This document shows, piece by piece, positions 1-64,000 of a DNA stretch of 64,000 nucleotides; position 1 is the stretch's first letter, and each line of letters begins with the position of its first letter. The notes beneath the pieces are model-generated. The model was not told the origin of the DNA. It saw only the letters and a list, made by a program, of their open reading frames with translations, and ran no database searches. The translations under genes and the position numbers were made by a program. Location of the stretch: the NCBI GenBank assembly GCA_951213105.1, contig OX578146.1, forward strand, positions 51,057,275 through 51,121,274. The letters run 5' to 3'. The DNA is from Amaurobius ferox. Lineage: Eukaryota; Arthropoda; Arachnida; Araneae; Amaurobiidae.

Positions 1-388
1 GGCCCCGCTCAATATTTGATTTTCCCCTCCTCCTAAATCTACAACGCCTTCCTCTCCTTCAAAAAATATTGAGTAACCGCCTCCTTACACGCATACACTC
101 CAGTGGTGTCTGAACCCATCTATGGGCGGCTCTGAAAACGTAAAAGCGTCTTTACCAAAAGGGGCGTTCCCAGTACAATGAAAAACATGAATGAATAGCA
201 GTATGTTTATAATTTAATTTAGAAAATGAGACAATTGACCTATTAATGAATATAAAAAATAAAAGCAATTTTGAATAAGATAATTTTGAATAATAAATTA
301 AAACTAAAATAAAATAATTACAATTAAAATAATAAAAAATATTTAATGAATTATAAAAAATGTTAATTTTGAATAATAAAATAATAAC

Positions 389-410
389 GTGTTGTGACGC
401 GTCACAACAC
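389..410. repeat. Perfect 22-bp palindrome
   Basis: The sequence reads identically on both strands: GTGTTGTGACG followed by its reverse complement. The core TGACGCGTCA resembles bZIP-type binding sites. It lies in otherwise AT-rich DNA, so this GC-containing perfect dyad stands out. Function is unknown. Confidence 0.7.
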
Positions 411-1040
411 ATGGTATCCCTGCATTTACGAAAAGAAAAAAAAAAGCATCAAAATAAGACAATTTAAAGTATTTTACCGTGATCAATTTAACTTTAAAAA
501 AAATTCCTAACCATTGTAACTTTGTGTTTCTTATTTAATGTGCTTCATATTCTGCATATTTGTATAAACTATGCTTCATTTTTGAAATATAAAGAATTAA
601 ATAACGTTTTAAAAGCATATCCCAGAACGTCAATGACATATGTCATAATCTAGCATTACTTGTAAGCAAGTGAAAAGTATATTGTTTCCTTAATTGCCTC
701 GTCTGTCTTTCTTCGGCGAGAAATCCAATTAGAGCAATCCCCCACCGTTGCTAACAAATCCACGCTTTCATGAGCTATAATTTGGGGGCTGCAAAAGCCA
801 CTTTCTTTTTCCGCGAAAAAGAGGGAGAAATTCATCCCTGCCACTTGAGTCGTAGGGGAAATGGGGGAAATAGAAGCAAACGATTTTAAAGAAAAACTAC
901 AAAATAAACATGTTTTACTTTAGAATAAATTCAACTAGACATGGAGATAATTAGAAAATATTTTATGATATTAATTTCAAATTATGATTTAATTTTTCTC
1001 GTGATACTTATTTAAATATAGTTTTATAATATTTTTTACC

Positions 1041-1311
1041 AATAATCCTTAATCATTTATAATATATAAATCTTATATTAATTTACTTAATACAATTTTA
1101 CTTAAAATTATTTTAATACTTACTAAGAATTATTTCTATTCTTATTATATATGCTTAAATAGGAATTGAATCATAATAATATGCAAATAATTCTTAATAA
1201 CTTAATTCAAATAATTAAGTGATAATAATTACTTTATTCAAAGAATTGCAATTAATATGTAAATAATTTTTAATCATTTATAATTTATAAATTCTATTTT
1301 AATTTACTGAG
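1041..1311. repeat. Diverged direct repeat, about 49 bp, copies at 1041-1089 and 1262-1311
   Basis: Both copies share AATCATTTATAAT and AATTTACT blocks in the same order and spacing, with roughly 80% identity by eye. The DNA between them is AT-rich. This could be an old local duplication. Confidence 0.5.
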
Positions 1312-2434
1312 TACTCTATTGTTTATAAAAGTATGCTTCGTTTTGTTTAAAAAACACCATTGCCTAGCAGTTTCCTGTCCACTTTATGTTCTAAATGGTA
1401 AATACAACATCGATCTTTTGTTTTTTACTATAAGCTATCGATAACATCCCTGTTGTAAATTTTGATGCTGAAAACATCGAAGGCCAATGTCATCTTTCGA
1501 TGTCCCTTACAGTATCTTATAAAGTTCAAACTTATTTCCGCTAAAAATAAAATGTGCCTTTTTTCCATGCGGATGCATACATAGATTTATTTATTTGTTT
1601 ACTTTCATGTTTAGACAAAATACCAAACACTTCGTGGAAATAAAATTGATGGTTTAAAAGATATTTGTCGCCAAATTTAAGATAACGTGCCAAACTTGGT
1701 ATGAAGCTAAGATGACAAGTTTGAGGGACTGGTGGCACACGCCAATGCTTGGGTAAGTGGCAAAAGGAAAATCTGCCTGTGTAGTCAAGATTTTACGGAA
1801 GCTAGGGTGATAACAGGGACGGATAAAATATTGAAAGAGCTTTGAAGGTTATTTGAGAAAATTGTTTTAAAAATACACACATTATCTTTATATTTTCTCA
1901 GTTGCTGTGCCTAAAGTAAATACATAAAGTATTAGCATTCAAACGATTGCTTTTTATCTTCACTTCGTTTAATTTTAATTATGCATGTAAACAGATTTGA
2001 AAATTATGATGTTTAGATAATGATTTTTAGTTTTTCATACTTTTATAGAGAAAGTGTTGCTTTACAAAAAATTTTGAATTCGAGATTTTGATGGAAAGTC
2101 ACCCTAAACACACATCGAAAGATACTTATCTGTGATGCGTGCATATATGCATATACTTGATTTCTTATTAAATTTTCCCCTCTATTGATGTTTGTAGTCT
2201 GTGCTATGGTATTTATAGTAACTTACTATTGTCTTATCTGAAACAAGCATTTGTTTGGGTTAATTAGGGTTAGATGCTCAGACCTGATGAAGAATCTAAT
2301 CTAATTAACCTCCAAATTAAACCCGTGCTGTTCATTTCTTTTTTCGGCATGGTAGCCGCAGTTTAACTAGTGTTTCGTAATTACTTGGTGCTATTCCATC
2401 TTTCAACTTTTTACTATTTGCTCTTCAACTTTTT

Positions 2435-3237
2435 ACTTTCCCTGCAATACATGGTAATGTATAGGGAAAGTATTGGAATCATGCCGAAAATCGCAACTTG
2501 AGTTTTCGACGGATCTACACGTTTCGAGACCTCTAGAATACGAAAAAACCATTTTTAGCTTGACGTCTGTGTGTGTGTCTGTGTGTGTGTCTGTGTGTCT
2601 GTCTGTGTGTCTGTGTGTCTGTCTGTGTGTCTGTCTGTCTGTCTGTGCAGATTTTGTATCCACTCTAACTAAAAAACTAATGGACCGAATTTCACAAAAT
2701 TTGGTAGGTAAGTCACTTGTGAGCGAGTCTGGTGCTGATTAGTTTTGGGTACGATTTGGAATAAAAGAACCCGCCTTTTTTTGCGAAATGGCCCGCAAAA
2801 GCTTGTATCCACTCTAACTGAAAAACTACTGGACTGAATTTCACAAAATTTGGTAGATGAGTCACTTGTGGGTTACCCTGGTGCTGATTAGATTTTGGTA
2901 CGATTCGGAAAAAAATAACCTGCCTTTTTTTTGCAAAATGGCCCGCAAAAATCGTCAAAATCTAAACTAAAGAACTAGGTATACTCAAATATATCCATTA
3001 AATGCTCGTTTAATACGTAATTTTTAACGACGAAAAGAATAAGGCCAACCCTATTACACTAAGACTAGCCGTTCTCGAGCTATTTTAGTTTATCGTACTT
3101 TCCCTACGCCACCTTTGAAAATAAGCCCGGTTACCGAATGAGAACGAAAATTGAATTAAAAGTGCAATAAATTTAATTAAAATAAAGAGAACGTTAATAT
3201 AAGTCTGCAGGGAAAGTCATGTGCTGCTCACATCAGA
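2435..3237 (-). mobile_element. HINE/Helentron-like element, family A, full length
   Basis: On the plus strand it starts with the family A hairpin: arms ACTTTCCCT..ATACAT and ATGTATAGGGAAAGT around a GGTA loop, with a 3-nt GCA bulge. A GT/TCTG microsatellite follows (about 2567-2646), then two copies of a ~149-bp module (TATCCACTCTAACT at 2657 and 2806). It ends CTGCAGGGAAAGTCATG...CATCAGA. The subterminal 12-mer TGCAGGGAAAGT is the inverted partner of the hairpin arm. T runs flank both ends and no target duplication is visible. Non-autonomous: no coding capacity. Confidence 0.8.
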
Positions 3238-3794
3238 TTTTTATGTTTTATGGGAGGAAAATATATAAAAAATTTAAATAAATCAAACATGAAGATAGAG
3301 TCCATGAAAAAAGTTTGTAAGGGCGCCCATAATTTGTATGGGCAGCCCCATACCGTTCTTGGCATGGGGCACAAAATATATGTATAAAAATTAGAAAAGT
3401 TATGTATACACAGAGTTATCGCTTTAGAGTTTTTAGTATGTTACACGATATATTTGCCCATTGTTGAAATGTTGATGTCCTCTTACCTGTGTATGCGACT
3501 CCGCCATGCATGATTACCCTCTGCTACGGTTTGAGGTCAGTGACAGTGGGGAATGAATGCTCCGTTATTGTAGCGAATGGAGGCCAATACTTCCATGCAG
3601 AAACTTCTATTCAAGAACAAATTGGTAACTGAGCGCAGAGACGAATTTCTAAATTTGTCGTTTCCAGGCACTAATATATATGACGCCCTAATTTAAAACA
3701 AATATATATATTTGTAGTAATTTATTTGTATTGTCCACTGTCTGCACGAGTTTAGGACGGGACCAATCCATTGATCGAGTTGAGCGAAACTTTT
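3238..3794. other. Unrecognised spacer between two elements
   Basis: No gene, repeat or mobile-element end is recognised in this interval. Confidence 0.5.
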
Positions 3795-3960
3795 ACTTTC
3801 CCTAAATAGTATAATATGGGGAAATATTGGGAAGGGGTTCAAAAATCGAATTAGAGTTTTCGATGCACGTTTCAAGCACGTTTCAAGCATCCCAGAGGAG
3901 CACGTTTCAAGCATCCCAGAACTCGAATCGAACATTTTTGAGGCAATGTTTGCATTAGAG
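3795..3960 (-). mobile_element. HINE-like family B, truncated hairpin end
   Basis: A decayed family B hairpin (ACTTTCCCTAAATAG...) is followed by the family B region reading CGAATTAGAGTTTTCGA and CACGTTTCAAGCATCCC. A 16-22 bp piece around CACGTTTCAAGCA is locally repeated three times. The copy stops near TTTTTGAGGCAATG, just before the microsatellite. Confidence 0.6.
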
Positions 3961-4004
3961 GTTTGAACGGGCTCAAGCCTGGTTTTTGAAACAAAGTTAA
4001 AATA

Positions 4005-4957
4005 TCTGATGTGGGCAGCACACGACTTTCCTTATATAATGCGATGAATTTACTACTTTTACAGTAAAAGAAAATAGGTTATTCTTATAGCGGACACATA
4101 TTCTTTCCAAGATATTGACCTTTCGTCAATTAGTCGTCATTTTTATCCATTTGGCGAGATGTTAGTTAATTTGGCAGCATTGAAAAAGTCGCCAAGTTGG
4201 CGACATTCCGCCAAACTCGTCGCCAAAATCTCTCCAAGCGTCATGGACGGAGAAATAGTTATTCTTATAGCAGATTGCTGTTCAAATACAAAAGTATTAC
4301 TCGAAGTATCTTTTCTCGAGACTGGAACGAGCTAGATCCACGAGAATGATGTCACCCAATTTATCGCATGATATTATATATGAAAAGTGAACATGTTTCT
4401 CAACAGTTAATATTTTTTTAATTTATAGGATTTTTTTTTATAAATGTAATTTATAAATGTGCAATATCTCGAGAACGGTTCACGATAGCGTTCTAAAGTT
4501 TATGCCAATCGTTTTCTAAGGAAAAATTACATAAGAAATGTCTATTTGCGTAACTTTATTAAAGGTTTTGATTTTTTGATGAATTTTTCAAAATTTCACT
4601 CGAAAATTTAAGGGGGTTCCGAACATTCGATGGTGTTTAAGAACAATAGGCTTCCAGTATTCACGGATTGTAATTTTTGTACCAAATTTCATTCGAATCG
4701 CTTCATTTGTTCGTGAGATATCGTCTCCATAGACTCACTGACACACACACACACACATACACATATACATACTTTCACACACACACACACACATACATAC
4801 TTTCACACACACACGCGCGCGCGCAGACATCACTTCAAAAATATTCGATTCGTGATCAGGGATACTTGAAACGTGCTCTCCCGTCGAAAACTCGAATTCG
4901 AATATTTGACCCCGTCACAATACTTTCCTTATACATTATATGTATATAAGGAAAGTA
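4005..4957 (+). mobile_element. HINE/Helentron-like element, family B, full length
   Basis: Starts TCTGATGTGGGCAGCAC, with the subterminal sequence ACTTTCCTTATATA at about 4022. It carries the internal palindrome GTCGCCAAGTTGGCGAC (4198-4214) and a CA/CACA microsatellite (about 4741-4825). It ends in a hairpin whose right arm is the inverted subterminal sequence, TATATAAGGAAAGTA. The body differs from family A but the layout is identical. Non-coding and non-autonomous. Confidence 0.8.
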
Positions 4958-5239
4958 ATAAATTTATTAAAGTACATGAAATTATTGTGTCGACTTCAAC
5001 CATGCAAAGCTAATTACGTTAAAACAACTTTTATCTTAATCTTTTCGCAAAAATTTCACAAATTCATCTTCTCTGAGACTCAATGGTCTTAGGGCCGTGC
5101 CGTGCAGGGATTGGATTTTTGGAAATTTCCCTGCCTTTCCATTTTTCCCTTTCCATTTGGAAATTTCTTCGAGTTCGGTTTGAGTTGAAGTACTCCTGAT
5201 GTCGTTCCGGGCAGGGTGAATATCAGATATTATGGCTCG

Positions 5240-5600
5240 TGCACACCTCTTGTCTGTGCGTATGTGTCTGTATGTATGTGTGTGTGTGTGTGTGTGTTAG
5301 TATGTGTGGAAGCGATTTCTCACAAACGAATGGAACGATTCGAAAAATAATCGGTACGGTTATTACAATCATTAATTATGGAAGCCCTATTGATTTTAAA
5401 CTTAATGATTGGAAGACACACACACCCCCTCTCCTCCCTCCCCTCATTTTCGAATGAAGTTTTGATAAAATTCATAAAAAATCAGGAACCATAATGTTAA
5501 ATAAGAAATCATTTCTTATGTAATTTTTAATTAAAAAACGAATGTAATAAACTTTAGCATGAACTAACTGACAGTTGTTTGTACTTGATAGTTGTCTAGT
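5240..5600 (-). mobile_element. Decayed family B fragment
   Basis: A GT microsatellite (5271-5298) is followed by TTCTCACAAACGAATGGAACG, ATTATGGAAGCC and TTTCTTATGTAATTTTTAAT, in the order found in full-length B copies. Both ends are lost. Confidence 0.55.
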
Positions 5601-7497
<1,897 letters not shown>

Positions 7498-7612
7498 GAT
7501 GATATCATCATATTTTTGAAAGTTTTATAATATACCGAAAAATTTAAATAGTAGTCTTTTGGTTTTTTCAGTTAAGTGGAATTAATATACCCTCAAAAAT
7601 ATATCAGAAATA

Positions 7613-7987
7613 TTGTTTGCTATATTTGATACGTCGGACGATCATTTTAGACGTCAGACGATCATTTTAGACGTCAGACGACCATTTTCGTCGGACGATC
7701 AATTTATCAATCGAAGAACATTGCGTTTCTCCACCGTAGATGGATTTTTTTATTTTAAAGCAATATTTCTCTCATCCATTCTTATGAGAGCGGCGTTAAA
7801 GAGTTTCAGAAGAAGCTCATGTTTTAAAACCACTAACTATTCAACAGTTACGGGGTTAGTAATACATTGTCGAAAAACTGGATCTGTAGCAGACAAAGCG
7901 AAATCAGGCAGACCTTTTATTTTAACTCAGGATAAACTGTCTGAAATAGAGACTGTGTTGCTAAAACTCTTCAATGAAATCTTCTGA
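7613..7987 (+). pseudogene. Remnant of a Tc1/mariner-type transposase N-terminus
   Basis: The 124-codon frame has no recognisable start of its own; its first third lies in a 20-bp tandem repeat. From about residue 64 it reads FRRSSCFKTTNYSTVTGLV, then KTGSVADKAKSGRP. That last block is characteristic of the DNA-binding helix-turn-helix and linker of Tc1/mariner-superfamily transposases in arthropods, where the TGSV.D.PRSGRP motif joins two HTH subdomains. No catalytic DDE/D region follows: the frame stops at 7987 and the element ends by about 8232. It is a truncated, non-functional remnant. The family call rests on motif recognition by eye. Confidence 0.55.
7629..7706. repeat. 20-bp tandem repeat, about 4 units
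   Basis: Units of the form ACGTCRGACGATCATTTTAG are repeated with few changes inside the transposon remnant. Confidence 0.8.
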
Positions 7988-8232
7988 AATTCTTCTATGA
8001 AACTCTCGTGAGAATGGTTAAAAAAAAATGCTGTCCTAACACTTTGCGAAAACGCCATGTTCTTCGACTGATGAAAAAAGGATAAATCGTCTTGTGTATT
8101 AAAAACATCAGACGATATTTCTGACATGTGTATTTTGGAGGGCATGTTAATGCCATCTAACTGAAAAAAAAATATTCTATTTTAATTTCTCGGTATATTA
8201 TGAGATTTTAAAATTTGATGTGCGAAACTTTT

Positions 8233-8763
8233 CGATTTCTCCGTACCATTATATACTTTACCTTAAACTATTTTGCAGTTGTTTCAAATTCCATTCCAAA
8301 AATATGATAATCTGTTAAAGTTTACATCGAATCACATGCATCTAATTTTGCATCTTGCATGGATGAGTGTTCTTATTTCTTATTTATTTACTTCATATTT
8401 AAGCAACTCCAGCATGATCTCTTGATTTTTTTCTGCTCCGACAGGTGTGTTCTCTTCGCATGAACAGCCACTACATGAAAGTGCCCGGATTAAGTTCTTT
8501 GGCTCTCTCTTGCCCCATTTACAGGAGCATTGTTTCCGATGCATTGACCGTGATAACAGCTCTCTCAACACTGCTTGCTTCACGGCGGTCGCAGTTTCAT
8601 TCACATGCAGTTAAAGGTTTTTATTAGAACTGGAAAGAATGCGTCTAATATCCCTCTTTAGAAGGGAACATAAGCGAAAAATGCCTAGGACATTCAACAT
8701 TTTCTGTATAATACATTTAAAAAAATTATTCATTTTACTTTCAACACTAGACCAGGCCCGGAT
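8233..8763. other. Unrecognised sequence
   Basis: Somewhat more GC-rich from 8420 to 8620, with a minus-strand frame of 74 codons. That frame opens at GTG directly below an in-frame TAA with no AG acceptor between them, so I do not call it a gene. Confidence 0.5.
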
Positions 8764-9040
8764 CCCTAGCAGTATTTAATATTGGCCCAATATTGTATAT
8801 CTTGGCATTACATTGGAAATATTTCCGATGTAATCCTAATATCGGGCAAATATTGGGGTTACATTGGCCTCCAATATTGGCTATTATTTTCCTTATAATA
8901 TTATGCCAATACTGGTACTACATTGGAAATATTGGCGTAATATTGTCCCAATATTAAGCCAATACTGAGCTATTTCCGTCAACATGTCCACTTTTTCATA
9001 TTGGCCCAATACTCCAGCTAATATTGGATTGTTACTAGGG
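8764..9040. mobile_element. MITE-like element rich in CCAATATTGG palindromes
   Basis: Terminal inverted repeats CCCTAGCAG...CCAATATTG and CAATATT...GTTACTAGGG bound about 277 bp. AT occurs outside both ends. The interior is packed with variants of CCAATATTGG and ATTACATTGG in both orientations, so it can fold extensively. No coding capacity. The superfamily is not assigned. Confidence 0.65.
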
Positions 9041-9212
9041 ATACAAGGTCCGAGAGCAGCCCAGAAAAGAGCGGACTGATCGGCCTAGGGCAAGGGGAAC
9101 TAACTAATCGGCCCTTTCAGTAACAATCGTAAAAGGATATCTTGATGTTTTCATAGTCATATTAATATCATCAACAGTAAATATCATAAGACCATTCAGC
9201 ATTTGATATTTT

Positions 9213-9558
9213 GTTGTTGTTCGACGCAGACCGTTCGACCTACCAGAAGGTGTAATGTGTCTGTTTGGACGGCCGGGAAAGTATTACCCAATTTAGACCG
9301 AAACCCAGTGGGGGGGCGGCATCCACACGACCCGTATCCTCCTTTCCCTAGCACCAACCTCTCAGAAGGACTTATGGACCCACATATTTAACCTGCCTAT
9401 ACCTCACGTGAACACGGGGACAGTTTAGAAAGAGCAGGGAATCGAACTCGGGTCGGCTGAATGCAATCTACTGGGCTGTCGACTGGGTCTCTACTAGGCT
9501 GTCCCACAGCTAACTACTGGGCTGTCCCACTGCTAACTACTGAGCTACCCCATCCCGG
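9213..9558 (-). mobile_element. tRNA-derived SINE with a fourfold A-box tandem repeat
   Basis: Read on the minus strand: A-box GGTAGCTCAGTAG, then B-box GAGTTCGATTCC, a conserved body (CCACTGGGTTTCGGTCTAAA, GGTAGGTCGAACGGTCTG) and a short AAC tail. It is flanked by a perfect 11-bp target duplication, TTTGATATTTT, at 9202-9212 and 9559-9569. The head contains a 23-bp unit repeated at 9468, 9491, 9514 and 9537, each with an A-box-like AGCCCAGTAG. The other SINEs in this window have one. Confidence 0.9.
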
Positions 9559-9869
9559 TTTGATATTTTAAAAATAAACATTCGGCCACATTATCGATGA
9601 AGAAACAAATTTAATCCAACGGGCCCGGCCCACTTGCAAATCTCCAGAGATCCCGCCGGCCGTATCCGGGCCTGCGATAGACCTATGGAGTTTTCCTTCT
9701 GAGAAAGTTTCGAACTCTAAGAGCTCATCTCGAAACAAGAGCATAACCGACACACTTAAAGCGAGGGAGAATTTCATCTCCCATTAATTCCATGAAAGCA
9801 GCAGGGATTATTTAAATAATACATATGTTAATGCATTTAATTTTTAGAGATATTGAATTATCGTTAACA

Positions 9870-9990
9870 TGGAGATATTTCTCCAACCTGGCCAAGTTGA
9901 CAATATTGCACCAAATTTGTCACCAATGTCCCTAAATTATCCTTAAATTTCTCGCCACGTGGGACGAAGAGATAGAGGAATGGTTGGTAT
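9870..9990. mobile_element. Decayed family B internal fragment
   Basis: CTGGCCAAGTTGACAATATT, CACCAAATTTGTCACCAA and TTTCTCGCCACGTGG follow the order of the family B palindrome region (GCCAAGTTGGCGAC...CTCGCCAAGCG), heavily diverged. Confidence 0.4.
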
Positions 9991-11399
9991 TCTTTTAGTA
10001 TAAAACAGTAAACTGTTTTGCAGTATTAATCAAAGTAAAATTAAAATGATTATGAAATAAACGAAGGGATGAAAGATAAGAATAGAAAATCAGATGCATC
10101 TCTAATTTTCCCTGAAGTTTCCCCTTTTCTTAACGCTACATCACAAATTTGAATTTTGTGATGAATTGTTTATAACTCGATCCCGCTGAAAATCAATAGG
10201 AGTTACAGGTGTTGCCAATTAATATAAGCAAATTAAATTTCAAGATTCAAATTTCATTTTTATCGAATTCAAATTTCATCGAATAACCTTTTGTAACACA
10301 TTTATAATGGCCATTTATTTTCTGCAAAGTACAAACAGAATATTTTCTAATTTCATGACTGAGAAGATTTTTTTTCCCTTTTAGATCAAAAGATGCCATA
10401 TGTCGAAAACGGCGCATGTTAGCGTCCTATAAATGATGTCATGTCATTCGCTTTTAAACAAACTTTACATACAAAATTGTCATTTTTTAACATTTTAAAC
10501 GCAATTTTTTTGTACATATATTTTTCGATGTATCAAAATAACGTTCGAATCATTGAAAGCCTGCCTTTTCTGATTGAAAACGCATAAGTTTCAACGATTA
10601 AAATTCATAAATTCAACGATTAAATCAATTGAAATAATCGTGCGAAATATCGTTCGATTTACTATTTGTTCTGAACTTATCATACTCACAAATATAAAGG
10701 CATCATTAAAAATTGTTAATACGAGCTAATGTTAATATCTCCATTTTCGCATCGTCTGCTTGAAGAACAATTCAAACTCTACAACTTTATTTTTCAATGT
10801 GTCTGTTGCGATTCCTGTTAATTTGGTTGCGACTTATAGCTCAGATTCAGTTTATTAATCTCGACCTCCTCCTCCCCCCCCCCCCCCCCAACAAAATGCA
10901 CCTCAGCTTCCACTTTGTAGGGTAACCTCAAACGAAATCAACAAGCTACATTTTCTCTCTTTATGTTATCGCTATACTTTTTGAAAGGAGGAAAAATAAA
11001 TTTTTTCAGGACTCCTGCGTTATAATCCAAACCTGCTACGCGCACTGAGAAGCTAAAAACTTATTTAGTTTTATTTTTGTTATTTAATGTCGTCTCTCAG
11101 CGAATGACACGCCATAAAAACGTAGTGCATAATGAAAATTCAGGCCGATATAAAACCCGCCATCTTGTTCCTGCCTGCAGCCTCTGGGTGAGAAAATATT
11201 TATTTCATTAGCCTCTTTATCTGTTGATATTTTTATCGTCTGCTTCGATTAAAACTGTGTGTGTTTCTTTGTGGAATGATGTAAATGGTAAATCGAACAA
11301 AGCTCCCAAGGATCGAAAAATATGATAATCTATAAACTGCAAAATTAATTTTAATACATAACTCTTATTTGCAGAAATGCAAAAAATATCTCAATTATC

Positions 11400-11400
<1 letters not shown>

Positions 11401-11430
<30 letters not shown>
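11401..11430. repeat. (ATT)10 microsatellite
   Basis: Ten uninterrupted ATT units. Confidence 0.95.
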
Positions 11431-11432
<2 letters not shown>

Positions 11433-12494
11433 ATTCGTTTATGCACAGTGAGAAGCAATATGTTAAAATTCAATTACAGCCATCATTGTTTTGGAAACAC
11501 AATTAAATACAAACCAATTAAAGAAGTAAAACAACCCACAATACGAAATACAAATACAATAAATTGAAATCAAATTACAGCCAACACTATCATCAAGCCC
11601 TAAAAATACTACACGATTACAAAAACACCATAATAAAACTACCTTTATACAAAACGTAAAAATATATATAAGCACTTAATTATCCATCAATATCATTAAT
11701 GAGTACTTCATACAAGTGTTGTTGATATATTTAACTTAAAATAAAATAAATTGTCTGTATTTAGTCAATCTATTTAAAACTTGGAAATGTAGTTTTTTTT
11801 TAACAAGTTCACCATTTTCAATGTTTTCAAAACGGGCTACAAGTTCTTCAAGTACACATTTTAACAAAAATTGATATGTTGTCGAATTGTTTTTACTCTT
11901 GTAACAAAATCATCACTTTTTATTTCTAGAAAAAAAAAAAAATCCAAAGGAATATAATCACAAATTAAGGAACATTGTTGATCTAATAAGTATTAAAAAC
12001 TATTGTATGGATACGAATTATCAATTTTTCATAAGATCATAATATCGTTACATCAGTATAGATGTATCGATGCTTCTATATAGGTGTATAGATGCATCAC
12101 TACTTCTTAGCAATCCCTCGGCCTTCCTTAGGTAGATTTATGACGGGCTAAAACTTTAAATGTATGTACTGTATGTATTTTTTACATTAACGTATAACTG
12201 AACCATAGAACTGGCATATCTTTATAAAAATAAATATCTAATATGAATCATAATAAATCATGTTAACATACTACTCACAAAAGCATCATACATGAAATAA
12301 CAATTCAAGTATTATTTTACATCCTCTTTAGCTAAACAATTTTACATGTTTTCTATAATCCGATTTTTTTTCCAACTGTAATCTTAACTCATTTGATAAA
12401 TAATCTTAACTTTAATCTTAACACATAAACTCTTAACTCATAATCTTAACTTTAACTCATTTGGTGAATCGAGGTTTTACTAGAACGGGCACAA

Positions 12495-12610
12495 AATCCG
12501 AATCAAAATGGCGGCTATTCTAAACACTTTGATGCGAGTTCTATAAAAACCAAAATGACGTCTCAGTTGCCATAGAAACGGGGAGAAAGACTCTTTCCCC
12601 ATTCTGAACC
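12495..12610 (+). promoter_or_regulatory. Candidate promoter-like motif cluster (YY1-like, CRE-like, X-box-like)
   Basis: Within about 110 bp: AAAATGGCGGC (matches the YY1 core), AAAATGACGTCT (CRE-like half site plus), and GTTGCCATAGAAAC (fits the RFX X-box pattern). Local GC is higher than the surroundings. No transcript start or exon is seen nearby. These are motif matches only. Confidence 0.25.
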
Positions 12611-12902
12611 GTTGCTAGGAAATTGCTCTGTTCGTCGGGATTAGAAGCATCAGATAATAACGAGATTATTTTCATTGTTAAGAAGTGATAGATGAAGCGT
12701 TCCGATTTTGTTTACGTTTATAAAAAGTTGTTATATGAATTTATAAAGTAATTTTCTCTTTCTGAGAATTGAAATAGAAAAACGAGATGATGATAAATAT
12801 TTAAAAACTTTTTATTTCTGATGTAAGGTTTACTACCCATAGGTCACGTGCACTGGTGCACTAGTATTATACAGGGTTCTTAGGAAAGTCTGTATCTCTG
12901 TA

Positions 12903-12917
12903 GGGGGGGGGGGGGGG
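12903..12917. repeat. G15 homopolymer
   Basis: Uninterrupted run of about 15 G, one of many long G/C runs in the window. Confidence 0.9.
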
Positions 12918-13868
12918 ATATTGCCCCGTAGTAAGTATCACTTGCTTCGGTTTCCTCGTGATGCCATTGGTTAACAACTGCATGATGCACGTAATTTTCG
13001 GATTATTTCAGTTGCCACTTCCACACAGATAGCTGTTATAGAAATTGGCGGTGGTTCCAGTCCAATGGAACCGAAATGGTTTTGCTTGAATAACATTTTG
13101 TAAAATACAACTCCAATAAAGTTCAATAAGTTTATTCGATTTTTTTTTCCAGACTCATTTGTCTCGTTCACAAAAACTTCAAAGCGCTACAGATTAGTCA
13201 CTAATTATTCATAGTTTCTTTTAGTTTTAGTCCCGATTTCATCTGGATTCTTCGACCATAGATATACAGACACCGCGTCAAAATATTAAATTATTTTACT
13301 AACTTTGCTTGGTAGTATATAAATTAAACGTATATATTTGACGATATTTTAGAATCAAGTTAATCTATGAATTTGCTTGACTGCACATCGCACATAAGTA
13401 CGTACTTAAATATTTATGTTTACATCTATTCTGTTCAAACCTCATCAATCATTAAAGAACTTTAGAATCCTCAAGTTCATTTAACTTTCTAATTTTAAAA
13501 CAATACAAAATATATCGTGTTTGTGCACTAATATTTCACCAAGGAGGAAATAAAAACATTGAGTTGCAACACTCATGACATTTTAGATATTACAAGTATT
13601 CCACCCATTGGACTCCCCCCCCCCTCCCCCGGTTACAATGTGCAATTCAACATTAAAAACATTGTGCCGCAGACCTTATACACCATGTTTTCACTATGAA
13701 AAAAGCAGATTCATTGCATTATACAGGGGAAGTCATGTACTGCTCGCATCAGATTTATTTAGGATATATTATTGTCGTCTAACCGAAGAATTTTCTACTA
13801 TTTCAATTTTTTGGTTCGGTGCAATGATTTTAGCATTTGATCATTCACTGCACCTTTACATATTTATT

Positions 13869-14860
13869 ACTTTCCTTATATACATAGTACAATGTATAAG
13901 GAAAGTATTGTGACGGGGTTGAAAGTTCGAATTCGAGTTTTCGGCGGGAGAGCACGTTTCAAGCATCCCTGATTACGAATTGAACATTTTTGAGGTGATC
14001 TGTGTGTGTGTGTGTGTGTGTGTGTCTGTGTGTGAAAGTATGTGTTTGTGTGTGTGTGTGTCTGTGTGTGAAAGTATGTGTTTGTGTGTGTGTGAAGACA
14101 ATATCTCACGAACGAATGGAGCGATTCGATTGAGATTTGATACAAAAATTACAATCCGTGAATCCTGAATACCGTGAGCCTATTGTTTTTAAACACAATC
14201 GAATGTTCAGAAGCCCCCTAAATTTTCGAGTGAAATTTTGAAACAATCATCAAAAAATCAAAACCTTTAATAATGTTACGCAAATAGACATTTCTTATGT
14301 AATTTTGCTTTAGAAAACGATTGACATAAACTTTGGAACGCTAGAATGAACCTTTTTCGAGATGTTGCACATTTTTCAAATAAATTTATCAAAAAATCCC
14401 ATAAATAAAAAAAATTTAGTAATTGTTGAGAAACATGTTCACTTTTCAGATGTAATATCATACGATAAATTTGGTGACACCATTCTCGTGGATCTAGTTC
14501 GTTCCATTCATGAGAAAAGTTACTTTGAGTACTACTTTTGTATTTGAACACCAATAGTCATTTATCTGCTGTAAGAATAACTTATTTCTCCGTCCATAAG
14601 GTTTGGCGAGATTTTGGCAATGGATTTGGTGGAATGTCGCCAACTTGGCGATTTTTTTCTTAAATGTTGAAAATTGATGAAAATCTCGCCAAATGAATAA
14701 AAATGCCACTAAATCAGTAAAAATGACGACTAATTGACGAAAATTCAATGTCTTGGAAAGAATATAAGTATCTGCTATAAGAATAACCTATTTGTTTTTA
14801 CTGTAAAAGTAGTAAATTCATTGCATTATATAAGGAAAGTCATGTGCTGACCACATCAGA
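13869..14860 (-). mobile_element. HINE/Helentron-like element, family B, full length
   Basis: Starts with the hairpin ACTTTCCTTATATACAT...ATGTATAAGGAAAGT. A GT microsatellite with GTGAAAGTATGTG interruptions spans about 13999-14095. Then come ATCTCACGAACGAATGGAGCG, the GGCGAGATTTTGG palindrome region (14622 on), and the terminus TATAAGGAAAGTCATG...CATCAGA. Flanks are T-rich on both sides. Confidence 0.8.
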
Positions 14861-15384
14861 TTTATTTTACTACAGTTAATTGGGGGTCGCTTGCAGATGA
14901 TAAGAAATAAAACTTCTCTTTTATTAAATTTAAATATGTTTTTAATTCCAATTATTACAAGACATGTCACTCTTTTTATCATTTTGTGCTCGCAAGATCA
15001 CCACCATTAATTTAATGCCCCCTTCCTTCGTTTTATTATCTTTGTTTTTTTAATCTCATCCACTAATGGTGTTTGTTTGGAATTTCAATTATCTCTCTGT
15101 GCTCCTAAGCTATTGTGAAGTTGAAGGTTGGCTGTTATTATTCCCACGAGGTTATAATGGTTAAAACATTAGTTCTGCGGAAACTTTTTCCTCGTTTATT
15201 TAGGCAAGCGCAGAAGATATTTTCGTGATAAATTTGGATTTGGGTTTTTTGCAGTGTTGTGCGTATTGATAATTAGATTCATTTTTTTTTTATATTGTAT
15301 TTACATCTGCTTAAAATGGTATTATTTTTTCACCAATACATATTTTATGATATCATTCCAAGTATAGGAATCATTCAAATTTTT
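14861..15384. other. Unrecognised sequence
   Basis: AT-rich, no gene or repeat recognised. Confidence 0.5.
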
Positions 15385-15424
15385 ACTTTCCCTGTATACA
15401 TAGTATAATGTATACAGGGAAAGC
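15385..15424 (-). mobile_element. Hairpin-only remnant of a HINE-like element
   Basis: ACTTTCCCTGTATACAT, a six-base loop AGTATA, then the near-perfect complement ATGTATACAGGGAAAGC, followed by the family B-like ACTGTGACGA. The rest of the element is absent. The arm sequence is intermediate between families A and B and keeps pairing. Confidence 0.7.
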
Positions 15425-15674
15425 ACTGTGACGACATATATTCTAACTAGTCTGCGTAAATTCGTACTTAGATTTTAAATATCAGTTTAAAAAAAAATGT
15501 AAAATAAAATATTGATATAAATTTTAGATTTAAAAATTATCTAATAAGGGGAATTACTTTGAAAAAAATAAATAGATAGATCTGAAAATTTTAGCATACG
15601 TGAAATAATATTATGCAGAACACTGCATTGCCACACAACTGTCAGAATTAGAGAAGATACAGCATAACATAATT
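15425..15674. other. Unrecognised AT-rich spacer
   Basis: Nothing recognised beyond the hairpin remnant at its left edge. Confidence 0.5.
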
Positions 15675-16536
15675 ACTTTCCCTATATACATAGTATAATG
15701 TATAAGGAAAGTATTGTGACTGGTCGGATATTCGAATTCGAGTTTTCGTCGGAAGAGGAATACCTAAACTCGATTCGAATATAACAACATCCCTAAACTC
15801 GAATCGAACGTTTTTGAGGTGATGTTTGTGTGTGTGTGTGTGCGTGTATGTGTGCGTGTGTATGTGTATGTTTGCGTGTGTTTGTGTATTGACGCTGTCA
15901 TGAATCATTTTCCAGATATTGCATATTTTTCAAATAAATATATCAAAAATTCAGATAAAATTAAAAAAATATTAACTATTGTGAAGCATGTTCACTTTAA
16001 ATATGGAATATTCAGTGACAAATTTGTTAATATCATTCTCGTGGATCAAGTTCATTCCATTCACGAGAGAAGATATTTTGTATATGATAAAAAAAAATTT
16101 ATGATAGAAGATAGTTTTGTATTTTGACACCTAACAATTCGCTAACAGTCATTTATATATAAGAAATGCTCTTCTCTCCATGGTCTACAACGCTTTGATG
16201 ATAAATTTAGCAAACGTGGCCATTCATTTAACGAAATATCGCTAACTTGGCCACATTTTACCCCAGATTAGCGAAAATATCGTCAAAATTGCAAATGACA
16301 ACTATATTATTTATTGCGGATGCTATCAATATTGATAATTGTCAATTTAGAATTGCAGAAATATAAGTTAATTGGGTACTTCAAAACAGTTTTATATGTT
16401 GTCATCCGGAAAAGCGCCAAATGTACAAGTCAATTTTAAACTCATTGTGCCGCAGATTTTATGCATCAGTATTTCACTGTAAAAGGTGTAAATTCATTGT
16501 ATTATATAGGGTAGGTCATGTGCTGCCGACATCAGA
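15675..16536 (-). mobile_element. Family B element with an internal deletion
   Basis: The hairpin and flank (ATTCGAATTCGAGTTTTCG) are intact. The microsatellite (about 15826-15890) is joined directly to CCAGATATTGCATATTTTTC, so the block holding the ATCTCACGAACGAATGG module is missing. The palindrome region and the terminus GTAGGTCATGTGCTGCC..ATCAGA are present but diverged. Confidence 0.75.
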
Positions 16537-16606
16537 TATTTTTAAAACCGCTCTTTATTTTACATCAGCCAGTCTTGCCTTTAGAGATTACAACCTTCCG
16601 ACCGGG

Positions 16607-16647
16607 TTACCATAAACCCTTGGGTTGGTCGTGTGGTCTGGGCTTTC
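16607..16647 (+). mobile_element. 5'-truncated SINE tail
   Basis: TTACCATAAACCCTTGGG and GGTCGTGTGGTCTGGGCTTTC align with the last ~45 bp of the SINE body. It lies between two copies of AACCTTCCGACCGGG (16592-16606 and 16648-16662), so it looks like a separate truncated insertion. Confidence 0.65.
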
Positions 16648-16662
16648 AACCTTCCGACCGGG

Positions 16663-16949
16663 GGGCGCGGTAGCCCATTGGTTAGCGCGCTGGAGTTGCA
16701 CTCGGTAGGTCCGGGTTCGATTCCAGCCACTGCCAAAACTGCCGCCGTGTTCATGCGGAGTACGATCACGTTAAACATGTGGGTCCGAAAGTCCTTCCGA
16801 GAGGTTGGTGGAAGGGGAAGGAGGGTACGGTCCCTGTGGATGCCTCCCCCACTGGGTTCCGGTCTAAATTGGGTGGCACTCCCCGACCGTCCAAAACAGT
16901 TACCTTACACCTTTCTGGTACGTCGGACGGTCTGGATTTCAACAACAAC
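16663..16949 (+). mobile_element. tRNA-derived SINE, full length
   Basis: A-box-like GGTAGCCCATTGGTTAGCG and B-box GGGTTCGATTCC are correctly spaced. They are followed by GTGTTCATGCGGAGTACGA, CACTGGGTTCCGGTCTAAA and a short AAC tail. It is flanked by the 15-bp direct repeat AACCTTCYGACCGGG (16648-16662 and 16950-16964). RNA polymerase III promoter elements are visible. No protein is encoded. Confidence 0.9.
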
Positions 16950-16964
16950 AACCTTCTGACCGGG

Positions 16965-17290
16965 AAGAAGGGTAAAATCATGCATTGCATAGGGGCCTGA
17001 TCGATAAACAATTTATAAGAAAAGGTCAATAACTTTTAAAAATTGTCGTAGTGTGTGTGGGGGGGGGGGGGGTTGCTGCCTAGTGGCCCTAAAACTCTGT
17101 CGGAAAATTTATAATTAAGAAGTAAAGAAAATAATAAATATATAAAAAATAGAAAATAATATAAATATAGTGAAGAAAATTTATAGTTAATCTTTTCATT
17201 ATTCATAGATCCAATTACGAAATTATAAAACCTAAAATTTTAATATTTTTATCAGATATCTTTAAATCAGCATCCAGTGAAATTCAGAAA
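16965..17290. other. Unrecognised sequence with a G14 run
   Basis: The only notable feature is a GT run that becomes G14 at about 17059-17072. Confidence 0.6.
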
Positions 17291-17570
17291 GATCAGCTGG
17301 ATTTTCGCAAGAAACCCCATTAATACTTTCAGGTCAAATTCAGTTTCCACAATTTAGTTCCTTGTCTATCCAGGTCCTATTTAGATCAGCTGGATTTTCG
17401 CAAGAAACCCCATTAATACTTTCAGGTCAAATTCAGTTTCCACAATTTAGTTCCTTGTCTATCCAGGTCCTATTTAGATCAGCTGGATTTTCGCAAGAAA
17501 CCCCATTAATACTTTCAGGTCAAATTCAGTTTCCACAATTTAGTTCCTTGTCTATCCAGGTCCTATTTAG
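17291..17570. repeat. 93-bp perfect tandem repeat, 3.0 copies
   Basis: Units begin GATCAGCTGGATTTTCGC at 17291, 17384 and 17477 and appear identical throughout, which implies a recent origin. As 93 is divisible by three, one frame stays open through the array (17362-17580). There is no independent evidence of coding. Confidence 0.95.
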
Positions 17571-17630
17571 TTTTCAATGAAAACAGATAAAAATACATAT
17601 CAACAAAAAATGATTCATTCATTCATTTTT

Positions 17631-18580
17631 ACTTTCCTTATATACATAATGTATAAGGAAAGTATTGTGACGGGGTCGAAAATTCGAATTCGAGTTTTCG
17701 ACGGGAGAGCACGTTTCAAGCATCCCTGATCACGAATCAAACATTTTTGAAGTGATGTGTGTGTGTGTGTGTATGTGTGTGTGTGTGTGTGAAAGTATGT
17801 GTGTGTGTGTGTGTGTCAGTGAGTCTGTGGAGACGATAACTGACGAACGAATAAACCGATTCGAACCAAATTTGGTACAAAAATCACAATCTGTAAACAC
17901 TGGAAGCCTATTGTTTTTATACGCAATCGAATGTTCAGAACCCCCTAAATTTTCGAATGAAATTTTGAAAAAATCGTCAAAAAATCAAAACCACTAATAA
18001 AGTTACGTAAATAGACATTTCTTATGTAATTTTTCATTAGAAAACGATTGACATAAATTTTAGAACGCTAACATGAACCATTCTCGAGATATTGCACATT
18101 TTTCAAAAAAATTATCAAAAAGTCATATAAAATAGAAAAAAAAATCCTATTGAGAAACATGTTCACTTTTCATATGTAATATCATTCGATAAATTGGGTG
18201 ACATCATTCTCATGGATCTAGTTCGTTCCATTCATAAAAAAAGATACGTTGAGTAATACTTTTGTATTTGAACGCCAATAGTCATTTATCTGCTGTAAGA
18301 ACAACTTATTTCTTTGTCCATAACGCTTGGCGAGATTTTGGCGACGAATTTGACGGAATGTCGCCAACTTGGCGACTTTTTTAAATGTTGCCAAATTAAC
18401 GAAAATCTCGCCAAATGGATAAAAATGGCGCTAAATCAATGAAAATGACGACTCATTGTCGAAAATTCAATATCTTGGAAAGAATATTAGTATCTACTGT
18501 AAGAGAAACCTATTTTTTTACTGTAAAAGTAGTAAATTCATTTCAATATATAAGGAAAGTCATGTGTTGCCCACATCAGA
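17631..18580 (-). mobile_element. HINE/Helentron-like element, family B, full length
   Basis: Hairpin ACTTTCCTTATATACATAATGTATAAGGAAAGT, GT microsatellite (about 17757-17817), ACTGACGAACGAATAAACCG, then the palindrome region. In that region GGCGAGATTTT at 18329 pairs with AAAATCTCGCC ending at 18412. The terminus is TATAAGGAAAGTCATG..CATCAGA. T runs flank it. Confidence 0.85.
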
Positions 18581-18879
18581 TTTTTTATTATCGTTTCTCC
18601 ACGTTCTATTATGTTTCAAATTTTCAATTTCACAATCACTATCACTAGTATAGAGAATTTTTTTTTCCTTCTTTGCAATTTTGAGGTTTTGACGAAAACA
18701 CACGTTTTAAGACCCTTGAACATTCGTCGTTGATTTGGGATATCGTCTCTGAAACCTCTTAATGCCACTGTATGTGAAGCAGTAAGATAAAGAGGCAATG
18801 ATATGAGATGAGAAGGATTTTGCAGTTCAGTTCACCTGATTTTTTTTTTAAAATTATTTTTATCAAAATATCATTCAAA

Positions 18880-19075
18880 AATGTGGTGACTTTCTGAATA
18901 TGTGATAAAATTTCAAATTTTACGGTTCCGGTATTCACAGACTGGGTAATCGCCCTTTCATTTTAATTGCTCCATTTTTTACGTTCACAGATATGCGAAC
19001 ACACGCACATAGACATACACATGCATAGACATATACATAGACATAGACATGTACATTCGAATTCAGGAATAAATA
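18880..19075 (+). mobile_element. Decayed family B fragment
   Basis: GGTATTCACAGACTGGGTAA, CATTTTAATTGCTCCAT and a degenerate ACATAGACATACACAT microsatellite follow the family B order toward the hairpin. The hairpin itself is lost. Confidence 0.5.
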
Positions 19076-20835
19076 CTAAAACCGACAAATCCATCGGAAT
19101 TTTGATACTATCTATGTAGATTGTACGTAAAATAATATAATCAATAATATCTTAACCACATTTTTAATTACAAATGTGGCAACGAATCAGAGCAAATCCC
19201 TCTCACCGAATACACATTATTATAATAAATAAATCGGTTGTAAAAAAAGAAAACTGCAACTCAACTTCTACAGTTACGTTCACCTGAGTAGTGCACCATG
19301 ACCGCATGAAAAAGACCAAACAAGCCAAGGCCAGGAACAATCGCCAAAGAACTTCATTAGGCGATATTTTTCGTAATCTCGTACTATGATGCTTTTACAG
19401 AAACACCAACAGTTTGCTTATTGGGATGCTTATTTATTTCATTTCTTTCCTTCTCGTCTTTTTTTTCCTTCTTTCTCTTTTTGTCGTACTCGAAACCGAG
19501 GTCAGTATGGAAAAGGTCGTTTTTGTATTTCCAAACCCAGTAAATGCAATAGAAGGATGGCGTAACCGTGTACGTGTTGTGTTTTTGACGGATGGGCAAA
19601 GCATACGCGGTTGTGATATTGTTTACAAGAGGGAGAGGAATTGTTCATTTTACTTGCTGTTCGAAAATGTGTTAAATTTTGGTTTATTTGTCCTGCTACG
19701 TTTACCAGTCACTCTTTTGTTTGCATAGTGATATTTTTTCTACGACCTTCTATGTCGCGATAACTTTAGACAGATCCGTTTTTTTTTTTACCATAATCTA
19801 AGTTGGAAAATGCTGGGACCAGTACTTTTCAATAGTCTGTGACAGAAAGGTAGGCAAAGGGGGTTGGGGGTAGTGCCGCTGACAGAATATTTCGGACAGT
19901 GTTTCTTTCAGGCATACATCCGGGGGGCTTCGACCCCCCCCCCGGATAATTATATTAACTTTGTTTATATAACATTAATAGAACATTAAAATATTAATTA
20001 AAGAAAGTTAATATAACATTTTATATTAACTTTTTTTTCTATTAATGTGAAAGCAGTTAGATGTATTTATATAGGTCAAATAGAAAACTTGCCCCCCTCC
20101 CCCCCGGGCAAAAAAGTCATGAAAAACTGCTTGATTCCGGGCCCCTATGCAACAAATGCGTGGGCTCCCTACTACCTCATATGTTACGTTATTAGCCTTT
20201 TTTTATAAACATTCTATGTGTTCAAGGCCCCTATGTATCCTTCGTTTCTCTCGGTCAGCAAGCTTGGTTGGGAGGTGGTATTATAGCCCCCCCCCCCCTT
20301 GACACAAAAATTGCTTTTATTCTCCATAGTTCCATGCTACCAGCACTGTAAAAAACCCTGTAAAACCCCATTCAGTCATACCCCCACTTCTTAGATCCTA
20401 GCTATGTCTATGAACTATAAGATACTTTCAACTATATAGAAAATCATTCAAGTAGTGCAAATTAAGGAACGTCGACTAATTAAGTACATTATCATGGTTA
20501 GCATCCAAGTTAGGGTGCGAATTCTTTACAATGATGACCGAACTACTATAACCCTGCATGTCAGGTATAAAAAATATCTCAAAAAAGACAGAGTTTCAAT
20601 TTTTTTGCAGCAGACACGCGTTTTATAGCAGCGATTTTAATTCGCTAGTCTTCGACGAACAGGGTGTTATCCTGGATAGAAAGAAAGTAGGAAAATAGGA
20701 AGGTCGTTCGGATGATCAGACTCGAAATGTAAAATTTCGATCTGGAAACTAAAGGAAATTAACTAGTGTGTGGCTCAACTCGACTTTCTCATATCAAATC
20801 AATTTTTAAATAGCTTGTGATTATTATTATTATTA

Positions 20836-20868
<33 letters not shown>

Positions 20869-21599
20869 TTGAGCAAGCATGCAGGGAGAGAAAGTGCTGG
20901 ATATTCCTTTAAGGAATGCGAGTCTACAAGTTATAATATGGTTATTAAAAAAGTAAAATTTTGCATGTCATTTACGCTCTTATGTACATATACAATAAAC
21001 TTGCTTTGAAATAATTACATTTTTTAATTAATAATGAACAAAATTCATGGCCTCCCATAGTCGCACACGAATGTATAGAAGGGCTCAAATATTCAGAGCG
21101 ATACATCAATATAATGATTGAGATCACTGTAAAACATTATTGGTAATACCATTATTAGATTTTATAATGTTTAAAGAAAGAAAATAAATTTCGATATATT
21201 TTGAATATTTTCTTTTTAAATTAATAAAAAACTACACTTAAAAGGAAAACATTACATATCCACTATACGTTCTTGGATGCCCTCTTTTCCCTTTCCCCAT
21301 CTTTCCGCATTTCTCTTATTAATATGAAGTTTTTTTCATTCATCTACAATATTATTTCATTGCAGAAAAAAAAAAATGCTGAAATATGTAAGTAAACAAA
21401 TCAAACATTCATCTGAACTTTATTTTGGAAATTTGTGAAACTCCAAATTTATTCGTACTATATATTATTATTGTATTCTATCAAACTTCATAAAATTTTC
21501 TTCAATGGCCTTTTCAGTAAGTTTAAGATAAATTGAAATGTCGGCTACCCTAATTGAAAATTGGATTTTTTTTTCAATTAGGCTGAACTTTTCTCAAGG
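19076..21599. other. Unrecognised sequence with GC homopolymer patches
   Basis: Includes the GC hairpin at 19917-19948, C runs near 20092-20107 and 20287-20298, and a T28 run at 20836-20863. A 104-codon plus-strand frame at 19414 has a hydrophobic start but no domain, so I do not call it. Confidence 0.5.
19917..19948. repeat. GC-rich hairpin with G and C homopolymer arms
   Basis: ATCCGGGGGG, loop CTTCGA, then a C-run arm ending CCCGGAT. A second GCCCCCC..GGGC hairpin lies at about 20093-20108. Confidence 0.6.
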
Positions 21600-21608
21600 A
21601 GACTCCCA

Positions 21609-21875
21609 TGGGGTGGAACAGCCCAGTGGTTAGTAATACACTCGGACAACCTGAGTTCGATTCCTGCCTCTGCGCAAACTCTCCCCGTGTTTACTCGGAG
21701 TGCGAGCACGTTAAATATGTAGGTCCGCAAATCCTTCCGAGAGGTGGTAGGGGAAGAAGAGTATGGTTCCGGTGGATGCCGACGCCACTGGGTTCCGGTC
21801 TAAATTGGGGGCACTTCCCGGTCTTCCAAACAGATACCTTAAACCTTCGGGTAGGCCGGACGGTCTCGATCGAAG
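21609..21875 (+). mobile_element. tRNA-derived SINE, full length
   Basis: A-box region CAGCCCAGTGGTTAG, B-box GAGTTCGATTCC, conserved CACTGGGTTCCGGTCTAAA and a GAAGA tail. Target duplication AGACTCCCA at 21600-21608 and 21876-21884. Same family as the 16.7-kb copy but with a GAA-type tail. Confidence 0.9.
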
Positions 21876-21884
21876 AAGACTCCC

Positions 21885-22564
21885 AGCCCCTTCTCACTCT
21901 TGCCTGTTTACGGACCAAGGACGTCTGCACGTTTCTTTTTTTAGATATTTCTCTGTAAACCTATATCTGTATATAAACCTACTCTCTTTTAAATCTGTTT
22001 AATAGCTCACCTAACGCATTGTCATCTACTATCTCGAACAACCTTTAGCTAAACGTTTCCCTTATTATCCCATCTCAAACGCTGACCCCAATACGACAGA
22101 AAACTGGTCCTTCCTACCCATAATTGTAGGTCGACCAAGTCAGACCAACCTACGCGTAGATGGGTTGCAAGCAAGATGACCCAACCCTACCACCAGGCGA
22201 GATATGCAACTTCACCCTTTCGTTTGAGAATCGTCTGCTGAAAAAAACAAAGAGGGAGTTCATGGAGTACTTAATGGGTGAATCAGCACTGTTCGATTTA
22301 AATTTTTTGCCCAAATAGGAATGAATGGAAGGTTCAAATAGAAAGGGAAGTTGATGGATTTCTCGCTTGAGGAGCTTGTTGGAAGTGGAGCGAGAGTGAC
22401 ATGTTTTATGTTCCAATTTTCTGTAATTATTTACTACCAAATATCATAAAGGTAACATATTCTGTTTACAGCGATTCTACATTCAGTAGAGAATATAGAG
22501 CTGCGAATGTAGAAGGATGGGAAAATTTTGTGTTTTGTATACTTTTTCTGTATTAAGTAACTGC
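21885..22564. other. Unrecognised sequence
   Basis: No gene or repeat recognised. Confidence 0.5.
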
Positions 22565-23020
22565 TGTCCCTCCGGGTCAAAAATTTTCATTTTACTTGAA
22601 GCATCTATTTCTCAAGATTGACAACAAATAGAGTTTAGATGATAACTCACATGCATTTAGCATCACATTTTGTAGGAGGTTAGAGAGGCTTACTACGGAT
22701 TTCCATTTCTGGTTTTTTCCTTTTTCGGTTTAAAAATTCTTCTTGAAATGTTTATTTCTCAAGATTGGACATAGATTGAGTTTTGGTGATGGCTAACATG
22801 AATTCAGCATCAAATTTTACAGGAGGTAGAGTTTTACTAAAGATTTTCACTTCCGGGTTTTTTTTTTTTCATTTTCTGTTCAAAAAAGTTCCTTGAACAT
22901 CTATTTCTCGGAATTAGCTATAGATATAGCTTAGATGATGACTGATATGGATTCAGCATCACACTCTTGAGGGGGTTGGAGTTTCATTAAGGATTTCCAC
23001 TTCCGTTCTAGAGGTGCCAC
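22565..23020. repeat. Diverged tandem repeat, about 148 bp x 3
   Basis: TATTTCTCAAGATTG-type blocks recur near 22611, 22758 and 22907. Each is followed by GATGATRRCTxACATG, AGCATCA and GGATTTCCACTTCCG-like blocks in the same order. Identity is moderate, so the array is old. The period is close to that of the internal module of family A. Confidence 0.7.
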
Positions 23021-24002
23021 TTCTGTTTATTCCGAGAGTTCGTATGACTGTATGAAATAAGTAAATAAACGAGAATAAGAGTGCTTAATAGTTCCCTCAA
23101 AAATGAATTGCACACACCATTTGCTACCCTGTGAAGCCCTTTTTCATAAATTTCTTGTTAAAAATATGATACTGAAATGTTCAATTACGCCAAGCTAAAT
23201 TTCATCGCAGAAGAAAATAAAATTCTCTGTCAGTAATAAAATCCTCTGTTCTCATAAGCGAGCAAAATGGCAAACATAATTCAATCATGTATACAAACGA
23301 TGTATCAAAATCTATTCAGATATAACACGAAACCCTTCCCCCCAGGCTGCGTTCTGCATCAGACGTAAAACTGCGTTTAATCCATATTTATATATTTTGA
23401 TGCGACGAAGCGAGAGTGAAAGATGAATAGAATTATCCCCATTTATATTCTCCCCCACAATTTTCCCCACAGCCCATCAAATGATTCTGAAAGAGAAAAC
23501 CAATCAAATGAATTTATTCAGGGATAGTCGTCGGCAGATCGGGGTTAGAAGGGATTTTCTTCATAACTTTTTGCAGCTCTTGTTTGCTTTTCTCACTTTC
23601 GCATTAAAGTGTTGTGTGTGCGGTTTTACGTGGATTGAAAATGTTCTATTATACAATCCATTAAAATATTATTAAATTCAGTAGAACTCGCTTATAACGA
23701 GTCAGAGATTCCAAATATTAAAGAGCAATTAGGTTAAATAGATAAATATTAAGAGTAAATAGATAAAATAGGTTATGGAGACTTAAAACTATAGAATAAA
23801 ATTAGCAAATAAAATGTTTTATACTGTGAATACAAGGGTACAAATAAAATAAGATATAGTAACTGAATTATAATCAAAATAAATGAATGACATTTTGCAA
23901 TGATCTGATTATAGTGGAACTCCAGTATTACATTTCTGTGTGGAACCAATTACAAAACGTTATACGCAGGAAAACACATACGGGAAATTCTATTTTAACT
24001 AG
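23021..24002. other. Unrecognised AT-rich sequence
   Basis: No gene recognised. It leads into the 135-bp satellite. Confidence 0.5.
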
Positions 24003-24967
24003 TCCATAAAATCAAGGACAGCAAGTAAGAAAATAAATATACCATTTACCAAATTTTTCACTTGTTAAAGATTTAATTTACGATGCACATAGAAAAATTC
24101 TAAACGTATCAAACATGTCAAAAAACCTATAATTATTCTATAAAAATCAAGGACAAGTAAGAAAATAAATATACCATTTACCAAATTTTTCATTTGTTAA
24201 AGGTTTAATTTACAATGCACATAGAAAATTCCAAACGTATCAAACATGTCAAAAAACCTATAATTATTCTATAAAAATCAAGGACAACAAGTAAGAAAAT
24301 AAATATATCATTTACTAAATTTTTCACTTGTTAAAGATTTAATTTACAATGCACATAGTACACAATGCACATTTAATTTACAATGCACATTCCAAACGTA
24401 TCAAACATGTCAAAAAACCTGTAATTATTCTATAAAAACCAAGGACGACAAGTAAGAAAATAAATATACCATTTACCAAATTTTTCATTTGTTAAAGGTT
24501 TAATTTACAATGCACATAGAAAAATTCCAAACGTATCAAACATGTCAAAAAACCTATAATTATTCTATAAAAATCAAGGACAACAAGTAAGAAAATAAAT
24601 ATACCATTTACTAAATTTTTCACTTGTTAAAGATTTAATTTACAATGCACATAGAAATATTCCAAACGTATCAAACATGTCAAAAAGCCTGTAATTATTC
24701 TATAAAAACTAAGGACAACAAGTAAGAAAATAAATATACCATTTACCAAATTTTTCATTTGTTAAAGGTTTAATTTACAATGCACATAGAAAAATTCCAA
24801 ACGTATCAAACATGTTAAAAAACCTATAATTACTCTATAAAAATCAAGGACAACAAGTAAGAAAATAAATAAACTATTTACCAAATTTTTCATTTGTTAA
24901 AGGTTTAATTTACAATGCACATAGAAAAATTCCAAACGTATCAAACATGTTAAAAAACCTATAATTT
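24003..24967. repeat. 135-bp satellite, about 7 copies
   Basis: Units carry AAGGACAACAAGTAAG, AATTTTTCACTTGTTAAAG, CAATGCACATAG and CGTATCAAACATGTC. AAGGAC starts at 24014, 24149, 24280, 24441, 24576, 24711 and 24846. The third unit is longer (161 bp) through a local duplication of TTTACAATGCACAT. Confidence 0.95.
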
Positions 24968-25029
24968 AGCGATTCTCTCAATTTACTATTAACTTTTAAA
25001 ATGATTCTCCACAGACAATAAATACTACA

Positions 25030-25170
25030 AGGAAGACACTTCCATTGCAGATAACACTATCCATGCGTTTCGTGCTTATTATGCGATCATCAGCATGGGA
25101 TAACCGTTAACTGCAATAGCAACAAGAAAACTTCCTATTTGCTGCAAATTAGCGAACTTCAATGGGAACT
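25030..25170. mobile_element. Single arm of a foldback MITE (family D)
   Basis: CCATTGCAGATAACACTATC, GGGATAACCGTTAACTGCAA and CAATGGGAACTGCCAATT match one arm of the foldback element at 35.7 kb. The partner arm is missing here. Confidence 0.65.
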
Positions 25171-25239
25171 GCCAATTTAAGTCCTTCCACGTTAGTCGGC
25201 ATAAAATCCGTATACAATTTAGCTCGGATTACGCGAATC

Positions 25240-25545
25240 TGTAAAGGCCAAGTTCAAACTCACAAGAACCGCCAGAAAGGGACATTCCCCAAAATAAGGA
25301 AAACTCCCGTTGCAGATAATAGTATCCATGGGCTGGTTTCGCGCTTATTATTAGCATAGAGTAGCTGTTAAATTCGCAGCGAATAGCAAGTTTTATTGCT
25401 GCCATTCCAGTTCGCGATTATGATGTCGCGGTTATGCAGTACGCTGTCCATGGTTACTGTTATCTGCAATGGAAGTGCCTTTCTTATTTTGGGGATCGCC
25501 GTTTCTGGCGGGTTGTGTTTTGAATAAACACTATATTTGCGGAAA
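25240..25545. mobile_element. Foldback MITE (family D), rearranged
   Basis: The left arm (CACAAGAACCGCCAGAAAGG, CCCCAAAATAAGGAAA, GCAGATAATAGTATCCATGG) is the inverse of the right arm (CCATGGTTACTGTTATCTGC, CTTATTTTGGGGATCG, TTTCTGGCGGGTTGTG). The centre is shortened compared with the 35.7-kb copy. Confidence 0.7.
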
Positions 25546-25694
25546 CGAAACAATTAAGAAAAGAAGCAAAATTCCGTGGTGGAGAGAGAAAAATAATCTT
25601 CACTCCTCCAAGAAATCCCGTATTCGAACTACGGCAGTTAATTGATATAAAGTGCGGGCGGATTCTTATTTAGATTAGTTCTCAATGCAACAGT

Positions 25695-26595
25695 TGTCGC
25701 ATAGAAAACCCATGAGCCAATATTTTCGGGAGTGCGACCTAGAGGTTACTTATTTATTTTGGAGGTCAGCCTTTTCGTTTGGCCAGCTGCTTGCTCTCGG
25801 AATTGGAAACGGGAAGTCGGTTAGTGTTCTGTGGATCATATTTTTACCGAAAGGGTGTAATGTGCTTCCTTTTCGGATGGATCATAGGGTTTTCGGCCTG
25901 CTTTGAATTAGGGCCCGAAAGAAGATCAGTTGCGCAGGGGCTGGAGAAGGGGCTTTTTGTTTCTGAAAGGCCTAAAGCCAATGGCGATGCTTTGGGGTCA
26001 AGGGGTTAAGACCCAGAATCCAATAAGATAATTGTGTGCGCCTCAGGGGCGTGTTTTAAAATCTTGGAGAGAGAGAGAGTTTTCAGAATTTTGAAAAAGG
26101 AGCGAAGAGAAGGAACTGTGTGGCGATAAAGAAAGACGTCTCCCCATGATGGTCCTCGCAAAAAGAGAGAAGCAAGCTGTTGAATTGCAAATGATGTCGG
26201 TGAGTGCCACATTTAAGGGCCTGTGCCTGATTTGTATCTTTTGTCTCTCTCTCCCTCTCCAATAAAATAAATTCTAAGTAACGCCAATTAAAATATCTAC
26301 TTGTTAACTCCAAATAAATTATTTAATAGTAAAAGCCAGTTGTTTTCATGATAGATTACCATCTTTCACATTTTAGTCTATGAGACTACAGATACTTTTG
26401 TATTTGTTTATTTGCTTATCTTAAATTGGTATTCATCCCATTTGGATTATGGGAAGTTGTCTTTTAAATATTTTAAATCAAATTCTTGTAAATATTTATA
26501 TAGTGTAAATAAATTAATGTTTGTTTATACTCACGGCCTTATTCATTTTCGCGCTCTTACCGGGCGTGTCCTGAAAAGGAAGTTACCTTAGGACA
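25695..26595 (+). mobile_element. Solo LTR of an LTR retrotransposon, about 901 bp
   Basis: Begins TGTCGCATAG and ends CCTTAGGACA (TG...CA). It aligns end to end with the inverted copy at 63.1-63.95 kb, which fixes the boundaries. It contains AATAAA at 26262 and AT-rich 3' sequence. No tRNA primer site, polypurine tract, gag or pol adjoins it. Clear target duplication is not seen at this copy. The LTR superfamily cannot be assigned. Confidence 0.75.
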
Positions 26596-27280
26596 GATAT
26601 ATTTGATATCTCCCCTGAGCAATAAATACTAGCGCATAGGCACCGATCGGAGCAAAAATCTGTTTACATATCACTTTGTTCATTTACGCAGAAAATTTTT
26701 TATACATTTATTTTGAATAATAAGCCTAAGATGGGTTAACCCGATAATGTTCAAAATCCAAAGGCTTAAAATATACCATAAAAGTCAACAACATACTAAA
26801 TTTGGACTTTCTAGCTGTTCCAGTTCTCGAGTTATCCCCCCCCCCCTTCCCAAAACGAGTACATTCCTATGGTAGGTCCAAGACAGGCTATCCCGATAAG
26901 ATTCTCCATATAGGCATTATACTCCTATAAATTTCCAGCATACCTCCTATTGATATCAAGCATATCTGCGGGTTCCGCAAACTTTTGAATGAGTTCTGCA
27001 ACATATTCAAAATAAAAACATTTAAAAATATGCTTTCATTTTGGGAAACTTTGGAAGGATTTAAAATTTTGGACCCTAAAAAATTTTAGTTTGGGTTAAA
27101 ACCAAAATTTTGTGGCCTCGTCCTGGCTCTTGCCACTGGATAGGGTTCGGCGTTTTTCAAACTTTGAGAAACATTTTTATTCCTATTTAACAAGTAACTT
27201 TCGCTTTCTATTCTACAAACAAAGATCTGTTGTGGGCAACACATGACCTTCATTACATAATGAAAATAACTTTACTTTTT
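26596..27280. other. Spacer with family F repeat and a decayed family B 5' end
   Basis: Includes a C11 run (26836-26846) and, at 27224-27270, a decayed 5' end reading GATCTGTTGTGGGCAACAC. Confidence 0.5.
27080..27162. repeat. Diverged dispersed repeat (family F), copy 1
   Basis: AATTTTAGTTTGGGTTAAAA, ACCAAAATTTTGTGGCCTCG and CCACTGGATAGGG match 33780-33856 in order. The AAAATTTTAGTTT..AAAATTTT part is partly self-complementary. Confidence 0.6.
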
Positions 27281-28014
27281 ACTTTCCCTGCAATACATGA
27301 TAATGTATAGGGAAAGTATTGGAATCATGCCGAAAATCACAACTCGAGTTTTCGACGGATCTACACGTTTCGAGACCTCTAGAATGCGAAAAAACTAATT
27401 TTAGCGTGACGTCTGTGTGTCTGTCTGTGCAGATTTTGTATCCAATCTAACTCAAAACTAATGGACCGAATTTCATAAAATTTGGTAGGTAAGTCACTTG
27501 TGGGCGAATCTGGTACTGACTAGTTTTGGGTACGATTCGAGAAAAAAAAAAAACTTTTCTTGCGAAATGCACCGCAGAAGCTTGTATCCACTCTAGCTGA
27601 AAAACTAATAGACCGAATTTCACAAAATTCGGTAGATAGGTCACTTGTGGGACACCCTGGTGCTGATTAGATTTTGGTACGATTCGGAAAAAAATAGCCT
27701 GCCTTTTTTTGCAAAATAGCCCTCAAAAATCAACAAAATCTAAAATAAAAAACTACGTATGCAAATATCTCCATTAAATGCTTGTTTAATACGTAATTTT
27801 TAACGAAGAAAAGAATAAGACCAACCCCATTACACTAGGACTAGCCGTTCTCGAGATATTTTAGTTTTTTCATATTTTCTCTACGCCACCTTTGAAAATA
27901 AGTCAATTTATCAAATGAGAACGAAAATTGAAATAAAAGTGAATTAAATGTAATTAAAATAAAGAGAACGTGAATATAAGTCTGCAGGAAAAGTCATGTG
28001 CTGCCCACATCAGA
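27281..28014 (-). mobile_element. HINE-like family A, array unit 1
   Basis: Complete, with a very short microsatellite (GTCTGTGTGTCTGTCTG). Terminus CTGCAGGAAAAGTCATG..ATCAGA. Confidence 0.85.
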
Positions 28015-28019
28015 TTTTT

Positions 28020-28790
28020 ACTTTCCCTGCAGTACATGGTAATGTATAGGGAAAGTATTGGAATCATGTCGAAAATCGCAACTCGAGTTTTCGACGGAAC
28101 TACACGTTTCGAGACCTCTAGAATACGAAAAAACTATTTTTAGCGTGACATCTGTGTGTCTGTGCAATGTATGCATCCACTTTAACTCGAAAACTAATGG
28201 ACCGAATTTCATAAAATATGGTAGGTAAGATCCTTGGGTGTGACCCTGGTGCTGATTAGTTTTTGGTACAATTCCGAAAAAAAGAACCTGCTTTTTTTTT
28301 GGCGAAATGGCCCTCAAAAATCTCATTCACACTAGCTGAAATACAAATTGATCAAATTTCACAAAATTTGGTAGATGAATCATATGTGGGATACTCTGGT
28401 GCTGATTAGATTTTGGTACGATTCGGAAAAGAACAACCTGCCTTTTTTTACGAATTGGCCCGCAAAAATATCCAATATCTAAAAAAAGACTACGTGTGTT
28501 CAAATGTATCAATTAAATGCTTGTTTTATACGTAATTTTTGGCAAGGAAAAGAATAAGAACAACTGTATTACTCTAGGACTAACCGTTTTCGAGATATTT
28601 GAGATTTTTTGCATTTTTGTTATGCCGCCTTTGGAAAAATGTCCAATTACTAAATAAAAGCAGAAATTGAATTAAAAATGCAAATTTAGTATCGTTTTGT
28701 GCAATTAAATTCAATTTATTGAGTTATTAAAGAAATAAAGAAAAAATGAATTTGAGTCTGCAGGGAAAGTCAAGTGCTGCTCACATTAGA
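28020..28790 (-). mobile_element. HINE-like family A, array unit 2
   Basis: Complete. The body is the longer subtype, with GTGCAATTAAATTCAATTTATT near the 5' terminus. Nearly identical to unit 3. Confidence 0.85.
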
Positions 28791-28795
28791 TTTTT

Positions 28796-29566
28796 ACTTT
28801 CCCTGCAATACATGGTAATGCATAGGAAAAGTATTGGAATCATGACGAAAATCGCAACTCGAGTTTTCGACGGAGCTACACGTTTCGAGACCTCTAGAAT
28901 ACGAAAAAACTATTTTTAGCGTGACATCTGTGTGTCTGTGCAATGTATGCATCCACTTTAACTCGAAAACTAATGGACCGAATTTCATAAAATATGGTAG
29001 GTAAGATCCTTGGGTGTGACCCTGGTGCTGATTAGTTTTTGGTACAATTCCGAAAAAAAGAACCTGCTTTTTTTTTGGCGAAATGGCCCTCAAAAATCTC
29101 ATTCACACTAGCTGAAATACAAATTGATCAAATTTCACAAAATTTGGTAGATGAATCATATGTGGAATACTCTGGTGCTGATTAGATTTTGGTACGATTC
29201 GGAAAAGAACAACCTGCCTTTTTTTACGAATTGGCCCGCAAAAATATCCAATATCTAAAAAAAGACTACGTGTGTTCAAATGTATCAATTAAATGCTTGT
29301 TTTATACGTAATTTTTGGCAAGGAAAAGAATAAGAACAACTGTATTACTCTAGGACTAACCGTTTTCGAGATATTTGAGATTTTTTGCATTTTTGTTATG
29401 CCGCCTTTGGAAAAATGTCCAATTACTAAATAAAAGCAGAAATTGAATTAAAAATGCAAATTTAGTATCGTTTTGTGCAATTAAATTCAATTTATTGAGT
29501 TATTAAAGAAATAAAGAAAAAATGAATTTGAGTCTGCAGGGAAAGTCAAGTGCTGCTCACATTAGA
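28796..29566 (-). mobile_element. HINE-like family A, array unit 3
   Basis: Complete. It differs from unit 2 at only a few positions, for example GCATAGGAAAAG in the hairpin arm, a change shared with the start of unit 4. Confidence 0.85.
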
Positions 29567-29571
29567 TTTTT

Positions 29572-31042
29572 ACTTTCCCTGCAATACATGGTAATGCATA
29601 GGAAAAGTATTGGAATCATGACGAAAATCGCAACTCGAGTTTTCGACGGAGCTACACGTTTCGAGACCTCTAGAATACGAAAAAACTATTTTTATCGCGA
29701 CATCTGTGTTTCTGTGCAATGTCTGTATCCACTCTAACTCAAAAACTAAGGGACCGAATTTCATAAAATTTGGTAAGATTCACTTGGATGTGACCCTGGT
29801 GCTGATTAGTTTTTGGTACGATTCGTAAAAAGAGAACCCGCCTTTTTTGGCGAAATGGATCATTATTCGCTCGCATTTTATATTCATTTATTCGCTCGCA
29901 TTTTATATTCATTTATTCGCTCTAGTTAAAGTACTAATTGACCAATTTTCAAAAAATTTGGTAAATAAATTACTTGTTGTATACTCTGGTGCTGATTAGA
30001 TTTTGGTACGATTCGGAAAAGAACAATCTGCCTTTTTTTACGAAATGGGCCGCAAATATCGCCAAAATCTAAAAAAAAAAAAGTCTACATATGCTGAAAT
30101 GTATCAGTTAAATTCTTGTTATATACGCATGATTTTTGACGAGGAAAAGAATGTAACACACTCCATTATACTTTAGGACTAACCGTTCTCAAGATATTTG
30201 AGATTTCTTGCATTTTTGTTACGCCGCTATCGGGAAAATATCCCATTACCAAAAAATCTGATGTGGGCAATACATGACTTTCCTTATATAATGTAATGAA
30301 TTTACTACTTTTACAGTAAAAAAATAGGTCTTTCTTATAGTAGATACTAATATTCTTGCCAAGATATTGAATTTTCGACAATTAGTCGTAATTTTCATTG
30401 ATTTAGCGTCATTTTTATCCATTTGGCGAGATTTTCGTTAATTTGGCAACATTTCAAAAAGTCGCCAAGTTGGTGACATTCCGCCAAATTCGTCGCCAAA
30501 ATCTCGCCAAGCGTTATGCTCTAAGAAATAAGTTATTCTTACAACAGATAAATGACTATTGGCGTTCAAATACAAAAGTATTACTCAAATTATCTTTTTT
30601 CATGAATGGAACGAGCTAGATCCACGAAAATGATGTCACCCAATTTATCGCATGGTATTACATATGAAAAGTGAATATGTTTCTCAGTAGAAAATATGTT
30701 TTCTTATTTTATATGACTTTTTGATAATTTTTTTTAAATTTTTTTTTATTTTGAAAAATGTACAATATCTCGAGAACGGTTCATGTTAGCGTTCTAAAAT
30801 TTATGTCAATCGTTTTCTAATGAAAAATTACATAAGAAATGTCTATTTGCGTAACTTTATTAGTGGTTTTGATTTTTTGACGATTTTTTCAAAATTTCAT
30901 TCGAAAATTTAGGGGGGTTCTGAACATTCGATTGCGCATAAAAACAATAGGCTTCCAGTGTTTACGGATTGTGATTTTTGTACCAAATTTGGTTTGAATC
31001 GGCCCATTCGTTCGTCAGTTATCGTCTCCACAGTCTCACTGA

Positions 31043-31100
<58 letters not shown>

Positions 31101-31410
31101 CATCACTTCAAAAATGTTTGATTCGTGATCAGGGATGCTTGAAACGTGCTCTCCCGTCGAAAACTCGAATTCGAATTTTCGACTTATACTTCGACAATAC
31201 TTCGACATATACTTATACTTCGACTTATACTTCGACAATACTTCCCTTATACATTATGTATATAAGGAAAGTAATAAAAACAAAAATTGAATTAAAAATG
31301 CAAATTTAGTGTTATTTGGTGCAATTAAACTCAATCTAATGAATTATAAAATAAATAAAGATAATATGAATTTTAGTCTGCAGGGAAAATCATGTTCTGC
31401 CCACATCAGA
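29572..31410 (-). mobile_element. HINE-like family A, array unit 4, interrupted by family B
   Basis: The left part spans 29572 to about 30253 and the right part about 31274 to 31410. Removing the inserted family B restores the family A order ATTACCAAA|TAAAAACAAAAATTGAATT. A 31-bp tandem duplication (TTCGCTCGCATTTTATATTC) lies at 29868-29925. Confidence 0.85.
30257..31273 (+). mobile_element. HINE-like family B, nested in family A
   Basis: Starts TCTGATGTGGGCAATAC, carries GTCGCCAAGTTGGTGAC and a CA microsatellite (31044-31096), and ends TATATAAGGAAAGTAA. Close to its hairpin is a local TTCGACTTATAC/TTCGACAATAC duplication (31178-31246). It is opposite in orientation to the host array. Confidence 0.85.
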
Positions 31411-31415
31411 TTTTT

Positions 31416-32190
31416 ACTTTCCCTGCAATACATGGTAATGTATAGGGAAAGTATTGGAATCATGCCGAAAATCGCATCTCGAGTTTTCGACGGATCTACA
31501 CGTTTCGAGACTTCTGGAATACGAAAAAACCATTTTTAGCGTGACGTCTGTGTGTGTGCCTGTGTATCTGCCTGTGTGTCTACCTGTCTGTCTGTCTGTT
31601 TGTGCAGATATTGTATCTACTCTAACTAAAAACTAATTGACCGAATTTTATAAAATTTGGTAGGTGAGTCACTTGTGGGCGAAACTGGTGCTGATTAGTT
31701 TTAGGTACGATTCGGGATAAAAGAACAAAGCTTGTATCCACTCTAGCTGAAAAGCTAATAGACCGAATTTCACAAAATTCGGCAGATAAGGTGATTCGGT
31801 GGGTAACGTGACGTCTGTGTGTGTGTCTGTCTGTCTGTGTGTGTGTCTGTCTGTCTGTCTGCCTGTGTGTCTGTGTGTTTGTCTGTGCAATGTATCTATC
31901 CACTCTAACTGAAAAACTAATGGACCGAATTTCATAAAATTTGGTAGGTAAGTCACTTGTGTGCGACCCTGGTGCTGATTAGTTTTTAGTACGATTCGGT
32001 ATAAAAGAACCCGCCTTCTTTTACGAAATTGCCCGCAAAAATTTCCTGTATCCACTTTAACTGAAAAACTAACTGATTAAATTTTACAAAATTTGGTAGA
32101 TAAGTCACTTGTGGATCAGGTGCTGATTAGACTTTGATACGGTTCGAAAAAGAAGAACCTGCATTTTTTACGAAATGGCCCGCAAAGATT
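31416..32190 (-). mobile_element. HINE-like family A, array unit 5, internally duplicated and truncated
   Basis: The hairpin and first module are present. GTGACGTCTGTGTG and the TCTG microsatellite then recur at about 31808, giving two microsatellite-plus-module blocks. Sequence stops at GAAATGGCCCGCAAAG, so the 5' terminus is lost. This suggests recombination between array units. Confidence 0.8.
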
Positions 32191-32506
32191 ATATAAGTGA
32201 CCCTAGATGGAGTCGCGATACAAGGGTTGAGCACAAATTTACTCGTGACAAAAAAATCTCGTGACCCAACAACTTTACTTTTGAATATCTTTCTAATTCA
32301 AAAATGGATAATGTTCTTCAGTATAAAATGGATTATTGTATTTTATTAAATTGATTTTACTGCTGTTGGTTTGAAAAAAAAAAAAACGGTATTGAGAGAG
32401 AAAAATATTTATCCTTTGTAATTCACCATCACCATAGAAATCAGCAGAGCAGTCTGTTATTCATATTAAATTTTAAATGCGACTTGGTTACTGACTTTTG
32501 CTACAT

Positions 32507-32570
32507 AGACGTTCTGGTAAACGTCCTTATTTAGACGTTCTGGTAGACGTCCTTATTTAGACGTTCTGGT
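32507..32570. repeat. 26-bp tandem repeat, 2.5 copies
   Basis: AGACGTTCTGGTARACGTCC starts at 32507 and 32533, with a partial unit at 32559. Confidence 0.9.
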
Positions 32571-33091
32571 TTTGAGCTTTCCGACACATTCCCAAATATT
32601 ATTCTCCTTAGAATATTTCCACTATGAAATCTTTATTCATAAAAAATGCTTAGAAAACAAAAACGACAAATTCCACGATAATTTATCTTGGCCCAGTATA
32701 TTTGATAGTAGAGTCCGGTACCGGGAGGTTAAGAAACACTGCTCTAAACGATATAATACGTATACCCAACGTATATAAGACTTAATACGTCTTATCACAA
32801 GTTTGTTCATCACTAACTTCATGTAAATTTAATTCAGTGATCAAAATATAGGAAATAACTTGCAAAACTTTCTTTCAGGCATATGTCAGTTAGGCGGCGA
32901 GAATTGCTTCGTAAGTTATGCAGCAATTTTATTTACTGAAATCGAAATACAGGTTTCCAGAATTTAGAAAAACAATTACAATGAGCAAACATTACATTCT
33001 GACGCCATACAAGGAATTAATGCAAATAGGACGTCGAACTTCTAAAGACCGGATGCAACATCTAGGAGGTGAGAGACCCTCATGCTTCCAA

Positions 33092-33122
<31 letters not shown>

Positions 33123-33779
33123 GCAAGAAAAAATGTAGAGGTCGAGGTGAGCGGGTGATACACTTTTATTTTCCCCCAAATGAGACTATAGAAAGTTAGC
33201 TAGCCATAGGAAAGGTATTAATCTTTCTACTTGCATTTTCAACTTATTTTTCCTTTTCTTACAAAATGATTTTCGACATTTTCCCCCTACTTAATGGAAG
33301 TAGCCGAGAGGACCAAGTGATTTTCATACCCAAGTTATTCTTTTTTAATTGTCAAGGGGAAAAGGAAGTTTCGAAAGAATAGAAAGAAAAAAAAAATAAA
33401 AACGAAGAAGAGAAATAAAAAAGAAAAAGAATGAAAATTGATGGTTTGGGTTTTTTATCGATACAGTTGAGAGACTGCTCATTTCTTTATGCCATTTTTA
33501 AAGCTGCGGTATTAGTTTCTATGTAATGTGTGTAAACATGTTTAATGTTAAAATGGTTTTTTTAAAGAAACCATTATTTACCAGTCATTTCCACCCTCAC
33601 TTCGCGCGTCCGAAATAGCTAATTGTCATTAATATTGGCAGCAGCGTAATTAAGAATTTTAGTTCCTTAATCAAAATATGCAAAAAGGCGCCCTAAAATT
33701 TTAGTTTTCTCCAGGCTAAAATGTTAGTTGTGTCTCCCCATCCCCCCCCCCCCCCAAAAAAAAAACCCCCAAAATATAC

Positions 33780-33856
33780 CAAAATATTTTAGTTTGGAAA
33801 AACTAAAATTTTATGGCCTCATCTTGAATGCCGCCATTTGATAGAGCCCCGCATCG
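33780..33856. repeat. Diverged dispersed repeat (family F), copy 2
   Basis: TTTTAGTTTGGAAAAACTAA, AATTTTATGGCCTCATC and GCCATTTGATAGAGCC match 27080-27162. Same orientation. Confidence 0.6.
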
Positions 33857-33875
33857 TTTCTAAAACGTTTCTTAA

Positions 33876-33981
33876 TGCGTATAATAATAATAAGATACTT
33901 CTAATTGTCATAAATAATATCATGCGTATAATAATAATAAAATCATTTTTGTCATAAATAACATGATGCGTATAATAATAA
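33876..33981. repeat. 46-bp tandem repeat, left block
   Basis: TGCGTATAATAATAA recurs at 33876, 33923 and 33967 with ATTGTCATAAATAA between. It continues on the far side of the family C element (35297-35480). Confidence 0.85.
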
Positions 33982-35296
33982 CAAGAAAGATCAATCATGC
34001 TTAAAGCATTGATTATGAAACACTTTCCAACTTCAATGCAATTTTATTTAAACAAATCTAAAATGCAATACATTCCTCGGTAATATTTTGAAACTTATCA
34101 CAATACTGCATTAATTTATTATATTTGAAAACTTAAACCTTCATCGAAAAAAATGAACTTCATTCAAATGACGGCATTGGAATATAAATTGCCTGGTTTA
34201 AACATCTCTAAAATGTTATACATTCCTCGGTAATAGTTTTAGAATTATCATAATACTACGATAATTTATTATATTTGAAAACGTCATCGAAAACAACTGA
34301 AATTAATTCAAATGACGTCATAGAAAAAATAACACGCCTGGATCTCTCTATAAAAACAGGATTTCATTCATAACTTTCTCCCATTCATTTCATTCATCAC
34401 AATACTATAATAATTTTTTTTATTTAAACATTTTGTTTAAGACCATGGAGCTACAAAAAATTAAACTCTATGCTTGAAACTTCATCGAAAAAAATCGTCC
34501 TTCTCTTTATGAAATCAATTAATATTTCATTCATATCAGCCATGCAGACTCCATGGACTAAATTATTTTGTGTTAAAAAAATACAGGAATTCTAATACAA
34601 CTCATTCTATATATTTTGCTGTTTACATTTTACATAGGTGAAAAATAGACTTAGTTGTAGAAATAATCAAATTTAGATGAGCATTTAAACTCAAATATAT
34701 TGTCATTGCGTTGTTTCAGTATGTAGATGCACAGAATTTAAGCAAAAATAAAGTAGTTTTAGGACGGATACAGCACTCAATATGAATTAAAAAGAACTTA
34801 AAAAAATCACGATTTTGAAACAAGATGGATGCCATATATCATTTTGAAGTGGGTTATGTGATCGTTTCATATCATGGTCACGTGATCGTTTCATATAAGA
34901 GGTGTAATTATTATTTTAATTTTTATTTAAAAAACTACTGAATATATTTCGCTGAATTTTTTTTTATATATTTTATGGAACAATTTGAATATTACCTAAA
35001 ATTTTCGAAGCAATTTGTGAATTTTAAATCCGCTTAAAAAATGTTTGAAAAATTAGGTCCCATAGGGCTCAATGTATTTCATTTTTTCGACCCGGGTTCA
35101 ATTCAAAACTAATTGGGTGATATTATTCATTTATATTCCCATAGGTTCTACAGACCGTCTGAACAACATACTAAAATTTCATTTTGCTTAAGTCATTTTT
35201 ACTGCAGTTATCGTGCTAACGGACAGACAGACAGACAGACAGACAGACAGAATGAACAAAGTCATAAACACTTTTCAACTTTGTTGCAAAGTGTTA
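33982..35296 (+). mobile_element. HINE-like element, family C, full length
   Basis: The 5' region CAAGAAAGATCAATC is followed by subterminal AACACTTTCCAACTT. Near the 3' end come a GACA microsatellite (35222-35250) and a hairpin AACACTTTTCAAC...GTTGCAAAGTGTT. The layout is that of families A and B with a different sequence. It is inserted precisely inside a 46-bp tandem array. No coding capacity. Confidence 0.75.
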
Positions 35297-35480
35297 ATAA
35301 AATCATTTTTGTTATAAATAACATAATGCGTATAATAGTAAGAAAATACTTTTAATTGTCATAAATAAGATAATGCGTGTAATAATAATAAAATACTTTT
35401 AATTGTCATAAATTACATCATGCTTATAACAATAAAATAATTTTAATTGTCATAAATAATATGATGCGTATAATAATAAT
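35297..35480. repeat. 46-bp tandem repeat, right block
   Basis: Units at about 35327, 35373, 35420 and 35464 match the left block. Confidence 0.85.
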
Positions 35481-35734
35481 AAAATACTTTTATTTTTCAA
35501 TAAAATTCGAAAAATTTTATTGAAAAATAAAATTGAAAAATAATATTCTTTTGTTCTGGGCACTGAAAATATCCCACCTCGCTTTGGGCTTCTATGTTAC
35601 TCGGGGCTTTAAGTCTTCCTTAAACATGCTTAATATTTTAAAGCCACTGATCGTCACCACTCATTCGAATTTTTTATTTTTTCGTTGATCTGGAAGCTGC
35701 TACGGATTGAATGAGAGATTCTATAGGTAGTGTG

Positions 35735-36105
35735 GAAGTTCAAAATCACAAGAATCCTCCAGAAAGGGGCGTTCCTAAAGAAAAGGAAAACATTCCCATT
35801 CCAGATTACAGTATCCATGAGCCGGTTTTGCGCGTATTATGCGCTTAATAGCATGGAATAACCGTTAACTACAACGGCAGTATGAAAACTTGCTATTTGC
35901 CTCAATTTTGCGAATTTCTATGAGAACTGACAAGAACTAAAATTGTCAGTTCCCATAGAATTTCAGAAAATTGCAGCAAATAGCGAGTTTTCTGTTGCCA
36001 TTATAATTAACGGTTATTCCATGTTGATGAGCGTATATGAGGGGCGAAACCGGCCTATGGATACTGTTATCTGCAACGGGAGTGTCTTCCTCAGTGAGGA
36101 AGTAT
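35735..36105. mobile_element. Foldback MITE (family D), full length
   Basis: Two arms of about 170 bp are inverted copies around a loop of about 10 bp near 35938. The left arm has CAGTATCCATGAGCCGG, GGAATAACCGTTAACT and TCTATGAGAACTGACAA. The right arm has TTGTCAGTTCCCATAGA, TTAACGGTTATTCCATG and CCGGCCTATGGATACTG. No coding capacity. Transcripts of it would form a near-complete duplex. Confidence 0.85.
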
Positions 36106-36143
36106 CAAATAAGTTGATAATTTGAAATATATCTTTTTGCATG

Positions 36144-36197
36144 CCCCCCCCCCCCCCACACACACACACACACACCACCACCACCACCACCACCACC
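36144..36197. repeat. Compound C14 / (CA)n / (CCA)n tract
   Basis: A C homopolymer passes into CA repeats and then CCA repeats without a break. Confidence 0.95.
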
Positions 36198-36654
36198 TGA
36201 AACTATAAATTACTAATTTTGCTTCGCGCTATCTGTTTGAACTGAAAACAATCTTAAGAGATAAATGAGAAGCAATTAATCAAAAGATTAATCCACAAAA
36301 ATTCCAAATTCCAAACAATTTCTTCATACCAATGGTTTCCAATCTGCCAAGGAAGGAAGCTGAGAGCTGTGTTTACAAGTAGAGGGGAAACTCCACAGAG
36401 AAAGTGCGACCTAGAAAAAAAATTCTGCAAACCAGTTACCCCTTCGCAATCGGGACCTCGACTCGGCTCGGAGGGTCTGCTGACCTTGCTCCCTTTCCAT
36501 CCTCCCGATCTATTTGTTCCATTCCGGAATTTGTTCTCCTTCGATAGAAAGGGATGAAATGCTGACGATCAACTTCCAACCATTGGATTGAATAGTTTAA
36601 ATTCTTTTTCCTTGTCGATTTAATTTTAATCGTCTGTGTTTCCAATTTCTTTTT
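36198..36654. other. Unrecognised sequence
   Basis: Moderate GC from 36360 to 36560, with a 62-codon plus-strand frame lacking any domain. Not called. Confidence 0.5.
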
Positions 36655-37416
36655 ACTTTCCCTGCAATACATGGTAATGTATAGGGAAAGTATTGGAATC
36701 ATGCCGAAAATCGCAACTCGAGTTTTCGACGGATCTACACGTTTCGAGACCTTCAGAATACGAAAAAAACATTTTTAGCGTGACGTCTGTGTGTGTGTCT
36801 GTCTGTCTGTGTGTCTGTCTGTCTGTGCAGATTTTGTATCCACTCTAACTAAAAAACTAATGGACCGAATTTCACAAAATTTTGTAGGTAAGTCACTTGT
36901 GGGCGGGGCTGGTGCTGATTAGTTTTGGGTACGATTCGGAATAAAAGAACCTGCCTTTTTTTGCGAAATGGCCCGCAAAAGCTTGTATCCACTCTAGCTG
37001 AAAAACTAATGGACCGAATTCACAAAATTCGGTAGATGAGCCACGTATAGGTCACCCTGGTGCTGATTAGATTTTGGTGCGATTCAGAAAAAAATAACCT
37101 GCCTTTTTTTGCAGAATGGCCCCTAAAAATTGTCAAAATCTAAACTAAAAAGCTACGTATGCTCAAATATATCCATTAAATGCTTGTTTAATGCGTAATT
37201 TTTAACGAAGAAAAGAATAAGACCAACCCCATTACACTAGGACTAGCCGTTCTCGAGATATATTAGTTTTTTTCGTATTTTTCCAGGCCACCTTTAAAAA
37301 TAAGTCCAGTTATCAAATGAGAACGAAAATTGAATTAAAAGTGAATTAAATTTAATTGAAATAAATAGAACGTGGATATAAGTTTGCAGGGAAAGTCATG
37401 TGCTGTCCACATCAGA
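36655..37416 (-). mobile_element. HINE/Helentron-like element, family A, full length
   Basis: Complete hairpin, TCTG microsatellite (36790-36830), two ~149-bp modules and terminus TTTGCAGGGAAAGTCATG..CATCAGA. Flanked by T runs (CTTTTT left, TTTTTC right). Confidence 0.85.
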
Positions 37417-37683
37417 TTTTTCTTTTTCTTTTTATCTTATTGCTGCTAAATAAGAATTTATATTTAGTTAAATATACCCCATGCATTCATTCACTAATTT
37501 CATACACAGTGGATATACTTAAATTTTTAAACTATTTTTTTTTTTAATTTTCCTTCACTTTTAAATTAACAAAAAATCTGATGTTAGTAGTATATGACTT
37601 TTCGCATACAGATTTAATTCATTATCTCATTCACAAAACATTAAATTGAGTTTATTTGAGCAATCAGACATGGATACGTATTG

Positions 37684-38710
37684 CTATCCTTATATGCATA
37701 GTATAATGTATAAGAAAAGTATTGTGACAGGGTCGAAAATTCGAATTCGAGTTTTCGACGAGAAAGCACGTTCCAAGCATCCCTGATCACGAATCGAACA
37801 TTTTTGAAGTGTTGTCCTTGTGTGTGTGTGAAAGTATGTGTGTGTGTGTGTGTCTGTGAAAGTATGCGTGTGTGTGTGTGTGTGAAAGTATGTGTGTATA
37901 TGTGTGTGAAAGTATGTGTGTGTATGTGTGTGAAAGTATGTATGTGTGTATGTCAGTGAGATTGTGGAAACGATATCTCACGAACGAATGGAGCGATTCG
38001 AATGAAATTTGGTACAAAAATTGCAATCCGTTAATAGTGGAAGCTCATTGTTTTTAAACACAATCGAATGTTCAGAACACACTAAATTTTTGAGTGAAAT
38101 TTTGGAAAAATCATCAGAAAATCAAAACCTTTAATAAAGTTGCGCAAATAGACATTCCTTATGTAATTTTTCCTTAAACGATTGACATAAAATTTAGAAC
38201 GCTAGCATGAATCGTTTTCGAGATATTGCACATTTTTCAAATAAATTTATCAAAAAATCCCATAAATTAAAAAAGAATATTAACTGTTGAAAAACATGTT
38301 CACTTTTCATATGTAATATCATGCGATAAATTTGATGACATCATTCTCGTGGATCTAGCTCATTCCATTCATGAGAAAATATATTTTGAGTAATACTTTT
38401 GTATTTGAACACCAGTAGTCATTTATCTGCTATAAGAATAAGTTATTTCTCCGTCCAGAACGCTTGGCGAGATTTTGGCGATGAGTGTCGACAACTTAGC
38501 AACTTTTTTAAATGTTGTCAAATTAACAAAGATCTCGCCAAATGAATAAAAATGACACTAAGTCAATAAAAATGACGACTAATTTGTGAAAATTAAATAT
38601 CTTGGAAAGAATATAAGTATCTACTATAAAAATAACCTATTTTCTTTTTACGGTAAAAGTAGTAAATTCATTGCATTATATAAGGAAAGTCCTGTGCTGG
38701 CCACATCAGA
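37684..38710 (-). mobile_element. HINE/Helentron-like element, family B, full length
   Basis: The hairpin is slightly decayed (TATCCTTATATGCATAGTAT). Then come a GTGTGAAAGTATG microsatellite (about 37820-37950), ATCTCACGAACGAATGGAGCG, the palindrome region (38467 on) and terminus TAAGGAAAGTCCTG..CATCAGA. A decayed family 5' end (AATCTGATGTTAGTAG) lies just upstream at 37576. Confidence 0.8.
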
Positions 38711-38869
38711 TTTTTTAACATTGTATCCATTTTGCAGCTTTAATGCATTTTAGAACGTCTCCAGCTCCATAACATTAAAAAAAAAATGGTTCATCTAAGA
38801 GTAATGAGCTTGCTCTTATCTTTTCGTCATTACAGAAGAGTTTAACTAATACATTTCAGCATATTTAGG

Positions 38870-39167
38870 CTTTCGGATTTTGATGATTTTTGCGGGGCAT
38901 TTTGGAATAAAAGGCAGGTTCTTTTTTACAAATCGTACCAAAATCTAATCAGCAGCAGGGTAACAAGACATATTTACGAAATTTTGTTTAATTGTTTTTG
39001 AACTACAGTGGGCACATATATTGCGCACACACACATACACACACACATACGTGTCGCTAAAAATAATGCTTATGTGTTATTCAGAGCTAAAAGCATGAAG
39101 ATCCGTCAAGTTCGAATTTTCGGCCTTATTTATCTTTACATCAACATTTATTGTTGGGAAAGTAAAA
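38870..39167 (+). mobile_element. Decayed family A element
   Basis: GATTTTTGCGGGGCATTTTG, GGCAGGTTCTTTTTTAC, AATCGTACCAAAATCTAATC, a CA microsatellite (39027-39050), CGCTAAAAATAATG and a terminal GTTGGGAAAGTAA follow family A order. Confidence 0.6.
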
Positions 39168-40344
39168 ATACAAAATGACTTTTTCTCTGAATTTTTTAAC
39201 TTAATTTAGTTTTTACAATTTCTTATTTTTTTTAAAAATAGTGTTCGAAAAATGGAAGTATCTTCCCTAGTCTCTATGAAATTCAGTAGGCCAACGACGT
39301 TTATTGATTGAAATAATCGAGCCAAATTCCACCCCCTTTGCTCAATTTGTTCAGTTTATATTGTTCCCACAGAATCATAGACAGACCCACACAGCCAAGC
39401 ATCCTTGAAAATATGGCTCATTCATATTCAGGTCAAAACATATAAATATATTAAAATCGATGAGTCAAATTTTTGACCCATTCACATTATTTACCCTTTC
39501 AATATACTATCCAACTTATGCATTAATTATAGGGAAAGCAAGAACTAATATCCTGGCAGACGATTTTCAGTTTATATTGTCTCGTTTAGAATAATGAGTC
39601 ATTTTGCCATGATTTATGTCAACGGAGTTTCACTAAATTTTCGAGAAATCCATTGTAACAGACAGATTAGATGGAACAAGTAACTTTAATTTTAAGGGAA
39701 ACGGCCTTGCGTGACTGCATGCTTGCACGAAGCACAGCAATTAGTGGAATTGAACTCGATTGCAATTCGATTTGCAAGATGGCGGTTATAATGGCCGCTT
39801 TTAACGGCAGTGAAAATGAAGTCGATATTTTATTAAAAATGAGTAAAATAATCGTAGACAGCATAAAAAAAAAAAAAATAAGGTATTAAAGTTGGGTAAT
39901 TCTGTTTTTTTTTAAAAGTCTGAAGTATAAAATTGACGAGTATACAGAAAAACTTTTTATTCTTTAGAAGTTCGATTCGTTTGATAAAACATTCTATTTA
40001 TTTAAATCAATTATTTTAGCATTAATATCGTTTGCTGTGAAATTTTCTAATAAATACTCTTACTTCATCAATTACGACCTTTCAGATTTTTCTTTGCTAT
40101 GCGAATGGCAGGATAAAATATATATTTATTTGATATTAATTTGCAGTTTTAAAACATTTTCTTTTTTGCAGTTGGCGATTTTGCACATTTCAAAATGACG
40201 CCAGATTGATATAAGTTCAGGGACCGTTTGAATGATTATCCTACAGTAATACAGCTGGTTTTATTAGTTTTGTCATAAAAAAATTCGTATAGAATAATAA
40301 TTTAATTATTACATTCGACCATATTTATCTTTTTTCTTCAAATT

Positions 40345-40440
40345 TTGTAGAATTCTGTGAAAAAAAGGTCAGAAAATAATAGGTTCCATTTTTCCAAATC
40401 GTACTAAAATGTACCAGGGTAACACCAACAGCGTCCTCAG
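40345..40440 (+). mobile_element. Decayed family A fragment
   Basis: GGTTCCATTTTTCCAAATCG and TACTAAAATGTACCAGGG match the family A module in order, heavily diverged. Confidence 0.4.
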
Positions 40441-40739
40441 ATTTATTTATTTTTTTACGGGGGGGGGGGGGGGAAGGGGATATAACACCCAAATCCCTTT
40501 TTCTGTCGACTTACTTGGGTAACATATGTCACTTAATCATCCAACCAATTTTTTTTAATTCGATCGTATAATTGTTTTTCGAAACCTACGCGTACAAGTT
40601 TTCATAGATTTCGAGATGGACTAAAAATCTTTATGAGGTTGATCAATAAATCACGATCAACGTTATGTGCACTCCTGTTATATAACCTCTCTAGAAAGTC
40701 CCCGAAGAACATGGATAACTTTTCGACCAATCGCGGAGA

Positions 40740-40850
40740 TTCTCAAACATTTCCAAACTCGTCAAAAACCTCAAACTGGCGAAATTATGCCAAATGTATT
40801 ATCAAGGCCGCGAAATTTGTCGCCAAGATCATGCGAATCAGACCTCACCA
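40740..40850 (+). mobile_element. Decayed family B fragment
   Basis: Two blocks matching the family B palindrome region survive, around CTGGCGAAATTATGCCAAAT and TTTGTCGCCAAGATCATGCG. Confidence 0.35.
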
Positions 40851-41639
40851 TTTCATTAAACTACATTGAAAGTAATAGATTGCCAGAATTTTTTCCATAA
40901 CTAGAAAAAATTCTGGCAATTGTAACAAATCTGTAAATATTGCTGTGCTTTAACAGAAGAAAATTTCAATTTGTGAGCAGTCCCCAAATCTCCGCTAAAT
41001 ACGTGTCAATTCAATAGCTCCACAAAAGAGAGAACTGACTTTGTTTAGATACTTTATCCTCGGATGCTGTTTATATACTAAGTACTCCCACTGTTTTACT
41101 CAATGCGGAAACAAGAATACCGCTATATCCCCCTGCTGCGTCTGAAAGAATTCCCTGTTAAAACATTACAAGAAGCAGAAGTCGTACTCGAAGTTGGGAG
41201 CGAAAAAAAAAATTTTTTTTTTCCTGGCGTTCTGAATGTGTGTGTTTCTCTTTTTTACCACTACACGTTACCGTATTTGAGTGTTTGCACTCAGTAATAA
41301 AATAATTTACATTATGAAGTTGTTTAAAATAACCGATTTCTACATTTTCATTTAATTTTTTAAATAAAATATGAAATATTGAAAATAAGTAGATGTTTTC
41401 GAATGCTTGATTTAAAATATGTGCGAATTTGAAAAGCTTGCTTTATATATATAAAAAAAATTATGTCCGTAACTTTATTATTTAAATTGGATGGATTGAA
41501 TGAAAATCGTCTGCTGTATAAACATATTTGAATCAATTCCGTTGCGAAGTAACATGATATTATTTTCTTCCAATGAAGTTCATTAAAAAAAAAAAAAAAA
41601 TAGAAAAGAAAATCTTCTGAGCTACATTATTTCAATAGA

Positions 41640-41823
41640 AGCGTTTTTAATTAATATCTCGATAACCCCTAAGTCTAGAAACGTGAAACTTGGAGAGGTT
41701 ACACTACACGCAGAGTAGAGATTAGTTATATTGAATTTGAGGGGGAGGGGGGAACGTAAAAAACAGTGGATTTGCAAACAGAATTGACAAACAAACCAAC
41801 ATACTTTTGATTATATATATAGA
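41640..41823 (-). mobile_element. 5' fragment of a canonical Helitron
   Basis: On the minus strand it begins A|TCTATATATATAATC and runs into TTGGTTTGTTTGTC, then CCAAGTTTCACGTTTCTAG and GGGGTTATCGAGATATTA. This is the start expected of canonical Helitrons and parallels the complete copy at 59.8 kb. The 3' end is not found. Confidence 0.55.
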
Positions 41824-43535
41824 TAAAATTTTTGTACTATTTTTTAAGCTTGCTTGAACAGTTAGGACTATATTTTTCTTACTTTTTCTCCTTTAAATAT
41901 TTACGCATGTGGAAAAAATCTAGATATCTAATTTTAAAAATCAGTTGTAACTGCAATCATGATAAATTGGTATTTTTTTATTTTTTTTTTCCAAATTTGA
42001 AGAAGTAATACGCAATATTCAGAAAATTTAATTATCGAGATAAAAAATATTGATGACGTCAATTGGTATCGATGACATGAGGAGCGATATGTAGCAGTAA
42101 ATATACATCACTAAGCTTGCTCTTCACAAATAGTAAGTAGATATGCATAATCTCATTAAAATATTCCCATTATTCTTGCACTCCCCCCACACCGTTAATC
42201 TGAGCCAAGATAAAAGACTTGTACAGAAAGTATTCAAATACCATCTTTATCACAGACGATAAATAACAAAGAAACAGAAACAAAGCATTGCTAATTCAGC
42301 GAACTTTCTTCCTCCGTTGTTGCTAATGCAACCGACAAGTACAGCTACTTAGCCAAGGCCGTGCGCCGGTTTAATAATAATAAAAAAAAAATGACTTGGC
42401 GACCGATTTGGCGAAGGTAAAAGGCCTTCTAATTCACTGGAGGGGAACGTTATTTTAATCCCTTTCTGATACTTGGCACCGTTTCCAAGATTCGATAACG
42501 TTGAAGGTGTACTGCCATTGCGCAAAGAAAGGAATCCCTTTTTTTTTACTTTTGTTCTTTTTTCCTCTTAGTGGTAGTGTTATGCAAGTTGAGAGAAAAT
42601 TTACGCCAAAGAGTGATTTTGCTGTTAGAGAAAAAAAATCTATATATTTGGTTCGATCGTAATTCATGAGAATAAATAGGTTATATGAGTTGTGAATGCA
42701 GTGCCAGATAAGAGACTATCGAGGACCTCCAGCCAACAATATTTTGGGAAACCTGCTTGGTTATGCTATAAATAATTCAGTGATTTCAATTAACATATTT
42801 ACGTGCTTCGTCTTGAAAATAGTGGAAACGAAAAAAAAAAAAAACATAATATTGTTGGTGAAAATTTAAAAGCAATTTTTTTAAACACAATTTGTTCTAA
42901 TAATTAAATTACGACATAAAATAATATACATTAAAAAATTAAAATTAAATTAAATAAATCGAAGTGAACATTTTTAGATTTTTTTTTTCTGCGTTTTTTT
43001 TTAATTTTTTAAACATAACTTTGATTTTTTTTTTAATAATTGAATTATAAAAAAAAAAAATAAATAATGAAAAATAAAAAACACATCAAATGAAATTAAG
43101 TAAATCCTTTTTTTTTTCTTCCTCCAAGTTTAATTTTTTTTTTTAAATTAAAAAAAAAAAATCTTATAGAAGAAAAAAAAATAAAATGATATTCAAATTT
43201 ATAAAGCTAATTATAAAAAATGATTCTTCTGTGGTTTTTTGTAATAAATCTATATATTATCTTACAAAAATTATTTCTTTTACTTATTATTTCATTTTGA
43301 ATGCACTTAACTGGTAGAGTATTTAAGAGGCTATACATTATCTATATTCTTCTCGCCTTTTTTTTATTAATTTGAGTTTTGATAATGTTCTTTCACCTAT
43401 TATAACTAACACCATTTTCCCCCTTTATTTAAATTTCTCATAGAGAGCTTCAAAATACCTGAGGTCCCTAGCCCACCTTTTCCCACTGGGTAATCCGGGC
43501 GCGTGTGTCTGCCAAATTCATTATCGGAAAAACTA
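41824..43535. other. Unrecognised, including an AT homopolymer-rich zone
   Basis: From about 42830 to 43250 the DNA is almost entirely A/T with many A or T runs of 8-12. No gene is seen. Confidence 0.5.
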
Positions 43536-43819
43536 GGGGCTGGACAATTCAGTGGCTAGCGCGTGGGAATTGCACTTGGAAGATCCAAGTTCGAATCCCG
43601 ACTCTGCTCAAACTCTCTTCGTGTTCACGCGAAGTATCGGCACGTTAAATATGTGGGTCCGTAAGGCCTTCCGAGGGGCTGGTGGTAGGGGTCGGAGGCT
43701 ACGGACCCTGTGAATGGCGCCCCTGTTGGGTTCCGGTCTAAATTGGGTGGTACTTTCCGACCGTCCAAACAGATACCTTACATCTTCCGGTAGGTCGGAT
43801 GGTCTGGGTCGAAGAAGAA
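43536..43819 (+). mobile_element. tRNA-derived SINE, full length
   Basis: A-box-like TTCAGTGGCTAGCGCG, B-box AAGTTCGAATCCC, GTGTTCACGCGAAGTATCG, TTGGGTTCCGGTCTAAA and a GAAGAAGAAAAC tail. Target duplication is not clear. Confidence 0.85.
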
Positions 43820-44569
43820 AACAAAAAGCTGATATTTCGGTATGTTTAATTTTCAAAACCGGATGCCAGTATTGATAACGGTGTTCCGGTAGGTGCGGTA
43901 AATCAAGGTGAGAATACATTCCTAAATTATGCTTACTATTAATTATGCTTATGTGAAGAGTTTCAAATTGAAAATAGTAATTCAAAAAGAAATTTAGAGG
44001 GAAAGTACTGTTTTGGAGATAAATTTCATCGGAACCAGTTTGTAATTTAAATATTTTTTACGCTTGCATGTATAAGGTGTTAATAAATATTTCCTCTTGG
44101 GCATCTCTATATAGCTGCCTTCCCCCTGCATTTTATGGTTTTTTTGCTCCTGCACTTAGCAAGTCTATTACTGACATTGAAGGTATCGGCAGTTCTGTGA
44201 GTGATGACCGCTAAAATACTACTAAATTCACGGTCGGATACTGGTATCTGTAATAATGGGCGTATCTAGGGGGTATTAATAGGCGTGTCAGGGGTTGCCA
44301 AAGCACACCCCTGAAAAATTGTTAATTTAATTAAAAGCCAATATGCAAGAAAAAAAAATAAGAAACATGCTTTTTGGAATTAGAACATTCAACCACAACT
44401 GTATGTTTTCTCTCACGTGTATGTGAATAAAAATAATTTAAACTTATACCTAAATGGAAAACTTGGGATTATTGCATTTGGAATGGCCAATTTGTTAGTT
44501 TAATTGCTCTGTCTCCAGTAAGGTTAGAATTCTGTTATGAAAGAGAATATTATTTTTTAAAGGAAGTAC

Positions 44570-44690
44570 ACACTAATGTTTAAAATTGGGTGCATACCAA
44601 TTTTTAAAAATAGGTGCAAACCAATTTTTAAAAATGGGTGCATACTAATTTTTAAAAGTGCTATACACACTAATTCTTAAAATAGGATGC
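44570..44690. repeat. 25-bp tandem repeat, about 4-5 diverged units
   Basis: GGGTGCATACCAATTTTTAA-type units start near 44591, 44615 and 44640, with weaker ones on each side. Confidence 0.8.
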
Positions 44691-45869
44691 TCAAATTTAC
44701 TTTGCAAAAATACATATTTCAAGGATGATAGTAAGATCTAAATTTTGAATGCAATCAATTTTAGCACCCCACCTTCTCCCCCCTGGAAAAAAATCTGCAT
44801 ACTTCCATGTCTGTAATAAGACTCTGTCATATTTAGAAGAGTGTTCAAGTCAAGGTTGCTTACGATTCAACGATTTCCATGGACGCCAATGCCTACAAAG
44901 GGGGGATCGAACTGTTTGGGATAGGGTATGTCAAATACCTGTCTTTTCGGGAGGTTCTTCGTTTGGTATGGACGCTGTCCCACCCGTAAGCAAAAGGTTG
45001 AATGCATTTTTTTTTAAACGGGATTTTCAAAGGTTTTACATTTTTAAAATGCTCCATGCGTCTTAATTTTTGTCTGAGATGCATGAAATTTGGCAAGAAG
45101 ACACCTCTCATACTTTTTAATGACACTGGGTATGCATTTTATAATTGGACCTTATTAAGGTAATTAAAAGTGAATAAGAACCTAATTAAATGATGAAAAT
45201 TAAGTTTTAATGCAAAAAAATATTTTTAAAAAATTAACTTTCTAAGGGATTTAAAAATGAATGCCCAAATTTGTTCATAATGTGCTTTTGAGTGATCATA
45301 ATGTAAAATGAATCAAAAATGTGAAGAAATGGCACACAAAGAGCATTTTCAAATTTTCGTTAAAAAAAATTAAATTAAAAAAAATAATACAAAATTATAA
45401 CAAAATTGAAAAAAAAATTAATGGTATTATATATAGCAATGTTAAGAGGAATATTTATACGAATTTTCACGTTTCTAAGTCAATAAATAAATAAAAAAGA
45501 ATTCAACATCCGCCGTCCCTTTAAATGACATCTTTGCATGTGAATTATCGCTTTATATATTAAAGATTAAATATTATTAGTCAGAAAATATGAATCCAGA
45601 TCTCAACGAGTGCGTCCATACCATCCAATAATAGTCTCGATGATAATTATAGACTTTTATTTTTCTTCATTCGCACAATGATACGACGGAAAATTCCATC
45701 ATTCCAAATTCCATAAAGAACAAATATTATCCTTTACATCTGTAGGGAAATAAAAAATTAGCGATGAAGTGACAATGGTATTTTCTTCTCAAACGAACGC
45801 TAGAATCAAGTGAAATAAATGAATGAACTAAAAATTCGTCTTCAACCGCATTAAAATATAAAAGTAAAA

Positions 45870-46130
45870 AAGGGCACTTATACCGTTGGTTCCGTGACCA
45901 TAACGCTGTGATTAATTATTCCATATGCTGTTTGGCGTGTAAGAATATTTTATTATTTATGTTACAGTATTTCAGACTACAAAGCAACTTATTCTTTGGC
46001 ATTTATCTGTGAATTTCAACTTCATTTAAATTTGAAAGTTAGAGTGCACTCAATAACATTGGTTTCGTGATCATAATGCAGTTGTATAACTACTCCAAAT
46101 ACATTGCTGAGCATGATACATATCATATTT
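45870..46130. repeat. 172-bp diverged tandem duplication
   Basis: GTTGGTTCCGTGACCATAAC (near 45885) and ATTGGTTTCGTGATCATAAT (near 46057) head similar blocks followed by TATTCCATATGCTG / TACTCCAAATACATTG. Confidence 0.55.
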
Positions 46131-46182
46131 TCTTTTGTAATTTTCCAACATTCACACTAGATAACATATTTTCTTATTATTA

Positions 46183-47362
46183 ACACTTTACAACAAAGTT
46201 GAAAAGTGTTTATGACTTTGTTCATTCTGTCTGTCTGTCTGTCCGTTAGCACGATAACTGCTGTAAAAATGACTTAATCAAAATGAAATTTTAGTATGTT
46301 GTTCAGACGGCCTGTAGGACCTATGGGAATATAAATGAATAATATCACCCAATTTAGTTTTGGATTGAACCCGGGTTGAAAAAATGAAATACATTGAACC
46401 CTATGGAACCTAATTTTTCAAACATTTTTAAACGGATTTAAAATCCACAAATTGCTTCGAAAATTTTAGGTAATATTCAAATTATTCCATAAAATATATA
46501 AAAAAAATTTCAGCAAAATATATTCAGTAGTTTTTTAAATAAAAATTAAAATAATAGTTACACCTCTTATATGAAGCGATCACGTGACCATGATATGAAA
46601 AGCTCACGTGTCCCACTTCAAAATGAAATATGGCATTCATCTTGTCTTAAAATCGTGATTTTTAAAGTTCTTTTTAATTCATATTGAGTGTTGTATCCGT
46701 CCTAAAATCGCTTTATGTTTGCTTAAATTCTGTGCATCTACATACTGAAACAACGCAGTTACAATATATTTCAGTTTAAATGATCATCCAAATTTGATTA
46801 TTTCTACAACGAAGCCTATTTTTCACTTATGTAATATGTAAACAGCAAAATATGTAGAATGAGTTGTATAAGAATTGCTGTATTTCTTTAACGCAAAATT
46901 ATTAAGTTTTTAAATGAAATAAATTATTTTAGTACTGTGATGAATGAAATGAATTGGAAAATGTTTATGAATGAAATGTTGCTTTTATAGAGAGAGCTAG
47001 GCGTGTTATTTTTTCTATGACGTTATTTGAATGAATTTCAGTTGTTTTTGATGAAATTTTCAAATATAATAAATTATTGTAGTATTATGCTAATTTTAAA
47101 AATATTACCGAGGAATGTATCGCATTTTAGAGATGTTTAAACTAGGCAATTTATATTTCAATGCCGTCATTTGAATGAAGTTCATTTTTTTCGATGAAGG
47201 TTTAAGTTTTCAAATATAATAAATTAATGTAGCATTGTGATAAGTTTTAAAATATTACTTAGGAATGCATTGCATTTTAGAGATGTTTAAATAAAATTGC
47301 ATTGAAGTTGGAAAGTGTTTCATAATCAATGCTTTAAGCATGATTGATCTTTCTTGTTACCG
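46183..47362 (-). mobile_element. HINE-like element, family C, full length
   Basis: Begins with the hairpin AACACTTTACAAC..GTTGAAAAGTGTT and a TCTG microsatellite (46228-46243). It ends GATTGATCTTTCTTG, the reverse of the 33982 copy. The body matches that copy throughout, including ACACCTCTTATATGAAGCG and AATATTACCGAGGAATG. Confidence 0.8.
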
Positions 47363-47378
47363 ACATATTTTTGATTTT

Positions 47379-47430
47379 TAACACTTTACAACAAAGTTAA
47401 AAAGTGTTTATGACTTTGTTTAAATATCAT
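47379..47430 (-). mobile_element. Family C hairpin end, tandem fragment
   Basis: A second AACACTTTACAAC..AAAAAGTGTTTATGAC hairpin follows 16 bp after the previous copy, then the element stops. Confidence 0.7.
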
Positions 47431-47639
47431 TGGCATCACAAAGTACACTTATAGTCATTAATATAGTCACAATAAATGTCAATTTGAGGTTAATTTCAGC
47501 AATTATTGACAATAAAGAATTTGCAATAGTTTAGCAAAATCTACTGGGGTCACCAGTAACCCTAATTTGGTATTAGGAAGATTTAAAGTCACTAAATTTA
47601 TGTACTTTATATTCTATACATTTATATACTTTATATTCT

Positions 47640-47880
47640 TATATGCAAATAAATTAATATTATTGCTAATAATATTTTACAAATAAATTATTATTTTTGC
47701 AAATAATTATTTGAAAATAAATTCATGTTACTGCAAATAATTATTTACAAAGAAATTATTGTTATTGCAGATAATTACTGACAAATAAATGAAAGTCGTG
47801 CATGTAATTATGTCCAAATTATAATATTACTAGGAATAACTATTTTCAATCAAATTATCATTCCTGCAAAGAATTATAAT
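47640..47880. repeat. 34-bp tandem repeat, about 7 diverged units
   Basis: TTGCAAATAATTATTTACAA-type units recur near 47664, 47698, 47732, 47766, 47799 and 47865. Confidence 0.8.
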
Positions 47881-48733
47881 ATTTTACAACGATGGGGAAG
47901 ATTCTTTATTGAACCGGAACGATATTATTTTGAAAATATTTCACTGTTTTAGCTCACTGTTTGCATTGAAGTTATCACATCTTAATTTATTCTCGTTCTT
48001 TCTTCAACTGTTCATGGATGAAATTCATAGGTTCAACAGTAAATATATTACATTAATTGCCCGCCATATGACTGGCTGAAGTTACATAAAATATTGTTTC
48101 CTACCCACTTACCTACAGCGCTGGCGCTCTTAATATCTTCCAACACACGACGATCACACGCTTCTTCCAATCTATATTATTAAATACTATAATATCCCAC
48201 CCCTAAAAAACACAATTAATATACTATAACCCTTTGACAATTTCTGTAACCCCCCCCCCCCCCCTCCCCCACTCCTCCCAGAGCTCTCCTACAGAATTTA
48301 CCTGTTCAGAACTGTCACTAACAGTAAAGCTGGCTATATTTTGAATTAAAAATATTATAAAATAATTCCCTTAGAGCGAGCAACATGGAATATTAAATAA
48401 ATTAAATTAAATTTTTGTTGGCGGGAATTCATTCTCCCCAACTGGTCGACTTTTTCCGAAAATCGCCAAGTTGGTGTTACTCTGCCAAGTTTCGTGTTTA
48501 CATTATGCCACATTTTTCTCGAATGCCGTCACATTTGTCGCCAAGCGTGACAGACAGAGATTAAAGCCTTTCTTATGCAATACTTTCGTTTTCCTAGGCA
48601 TTGACTTTACCAATCGGTTAATCACAGTCATAACCGTTTCAAATGTATCACCTCTACTTACTTCAGCTTATTTTAAGATATAATTCAAAGATGTATGTAT
48701 AGATACTGTCTCGATTTCAGACATTGTAAAAAA
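47881..48733. other. Unrecognised sequence with a C15 run
   Basis: C15 at 48250-48264. A decayed family B palindrome piece lies at about 48455-48550 (AATCGCCAAGTTGGTG, TTGTCGCCAAGCGTG). Confidence 0.5.
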
Positions 48734-49500
48734 TCACAGTAGGCAGTACATAACTTTCCTTATACAGACTCTAATCCATTTTATCTTTATTTGTTTAATA
48801 ATTTATTAAATTGAATTTAATGGCACAAAATAATGCACATAATTATTTGAAATTGCGCTTTTAATTAAATTTTCGTTTTCATTTGGTAACTGGATGTGTT
48901 TTCAAAGACGGCTTAGCAAAAAATGCGATAAAACTAATATATCTCGAGAACGGTTAGTCCTAGAGTGCTGCGATTGAGCTTATTCTATTTATAGTAAAAA
49001 ATCACGTATAAAGCAAGCATTTAATGGATATATTTGCTCATACGCAATCTTTTATTCTAGATTTTGACGATTTTTGTGGACCATTTCTTAAAAAAGGTAG
49101 GGTTTTTTTTTTCCGAATCGTACTAAATCTAATCAGCACCAGAGTAATTTACAAGTAACTTATCTACCAAATTTTGTGAAATTTGATAAATTAGTCTCTT
49201 AGCTAGAGTGGATACATACGATTTTTGCGGGCCATTTCGCAAAAAAAAAAAAAAAAAAAAAAAAAGGCAGTTTCTTTTATTCCGAATAGTATTAAAATCT
49301 AATCAGCACCAGGGTCACTCACAAGTGGCCTATGAAATTTTTATGAAATTTGGTCAATTAGTTTCTGAGTTAGAGTGACACAAAGATGTCACGCTAAAAA
49401 TAGTTTTTTCGTCTTCTAGAGATCCTAAAACGTGTAGATCCGATTTTCGACATGATTCCAATAATCTCCCTATACATTACAATGTATTGCAGGGAAAGTA
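48734..49500 (+). mobile_element. HINE-like family A, first of a tandem pair
   Basis: Decayed 5' end TCACAGTAGGCAGTAC. The body is complete with an A25 run (49241-49265) expanding a normal A stretch. The microsatellite is nearly gone. The hairpin ends GCAGGGAAAGTA at 49500. Confidence 0.8.
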
Positions 49501-49503
49501 AAA

Positions 49504-50250
49504 TCTGATATGGGCAGCACATGACTTTCCCTGCAGACTTATATTCACGTTCTCTTTATTTTAATTACATTTAATTCACTTTTTATTCAATTTTCGTTCT
49601 CATTTGATAACTGGACTTATTTTCAAAGGTGGCGTAGAGAAAATACGAAAAAACTAAAATATCTCGAGAACGGCTAGTCCTAGTGTAATGAGGTTGGTCT
49701 TATTCTTTTCTTCGTTAAAAATCACGTATTAAACAAGCATTTTATGGATATATTTGAGCATACGTAGTTTTTTATTTTAGATTTTGGCGATTTCTGTGGG
49801 CCATTTTGCATAAAAAGGCAGGTTATTTTTTTCCGAATCATACCAAAATGTAATCAGCACCAGGGTGTCCCACAAGCGACTTACCTACCAAATTTTGTGG
49901 AATTCGGTCCATTAGTTTTTCAGCTAGAGTGGATACAAGCTTTTGTGGGCTATTTCGCAAAAAAAGGCGGGTTCTTTAATCCCGAATCGTACCCAAAACT
50001 AATCAGCACCAGATTCGCCCACAAGTGACTTACCTACCAAATTTTATGAAATTCGGTCAACTACTTTTTTAGTTAGAGTGGATACAAAATCTGCACAGAC
50101 AGACAGAGACACACACAGATGTCACGCTAAAAATAGTTTTTTCGTATTCTAGAAGTCTCGAAACGTGTAGATCCGTTGAAAACTCGAGTTGCGATTTTCG
50201 ACATGATTCCAATACTTTCCTATAAATTACAATGTATTGCAGGGAAAGTA
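49504..50250 (+). mobile_element. HINE-like family A, second of a tandem pair
   Basis: Starts TCTGATATGGGCAGCAC three bases after the previous copy's hairpin. Body complete, short CAGA microsatellite (50094-50105), hairpin ending GCAGGGAAAGTA. Confidence 0.85.
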
Positions 50251-50394
50251 TATAGTGGTATAACGATCAGAAAATATATTATTAAATTATTGGAGCTAAT
50301 TTACTTTTATAGAATGATTCTGAAAATCATAGGAAGAACAAACAATTTGGAGGAAAATTGCTTTGTCTTTGTTTTACACCGTTCCAGACATTCA

Positions 50395-50600
50395 CATACG
50401 TCATTCTGTACGTTAAGTAATTCTTTCGCGTGTAAGATGATTAAGATTACCGAGTGCTTTGCATTCCATCCAAGGTCGTTTATAGAACGAGAGGGAAATG
50501 AGCAGGGAAAATTGAGAAATGGTCGCAGAGAATCATTTAGCAATTTTCTTTTTAATCTGCCGCTTTAATCTGTCTTTGCATGTTAATTGCATCTAACCGT
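50395..50600. repeat. Diverged dispersed repeat (family E), copy 1
   Basis: GTCATTCTGTACGTTAAGTA, AAGGTCGTTTATAGAACGAG, AGGGAAATGAGCAGG and TTTAATCTGCCGCTTTAATC align in order with 53120-53300. It lies between two family A elements. Confidence 0.5.
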
Positions 50601-50655
50601 TTATAATCTACAAGCGTGAACTTTGATCTTGGTGCGCAGCACATTGGAATTTATT

Positions 50656-51414
50656 ACTTTCCCTGCAATACATGGTAATGTATAGGGAAAGTATTGGAAT
50701 CATGTCGAAAATCGCAACTCGAGTTTTCGACGGATCTACACGTTTCGAGACCTCTAGAATACGAAAAAACTATTTTTAGCGCGACGTCTGTGTGTGTGTC
50801 TGTGTGTCTGTCTGTCTGTCTGTGCAGATTTTGTATCCACTCTAACTGAAAAACTAATTGACCGAATTTCATAAAATTTGATAGGTATGTCACTTGTGGG
50901 CGAATCTGGTGCTGATTAGTTTTTGGTAAGATTCGGGATAAAAGAACCCGCCTTTTTTTGCGAAATGGCCCGCAAAGGCTTGTATCCACTCTAGCTAAAA
51001 ATCCAATAGACCGAATTTCACAAAATTTGGTAGATAAGGCGCTTATTGGTCACCCTGGTGCTGATTAGATTTTGGTACGATTCGAAAATAAATAACCTGC
51101 CTTTTTTTGCAAAATGGTCCGCAAAAATCGCCAAAATTTAAAATAAAGAACTACGTATGCTCAAATATGTCCATTAAATGCTCGTTTAATACGTAATTTT
51201 TAACGAAGAAAAGAATAAGACCAACCCCATTACACTCGGACTAGCCGTTCTCAGGAAATTTTAGTTTTTTCGTATTTTCTCTACGCCATCTTTGAAAATA
51301 AGTCCAGTTATCAAATGAGATCGAAAATTGAATTTAAAGTGAATTAAATTTAATTAAAATAAAGAGAACGTGAATATAAGTCTGCAGGGAAAGTCATGTG
51401 CTGCCCCCATCAGA
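50656..51414 (-). mobile_element. HINE/Helentron-like element, family A, full length
   Basis: Complete hairpin, TCTG microsatellite (50788-50824), two modules and terminus CTGCAGGGAAAGTCATG..CATCAGA, T-rich flanks. Confidence 0.85.
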
Positions 51415-51539
51415 TTTTTTATTTTGCTATATTAACATAGAGGATCTGAGTTGTGTTTATTTGACGATAGAAGATTATTTAGGTCATTTTCAATTTTTCT
51501 TCATTAATGACATGGAACGATTCTTAGATTCTCCCTACA

Positions 51540-51581
51540 GATCGTACACACACAGACAGACACCTTCTCTTATTATATAGA
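51540..51581 (-). mobile_element. Canonical Helitron 5' end fragment
   Basis: On the minus strand: A|TCTATATAATAAGAG then GTGTCTGTCTGTGTGTG. The start and adjacent TCTG run match the complete Helitron at 59.8 kb. The body beyond is not recognisable. Confidence 0.45.
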
Positions 51582-53714
51582 TTACGTCTATTACACACAA
51601 AAAGTATATATATTATATAAAAATTCATGAAAATTCGTCTATTAATCGTACGGATTCCGTTCAAAGATTGTTTGAAAGAGAATTGTTTTACCTTTTCGAT
51701 GGTATTAAAATGGAAGCTTTAATATAATATTTTCGGTCTCTAGGAATGCCTTTGAGTGAAAATTGCTCAAAATCGGGCTATTTTGTATTTTAAAAACTAT
51801 CTCGCCGATGTGCACATTCCCGGGTCCATGCCATGAAATTTGGTATATTTTTCAGTATTGTAGACCTCTCACACAGAGAAACAAATTACAAAGACGTCCA
51901 TAAGGGAGGGCAAGAGGGTACTTGCCCTCACCTGGACGTTCAAGATCACAGAGGTGGACATCAATATAGACAATTTTGTATATATTATCCTTGAGTTTTC
52001 CCCCATTGACGTCACTGGCCCTCCAAGATACTTTAAACAATGACTAATGCCCCCTCCTAATGACAAATGTCCCCTCCTGGGAAAAATTCTATGGGCGTCG
52101 ATGGAGAGACAGTTTCTTTTATTATGTAAACATTTTGTAACAATATGTTATTTTGTGTAAGGGAACGTTCACATTCCTGTGCTTTTGAGACTATACTAAT
52201 TTAATTCATTATTTTCATTTATATAAATGAAGCAAATCAAATATTTATTTATAATAGAAATATTAATTTTTAAGTAAATGTAAAGATAAAACAACCCAAA
52301 TAATTAGTATTATAAATATTTAGAGTTTTAGTTGCATTGCAGGAAATAGGCTACATTATCTGGAGCACAGTGCTTGATGAAGAAAAGGAGCCCTAGATAG
52401 GAACACTAGATAGACTCCATGTGGCGGAGCCGCCTATTGAAATTGAGCCCTCTGCACACATTTATCATAGCCTCTCCTCTATATTAGATTTTCTCTTTTT
52501 TGTGAATTTTTAATGTCTTCTCCAGCCTCAAAAAGAAAAGAAAATATGGGCTGTCCGGATCCTTTATGGAGCCTCCATCCCCGCATTCTAGTAATATCTG
52601 TCTTCCTTTATATGAAGCTCTCACATGTGCGCCCCCCCCCCTCCCCCCAAGCCTTCGATAGACCAAGGTGCACAGAAACCTTTGTCATTGTTTTTGACAG
52701 CAGCATTCTGACACGATTGACTTACCTTTTGACATAGGCTCTTTAAGCTTCAATTTTAAGTATTTTCGAATAAAACTATACGGTGAAATTCCCATTAACA
52801 CTATCTGAAGCCCCTTTAAGTCAAAATTTATTTTGACTGTTTCGGTATATTTTCGAATTTATTATATAACCAGAAATATGGAGAAGATCAATTTTCAACA
52901 TTGAATACAATTTTGCAATGATTTCAAATTAGGAATTTCTCAAAGTGTTGAGAAATTCAGGGTCAACCCCCCCCCCCCCCCCCTCTTACACACACACACA
53001 CACCACCTCTAAATTAAGAGCCAGCCCTAAGTGACTTGTTTAATCCGCTCACCGGCAAATGAGCCTCTGGCTATAGAGTAAAAGTCATAATGAGGAACTT
53101 GTGCGGGAAAATGCTTTGAATTTGTTCCACTTTGTGGGCATCATTTTGTAAGTTAAATAATCTTTGAATAAATTCCAGATTGTGTTGAATTTCAGTCAAG
53201 GTCATTTGCTGAGATGAGAGGGAAAAGAGCTGCTAGCCGAGACTCAATTAATAATTTGCTTTTAAATCCACCACTTTATTTTCTTGCATATCAATTGCCG
53301 TATCAGGAATAAAAGAATAATCGATTTTAATCTGCAAATGTTATCCTATATAATGTTATTAATAATAATGTTATCCTAGATAATGTTATGTTAAATTCTT
53401 TATATATCTGTTTATTTCTTTGACTTTTTTTACATATTTTATTTTATCTTTTTTGTTTTGGTTTTATAATGCAATGGATTTTATTTATTTTTGTGATGAA
53501 ATATGAATTGCACGCTTACTTCCGTAGTGTGATGGAAACAATTTAAATATTTTTCCGCCTCTAAATATTCTAAAAATAATTTATCTTCCTGTTTGAATTT
53601 TTGGAAATTTAAATGCATGGCTGTTATAATAGTTTATTGCTTACAAAGCTCAGTATCACTTGAAATAAATGTATCTAACTCTTATTTCTTTATGTAATAG
53701 TTATAAAGAATCTT
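51582..53714. other. Unrecognised sequence
   Basis: Holds a C10 run (52632-52641), a C17 run (52967-52983) followed by a CA run, and family E copy 2. No gene is seen. Confidence 0.5.
53120..53300. repeat. Diverged dispersed repeat (family E), copy 2
   Basis: ATCATTTTGTAAGTTAAATA, AAGGTCATTTGCTGAGATG, AGGGAAAAGAGCTGC and TTTTAAATCCACCACTTTA match copy 1 in order, same orientation. Confidence 0.5.
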
Positions 53715-53772
53715 GCTGCCCCAACCGGGAATCGAACCACAGATATTTGTACTAGCTAGCCGACGTTCAAGC
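53715..53772 (-). mobile_element. tRNA-like fragment with a B-box, cut by the 402-bp array
   Basis: The minus strand reads GTGGTTCGATTCCCGG and then TTGGGGCAGC, like the T-arm and 3' acceptor side of a tRNA. The 5' half is absent because the satellite starts here. It differs from the SINE family elsewhere in the window. It could be a tRNA pseudogene or another SINE. Confidence 0.35.
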
Positions 53773-55782
53773 GTTTGTACATCTATACATTACCATGTAT
53801 TGCAGGGAAAGTAAAAATGAATTAAATTTAATTAAAATAAAGATAACGTGAATATAAGTCTGCAGGGAAAGTCATGTGCTGCCCACGTCAGATTTTTTAT
53901 TTTTGAAATTGGCATTGAAAAATGAGAAAATCCAATGCATTATTTTTACAATATAAAATGCAGCAAGTTTATCCGCAACAACAATACTGAAAATTCATAC
54001 AATTTTGGAATATTCAAAATTTCCAAGCCTCAAACCCAGTTTATACCTGGGAAGATCCATTTTCGACGATATACAAAGCGGGCAATTGCTGAAGACCTGC
54101 GAAGCTCATGGGCACATCATCTGTGCTCAATGTACATTTTTTTTACTCTAAAAATTTTATGTAGAATAAAAATTGTTTGTACATCTATACATTACCATGT
54201 ATTGCAGGGAAAGTAAAAATGAATTAAATTTAATTAAAATAAAGATAACGTGAATATAAGTCTGCAGGGAAAGTCATGTGCTGCCCACGTCAGATTTTTT
54301 ATTTTTGAAATTGGCATTGAAAAATGAGAAAATCCAATGCATTATTTTTACAATATAAAATGCAGCAAGTTTATCCGCAACAACAATACTGAAAATTCAT
54401 ACAATTTTGGAATATTCAAAATTTCCAAGCCTCAAACCCAGTTTATACCTGGGAAGATCCATTTTCGACGATATACAAAGCGGGCAATTGCTGAAGACCT
54501 GCGAAGCTCATGGGCACATCATCTGTGCTCAATGTACATTTTTTTTACTCTAAAAATTTTATGTAGAATAAAAATTGTTTGTACATCTATACATTACCAT
54601 GTATTGCAGGGAAAGTAAAAATGAATTAAATTTAATTAAAATAAAGATAACGTGAATATAAGTCTGCAGGGAAAGTCATGTGCTGCCCACGTCAGATTTT
54701 TTATTTTTGAAATTGGCATTGAAAAATGAGAAAATCCAATGCATTATTTTTACAATATAAAATGCAGCAAGTTTATCCGCAACAACAATACTGAAAATTC
54801 ATACAATTTTGGAATATTCAAAATTTCCAAGCCTCAAACCCAGTTTATACCTGGGAAGATCCATTTTCGACGATATACAAAGCGGGCAATTGCTGAAGAC
54901 CTGCGAAGCTCATGGGCACATCATTTGTGCTCAATGTACATTTTTTTTACTCTAAAAATTTTATGTAGAATAAAAATTGTTTGTACATCTATACATTACC
55001 ATGTATTGCAGGGAAAGTAAAAATGAATTAAATTTAATTAAAATAAAGATAACGTGAATATAAGTCTGCAGGGAAAGTCATGTGCTGTCCACGTCAGATT
55101 TTTTATTTTTGAAATTGGCATTGATAAATGAGAAAATCCAATGCATTATTTTTACAATATAAAATGCAGCAAGTTTATCCGCAACAACAATACTGAAAAT
55201 TCATACAATTTTGGAATATTCAAAATTTCCAAGCCTCAAACCCAGTTTATACCTGGGAAGATCCATTTTCGACGATATACAAAGCGGGCAATTGCTGAAG
55301 ACCTGCGAAGCTCATGGGCACATCATCTGTGCTCAATGTACATTTTTTTTACTCTAAAAATTTTATGTAGAATAAAAATTGTTTGTACATCTATACATTA
55401 CCATGTATTGCAGGGAAAGTAAAAATGAATTAAATTTAATTAAAATAAAGATAACGTGAATATAAGTCTGCAGGGAAAGTCATGTGCTGCCCACGTCAGA
55501 TATTTTATTTTTGAAATTGGCATTGAAAAATGAGAAAATCCAATGCATTATTTTTACAATATAAAATGCAGCAAGTTTATCCGCAACAACAATACTGAAA
55601 ATTCATACAATTTTGGAATATTCAAAATTTCCAAGCCTCAAACCCAGTTTATACCTGGGAAGATCCATTTTCGACGATATACAAAGCGGGCAATTGCTGA
55701 AGACCTGCGAAGCTCATGGGCACATCATCTGTGCTCAATGTACATTTTTTTTACTCTAAAAATTTTATGTAGAATAAAAATT
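53773..55782. repeat. 402-bp satellite, exactly 5.0 copies, built on a family A terminus
   Basis: Units start GTTTGTACATCTATACATTA at 53773, 54175, 54577, 54979 and 55381. Each contains half of a family A hairpin ending GCAGGGAAAGT, joined to ~80 bp of the family A 5' end (GTGAATATAAGTCTGCAG... to CACGTCAGA). About 285 bp of sequence not seen elsewhere in the window follows. Copies differ at only a few bases (for example CATTTGTG in copy 3, GCTGTCCACG in copy 4, CAGATATTT in copy 5). The unit is 134 codons long, so the same 93-codon frame recurs. I do not call it a gene. Confidence 0.95.
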
Positions 55783-55907
55783 TATATTCTACTTAAACTA
55801 ATTAACCTAACTTTAAGAAATTATTCTTTAAAACTACCAAGAACCTACTTTCGTCTAGGGACTCTTGAAAGAGTTAAAACGGCCCTGTTTTGGGGAACAA
55901 ACCTGTT

Positions 55908-56844
55908 ACTTTCCTTATATACATAATGTATAAGGAAAGTATTGTGACGGGGGAGAGAATTCGAATTCGAGTTTTCGACGGGAGAGCACGTTTCAAGCAT
56001 CCCTGATCACGAATCAGACATTTTTGAAGTGATGTCTATGTGTGTGTGTGTGTGTGTGTGTGAAAGTATGTGTGTGTGTGTGTGTGTGTGTCAGTGAGTC
56101 TGTGGAGACGATAACTGACGAACGAATGGACCGATTCGAACCAAATTTGGTACAAAAATCACAATCCGTAAACACTGGAAGCCTATTGTTTTTATACGTA
56201 ATCGAATGTTAAGAACCCCACTAAATTTTCGAATGAAATTTTGAAAAAATCGTCAAAAAATCAAACCGCTAATAAAGTTACGCAAATAGACATTTCTTAT
56301 GTAATTTTTCATTAGAAAACGATTGGCATAAATTTTAGAACGCTAACATGAACCGTTCTCGAGATATTGTACATTTTTTCAAAAAAATTATGAAAAAGTC
56401 ACATAAAAAAAAAAAATTCCTATTGAGAAACATGTTCACTTTTCATATGTAAATACCATGCGATAAATTGAGTGACATCATTCTCGTGGATCTAGCTCGT
56501 TCCATTCATGAAAAAATATACTTTGAATAATACTTTTGTATTTGAACGCCAATAGTCATTTATCTGCTGTAAGAATAACTTTTTTCTTAGTGCATAACGC
56601 TTGGCGAGATTTTGGCGGAATGTCGCCAACTTGGCGCCTTTTTTGAAATGTTGCCAAATTAATGAAAATCTCGCCAAATGGATAAAAATGATGCTAAATC
56701 AATGAAAATGATGACTAATTGTCGAAAATTCAATATCTTGGAAAGAATATTAGTATCTACTATAAGAAAAACCTATTTTATTACTGTAAAAGTAGTAAAT
56801 TCATTAAAATTATATAAGGAAAGTCATGTGTTGCCCACATCAGA
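55908..56844 (-). mobile_element. HINE/Helentron-like element, family B, full length
   Basis: Hairpin ACTTTCCTTATATACATAATGTATAAGGAAAGT, GT microsatellite (about 56038-56091), ACTGACGAACGAATGGACCG, palindrome region from 56602, terminus TATAAGGAAAGTCATG..CATCAGA, then T run. Confidence 0.85.
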
Positions 56845-56912
56845 TTTTTTTTTATTTTAAATCGTTATATCTCTAACTATATGGAGAAGGAAATTGTTTC
56901 AGAAGCATTATT

Positions 56913-57677
56913 ACTTTCCCTGCAATACATGGTAATGTATAGGGAAAGTATTGGAATCATGTCGAAAATTGCAACTCGAGTTTTCGATGAATCTACGCGT
57001 TTCGAGACCTCTACAATACGAAAAAACTATTTTTAGCGTGATGTCTGTGTAATGTATGTATCCACTCTAACTCAAAAACTAATGGATCGAATTTCATAAA
57101 ATTTGGTAGGTAAGGCCCTTGGGTGTGACCCTGGTGCTGATTAGTTTTTGGTACAATTCGGGAAAAAAGAACTCGCCTTTTTTGCGAAATGGTCCTCAAA
57201 AATCTAATGTATTCGCTCTAGCTGAAATACAAATTGACCAAATTTCACAAAATTCGGTAGATAAATCACATGTAGGATACTCTGGTGCTGATTAGATTTT
57301 GGTACTATTCGGAAAAGAACAACCTGCCTTTTTTTTTACAAAATGGCTCGCAAAAATCGCTAATATCTAAAAAAAGACTACGTATGTTCAAATGCATCAA
57401 TTAAATACTTGTTTTATACGTAATTTTTGACGAAGAAAAGAATAAGAACAACTCTCTTACTCTAGGACTAACCGTTCTCGAGATATTTGAGATTTTTCGC
57501 ATTTTTATATGCCGCCTTTGGAAAAATGTCCAATTACCAAGTAAAAGTAGGAATTGAATTAAAAATGGAAATTTAGTGTCATTTTGTGCAATAAAACTCA
57601 ATTTAATGAGTTCTTAAAGAAATAAAGAAAAAATGAATTTGAGTCTGCAGGGAAAGTCATATGCTGCCCACATCAGA
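56913..57677 (-). mobile_element. HINE/Helentron-like element, family A, full length
   Basis: Complete hairpin; the microsatellite is reduced to GTCTGTGTAATG. Two modules, terminus CTGCAGGGAAAGTCATATGC..CATCAGA. The body is the long subtype of array units 2-4. Confidence 0.85.
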
Positions 57678-59782
57678 TTTTTTTTACTTGTTACAATCAA
57701 GAAAGCATTACAAATAAAGCGTTTGGTTGACTTGTTTCGAATAAGAAAGTATTACAAGCACGATGCATGTACTTCATTATTTACAAAAAGAAACAAAAAC
57801 ATTATAGTAAAATCATTTAAAACCAGGGTAATCGTTGTTTGAGAATCAAATAAATTTGACTCTCTTTTCTTACACCATACAAGGGATTTACAAAATTGAA
57901 ACAGACACTAGGGATAATTCATCCATCCTGGCTCCGAAAAGGGAAAAGGAGAAAATACAACTGGAGATGGAGGGATTATATTTTAGAGGGGCTGCACATG
58001 ATTGAATCGTATTAGTCACTTCTTCCCCTATCCCTGCAGTAGCGTCCCCTATCCCTGCGTGTGGTGGAGTCGGGATTTGTGGGAGGGTTGGATTGAATGT
58101 CATTGATTGTCGTCTGCCCAGGGAATGTTTACAGAGAGTGGTCTTATCAGGTCTGTGATATGGTTAGCAATAATTGGGCTGATAATCAGTAAGGAGACAT
58201 GCTTAGCGACTGCCAGTTATTGAACGGGCCAGGATTGGCTTAGCCCGTCCTGTTAAAAAACAGTTATTCATATTCTGAAGTATGACTACTTGGTAGAGTG
58301 GGGAAGTAGTTCAATCAATAAAGACATGAACCCTCAACAAATTCATGTAAAGCTGAATTTTGGCACATGAATAGTACTTACTAAAACATATATTTTCCCA
58401 AAAGCCCCCTAAACTCCGACCCTTGCTTTCCCCCCCCCCTCCTCTGAAGTATCGAATTGCAGCGTTTAGGGATTTATTTTATTTCTGGTGAATGGAACCT
58501 CGTACAAAGATGCAGTTGGTTTTAAATTACTTCAAATATAATGATAAATGTGTTTTTCAATATATTTTGTACATATATTCTGTTTATTTTTTTACAAATT
58601 TCATAAATATGCTTATTTTGTATTGGATTTATCTAATTTTTTGTGTTTTAACAATAAGTAGACTTTTAAAATCCAAACATATTTCAACTAAATTTATGTT
58701 ACATTAAAGTATATTTTACAAGGTTTAAATTGATATACAATAGTTCTTACTTGTACGTAAAATTGAGCAGCTGGTGACGTAATTGCTGGACGCCGTCCTG
58801 AGCGTCGTCATTGAGGCAGGATTTCAACTGTGCTTTAAATTTCATTATATACTCTTCCTTGTAAGTGATGATTTACAAGAAAAAGAACCATTTGTCGATA
58901 ATTTTACTTCTGAGATGACTTGGTATATAGTAATTATACAGACAACTATGCATACATTTTGAGTTTTCAGTGGATTAAAGTAGCCGATCCGCATGCTTTT
59001 CAAATACGAGAAACATTTTCATTAAGCTCTGCCTGTTACCAATTCCGAGAAATTAATTTTTTTTCTATCAGCCCCAAAACTTTCAAGTTGCTTTTATCTA
59101 TTTTAATATTCTTGCTTGAGTGATAATGCAAATTTTGTAAGGCGAGTTGCAATTATCGTAAAGTGATGCTGTTATTCGTTAGAATCATAAGGCCCTAAAT
59201 AAATTCAATTTCGAAAATTTTCGAAGACTGGACACCTTCTTGTAAACCATCACATATAATTAATCTTCTATTCTTTTTGTAATTTGTGAAAAACTTAGAT
59301 TGCTGAGAAACTGAGCTGATGTTTGAACCATATTATTCTATATATATATATAGTGATTTTTGATTTTACTGCAATAGCTATGAATATTTATCAAATGAAT
59401 TTAATAGAAATTATAGATTATTTAGATTTGTCAAATCTTTATATTGCAACCGAGCTTTAATTTTAAAATATTTTCGATTACTTTCAATTTTGTACTATAG
59501 CATTTTACACTTCAAAGTCACTGGAATCCACTTTCCTCCACTGGAATTTCCTTCACTGGAATCCATTTTCGCATTGAAACAATAAAGTCCGTTACAATAT
59601 CCGCACATAGACGTGCAAAGAAAAGTTGATCAGCGACAACTACATGAATGAACACAAGCAGCTTTACAATTGCAGGAAATACTTAATAACAATTCTTGTG
59701 GTGATACCGGACAGGTTGTTGGAATTTGTGTTAAATTACACCATCTTCATTTGTCCATCCCCAATCAGTAGATACAATTTTA
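57678..59782. other. Unrecognised sequence
   Basis: No gene or repeat recognised. A C10 run lies near 58431 and a short GGAATCCACTTTCC-type local duplication at 59520-59568. Confidence 0.5.
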
Positions 59783-61201
59783 TCTATATAAGTAAAATTG
59801 AAAATCTGTCTTACTGTCTGTCTGTCTGTCTGTCTGTGTGTTTGTCCCGCCATCACGGGAGAACGGCGAAACCGAATTTGATAAAATTTTGTGGATAGCT
59901 TGGAAATAGTTCCACTTAAAATTTAGTCTATGAAGTTTCTACGATCAGTGGTTCTCGAGATATTAGTAAAAAACAAAATTTTCGTTTGTCTCATCATAAC
60001 GGGAGAACAGCTGAACCGAATTTGATGAAATTTTGTGGATAGCCTTGAAATAGCCCCCATAAATTCAGCCCAAGCTTCGAGTATCTAAGACCAGGGGTTG
60101 TCGAGATATTAATGAAAAACGAAACTTTTTCCTAGGAGTTCTACTCTCTAACTCCGTGGTTTATCCAAACGAAAAGCTTGAAAATCGTTTGAAAGTGAAT
60201 TAAAACCTTATCTCTGAGTTTGATAGGAGATTTTTTGCGCTAATTAATCATTTTCTGAAAACATGAATTGTTTGAAAAATGATTTAAATGGGAAATCTAT
60301 CTCCATGGTTTATATTTCACAAGCTTTTACTGAACAATGAAAAGTATAAAGAAATCAAAATGGTTATTTAATTTCGCAGTTTATGAGGAAGATTCTATCT
60401 TATATCATGTTGCTCAGAAACGCAATTAAATTATATCTGTATGTTAATTTTAATTATTATTTTTTCGATTTGAATAATAAATAAATGGATATAAAAATAT
60501 ATTTTAGAAAAGAACTATTTCATTTTTCTTATAGCATTTTTGACTGGAGAATATCAATTACGGTCTTCAGGTTTAAACGTTATTATCATTGATATTTTCT
60601 GGGATAATTGATTCAGGGATTATTGATATTTTCAAGTTATTATGCAATTGTTTTATTATGACAAAATTTGTTTAAACTCATATATTGTACGTTGTACGAG
60701 TAATCTTCTACAAATACACGAGTATATCTTCTAATCTACGAGAATCTAAGTAGTACAGGTATATTGGCATATGTTTTGATGTATATTGGAATCAATTACG
60801 ACCTTCTGGTATAAAGAGTACGGGGATATTGATATTTTCAATTGATTACCTCATCTCTTTTATTTTGGCAAAGATTTTTGAGACTCATATTGTAATACGG
60901 GTAATCTTCTACTAACACACTGGCATATTTTCTAATCTGCGACAATATAAGTAGTACTGTGTTGCATAATTGATTCAATTCCTTTTTTTTTTTTTTTTTT
61001 GTAAATTTGCTTACAAAAGGGGCCAGGATGTTTTTCTCTTCAGATCTGTCCGTGAAGATAATATTGCATAGTGAGAACATATATTCTTAAACTTCTCTTT
61101 AGGGGCAATAAATTTAATATTTTAACAGAATTTGCACATAATTGCGAATTATAAGTTTCTTTATATTATATACTCCGTACGAAGAACGGGTATGCTGCTA
61201 G
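59783..61201 (+). mobile_element. Complete canonical Helitron, non-autonomous
   Basis: Starts TCTATATAAGTAAAATTG after an A and ends GGGTATGCTGCTAG before a T, so it sits in an A|T target with no duplication. A hairpin (CCGT at 61175-61178, ACGG at 61186-61189) precedes the CTAG end by about 9 bases. Inside, a TCTG run (about 59806-59838) is followed by two ~143-bp modules (ACCGAATTTGATRAAATTTT at 59871 and 60014). The remaining ~1 kb is AT-rich and encodes no Rep/helicase. Confidence 0.85.
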
Positions 61202-61467
61202 TCCTAACTAAATTTGAATTTGGTAATATACTCTTAAGAGATGCTGTTCAGCAGCACTTTTTGTGGGTGGAAGTCTACTCAAATCAAAGGTTGATTTTGG
61301 TGACAGTTTGACAGTCAGTTTCTTAAGAAGAAAATGGCGCGTTTCATTTATAGTTTCATATTGGTTTAATCCATACATATTGAGAATGAAACATTCTCCT
61401 TTGTCATAAAGATAATTTTAACAGTATTAGCTTGTAGCAAGATTTTTGCCTGCAATCTAGCATTTTT

Positions 61468-62419
61468 ACTTTCCTTATATACATAATGTATAAGGAAAGT
61501 ATTGTGACGGGGTCGAAAATTCGAATTCGAGTTTTCGACGGGAGAGCACGTTTCAAGCATCCCTGATCACGAATCAAACATTTTTGAGGTGATGTCTGTG
61601 TGTTTGTGTGTGAAAATGTGTGTGTGTGTGTGGGGGGGATGTGTGTGTGTCAGTGAGTCTGTGGAGACGATATCTCACGAACGAATGGAGCGATTCGAAT
61701 GAAATTTGGTACAAAAATCACAATCCATGAATACTGGAAGCCTATTCTATTTAACCGTAATCGAATGTTCAGAACCCCCCTAAATTTTCGAGTGAAATTT
61801 TGAAAAAATCATCAAAAAATCAAAACCTTTAATAAAAGTACGCAAATAGACATTTCTTGTGTAATGTTTCCTTAGAAAACGATTGATATAAACTTTAGAA
61901 AGCTAGCATAAACCGTTCTCGAGATATTGCATATTTTTCAAATAAATTTATAAAAAAAAATTCCCATAAATTAAAAAAAATATATTAACTGTTGAGAAAC
62001 ATGTTCACTTTTCATATGTAAATCATGCGATAAATTTGGTGACATCATTCTGGTGAATCTAGCTAGTTCCATTCATAAGAAAAGATACGTTAAGTAATAC
62101 ATTTGTATTTGAATGTCAATAGTCATTTATCTGCTATAAGAATAACTTATTTCTCCGTCCATAACGCTTGGCGAGATTTTGGCGGCGAATTTGGCGAAAT
62201 GTCGCCAACTTGGCGACTTTTTAAATGTTGCCAAATTAACGAAAATCTCGCCAAATGGATAAAAATGACGCTAAATCGATGAAAATGATGACTAATTAAA
62301 GAAAGTTCAATATCTTGTAAAGAATATAAGTATCTACTATAAGAATAACATTGTTTTAACTGTAAAAGTAGTAAATTGATTGCATTATATAAGGAAAGTC
62401 ATGTGTTGCCCACATCCGA
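61468..62419 (-). mobile_element. HINE/Helentron-like element, family B, full length
   Basis: Hairpin as in the 17.6-kb copy, GT microsatellite with a G7 interruption (about 61597-61650), ATCTCACGAACGAATGGAGCG, palindrome region from 62168, terminus TATAAGGAAAGTCATG..CATCCGA, then T run. Confidence 0.85.
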
Positions 62420-63092
62420 TTTTTTGAAGACTGAATGAGATTTACTGTTTTAAATTTCCTGACAGCATACAGAGGGGAGGAGGTGCCACATCCAGCAACA
62501 CTATGAGTGAATAAAAACGGCTTGCAAATGTTTCCGTAGATGCACACAAATTTATCAATAATGTGTATAATAGATAGATTGGCAGAATTAGGAGATGGTT
62601 TAAAGAAAAATATAGATGAAGCTGTTTCTTGCGCTAATGCCAAAAGCAAAACCAGCAAATCAGTATCCGTGCCAACAACAACGTTGTGATACGATGGAAT
62701 TTTGTTTAATGCAATATCAGTATGCCTCAGCCATCAAAACATCAATGTTTTTCTTCAACAGGTGTTGTGATAATAATGCTATTAATCTTCACTTTCTGTA
62801 ATTTGCGGGAAAACTGTGCAATACATTCTATGTTTTCAATAAATAAAATATAAGCTGCAGCTCTCTTGGTTGTTCTTCTTAATTGTTCCTGTTGTTTAGT
62901 CAGGATAGCCGTCAAGAACTACAATGATGTTGGAACAATACCTTTCATTTTAGACTAGCCGCTTTCGGCGACCAGCCTGTTCACTATGCTTGAAAATTCT
63001 GACCGTGGCAAACTCGCTGGACCCCGTGGAGTTAACAAAGTTTGTTTTAGTTTAATGTCGTTAAAACTAATAATGAAATTTTAAGATGAAAA
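62420..63092. other. Unrecognised sequence
   Basis: No gene or repeat recognised. A 100-codon minus-strand frame overlaps the end of the family B copy and has no domain. Confidence 0.5.
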
Positions 63093-63097
63093 ATAAT

Positions 63098-63950
63098 TGT
63101 CCTAAGGTAACTACCTCTTTTAGGACACGCCCGGTTAGAGTGCGAAGAAGAAACAGGCCGTGAGTATTTACAAACATTAATTTATTTACTATATAAATAT
63201 TTACAACATTATTGATTTAAATTATTTAAAACACAACTTCCCATATTCCAAATGGGATGAATACCAAATTTAAGATAAGCAAATAAACAAATACAAAAGT
63301 ATATATAGTCTCATAGACTAAAATGTGAAAGATGGTAATTAAAATAAACTTAAAACATCCCTATGAAATATTTAAAAATCCTTAACACGGAGAGAGAGAT
63401 CGAACAAATACAAAATAGGCAAAAAGTCCCAATTGGGTAACTCACCAACATTGCTGGCCGAGTTGCGGACTTTCATCTTACTAGTATCACACGCACTTCA
63501 AAACGGGGCTACTGCTTGCCCTGAAGTCCGAGAACATTCTCCTCGCTCCTTTTTCAAATTTCTGAAAACTCTCTCTCTCCAAGATTTTAAAACACGCCCC
63601 TGAGGCGCATACAACTACCTCATTGGATTCAGGGTTTTAACCCCTTGACCCAAAAGCCATGCCATTGGCTTTAGGCCTTCCAGAAACAAAAAGCCCCTTC
63701 TCAAGCCCATGCGAAACTGATATGCTTTCAGGCACTAATTCAAAGCCGGCCGAAAACCATATGATCCCTCCGAAAACGGACAAAAGTTAAACCTTTCGGT
63801 GAAAATACGATCTCTAAAGAAACCTCCGACATCCTGTCTCCTAATCCGAGGAGAGCAGCTGGCCAAACGAAAAGGCTGACCCCCAAAATAAATAAGTAAA
63901 CTCAAGATCGCAACCCCGAAAATATTGGATCATGGGTTTACCATGCGACA
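63098..63950 (-). mobile_element. Solo LTR, about 853 bp, with intact target duplication
   Basis: On the minus strand it runs TGTCGCATGG to CCTTAGGACA. The 5-bp sequence ATAAT (plus strand) flanks it at 63093-63097 and 63951-63955. It matches the 25.7-kb copy along its length. Direct repeats on both sides and no internal region indicate a solo LTR left by LTR-LTR recombination. Confidence 0.9.
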
Positions 63951-64000
63951 ATAATGCATTCCAAAAACAAAAACATTCATTATTTAAGTTTGTATATATT

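What the first reader, a model, noticed from the sequence alone, without database searches (positions are those of the whole stretch)
59783..60140. One inward-facing module shared by families A, B, C and the canonical Helitron
In four otherwise unrelated element types, a TCTG/GT run is followed by the same kind of sequence: (GA)ACCGAATTTSATRAAATTTKG or AACGAATGGAGCGATTCGAA then ATGAAATTTGGTA, with TCTCGAGATATT downstream. In A and the Helitron it is duplicated at ~149 and ~143 bp. Similar TATCTCG...ATGAAATTTGG text also appears in unassigned DNA near 45075 and 51800. A conserved module across families suggests either modular exchange or a functional signal for rolling-circle replication.
Basis: partly seen in the sequence, partly recalled or inferred. 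Interest (0 to 1): 0.75.

Follow-up and report, generated by a model that had tools for sequence, protein, structure and literature searches.

The report
Shared inner sequence of jumping-gene ends
Two structurally different kinds of rolling-circle jumping genes in this animal-like DNA carry the same short sequence just inside their left ends, after a GT-rich repeat; this suggests a shared inherited or exchanged left-end part, but what it does is not shown.

Summary
The window is AT-rich, eukaryote-like DNA full of rolling-circle-type repeats. A canonical Helitron (59783-61201: TC...CTAG, A/T flanks) carries, 5 nt after a TCTG/GT tract, a 45-nt core, repeated 144 bp on. HINE/DINE-1-like families A and B carry the same core after their own tracts. 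A profile built from A/B alone scores 21.0 and 28.3 on the two Helitron cores; the best of 15,256 element-free tiles of the window scores 8.1. Apart from a second 26-nt motif and weak stray matches, the rest of the Helitron does not match A/B.

Corrections: A, B and C are one related group, not unrelated types. The C-like element I examined lacks the core. The sites at 45075 and 51800 are not beyond chance. There is no covariation, and no sign of extra constraint on the core inside A units.

GT(CY) tracts in the left parts of both DINE-1-like elements and canonical Helitrons are in print; I did not find the shared post-tract core described. My reading is an inner part of the left terminal sequence, shared by homology; a role in transposase recognition or helicase loading is inferred. 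No animal genome could be searched.

The parts
59783..61201 (+). canonical non-autonomous Helitron (1419 bp): 5' TC, 3' CTAG, flanked by A and T
   Evidence: 3' stem-loop predicted
59805..59847 (+). TCTG/GT tract of the Helitron, from position 23 of the element
59853..59897 (+). core, Helitron unit 1 (positions 71-115 from the left end)
59939..59964 (+). second motif, unit 1 (ends GTTCTCGAGATATT)
59997..60041 (+). core, Helitron unit 2 (144 bp after unit 1)
60085..60110 (+). second motif, unit 2
61170..61193 (+). 3' stem-loop of the Helitron, ending 8 nt before the 3' terminus (weak: 25 of 200 shuffles fold as well)
41640..41823 (-). left part of a second, degraded canonical Helitron (TCTATATATATAAT, GTTTGTTTGTC); core lost, second motif kept at 41653-41678; right end not found
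2666..2710 (+). core unit 1 of a family A HINE (element about 2434-3242)
36846..36890 (+). core unit 1 of a family A HINE (element about 36654-37421)
50843..50887 (+). core unit 1 of a family A HINE (element about 50655-51419)
57068..57112 (+). core unit 1 of a family A HINE (element about 56912-57682)
50031..50075 (-). core unit 1 of a family A HINE on the minus strand
14102..14146 (+). core of a family B HINE (element about 13869-14865)
17837..17881 (+). core of a family B HINE (element about 17631-18585)
37974..38018 (+). core of a family B HINE
56112..56156 (+). core of a family B HINE (element about 55908-56849)
61671..61715 (+). core of a family B HINE (element about 61468-62424)
4676..4720 (-). 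core of a family B HINE on the minus strand (element about 4000-4960)
30977..31021 (-). core of a family B HINE on the minus strand
15380..16545 (+). C-like elements: two HINE left ends in a row; the tract at 15824-15887 is followed by a degraded second motif, core absent
46177..47359 (+). D element (ends approximate): HINE-like with other subTIRs (AACACTTT / AAAGTGTT), TCTG tract at 46226-46244, core not significant
33979..35305 (-). second D element (ends approximate), TCTG tract at 35221-35251, core not significant

Best explanation
The feature is the inner part of a left terminal module of rolling-circle transposons. Its order is: outer end (a 5' TC end in the Helitron, a subTIR plus inverted repeat in the HINEs), spacer, TCTG/GT tract, 45-nt core (consensus about TAACT...GAAC.AATGGACCGAATTTGATGAAATTTGGTAGATA), and later a second motif ending GTTCTCGAGATATT. 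It is shared by homology between Helentron-type non-autonomous elements (families A and B) and a canonical Helitron whose ends are otherwise different. Shown here: the sharing, the position after the tract, the strand, and the tandem duplication of the core with its unit. Inferred: the module belongs to the left terminal sequence that a RepHel transposase uses; the A-poor top strand of the tract would stay unstructured when opened, and the core would give a sequence-specific contact for transposase binding or helicase loading next to the nicked left end. I put about 0.85 on shared homology as a left-end module and about 0.35 on the recognition/loading role. The confidence below is for the two together, weighted to the first.
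For: Held-out profiles recover each lineage from the others with 0 of 15,256 element-free tiles as good: the Helitron from A+B (21.0 and 28.3, best background 8.1), B from A+Helitron (24.0 and 31.8, background 12.4), A from B+Helitron (36.1 and 35.2, background 9.4); two copies of each were tested. The A+B HMM ranks the Helitron units first and second in 44.6 kb, and the first 16 hits of the Helitron HMM outside the Helitron are all family A cores. The cores align without gaps over 45 columns: A1-H2 32, A1-B 31, B-H2 27 identical. With the tract masked, blastn of the Helitron against 3 A elements gives its best matches at the core (E 0.002 at best) and further ones at the second motif; against 2 B elements it finds the second motif only. 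The A/B consensus alignment is good from the left end through the core, then breaks down until the 3' end, so the core is the inner border of the conserved left block. All 9 exact TCTCGAGATATT copies lie in A, B or Helitron elements. The tract is left unpaired in the predicted fold of the Helitron's left 118 nt. In the reconstructed Helitron Helraiser a 150-bp left terminal sequence is essential and the cleavage determinants lie in the last 40 nt (PMC4778049, PMC5876387, passages); here the tract and core unit 1 fill positions 23-115.
Against: No functional test exists. The core is absent from the degraded Helitron at 41823(-) and the C-like element, and not significant in D, although D has the same layout. 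In family A the core is not kept better than the rest of the unit (lower in 4 of 7 copies). No covariation. Pairwise, B-H2 is weak (44-68 of 3000 controls as good) and B-H1 not significant (844-1189 of 3000). Only one intact canonical Helitron is in the window, so 'Helitron' rests on one copy. An earlier, shorter held-out test whose training included D was weaker for the Helitron (2 and 41 of 119,786 positions as good). The two Helitron units are tandem copies and the A and B copies are related, so the independent comparisons are few. Stray weak matches of the Helitron outside core and motif (E 0.08-0.94) also occur in A, B and D.
Confidence: 0.55

Rival explanations
1. Passenger exchange: the tract-plus-core segment moved between Helitron and HINE lineages by capture, end bypass or recombination at the GT tracts, and has no role in transposition.
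For: Helitrons capture flanking DNA by 3'-end bypass (PMC4778049, passages). Only the inner segment is clearly shared while the outer ends differ. No core-specific constraint in A units. Elements without the core exist.
Against: The segment keeps its place next to the tract, its strand and its nearness to the left end in both classes. The identity matrix is star-like, with no nested donor-recipient pattern.
Confidence: 0.27
2. The core and second motif are host-facing rather than transposase-facing: a promoter, chromatin or nucleosome-phasing unit carried by both element types, with repeat units near 145-149 bp.
For: Unit spacing of 144 bp (Helitron) and 147-151 bp in 7 of 10 A pairs. Short satellite-like arrays inside HINEs are known (PMC7492417, passages).
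Against: B has a single strong core and no such unit. Nothing here tests transcription or chromatin. In A the whole unit, not the core, is conserved.
Confidence: 0.12
3. Chance or AT-rich convergence: AAATTT-type text next to GT tracts looks alike without common origin.
For: The region is AT-rich. The D core is not distinguishable from background (2870 and 3563 of 15,256 tiles as good), and the 45075 and 51800 sites are at chance level.
Against: Held-out scores lie 12.9 bits or more above the best element-free tile for the Helitron and 11.6 or more for B. A-B, A-H1 and A-H2: 0 of 3000 in each of three controls.
Confidence: 0.04

Closest known systems
DINE-1 / INE-1 / mini-me and other HINEs (non-autonomous Helentrons)
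   Same: 5' subTIR plus inverted repeat, a GTCY-rich tract in the left block, central tandem repeats, 3' subTIR and palindrome, T-rich ends (PMC2374699, PMC4067079, PMC3630058, PMC7492417; passages seen). Families A, B and D have this layout.
   Different: Sequences were not compared, as none of theirs is held. The described mini-me/DINE-1 core includes the (TA)4 repeat (PMC2374699, passage); from recall it lies on the 5' side of the GTCY tract, whereas the core here lies on the 3' side.
Hel-2 canonical Helitrons of Lepidoptera (BmHel-2, OnHel-2)
   Same: TC...CTAG ends, A/T flanks, 3' hairpin and a (CTGT)n tract in the left part (PMC4344730, section 5 read), as in the Helitron at 59783-61201.
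   Different: Hel-2 has a described 5' inverted repeat and subterminal inverted repeat, which I did not establish here. I could not compare sequence, as no Hel-2 sequence is held.
Lepidopteran MINE-2 elements with hitchhiking (GTCY)n
   Same: Elements that carry a (GTCY)n tract (title and citation seen; details recalled).
   Different: Not compared by sequence. A resemblance of the post-tract text is recalled, untested.
Helraiser / Helibat1 left terminal sequence
   Same: A left terminal sequence of 150 bp is essential (passages); tract plus core unit 1 would fall inside such a stretch.
   Different: No sequence relation was tested; the passages I saw mention no GT tract.

Membership tests
canonical Helitron (59783-61201) | 5' TC and 3' CTRR termini | tested here: met
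   TC at 59783-59784, CTAG at 61198-61201
canonical Helitron (59783-61201) | inserted between A and T, no target duplication | tested here: met
   A at 59782 and T at 61202; no empty site was available
canonical Helitron (59783-61201) | hairpin close upstream of the 3' end | tested here: inconclusive
   8-bp stem with one bulge ending 8 nt before the terminus, but 25 of 200 shuffles fold as well
canonical Helitron (59783-61201) | RepHel protein (autonomous members) | tested here: inconclusive
   Of the stop-to-stop frames of 70 aa or more, two overlap the element, 95 and 82 aa; the 10 ORFs sent to Pfam did not include them
HINE / DINE-1-like (families A, B) | 5' subTIR with adjacent inverted repeat | tested here: met
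   0 of 200 shuffles fold as well for one A and one B left end, z -6.5 and -6.9
HINE / DINE-1-like (families A, B) | 3' subTIR followed by a palindrome near the 3' end | tested here: met
   GGAAAGTCATGTG...CACATCAGATTTTT at 25 sites allowing 7 mismatches (five of them belong to one tandem array); the folding energy of the palindrome is not unusual (36 of 200 shuffles as good for one B, 100 of 200 for one A)
HINE / DINE-1-like (families A, B) | GTCY-rich tract in the left block | tested here: met
   GT-rich rather than pure GTCY in B
HINE / DINE-1-like (families A, B) | mobilised by an endonuclease-bearing Helentron | not testable with these tools
   no Helentron protein was seen among the few ORFs examined; the whole genome could not be reached
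HINE / DINE-1-like (D element) | subTIRs, 3' palindrome, GTCY tract | tested here: met
   AACACTTT/AAAGTGTT, ATCAATGCTTTAAGCATGATTGAT, (TCTG)n in two copies with a common 3' boundary; left hairpin 1 of 200 shuffles as good, right palindrome 14 of 200
shared post-tract core | 45-nt core found by a profile built without the tested lineage | tested here: met
   met for A, B and Helitron; not met for D; absent from the C-like element
Helitron left terminal sequence (function) | required for transposition | not testable with these tools
   needs a transposition assay

The most novel reading that the evidence does not exclude
Helitron-type and Helentron-type rolling-circle transposons, which differ in their termini and in their transposases, use one common sequence-specific inner left-end signal (GT/TCTG tract plus 45-nt core). 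It is either inherited from before their split or exchanged and kept, so that one element class can compete for or borrow the other's machinery.
Probability: 0.25. Interest if true: 0.65.

Novelty: new member of a known kind. Interest (0 to 1): 0.4.

Why it matters
How Helitron and Helentron transposases find the left end beyond the last 40 nt appears to be open (my reading; not searched in depth). A short core that recurs behind the tract in both classes is a concrete, testable candidate. It may also help explain why separate (GTCY)n microsatellites in invertebrates have similar flanks. If it is only a passenger, it is still a handle for finding degraded rolling-circle elements.

Tried and rejected
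Hairpin/covariation: the A core is nearly palindromic (ACCGAATTT CATA AAATTTGGT), but no pair has a change on both sides (0 of 9), the covariation score (0.066) is below the shuffle mean (0.077), and RNAalifold gives no pairs. The alignment held 26 of the 34 core rows; I left out two near copies (A_28986, A_29136), A_32085, A_37022, A_49165-, B_14140 and both D rows.

Extra constraint on the core after duplication: not found for A (7 of the 10 pairs). In the Helitron's two units the core and second motif are better kept than the stretch between them, but that is one pair.

D as a third lineage with the core: unproven. D shares pieces in the same register with B, but B-D has 95-288 of 3000 controls as good, and the profile test fails.

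Sites at 45075 and 51800 as further copies: not beyond chance. A hit at 51616(-), score 15.5, lies in no element I recognised and was not followed up.

Core in prokaryotes and viruses: a 20-base general form of the core hit 3 contigs of genome contigs, none with a tract upstream in the 200 bases shown; two look like coding text. Viral scans gave 0 for four patterns. Plasmid and phage blastn gave no match. These collections are not of animal genomes, so the absence says nothing about animals.

Host identification by spurious proteins: no hits at E 0.01. A Pfam scan of 10 window ORFs gave three weak matches, all below their cut-offs.

Errors of mine: the core of B_14140 was mis-anchored, and A_37022 has a 1-nt deletion, so both score low there. 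In one search the rows with no background position as good were 20 of 23 for A, 6 of 7 for B, 0 of 2 for the Helitron, 0 of 2 for D. One search centred the queries on the match, so its counts are optimistic; sampled element-free tiles reach scores 30 and 34, so the second motif alone is only supportive.

Literature: 10 paper searches did not show the post-tract core described. The Wilder and Hollocher 2001 and Coates 2011 papers were seen only as citations and not looked up. A hit listed (PMC3039978) could not be located in its main text.

Full report
WHAT THE REGION IS. The window is AT-rich (26-40 % GC), with no tRNA by ARAGORN's bacterial setting and no Rfam match at gathering score and nothing above cut-off among the 10 ORFs sent to Pfam. 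It is crowded with rolling-circle-type repeats. I could not name the host: the genome tool did not complete and two protein searches gave nothing. It reads like an invertebrate genome (recall, not tested).

THE HELITRON. 59783-61201 begins TC, ends CTAG, is flanked by A and T, and has a predicted stem-loop ending 8 nt before its 3' end. From position 23 runs a TCTG/GT tract. Five nt after the tract starts a 45-nt stretch, the core (59853-59897). A second copy follows 144 bp on (59997-60041). Each unit also has a second motif ending TCGAGATATT (59939-59964, 60085-60110). A second left end of the same type lies at 41823 on the minus strand, with a short tract and the second motif but no core.

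FAMILIES A AND B. Both fit the HINE/DINE-1 layout: left subTIR and inverted repeat forming a strong hairpin (0 of 200 shuffles as stable for one A and one B), spacer, GT/TCTG tract, core, variable middle, right subTIR, ATGTG...CACAT palindrome and T-rich end. Their consensuses (6 A and 7 B copies) align through the whole left block up to and just past the core, and again over the last ~35 nt. They are therefore relatives, not unrelated types. A has two core-bearing units, 147-151 bp apart in 7 of 10 pairs. The C-like elements at 15380-16545 look like B relatives in which the tract runs straight into a degraded second motif; the core is gone.

IS THE SHARED MODULE BEYOND CHANCE? I used real DNA of the same window as the main null, because it keeps AT-richness and local text. 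With A+B as the only training, the Helitron cores score 21.0 and 28.3 while the best of 15,256 element-free 90-nt tiles (every fifth start, both strands) reaches 8.1. With A+Helitron as training, two B copies score 24.0 and 31.8 against a best of 12.4. With B+Helitron as training, two A copies score 36.1 and 35.2 against 9.4. A gapped HMM of A+B puts the two Helitron units first and second in the 44.6 kb left after masking A/B/C (E 0.003, 0.018), and 1 of 100 shuffles beats the first. In reverse, the first 16 hits of the Helitron HMM outside the Helitron are all A cores. Pairwise, A-B and A-Helitron had 0 of 3000 as good in each of three controls; B-H2 is weaker (44-68 of 3000) and B-H1 is not significant. 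An earlier held-out test on a 28-nt core with D in the training gave the Helitron 2 and 41 of 119,786 positions as good. With the tract masked, blastn of the Helitron finds the core and second motif in 3 A elements and only the second motif in 2 B elements; other matches are scattered and weak (E 0.08-0.94), including one to the middle of D.

POSITION. Of 27 GT/TCTG tracts by my definition, 18 are followed by the core, 5 to 41 nt after the tract (profile trained on all families). The 9 without it are the C-like element, the two D elements, one degraded A-like element and five others. All 30 core hits with score 20 or more lie in A-, B- or Helitron-type elements; those without a tract upstream are second units of A. 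Between 12 and 20 there are four more: a degraded B-like copy, two in A or A-like DNA, and one at 51616(-) in no recognised element; 30 shuffles had on average 1.2 hits of 12 or more and 19.0 at most. As a control, none of 123 TCTG tracts in 120 IMG/VR loci is followed by the core.

THE D ELEMENTS. About 46177-47359 (+) and 33979-35305 (-) share other subTIRs (AACACTTT/AAAGTGTT), a 3' palindrome and a TCTG tract. Their post-tract text has pieces in the same register as B (B-D: 95-288 of 3000 controls as good), but the profile test does not support it (2870 and 3563 of 15,256 tiles as good). They show that the layout can exist without a recognisable core, or with a core too changed to see.

STRUCTURE AND CONSTRAINT. 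The A core could form a 9-bp hairpin, but across 24 distinct sequences no pair changes on both sides and the score is below the shuffle mean; RNAalifold predicts nothing. What is shared is sequence, not a fold. In 7 of the 10 A pairs tested, the core of unit 1 against unit 2 is better kept than the rest in 3 and worse in 4. In the Helitron the core and second motif are better kept than the stretch between. The 45-column identities are star-like (A1-H2 32, A1-B 31, B-H2 27), so they do not tell descent from exchange.

HOW IT MIGHT WORK. Helraiser needs its 150-bp left terminal sequence, while cleavage information lies in the last 40 nt (PMC4778049 and PMC5876387, passages). Tract and core unit 1 occupy positions 23-115 of the Helitron, so an inner contact for the transposase, with an unstructured tract beside it for strand opening or helicase entry, is a natural guess. 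That step is inferred. The passenger reading (captured or recombined segment) is the main rival and is not excluded.

WHAT IS KNOWN. GTCY tracts inside the left block are established for DINE-1-like elements (PMC2374699, PMC4067079, PMC3630058, PMC7492417; passages), and a (CTGT)n tract is reported for canonical Hel-2 Helitrons (PMC4344730, section 5). I did not find the post-tract core described in ten searches of the open library; papers of subscription journals are mostly not held. From recall, very similar text follows the GTCY tract in other arthropod repeats; that is a lead, not a result.

VERDICT. A real, position-specific sequence shared by Helentron-type and Helitron-type elements, in two lineages rather than four. 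The elements are ordinary members of known kinds. The shared inner core is a modest but testable finding.

Noticed in passing
27280-29571 and 31416: Family A HINEs stand directly head to tail (...CAGATTTTT|ACTTTCCCTGCA...) with no DNA between at 28019, 28795, 29571 and 31415; two neighbours 776 bp apart are near copies (95 % over 300 nt). This looks like rolling-circle concatemers.
   Followed up: partly
53773-55782: Five nearly identical (99-100 %) 402-bp tandem copies that contain a family A right end and, before it, an inverted piece of a family A left end.
   Followed up: partly
46177-47359 (+) and 33979-35305 (-): D, a further HINE-like family with its own subTIRs and 3' palindrome; a truncated left end follows at 47372-47420, and ~150-bp repeats lie inside.
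   Followed up: partly
59775-59800: The Helitron's left boundary lies inside an inverted repeat CAATTTTA...TAAAATTG that spans flank and element; the flank of the degraded Helitron at 41823(-) also ends in ATTTTA. The outer boundary may include more than the TC end, or the insertion site is preferred.
   Followed up: no
24008-24966 and 17290-17570: Other tandem arrays: ~135/270-bp units, and three identical 93-bp copies.
   Followed up: no
14311, 38172, 56313 (+), 4491 (-): A weak second core-like text (scores 9.4-10.3) inside family B, just before its second motif; possibly an old second unit.
   Followed up: no
51616 (-): A core-like hit (score 15.5) outside any element that I recognised.
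   Followed up: no
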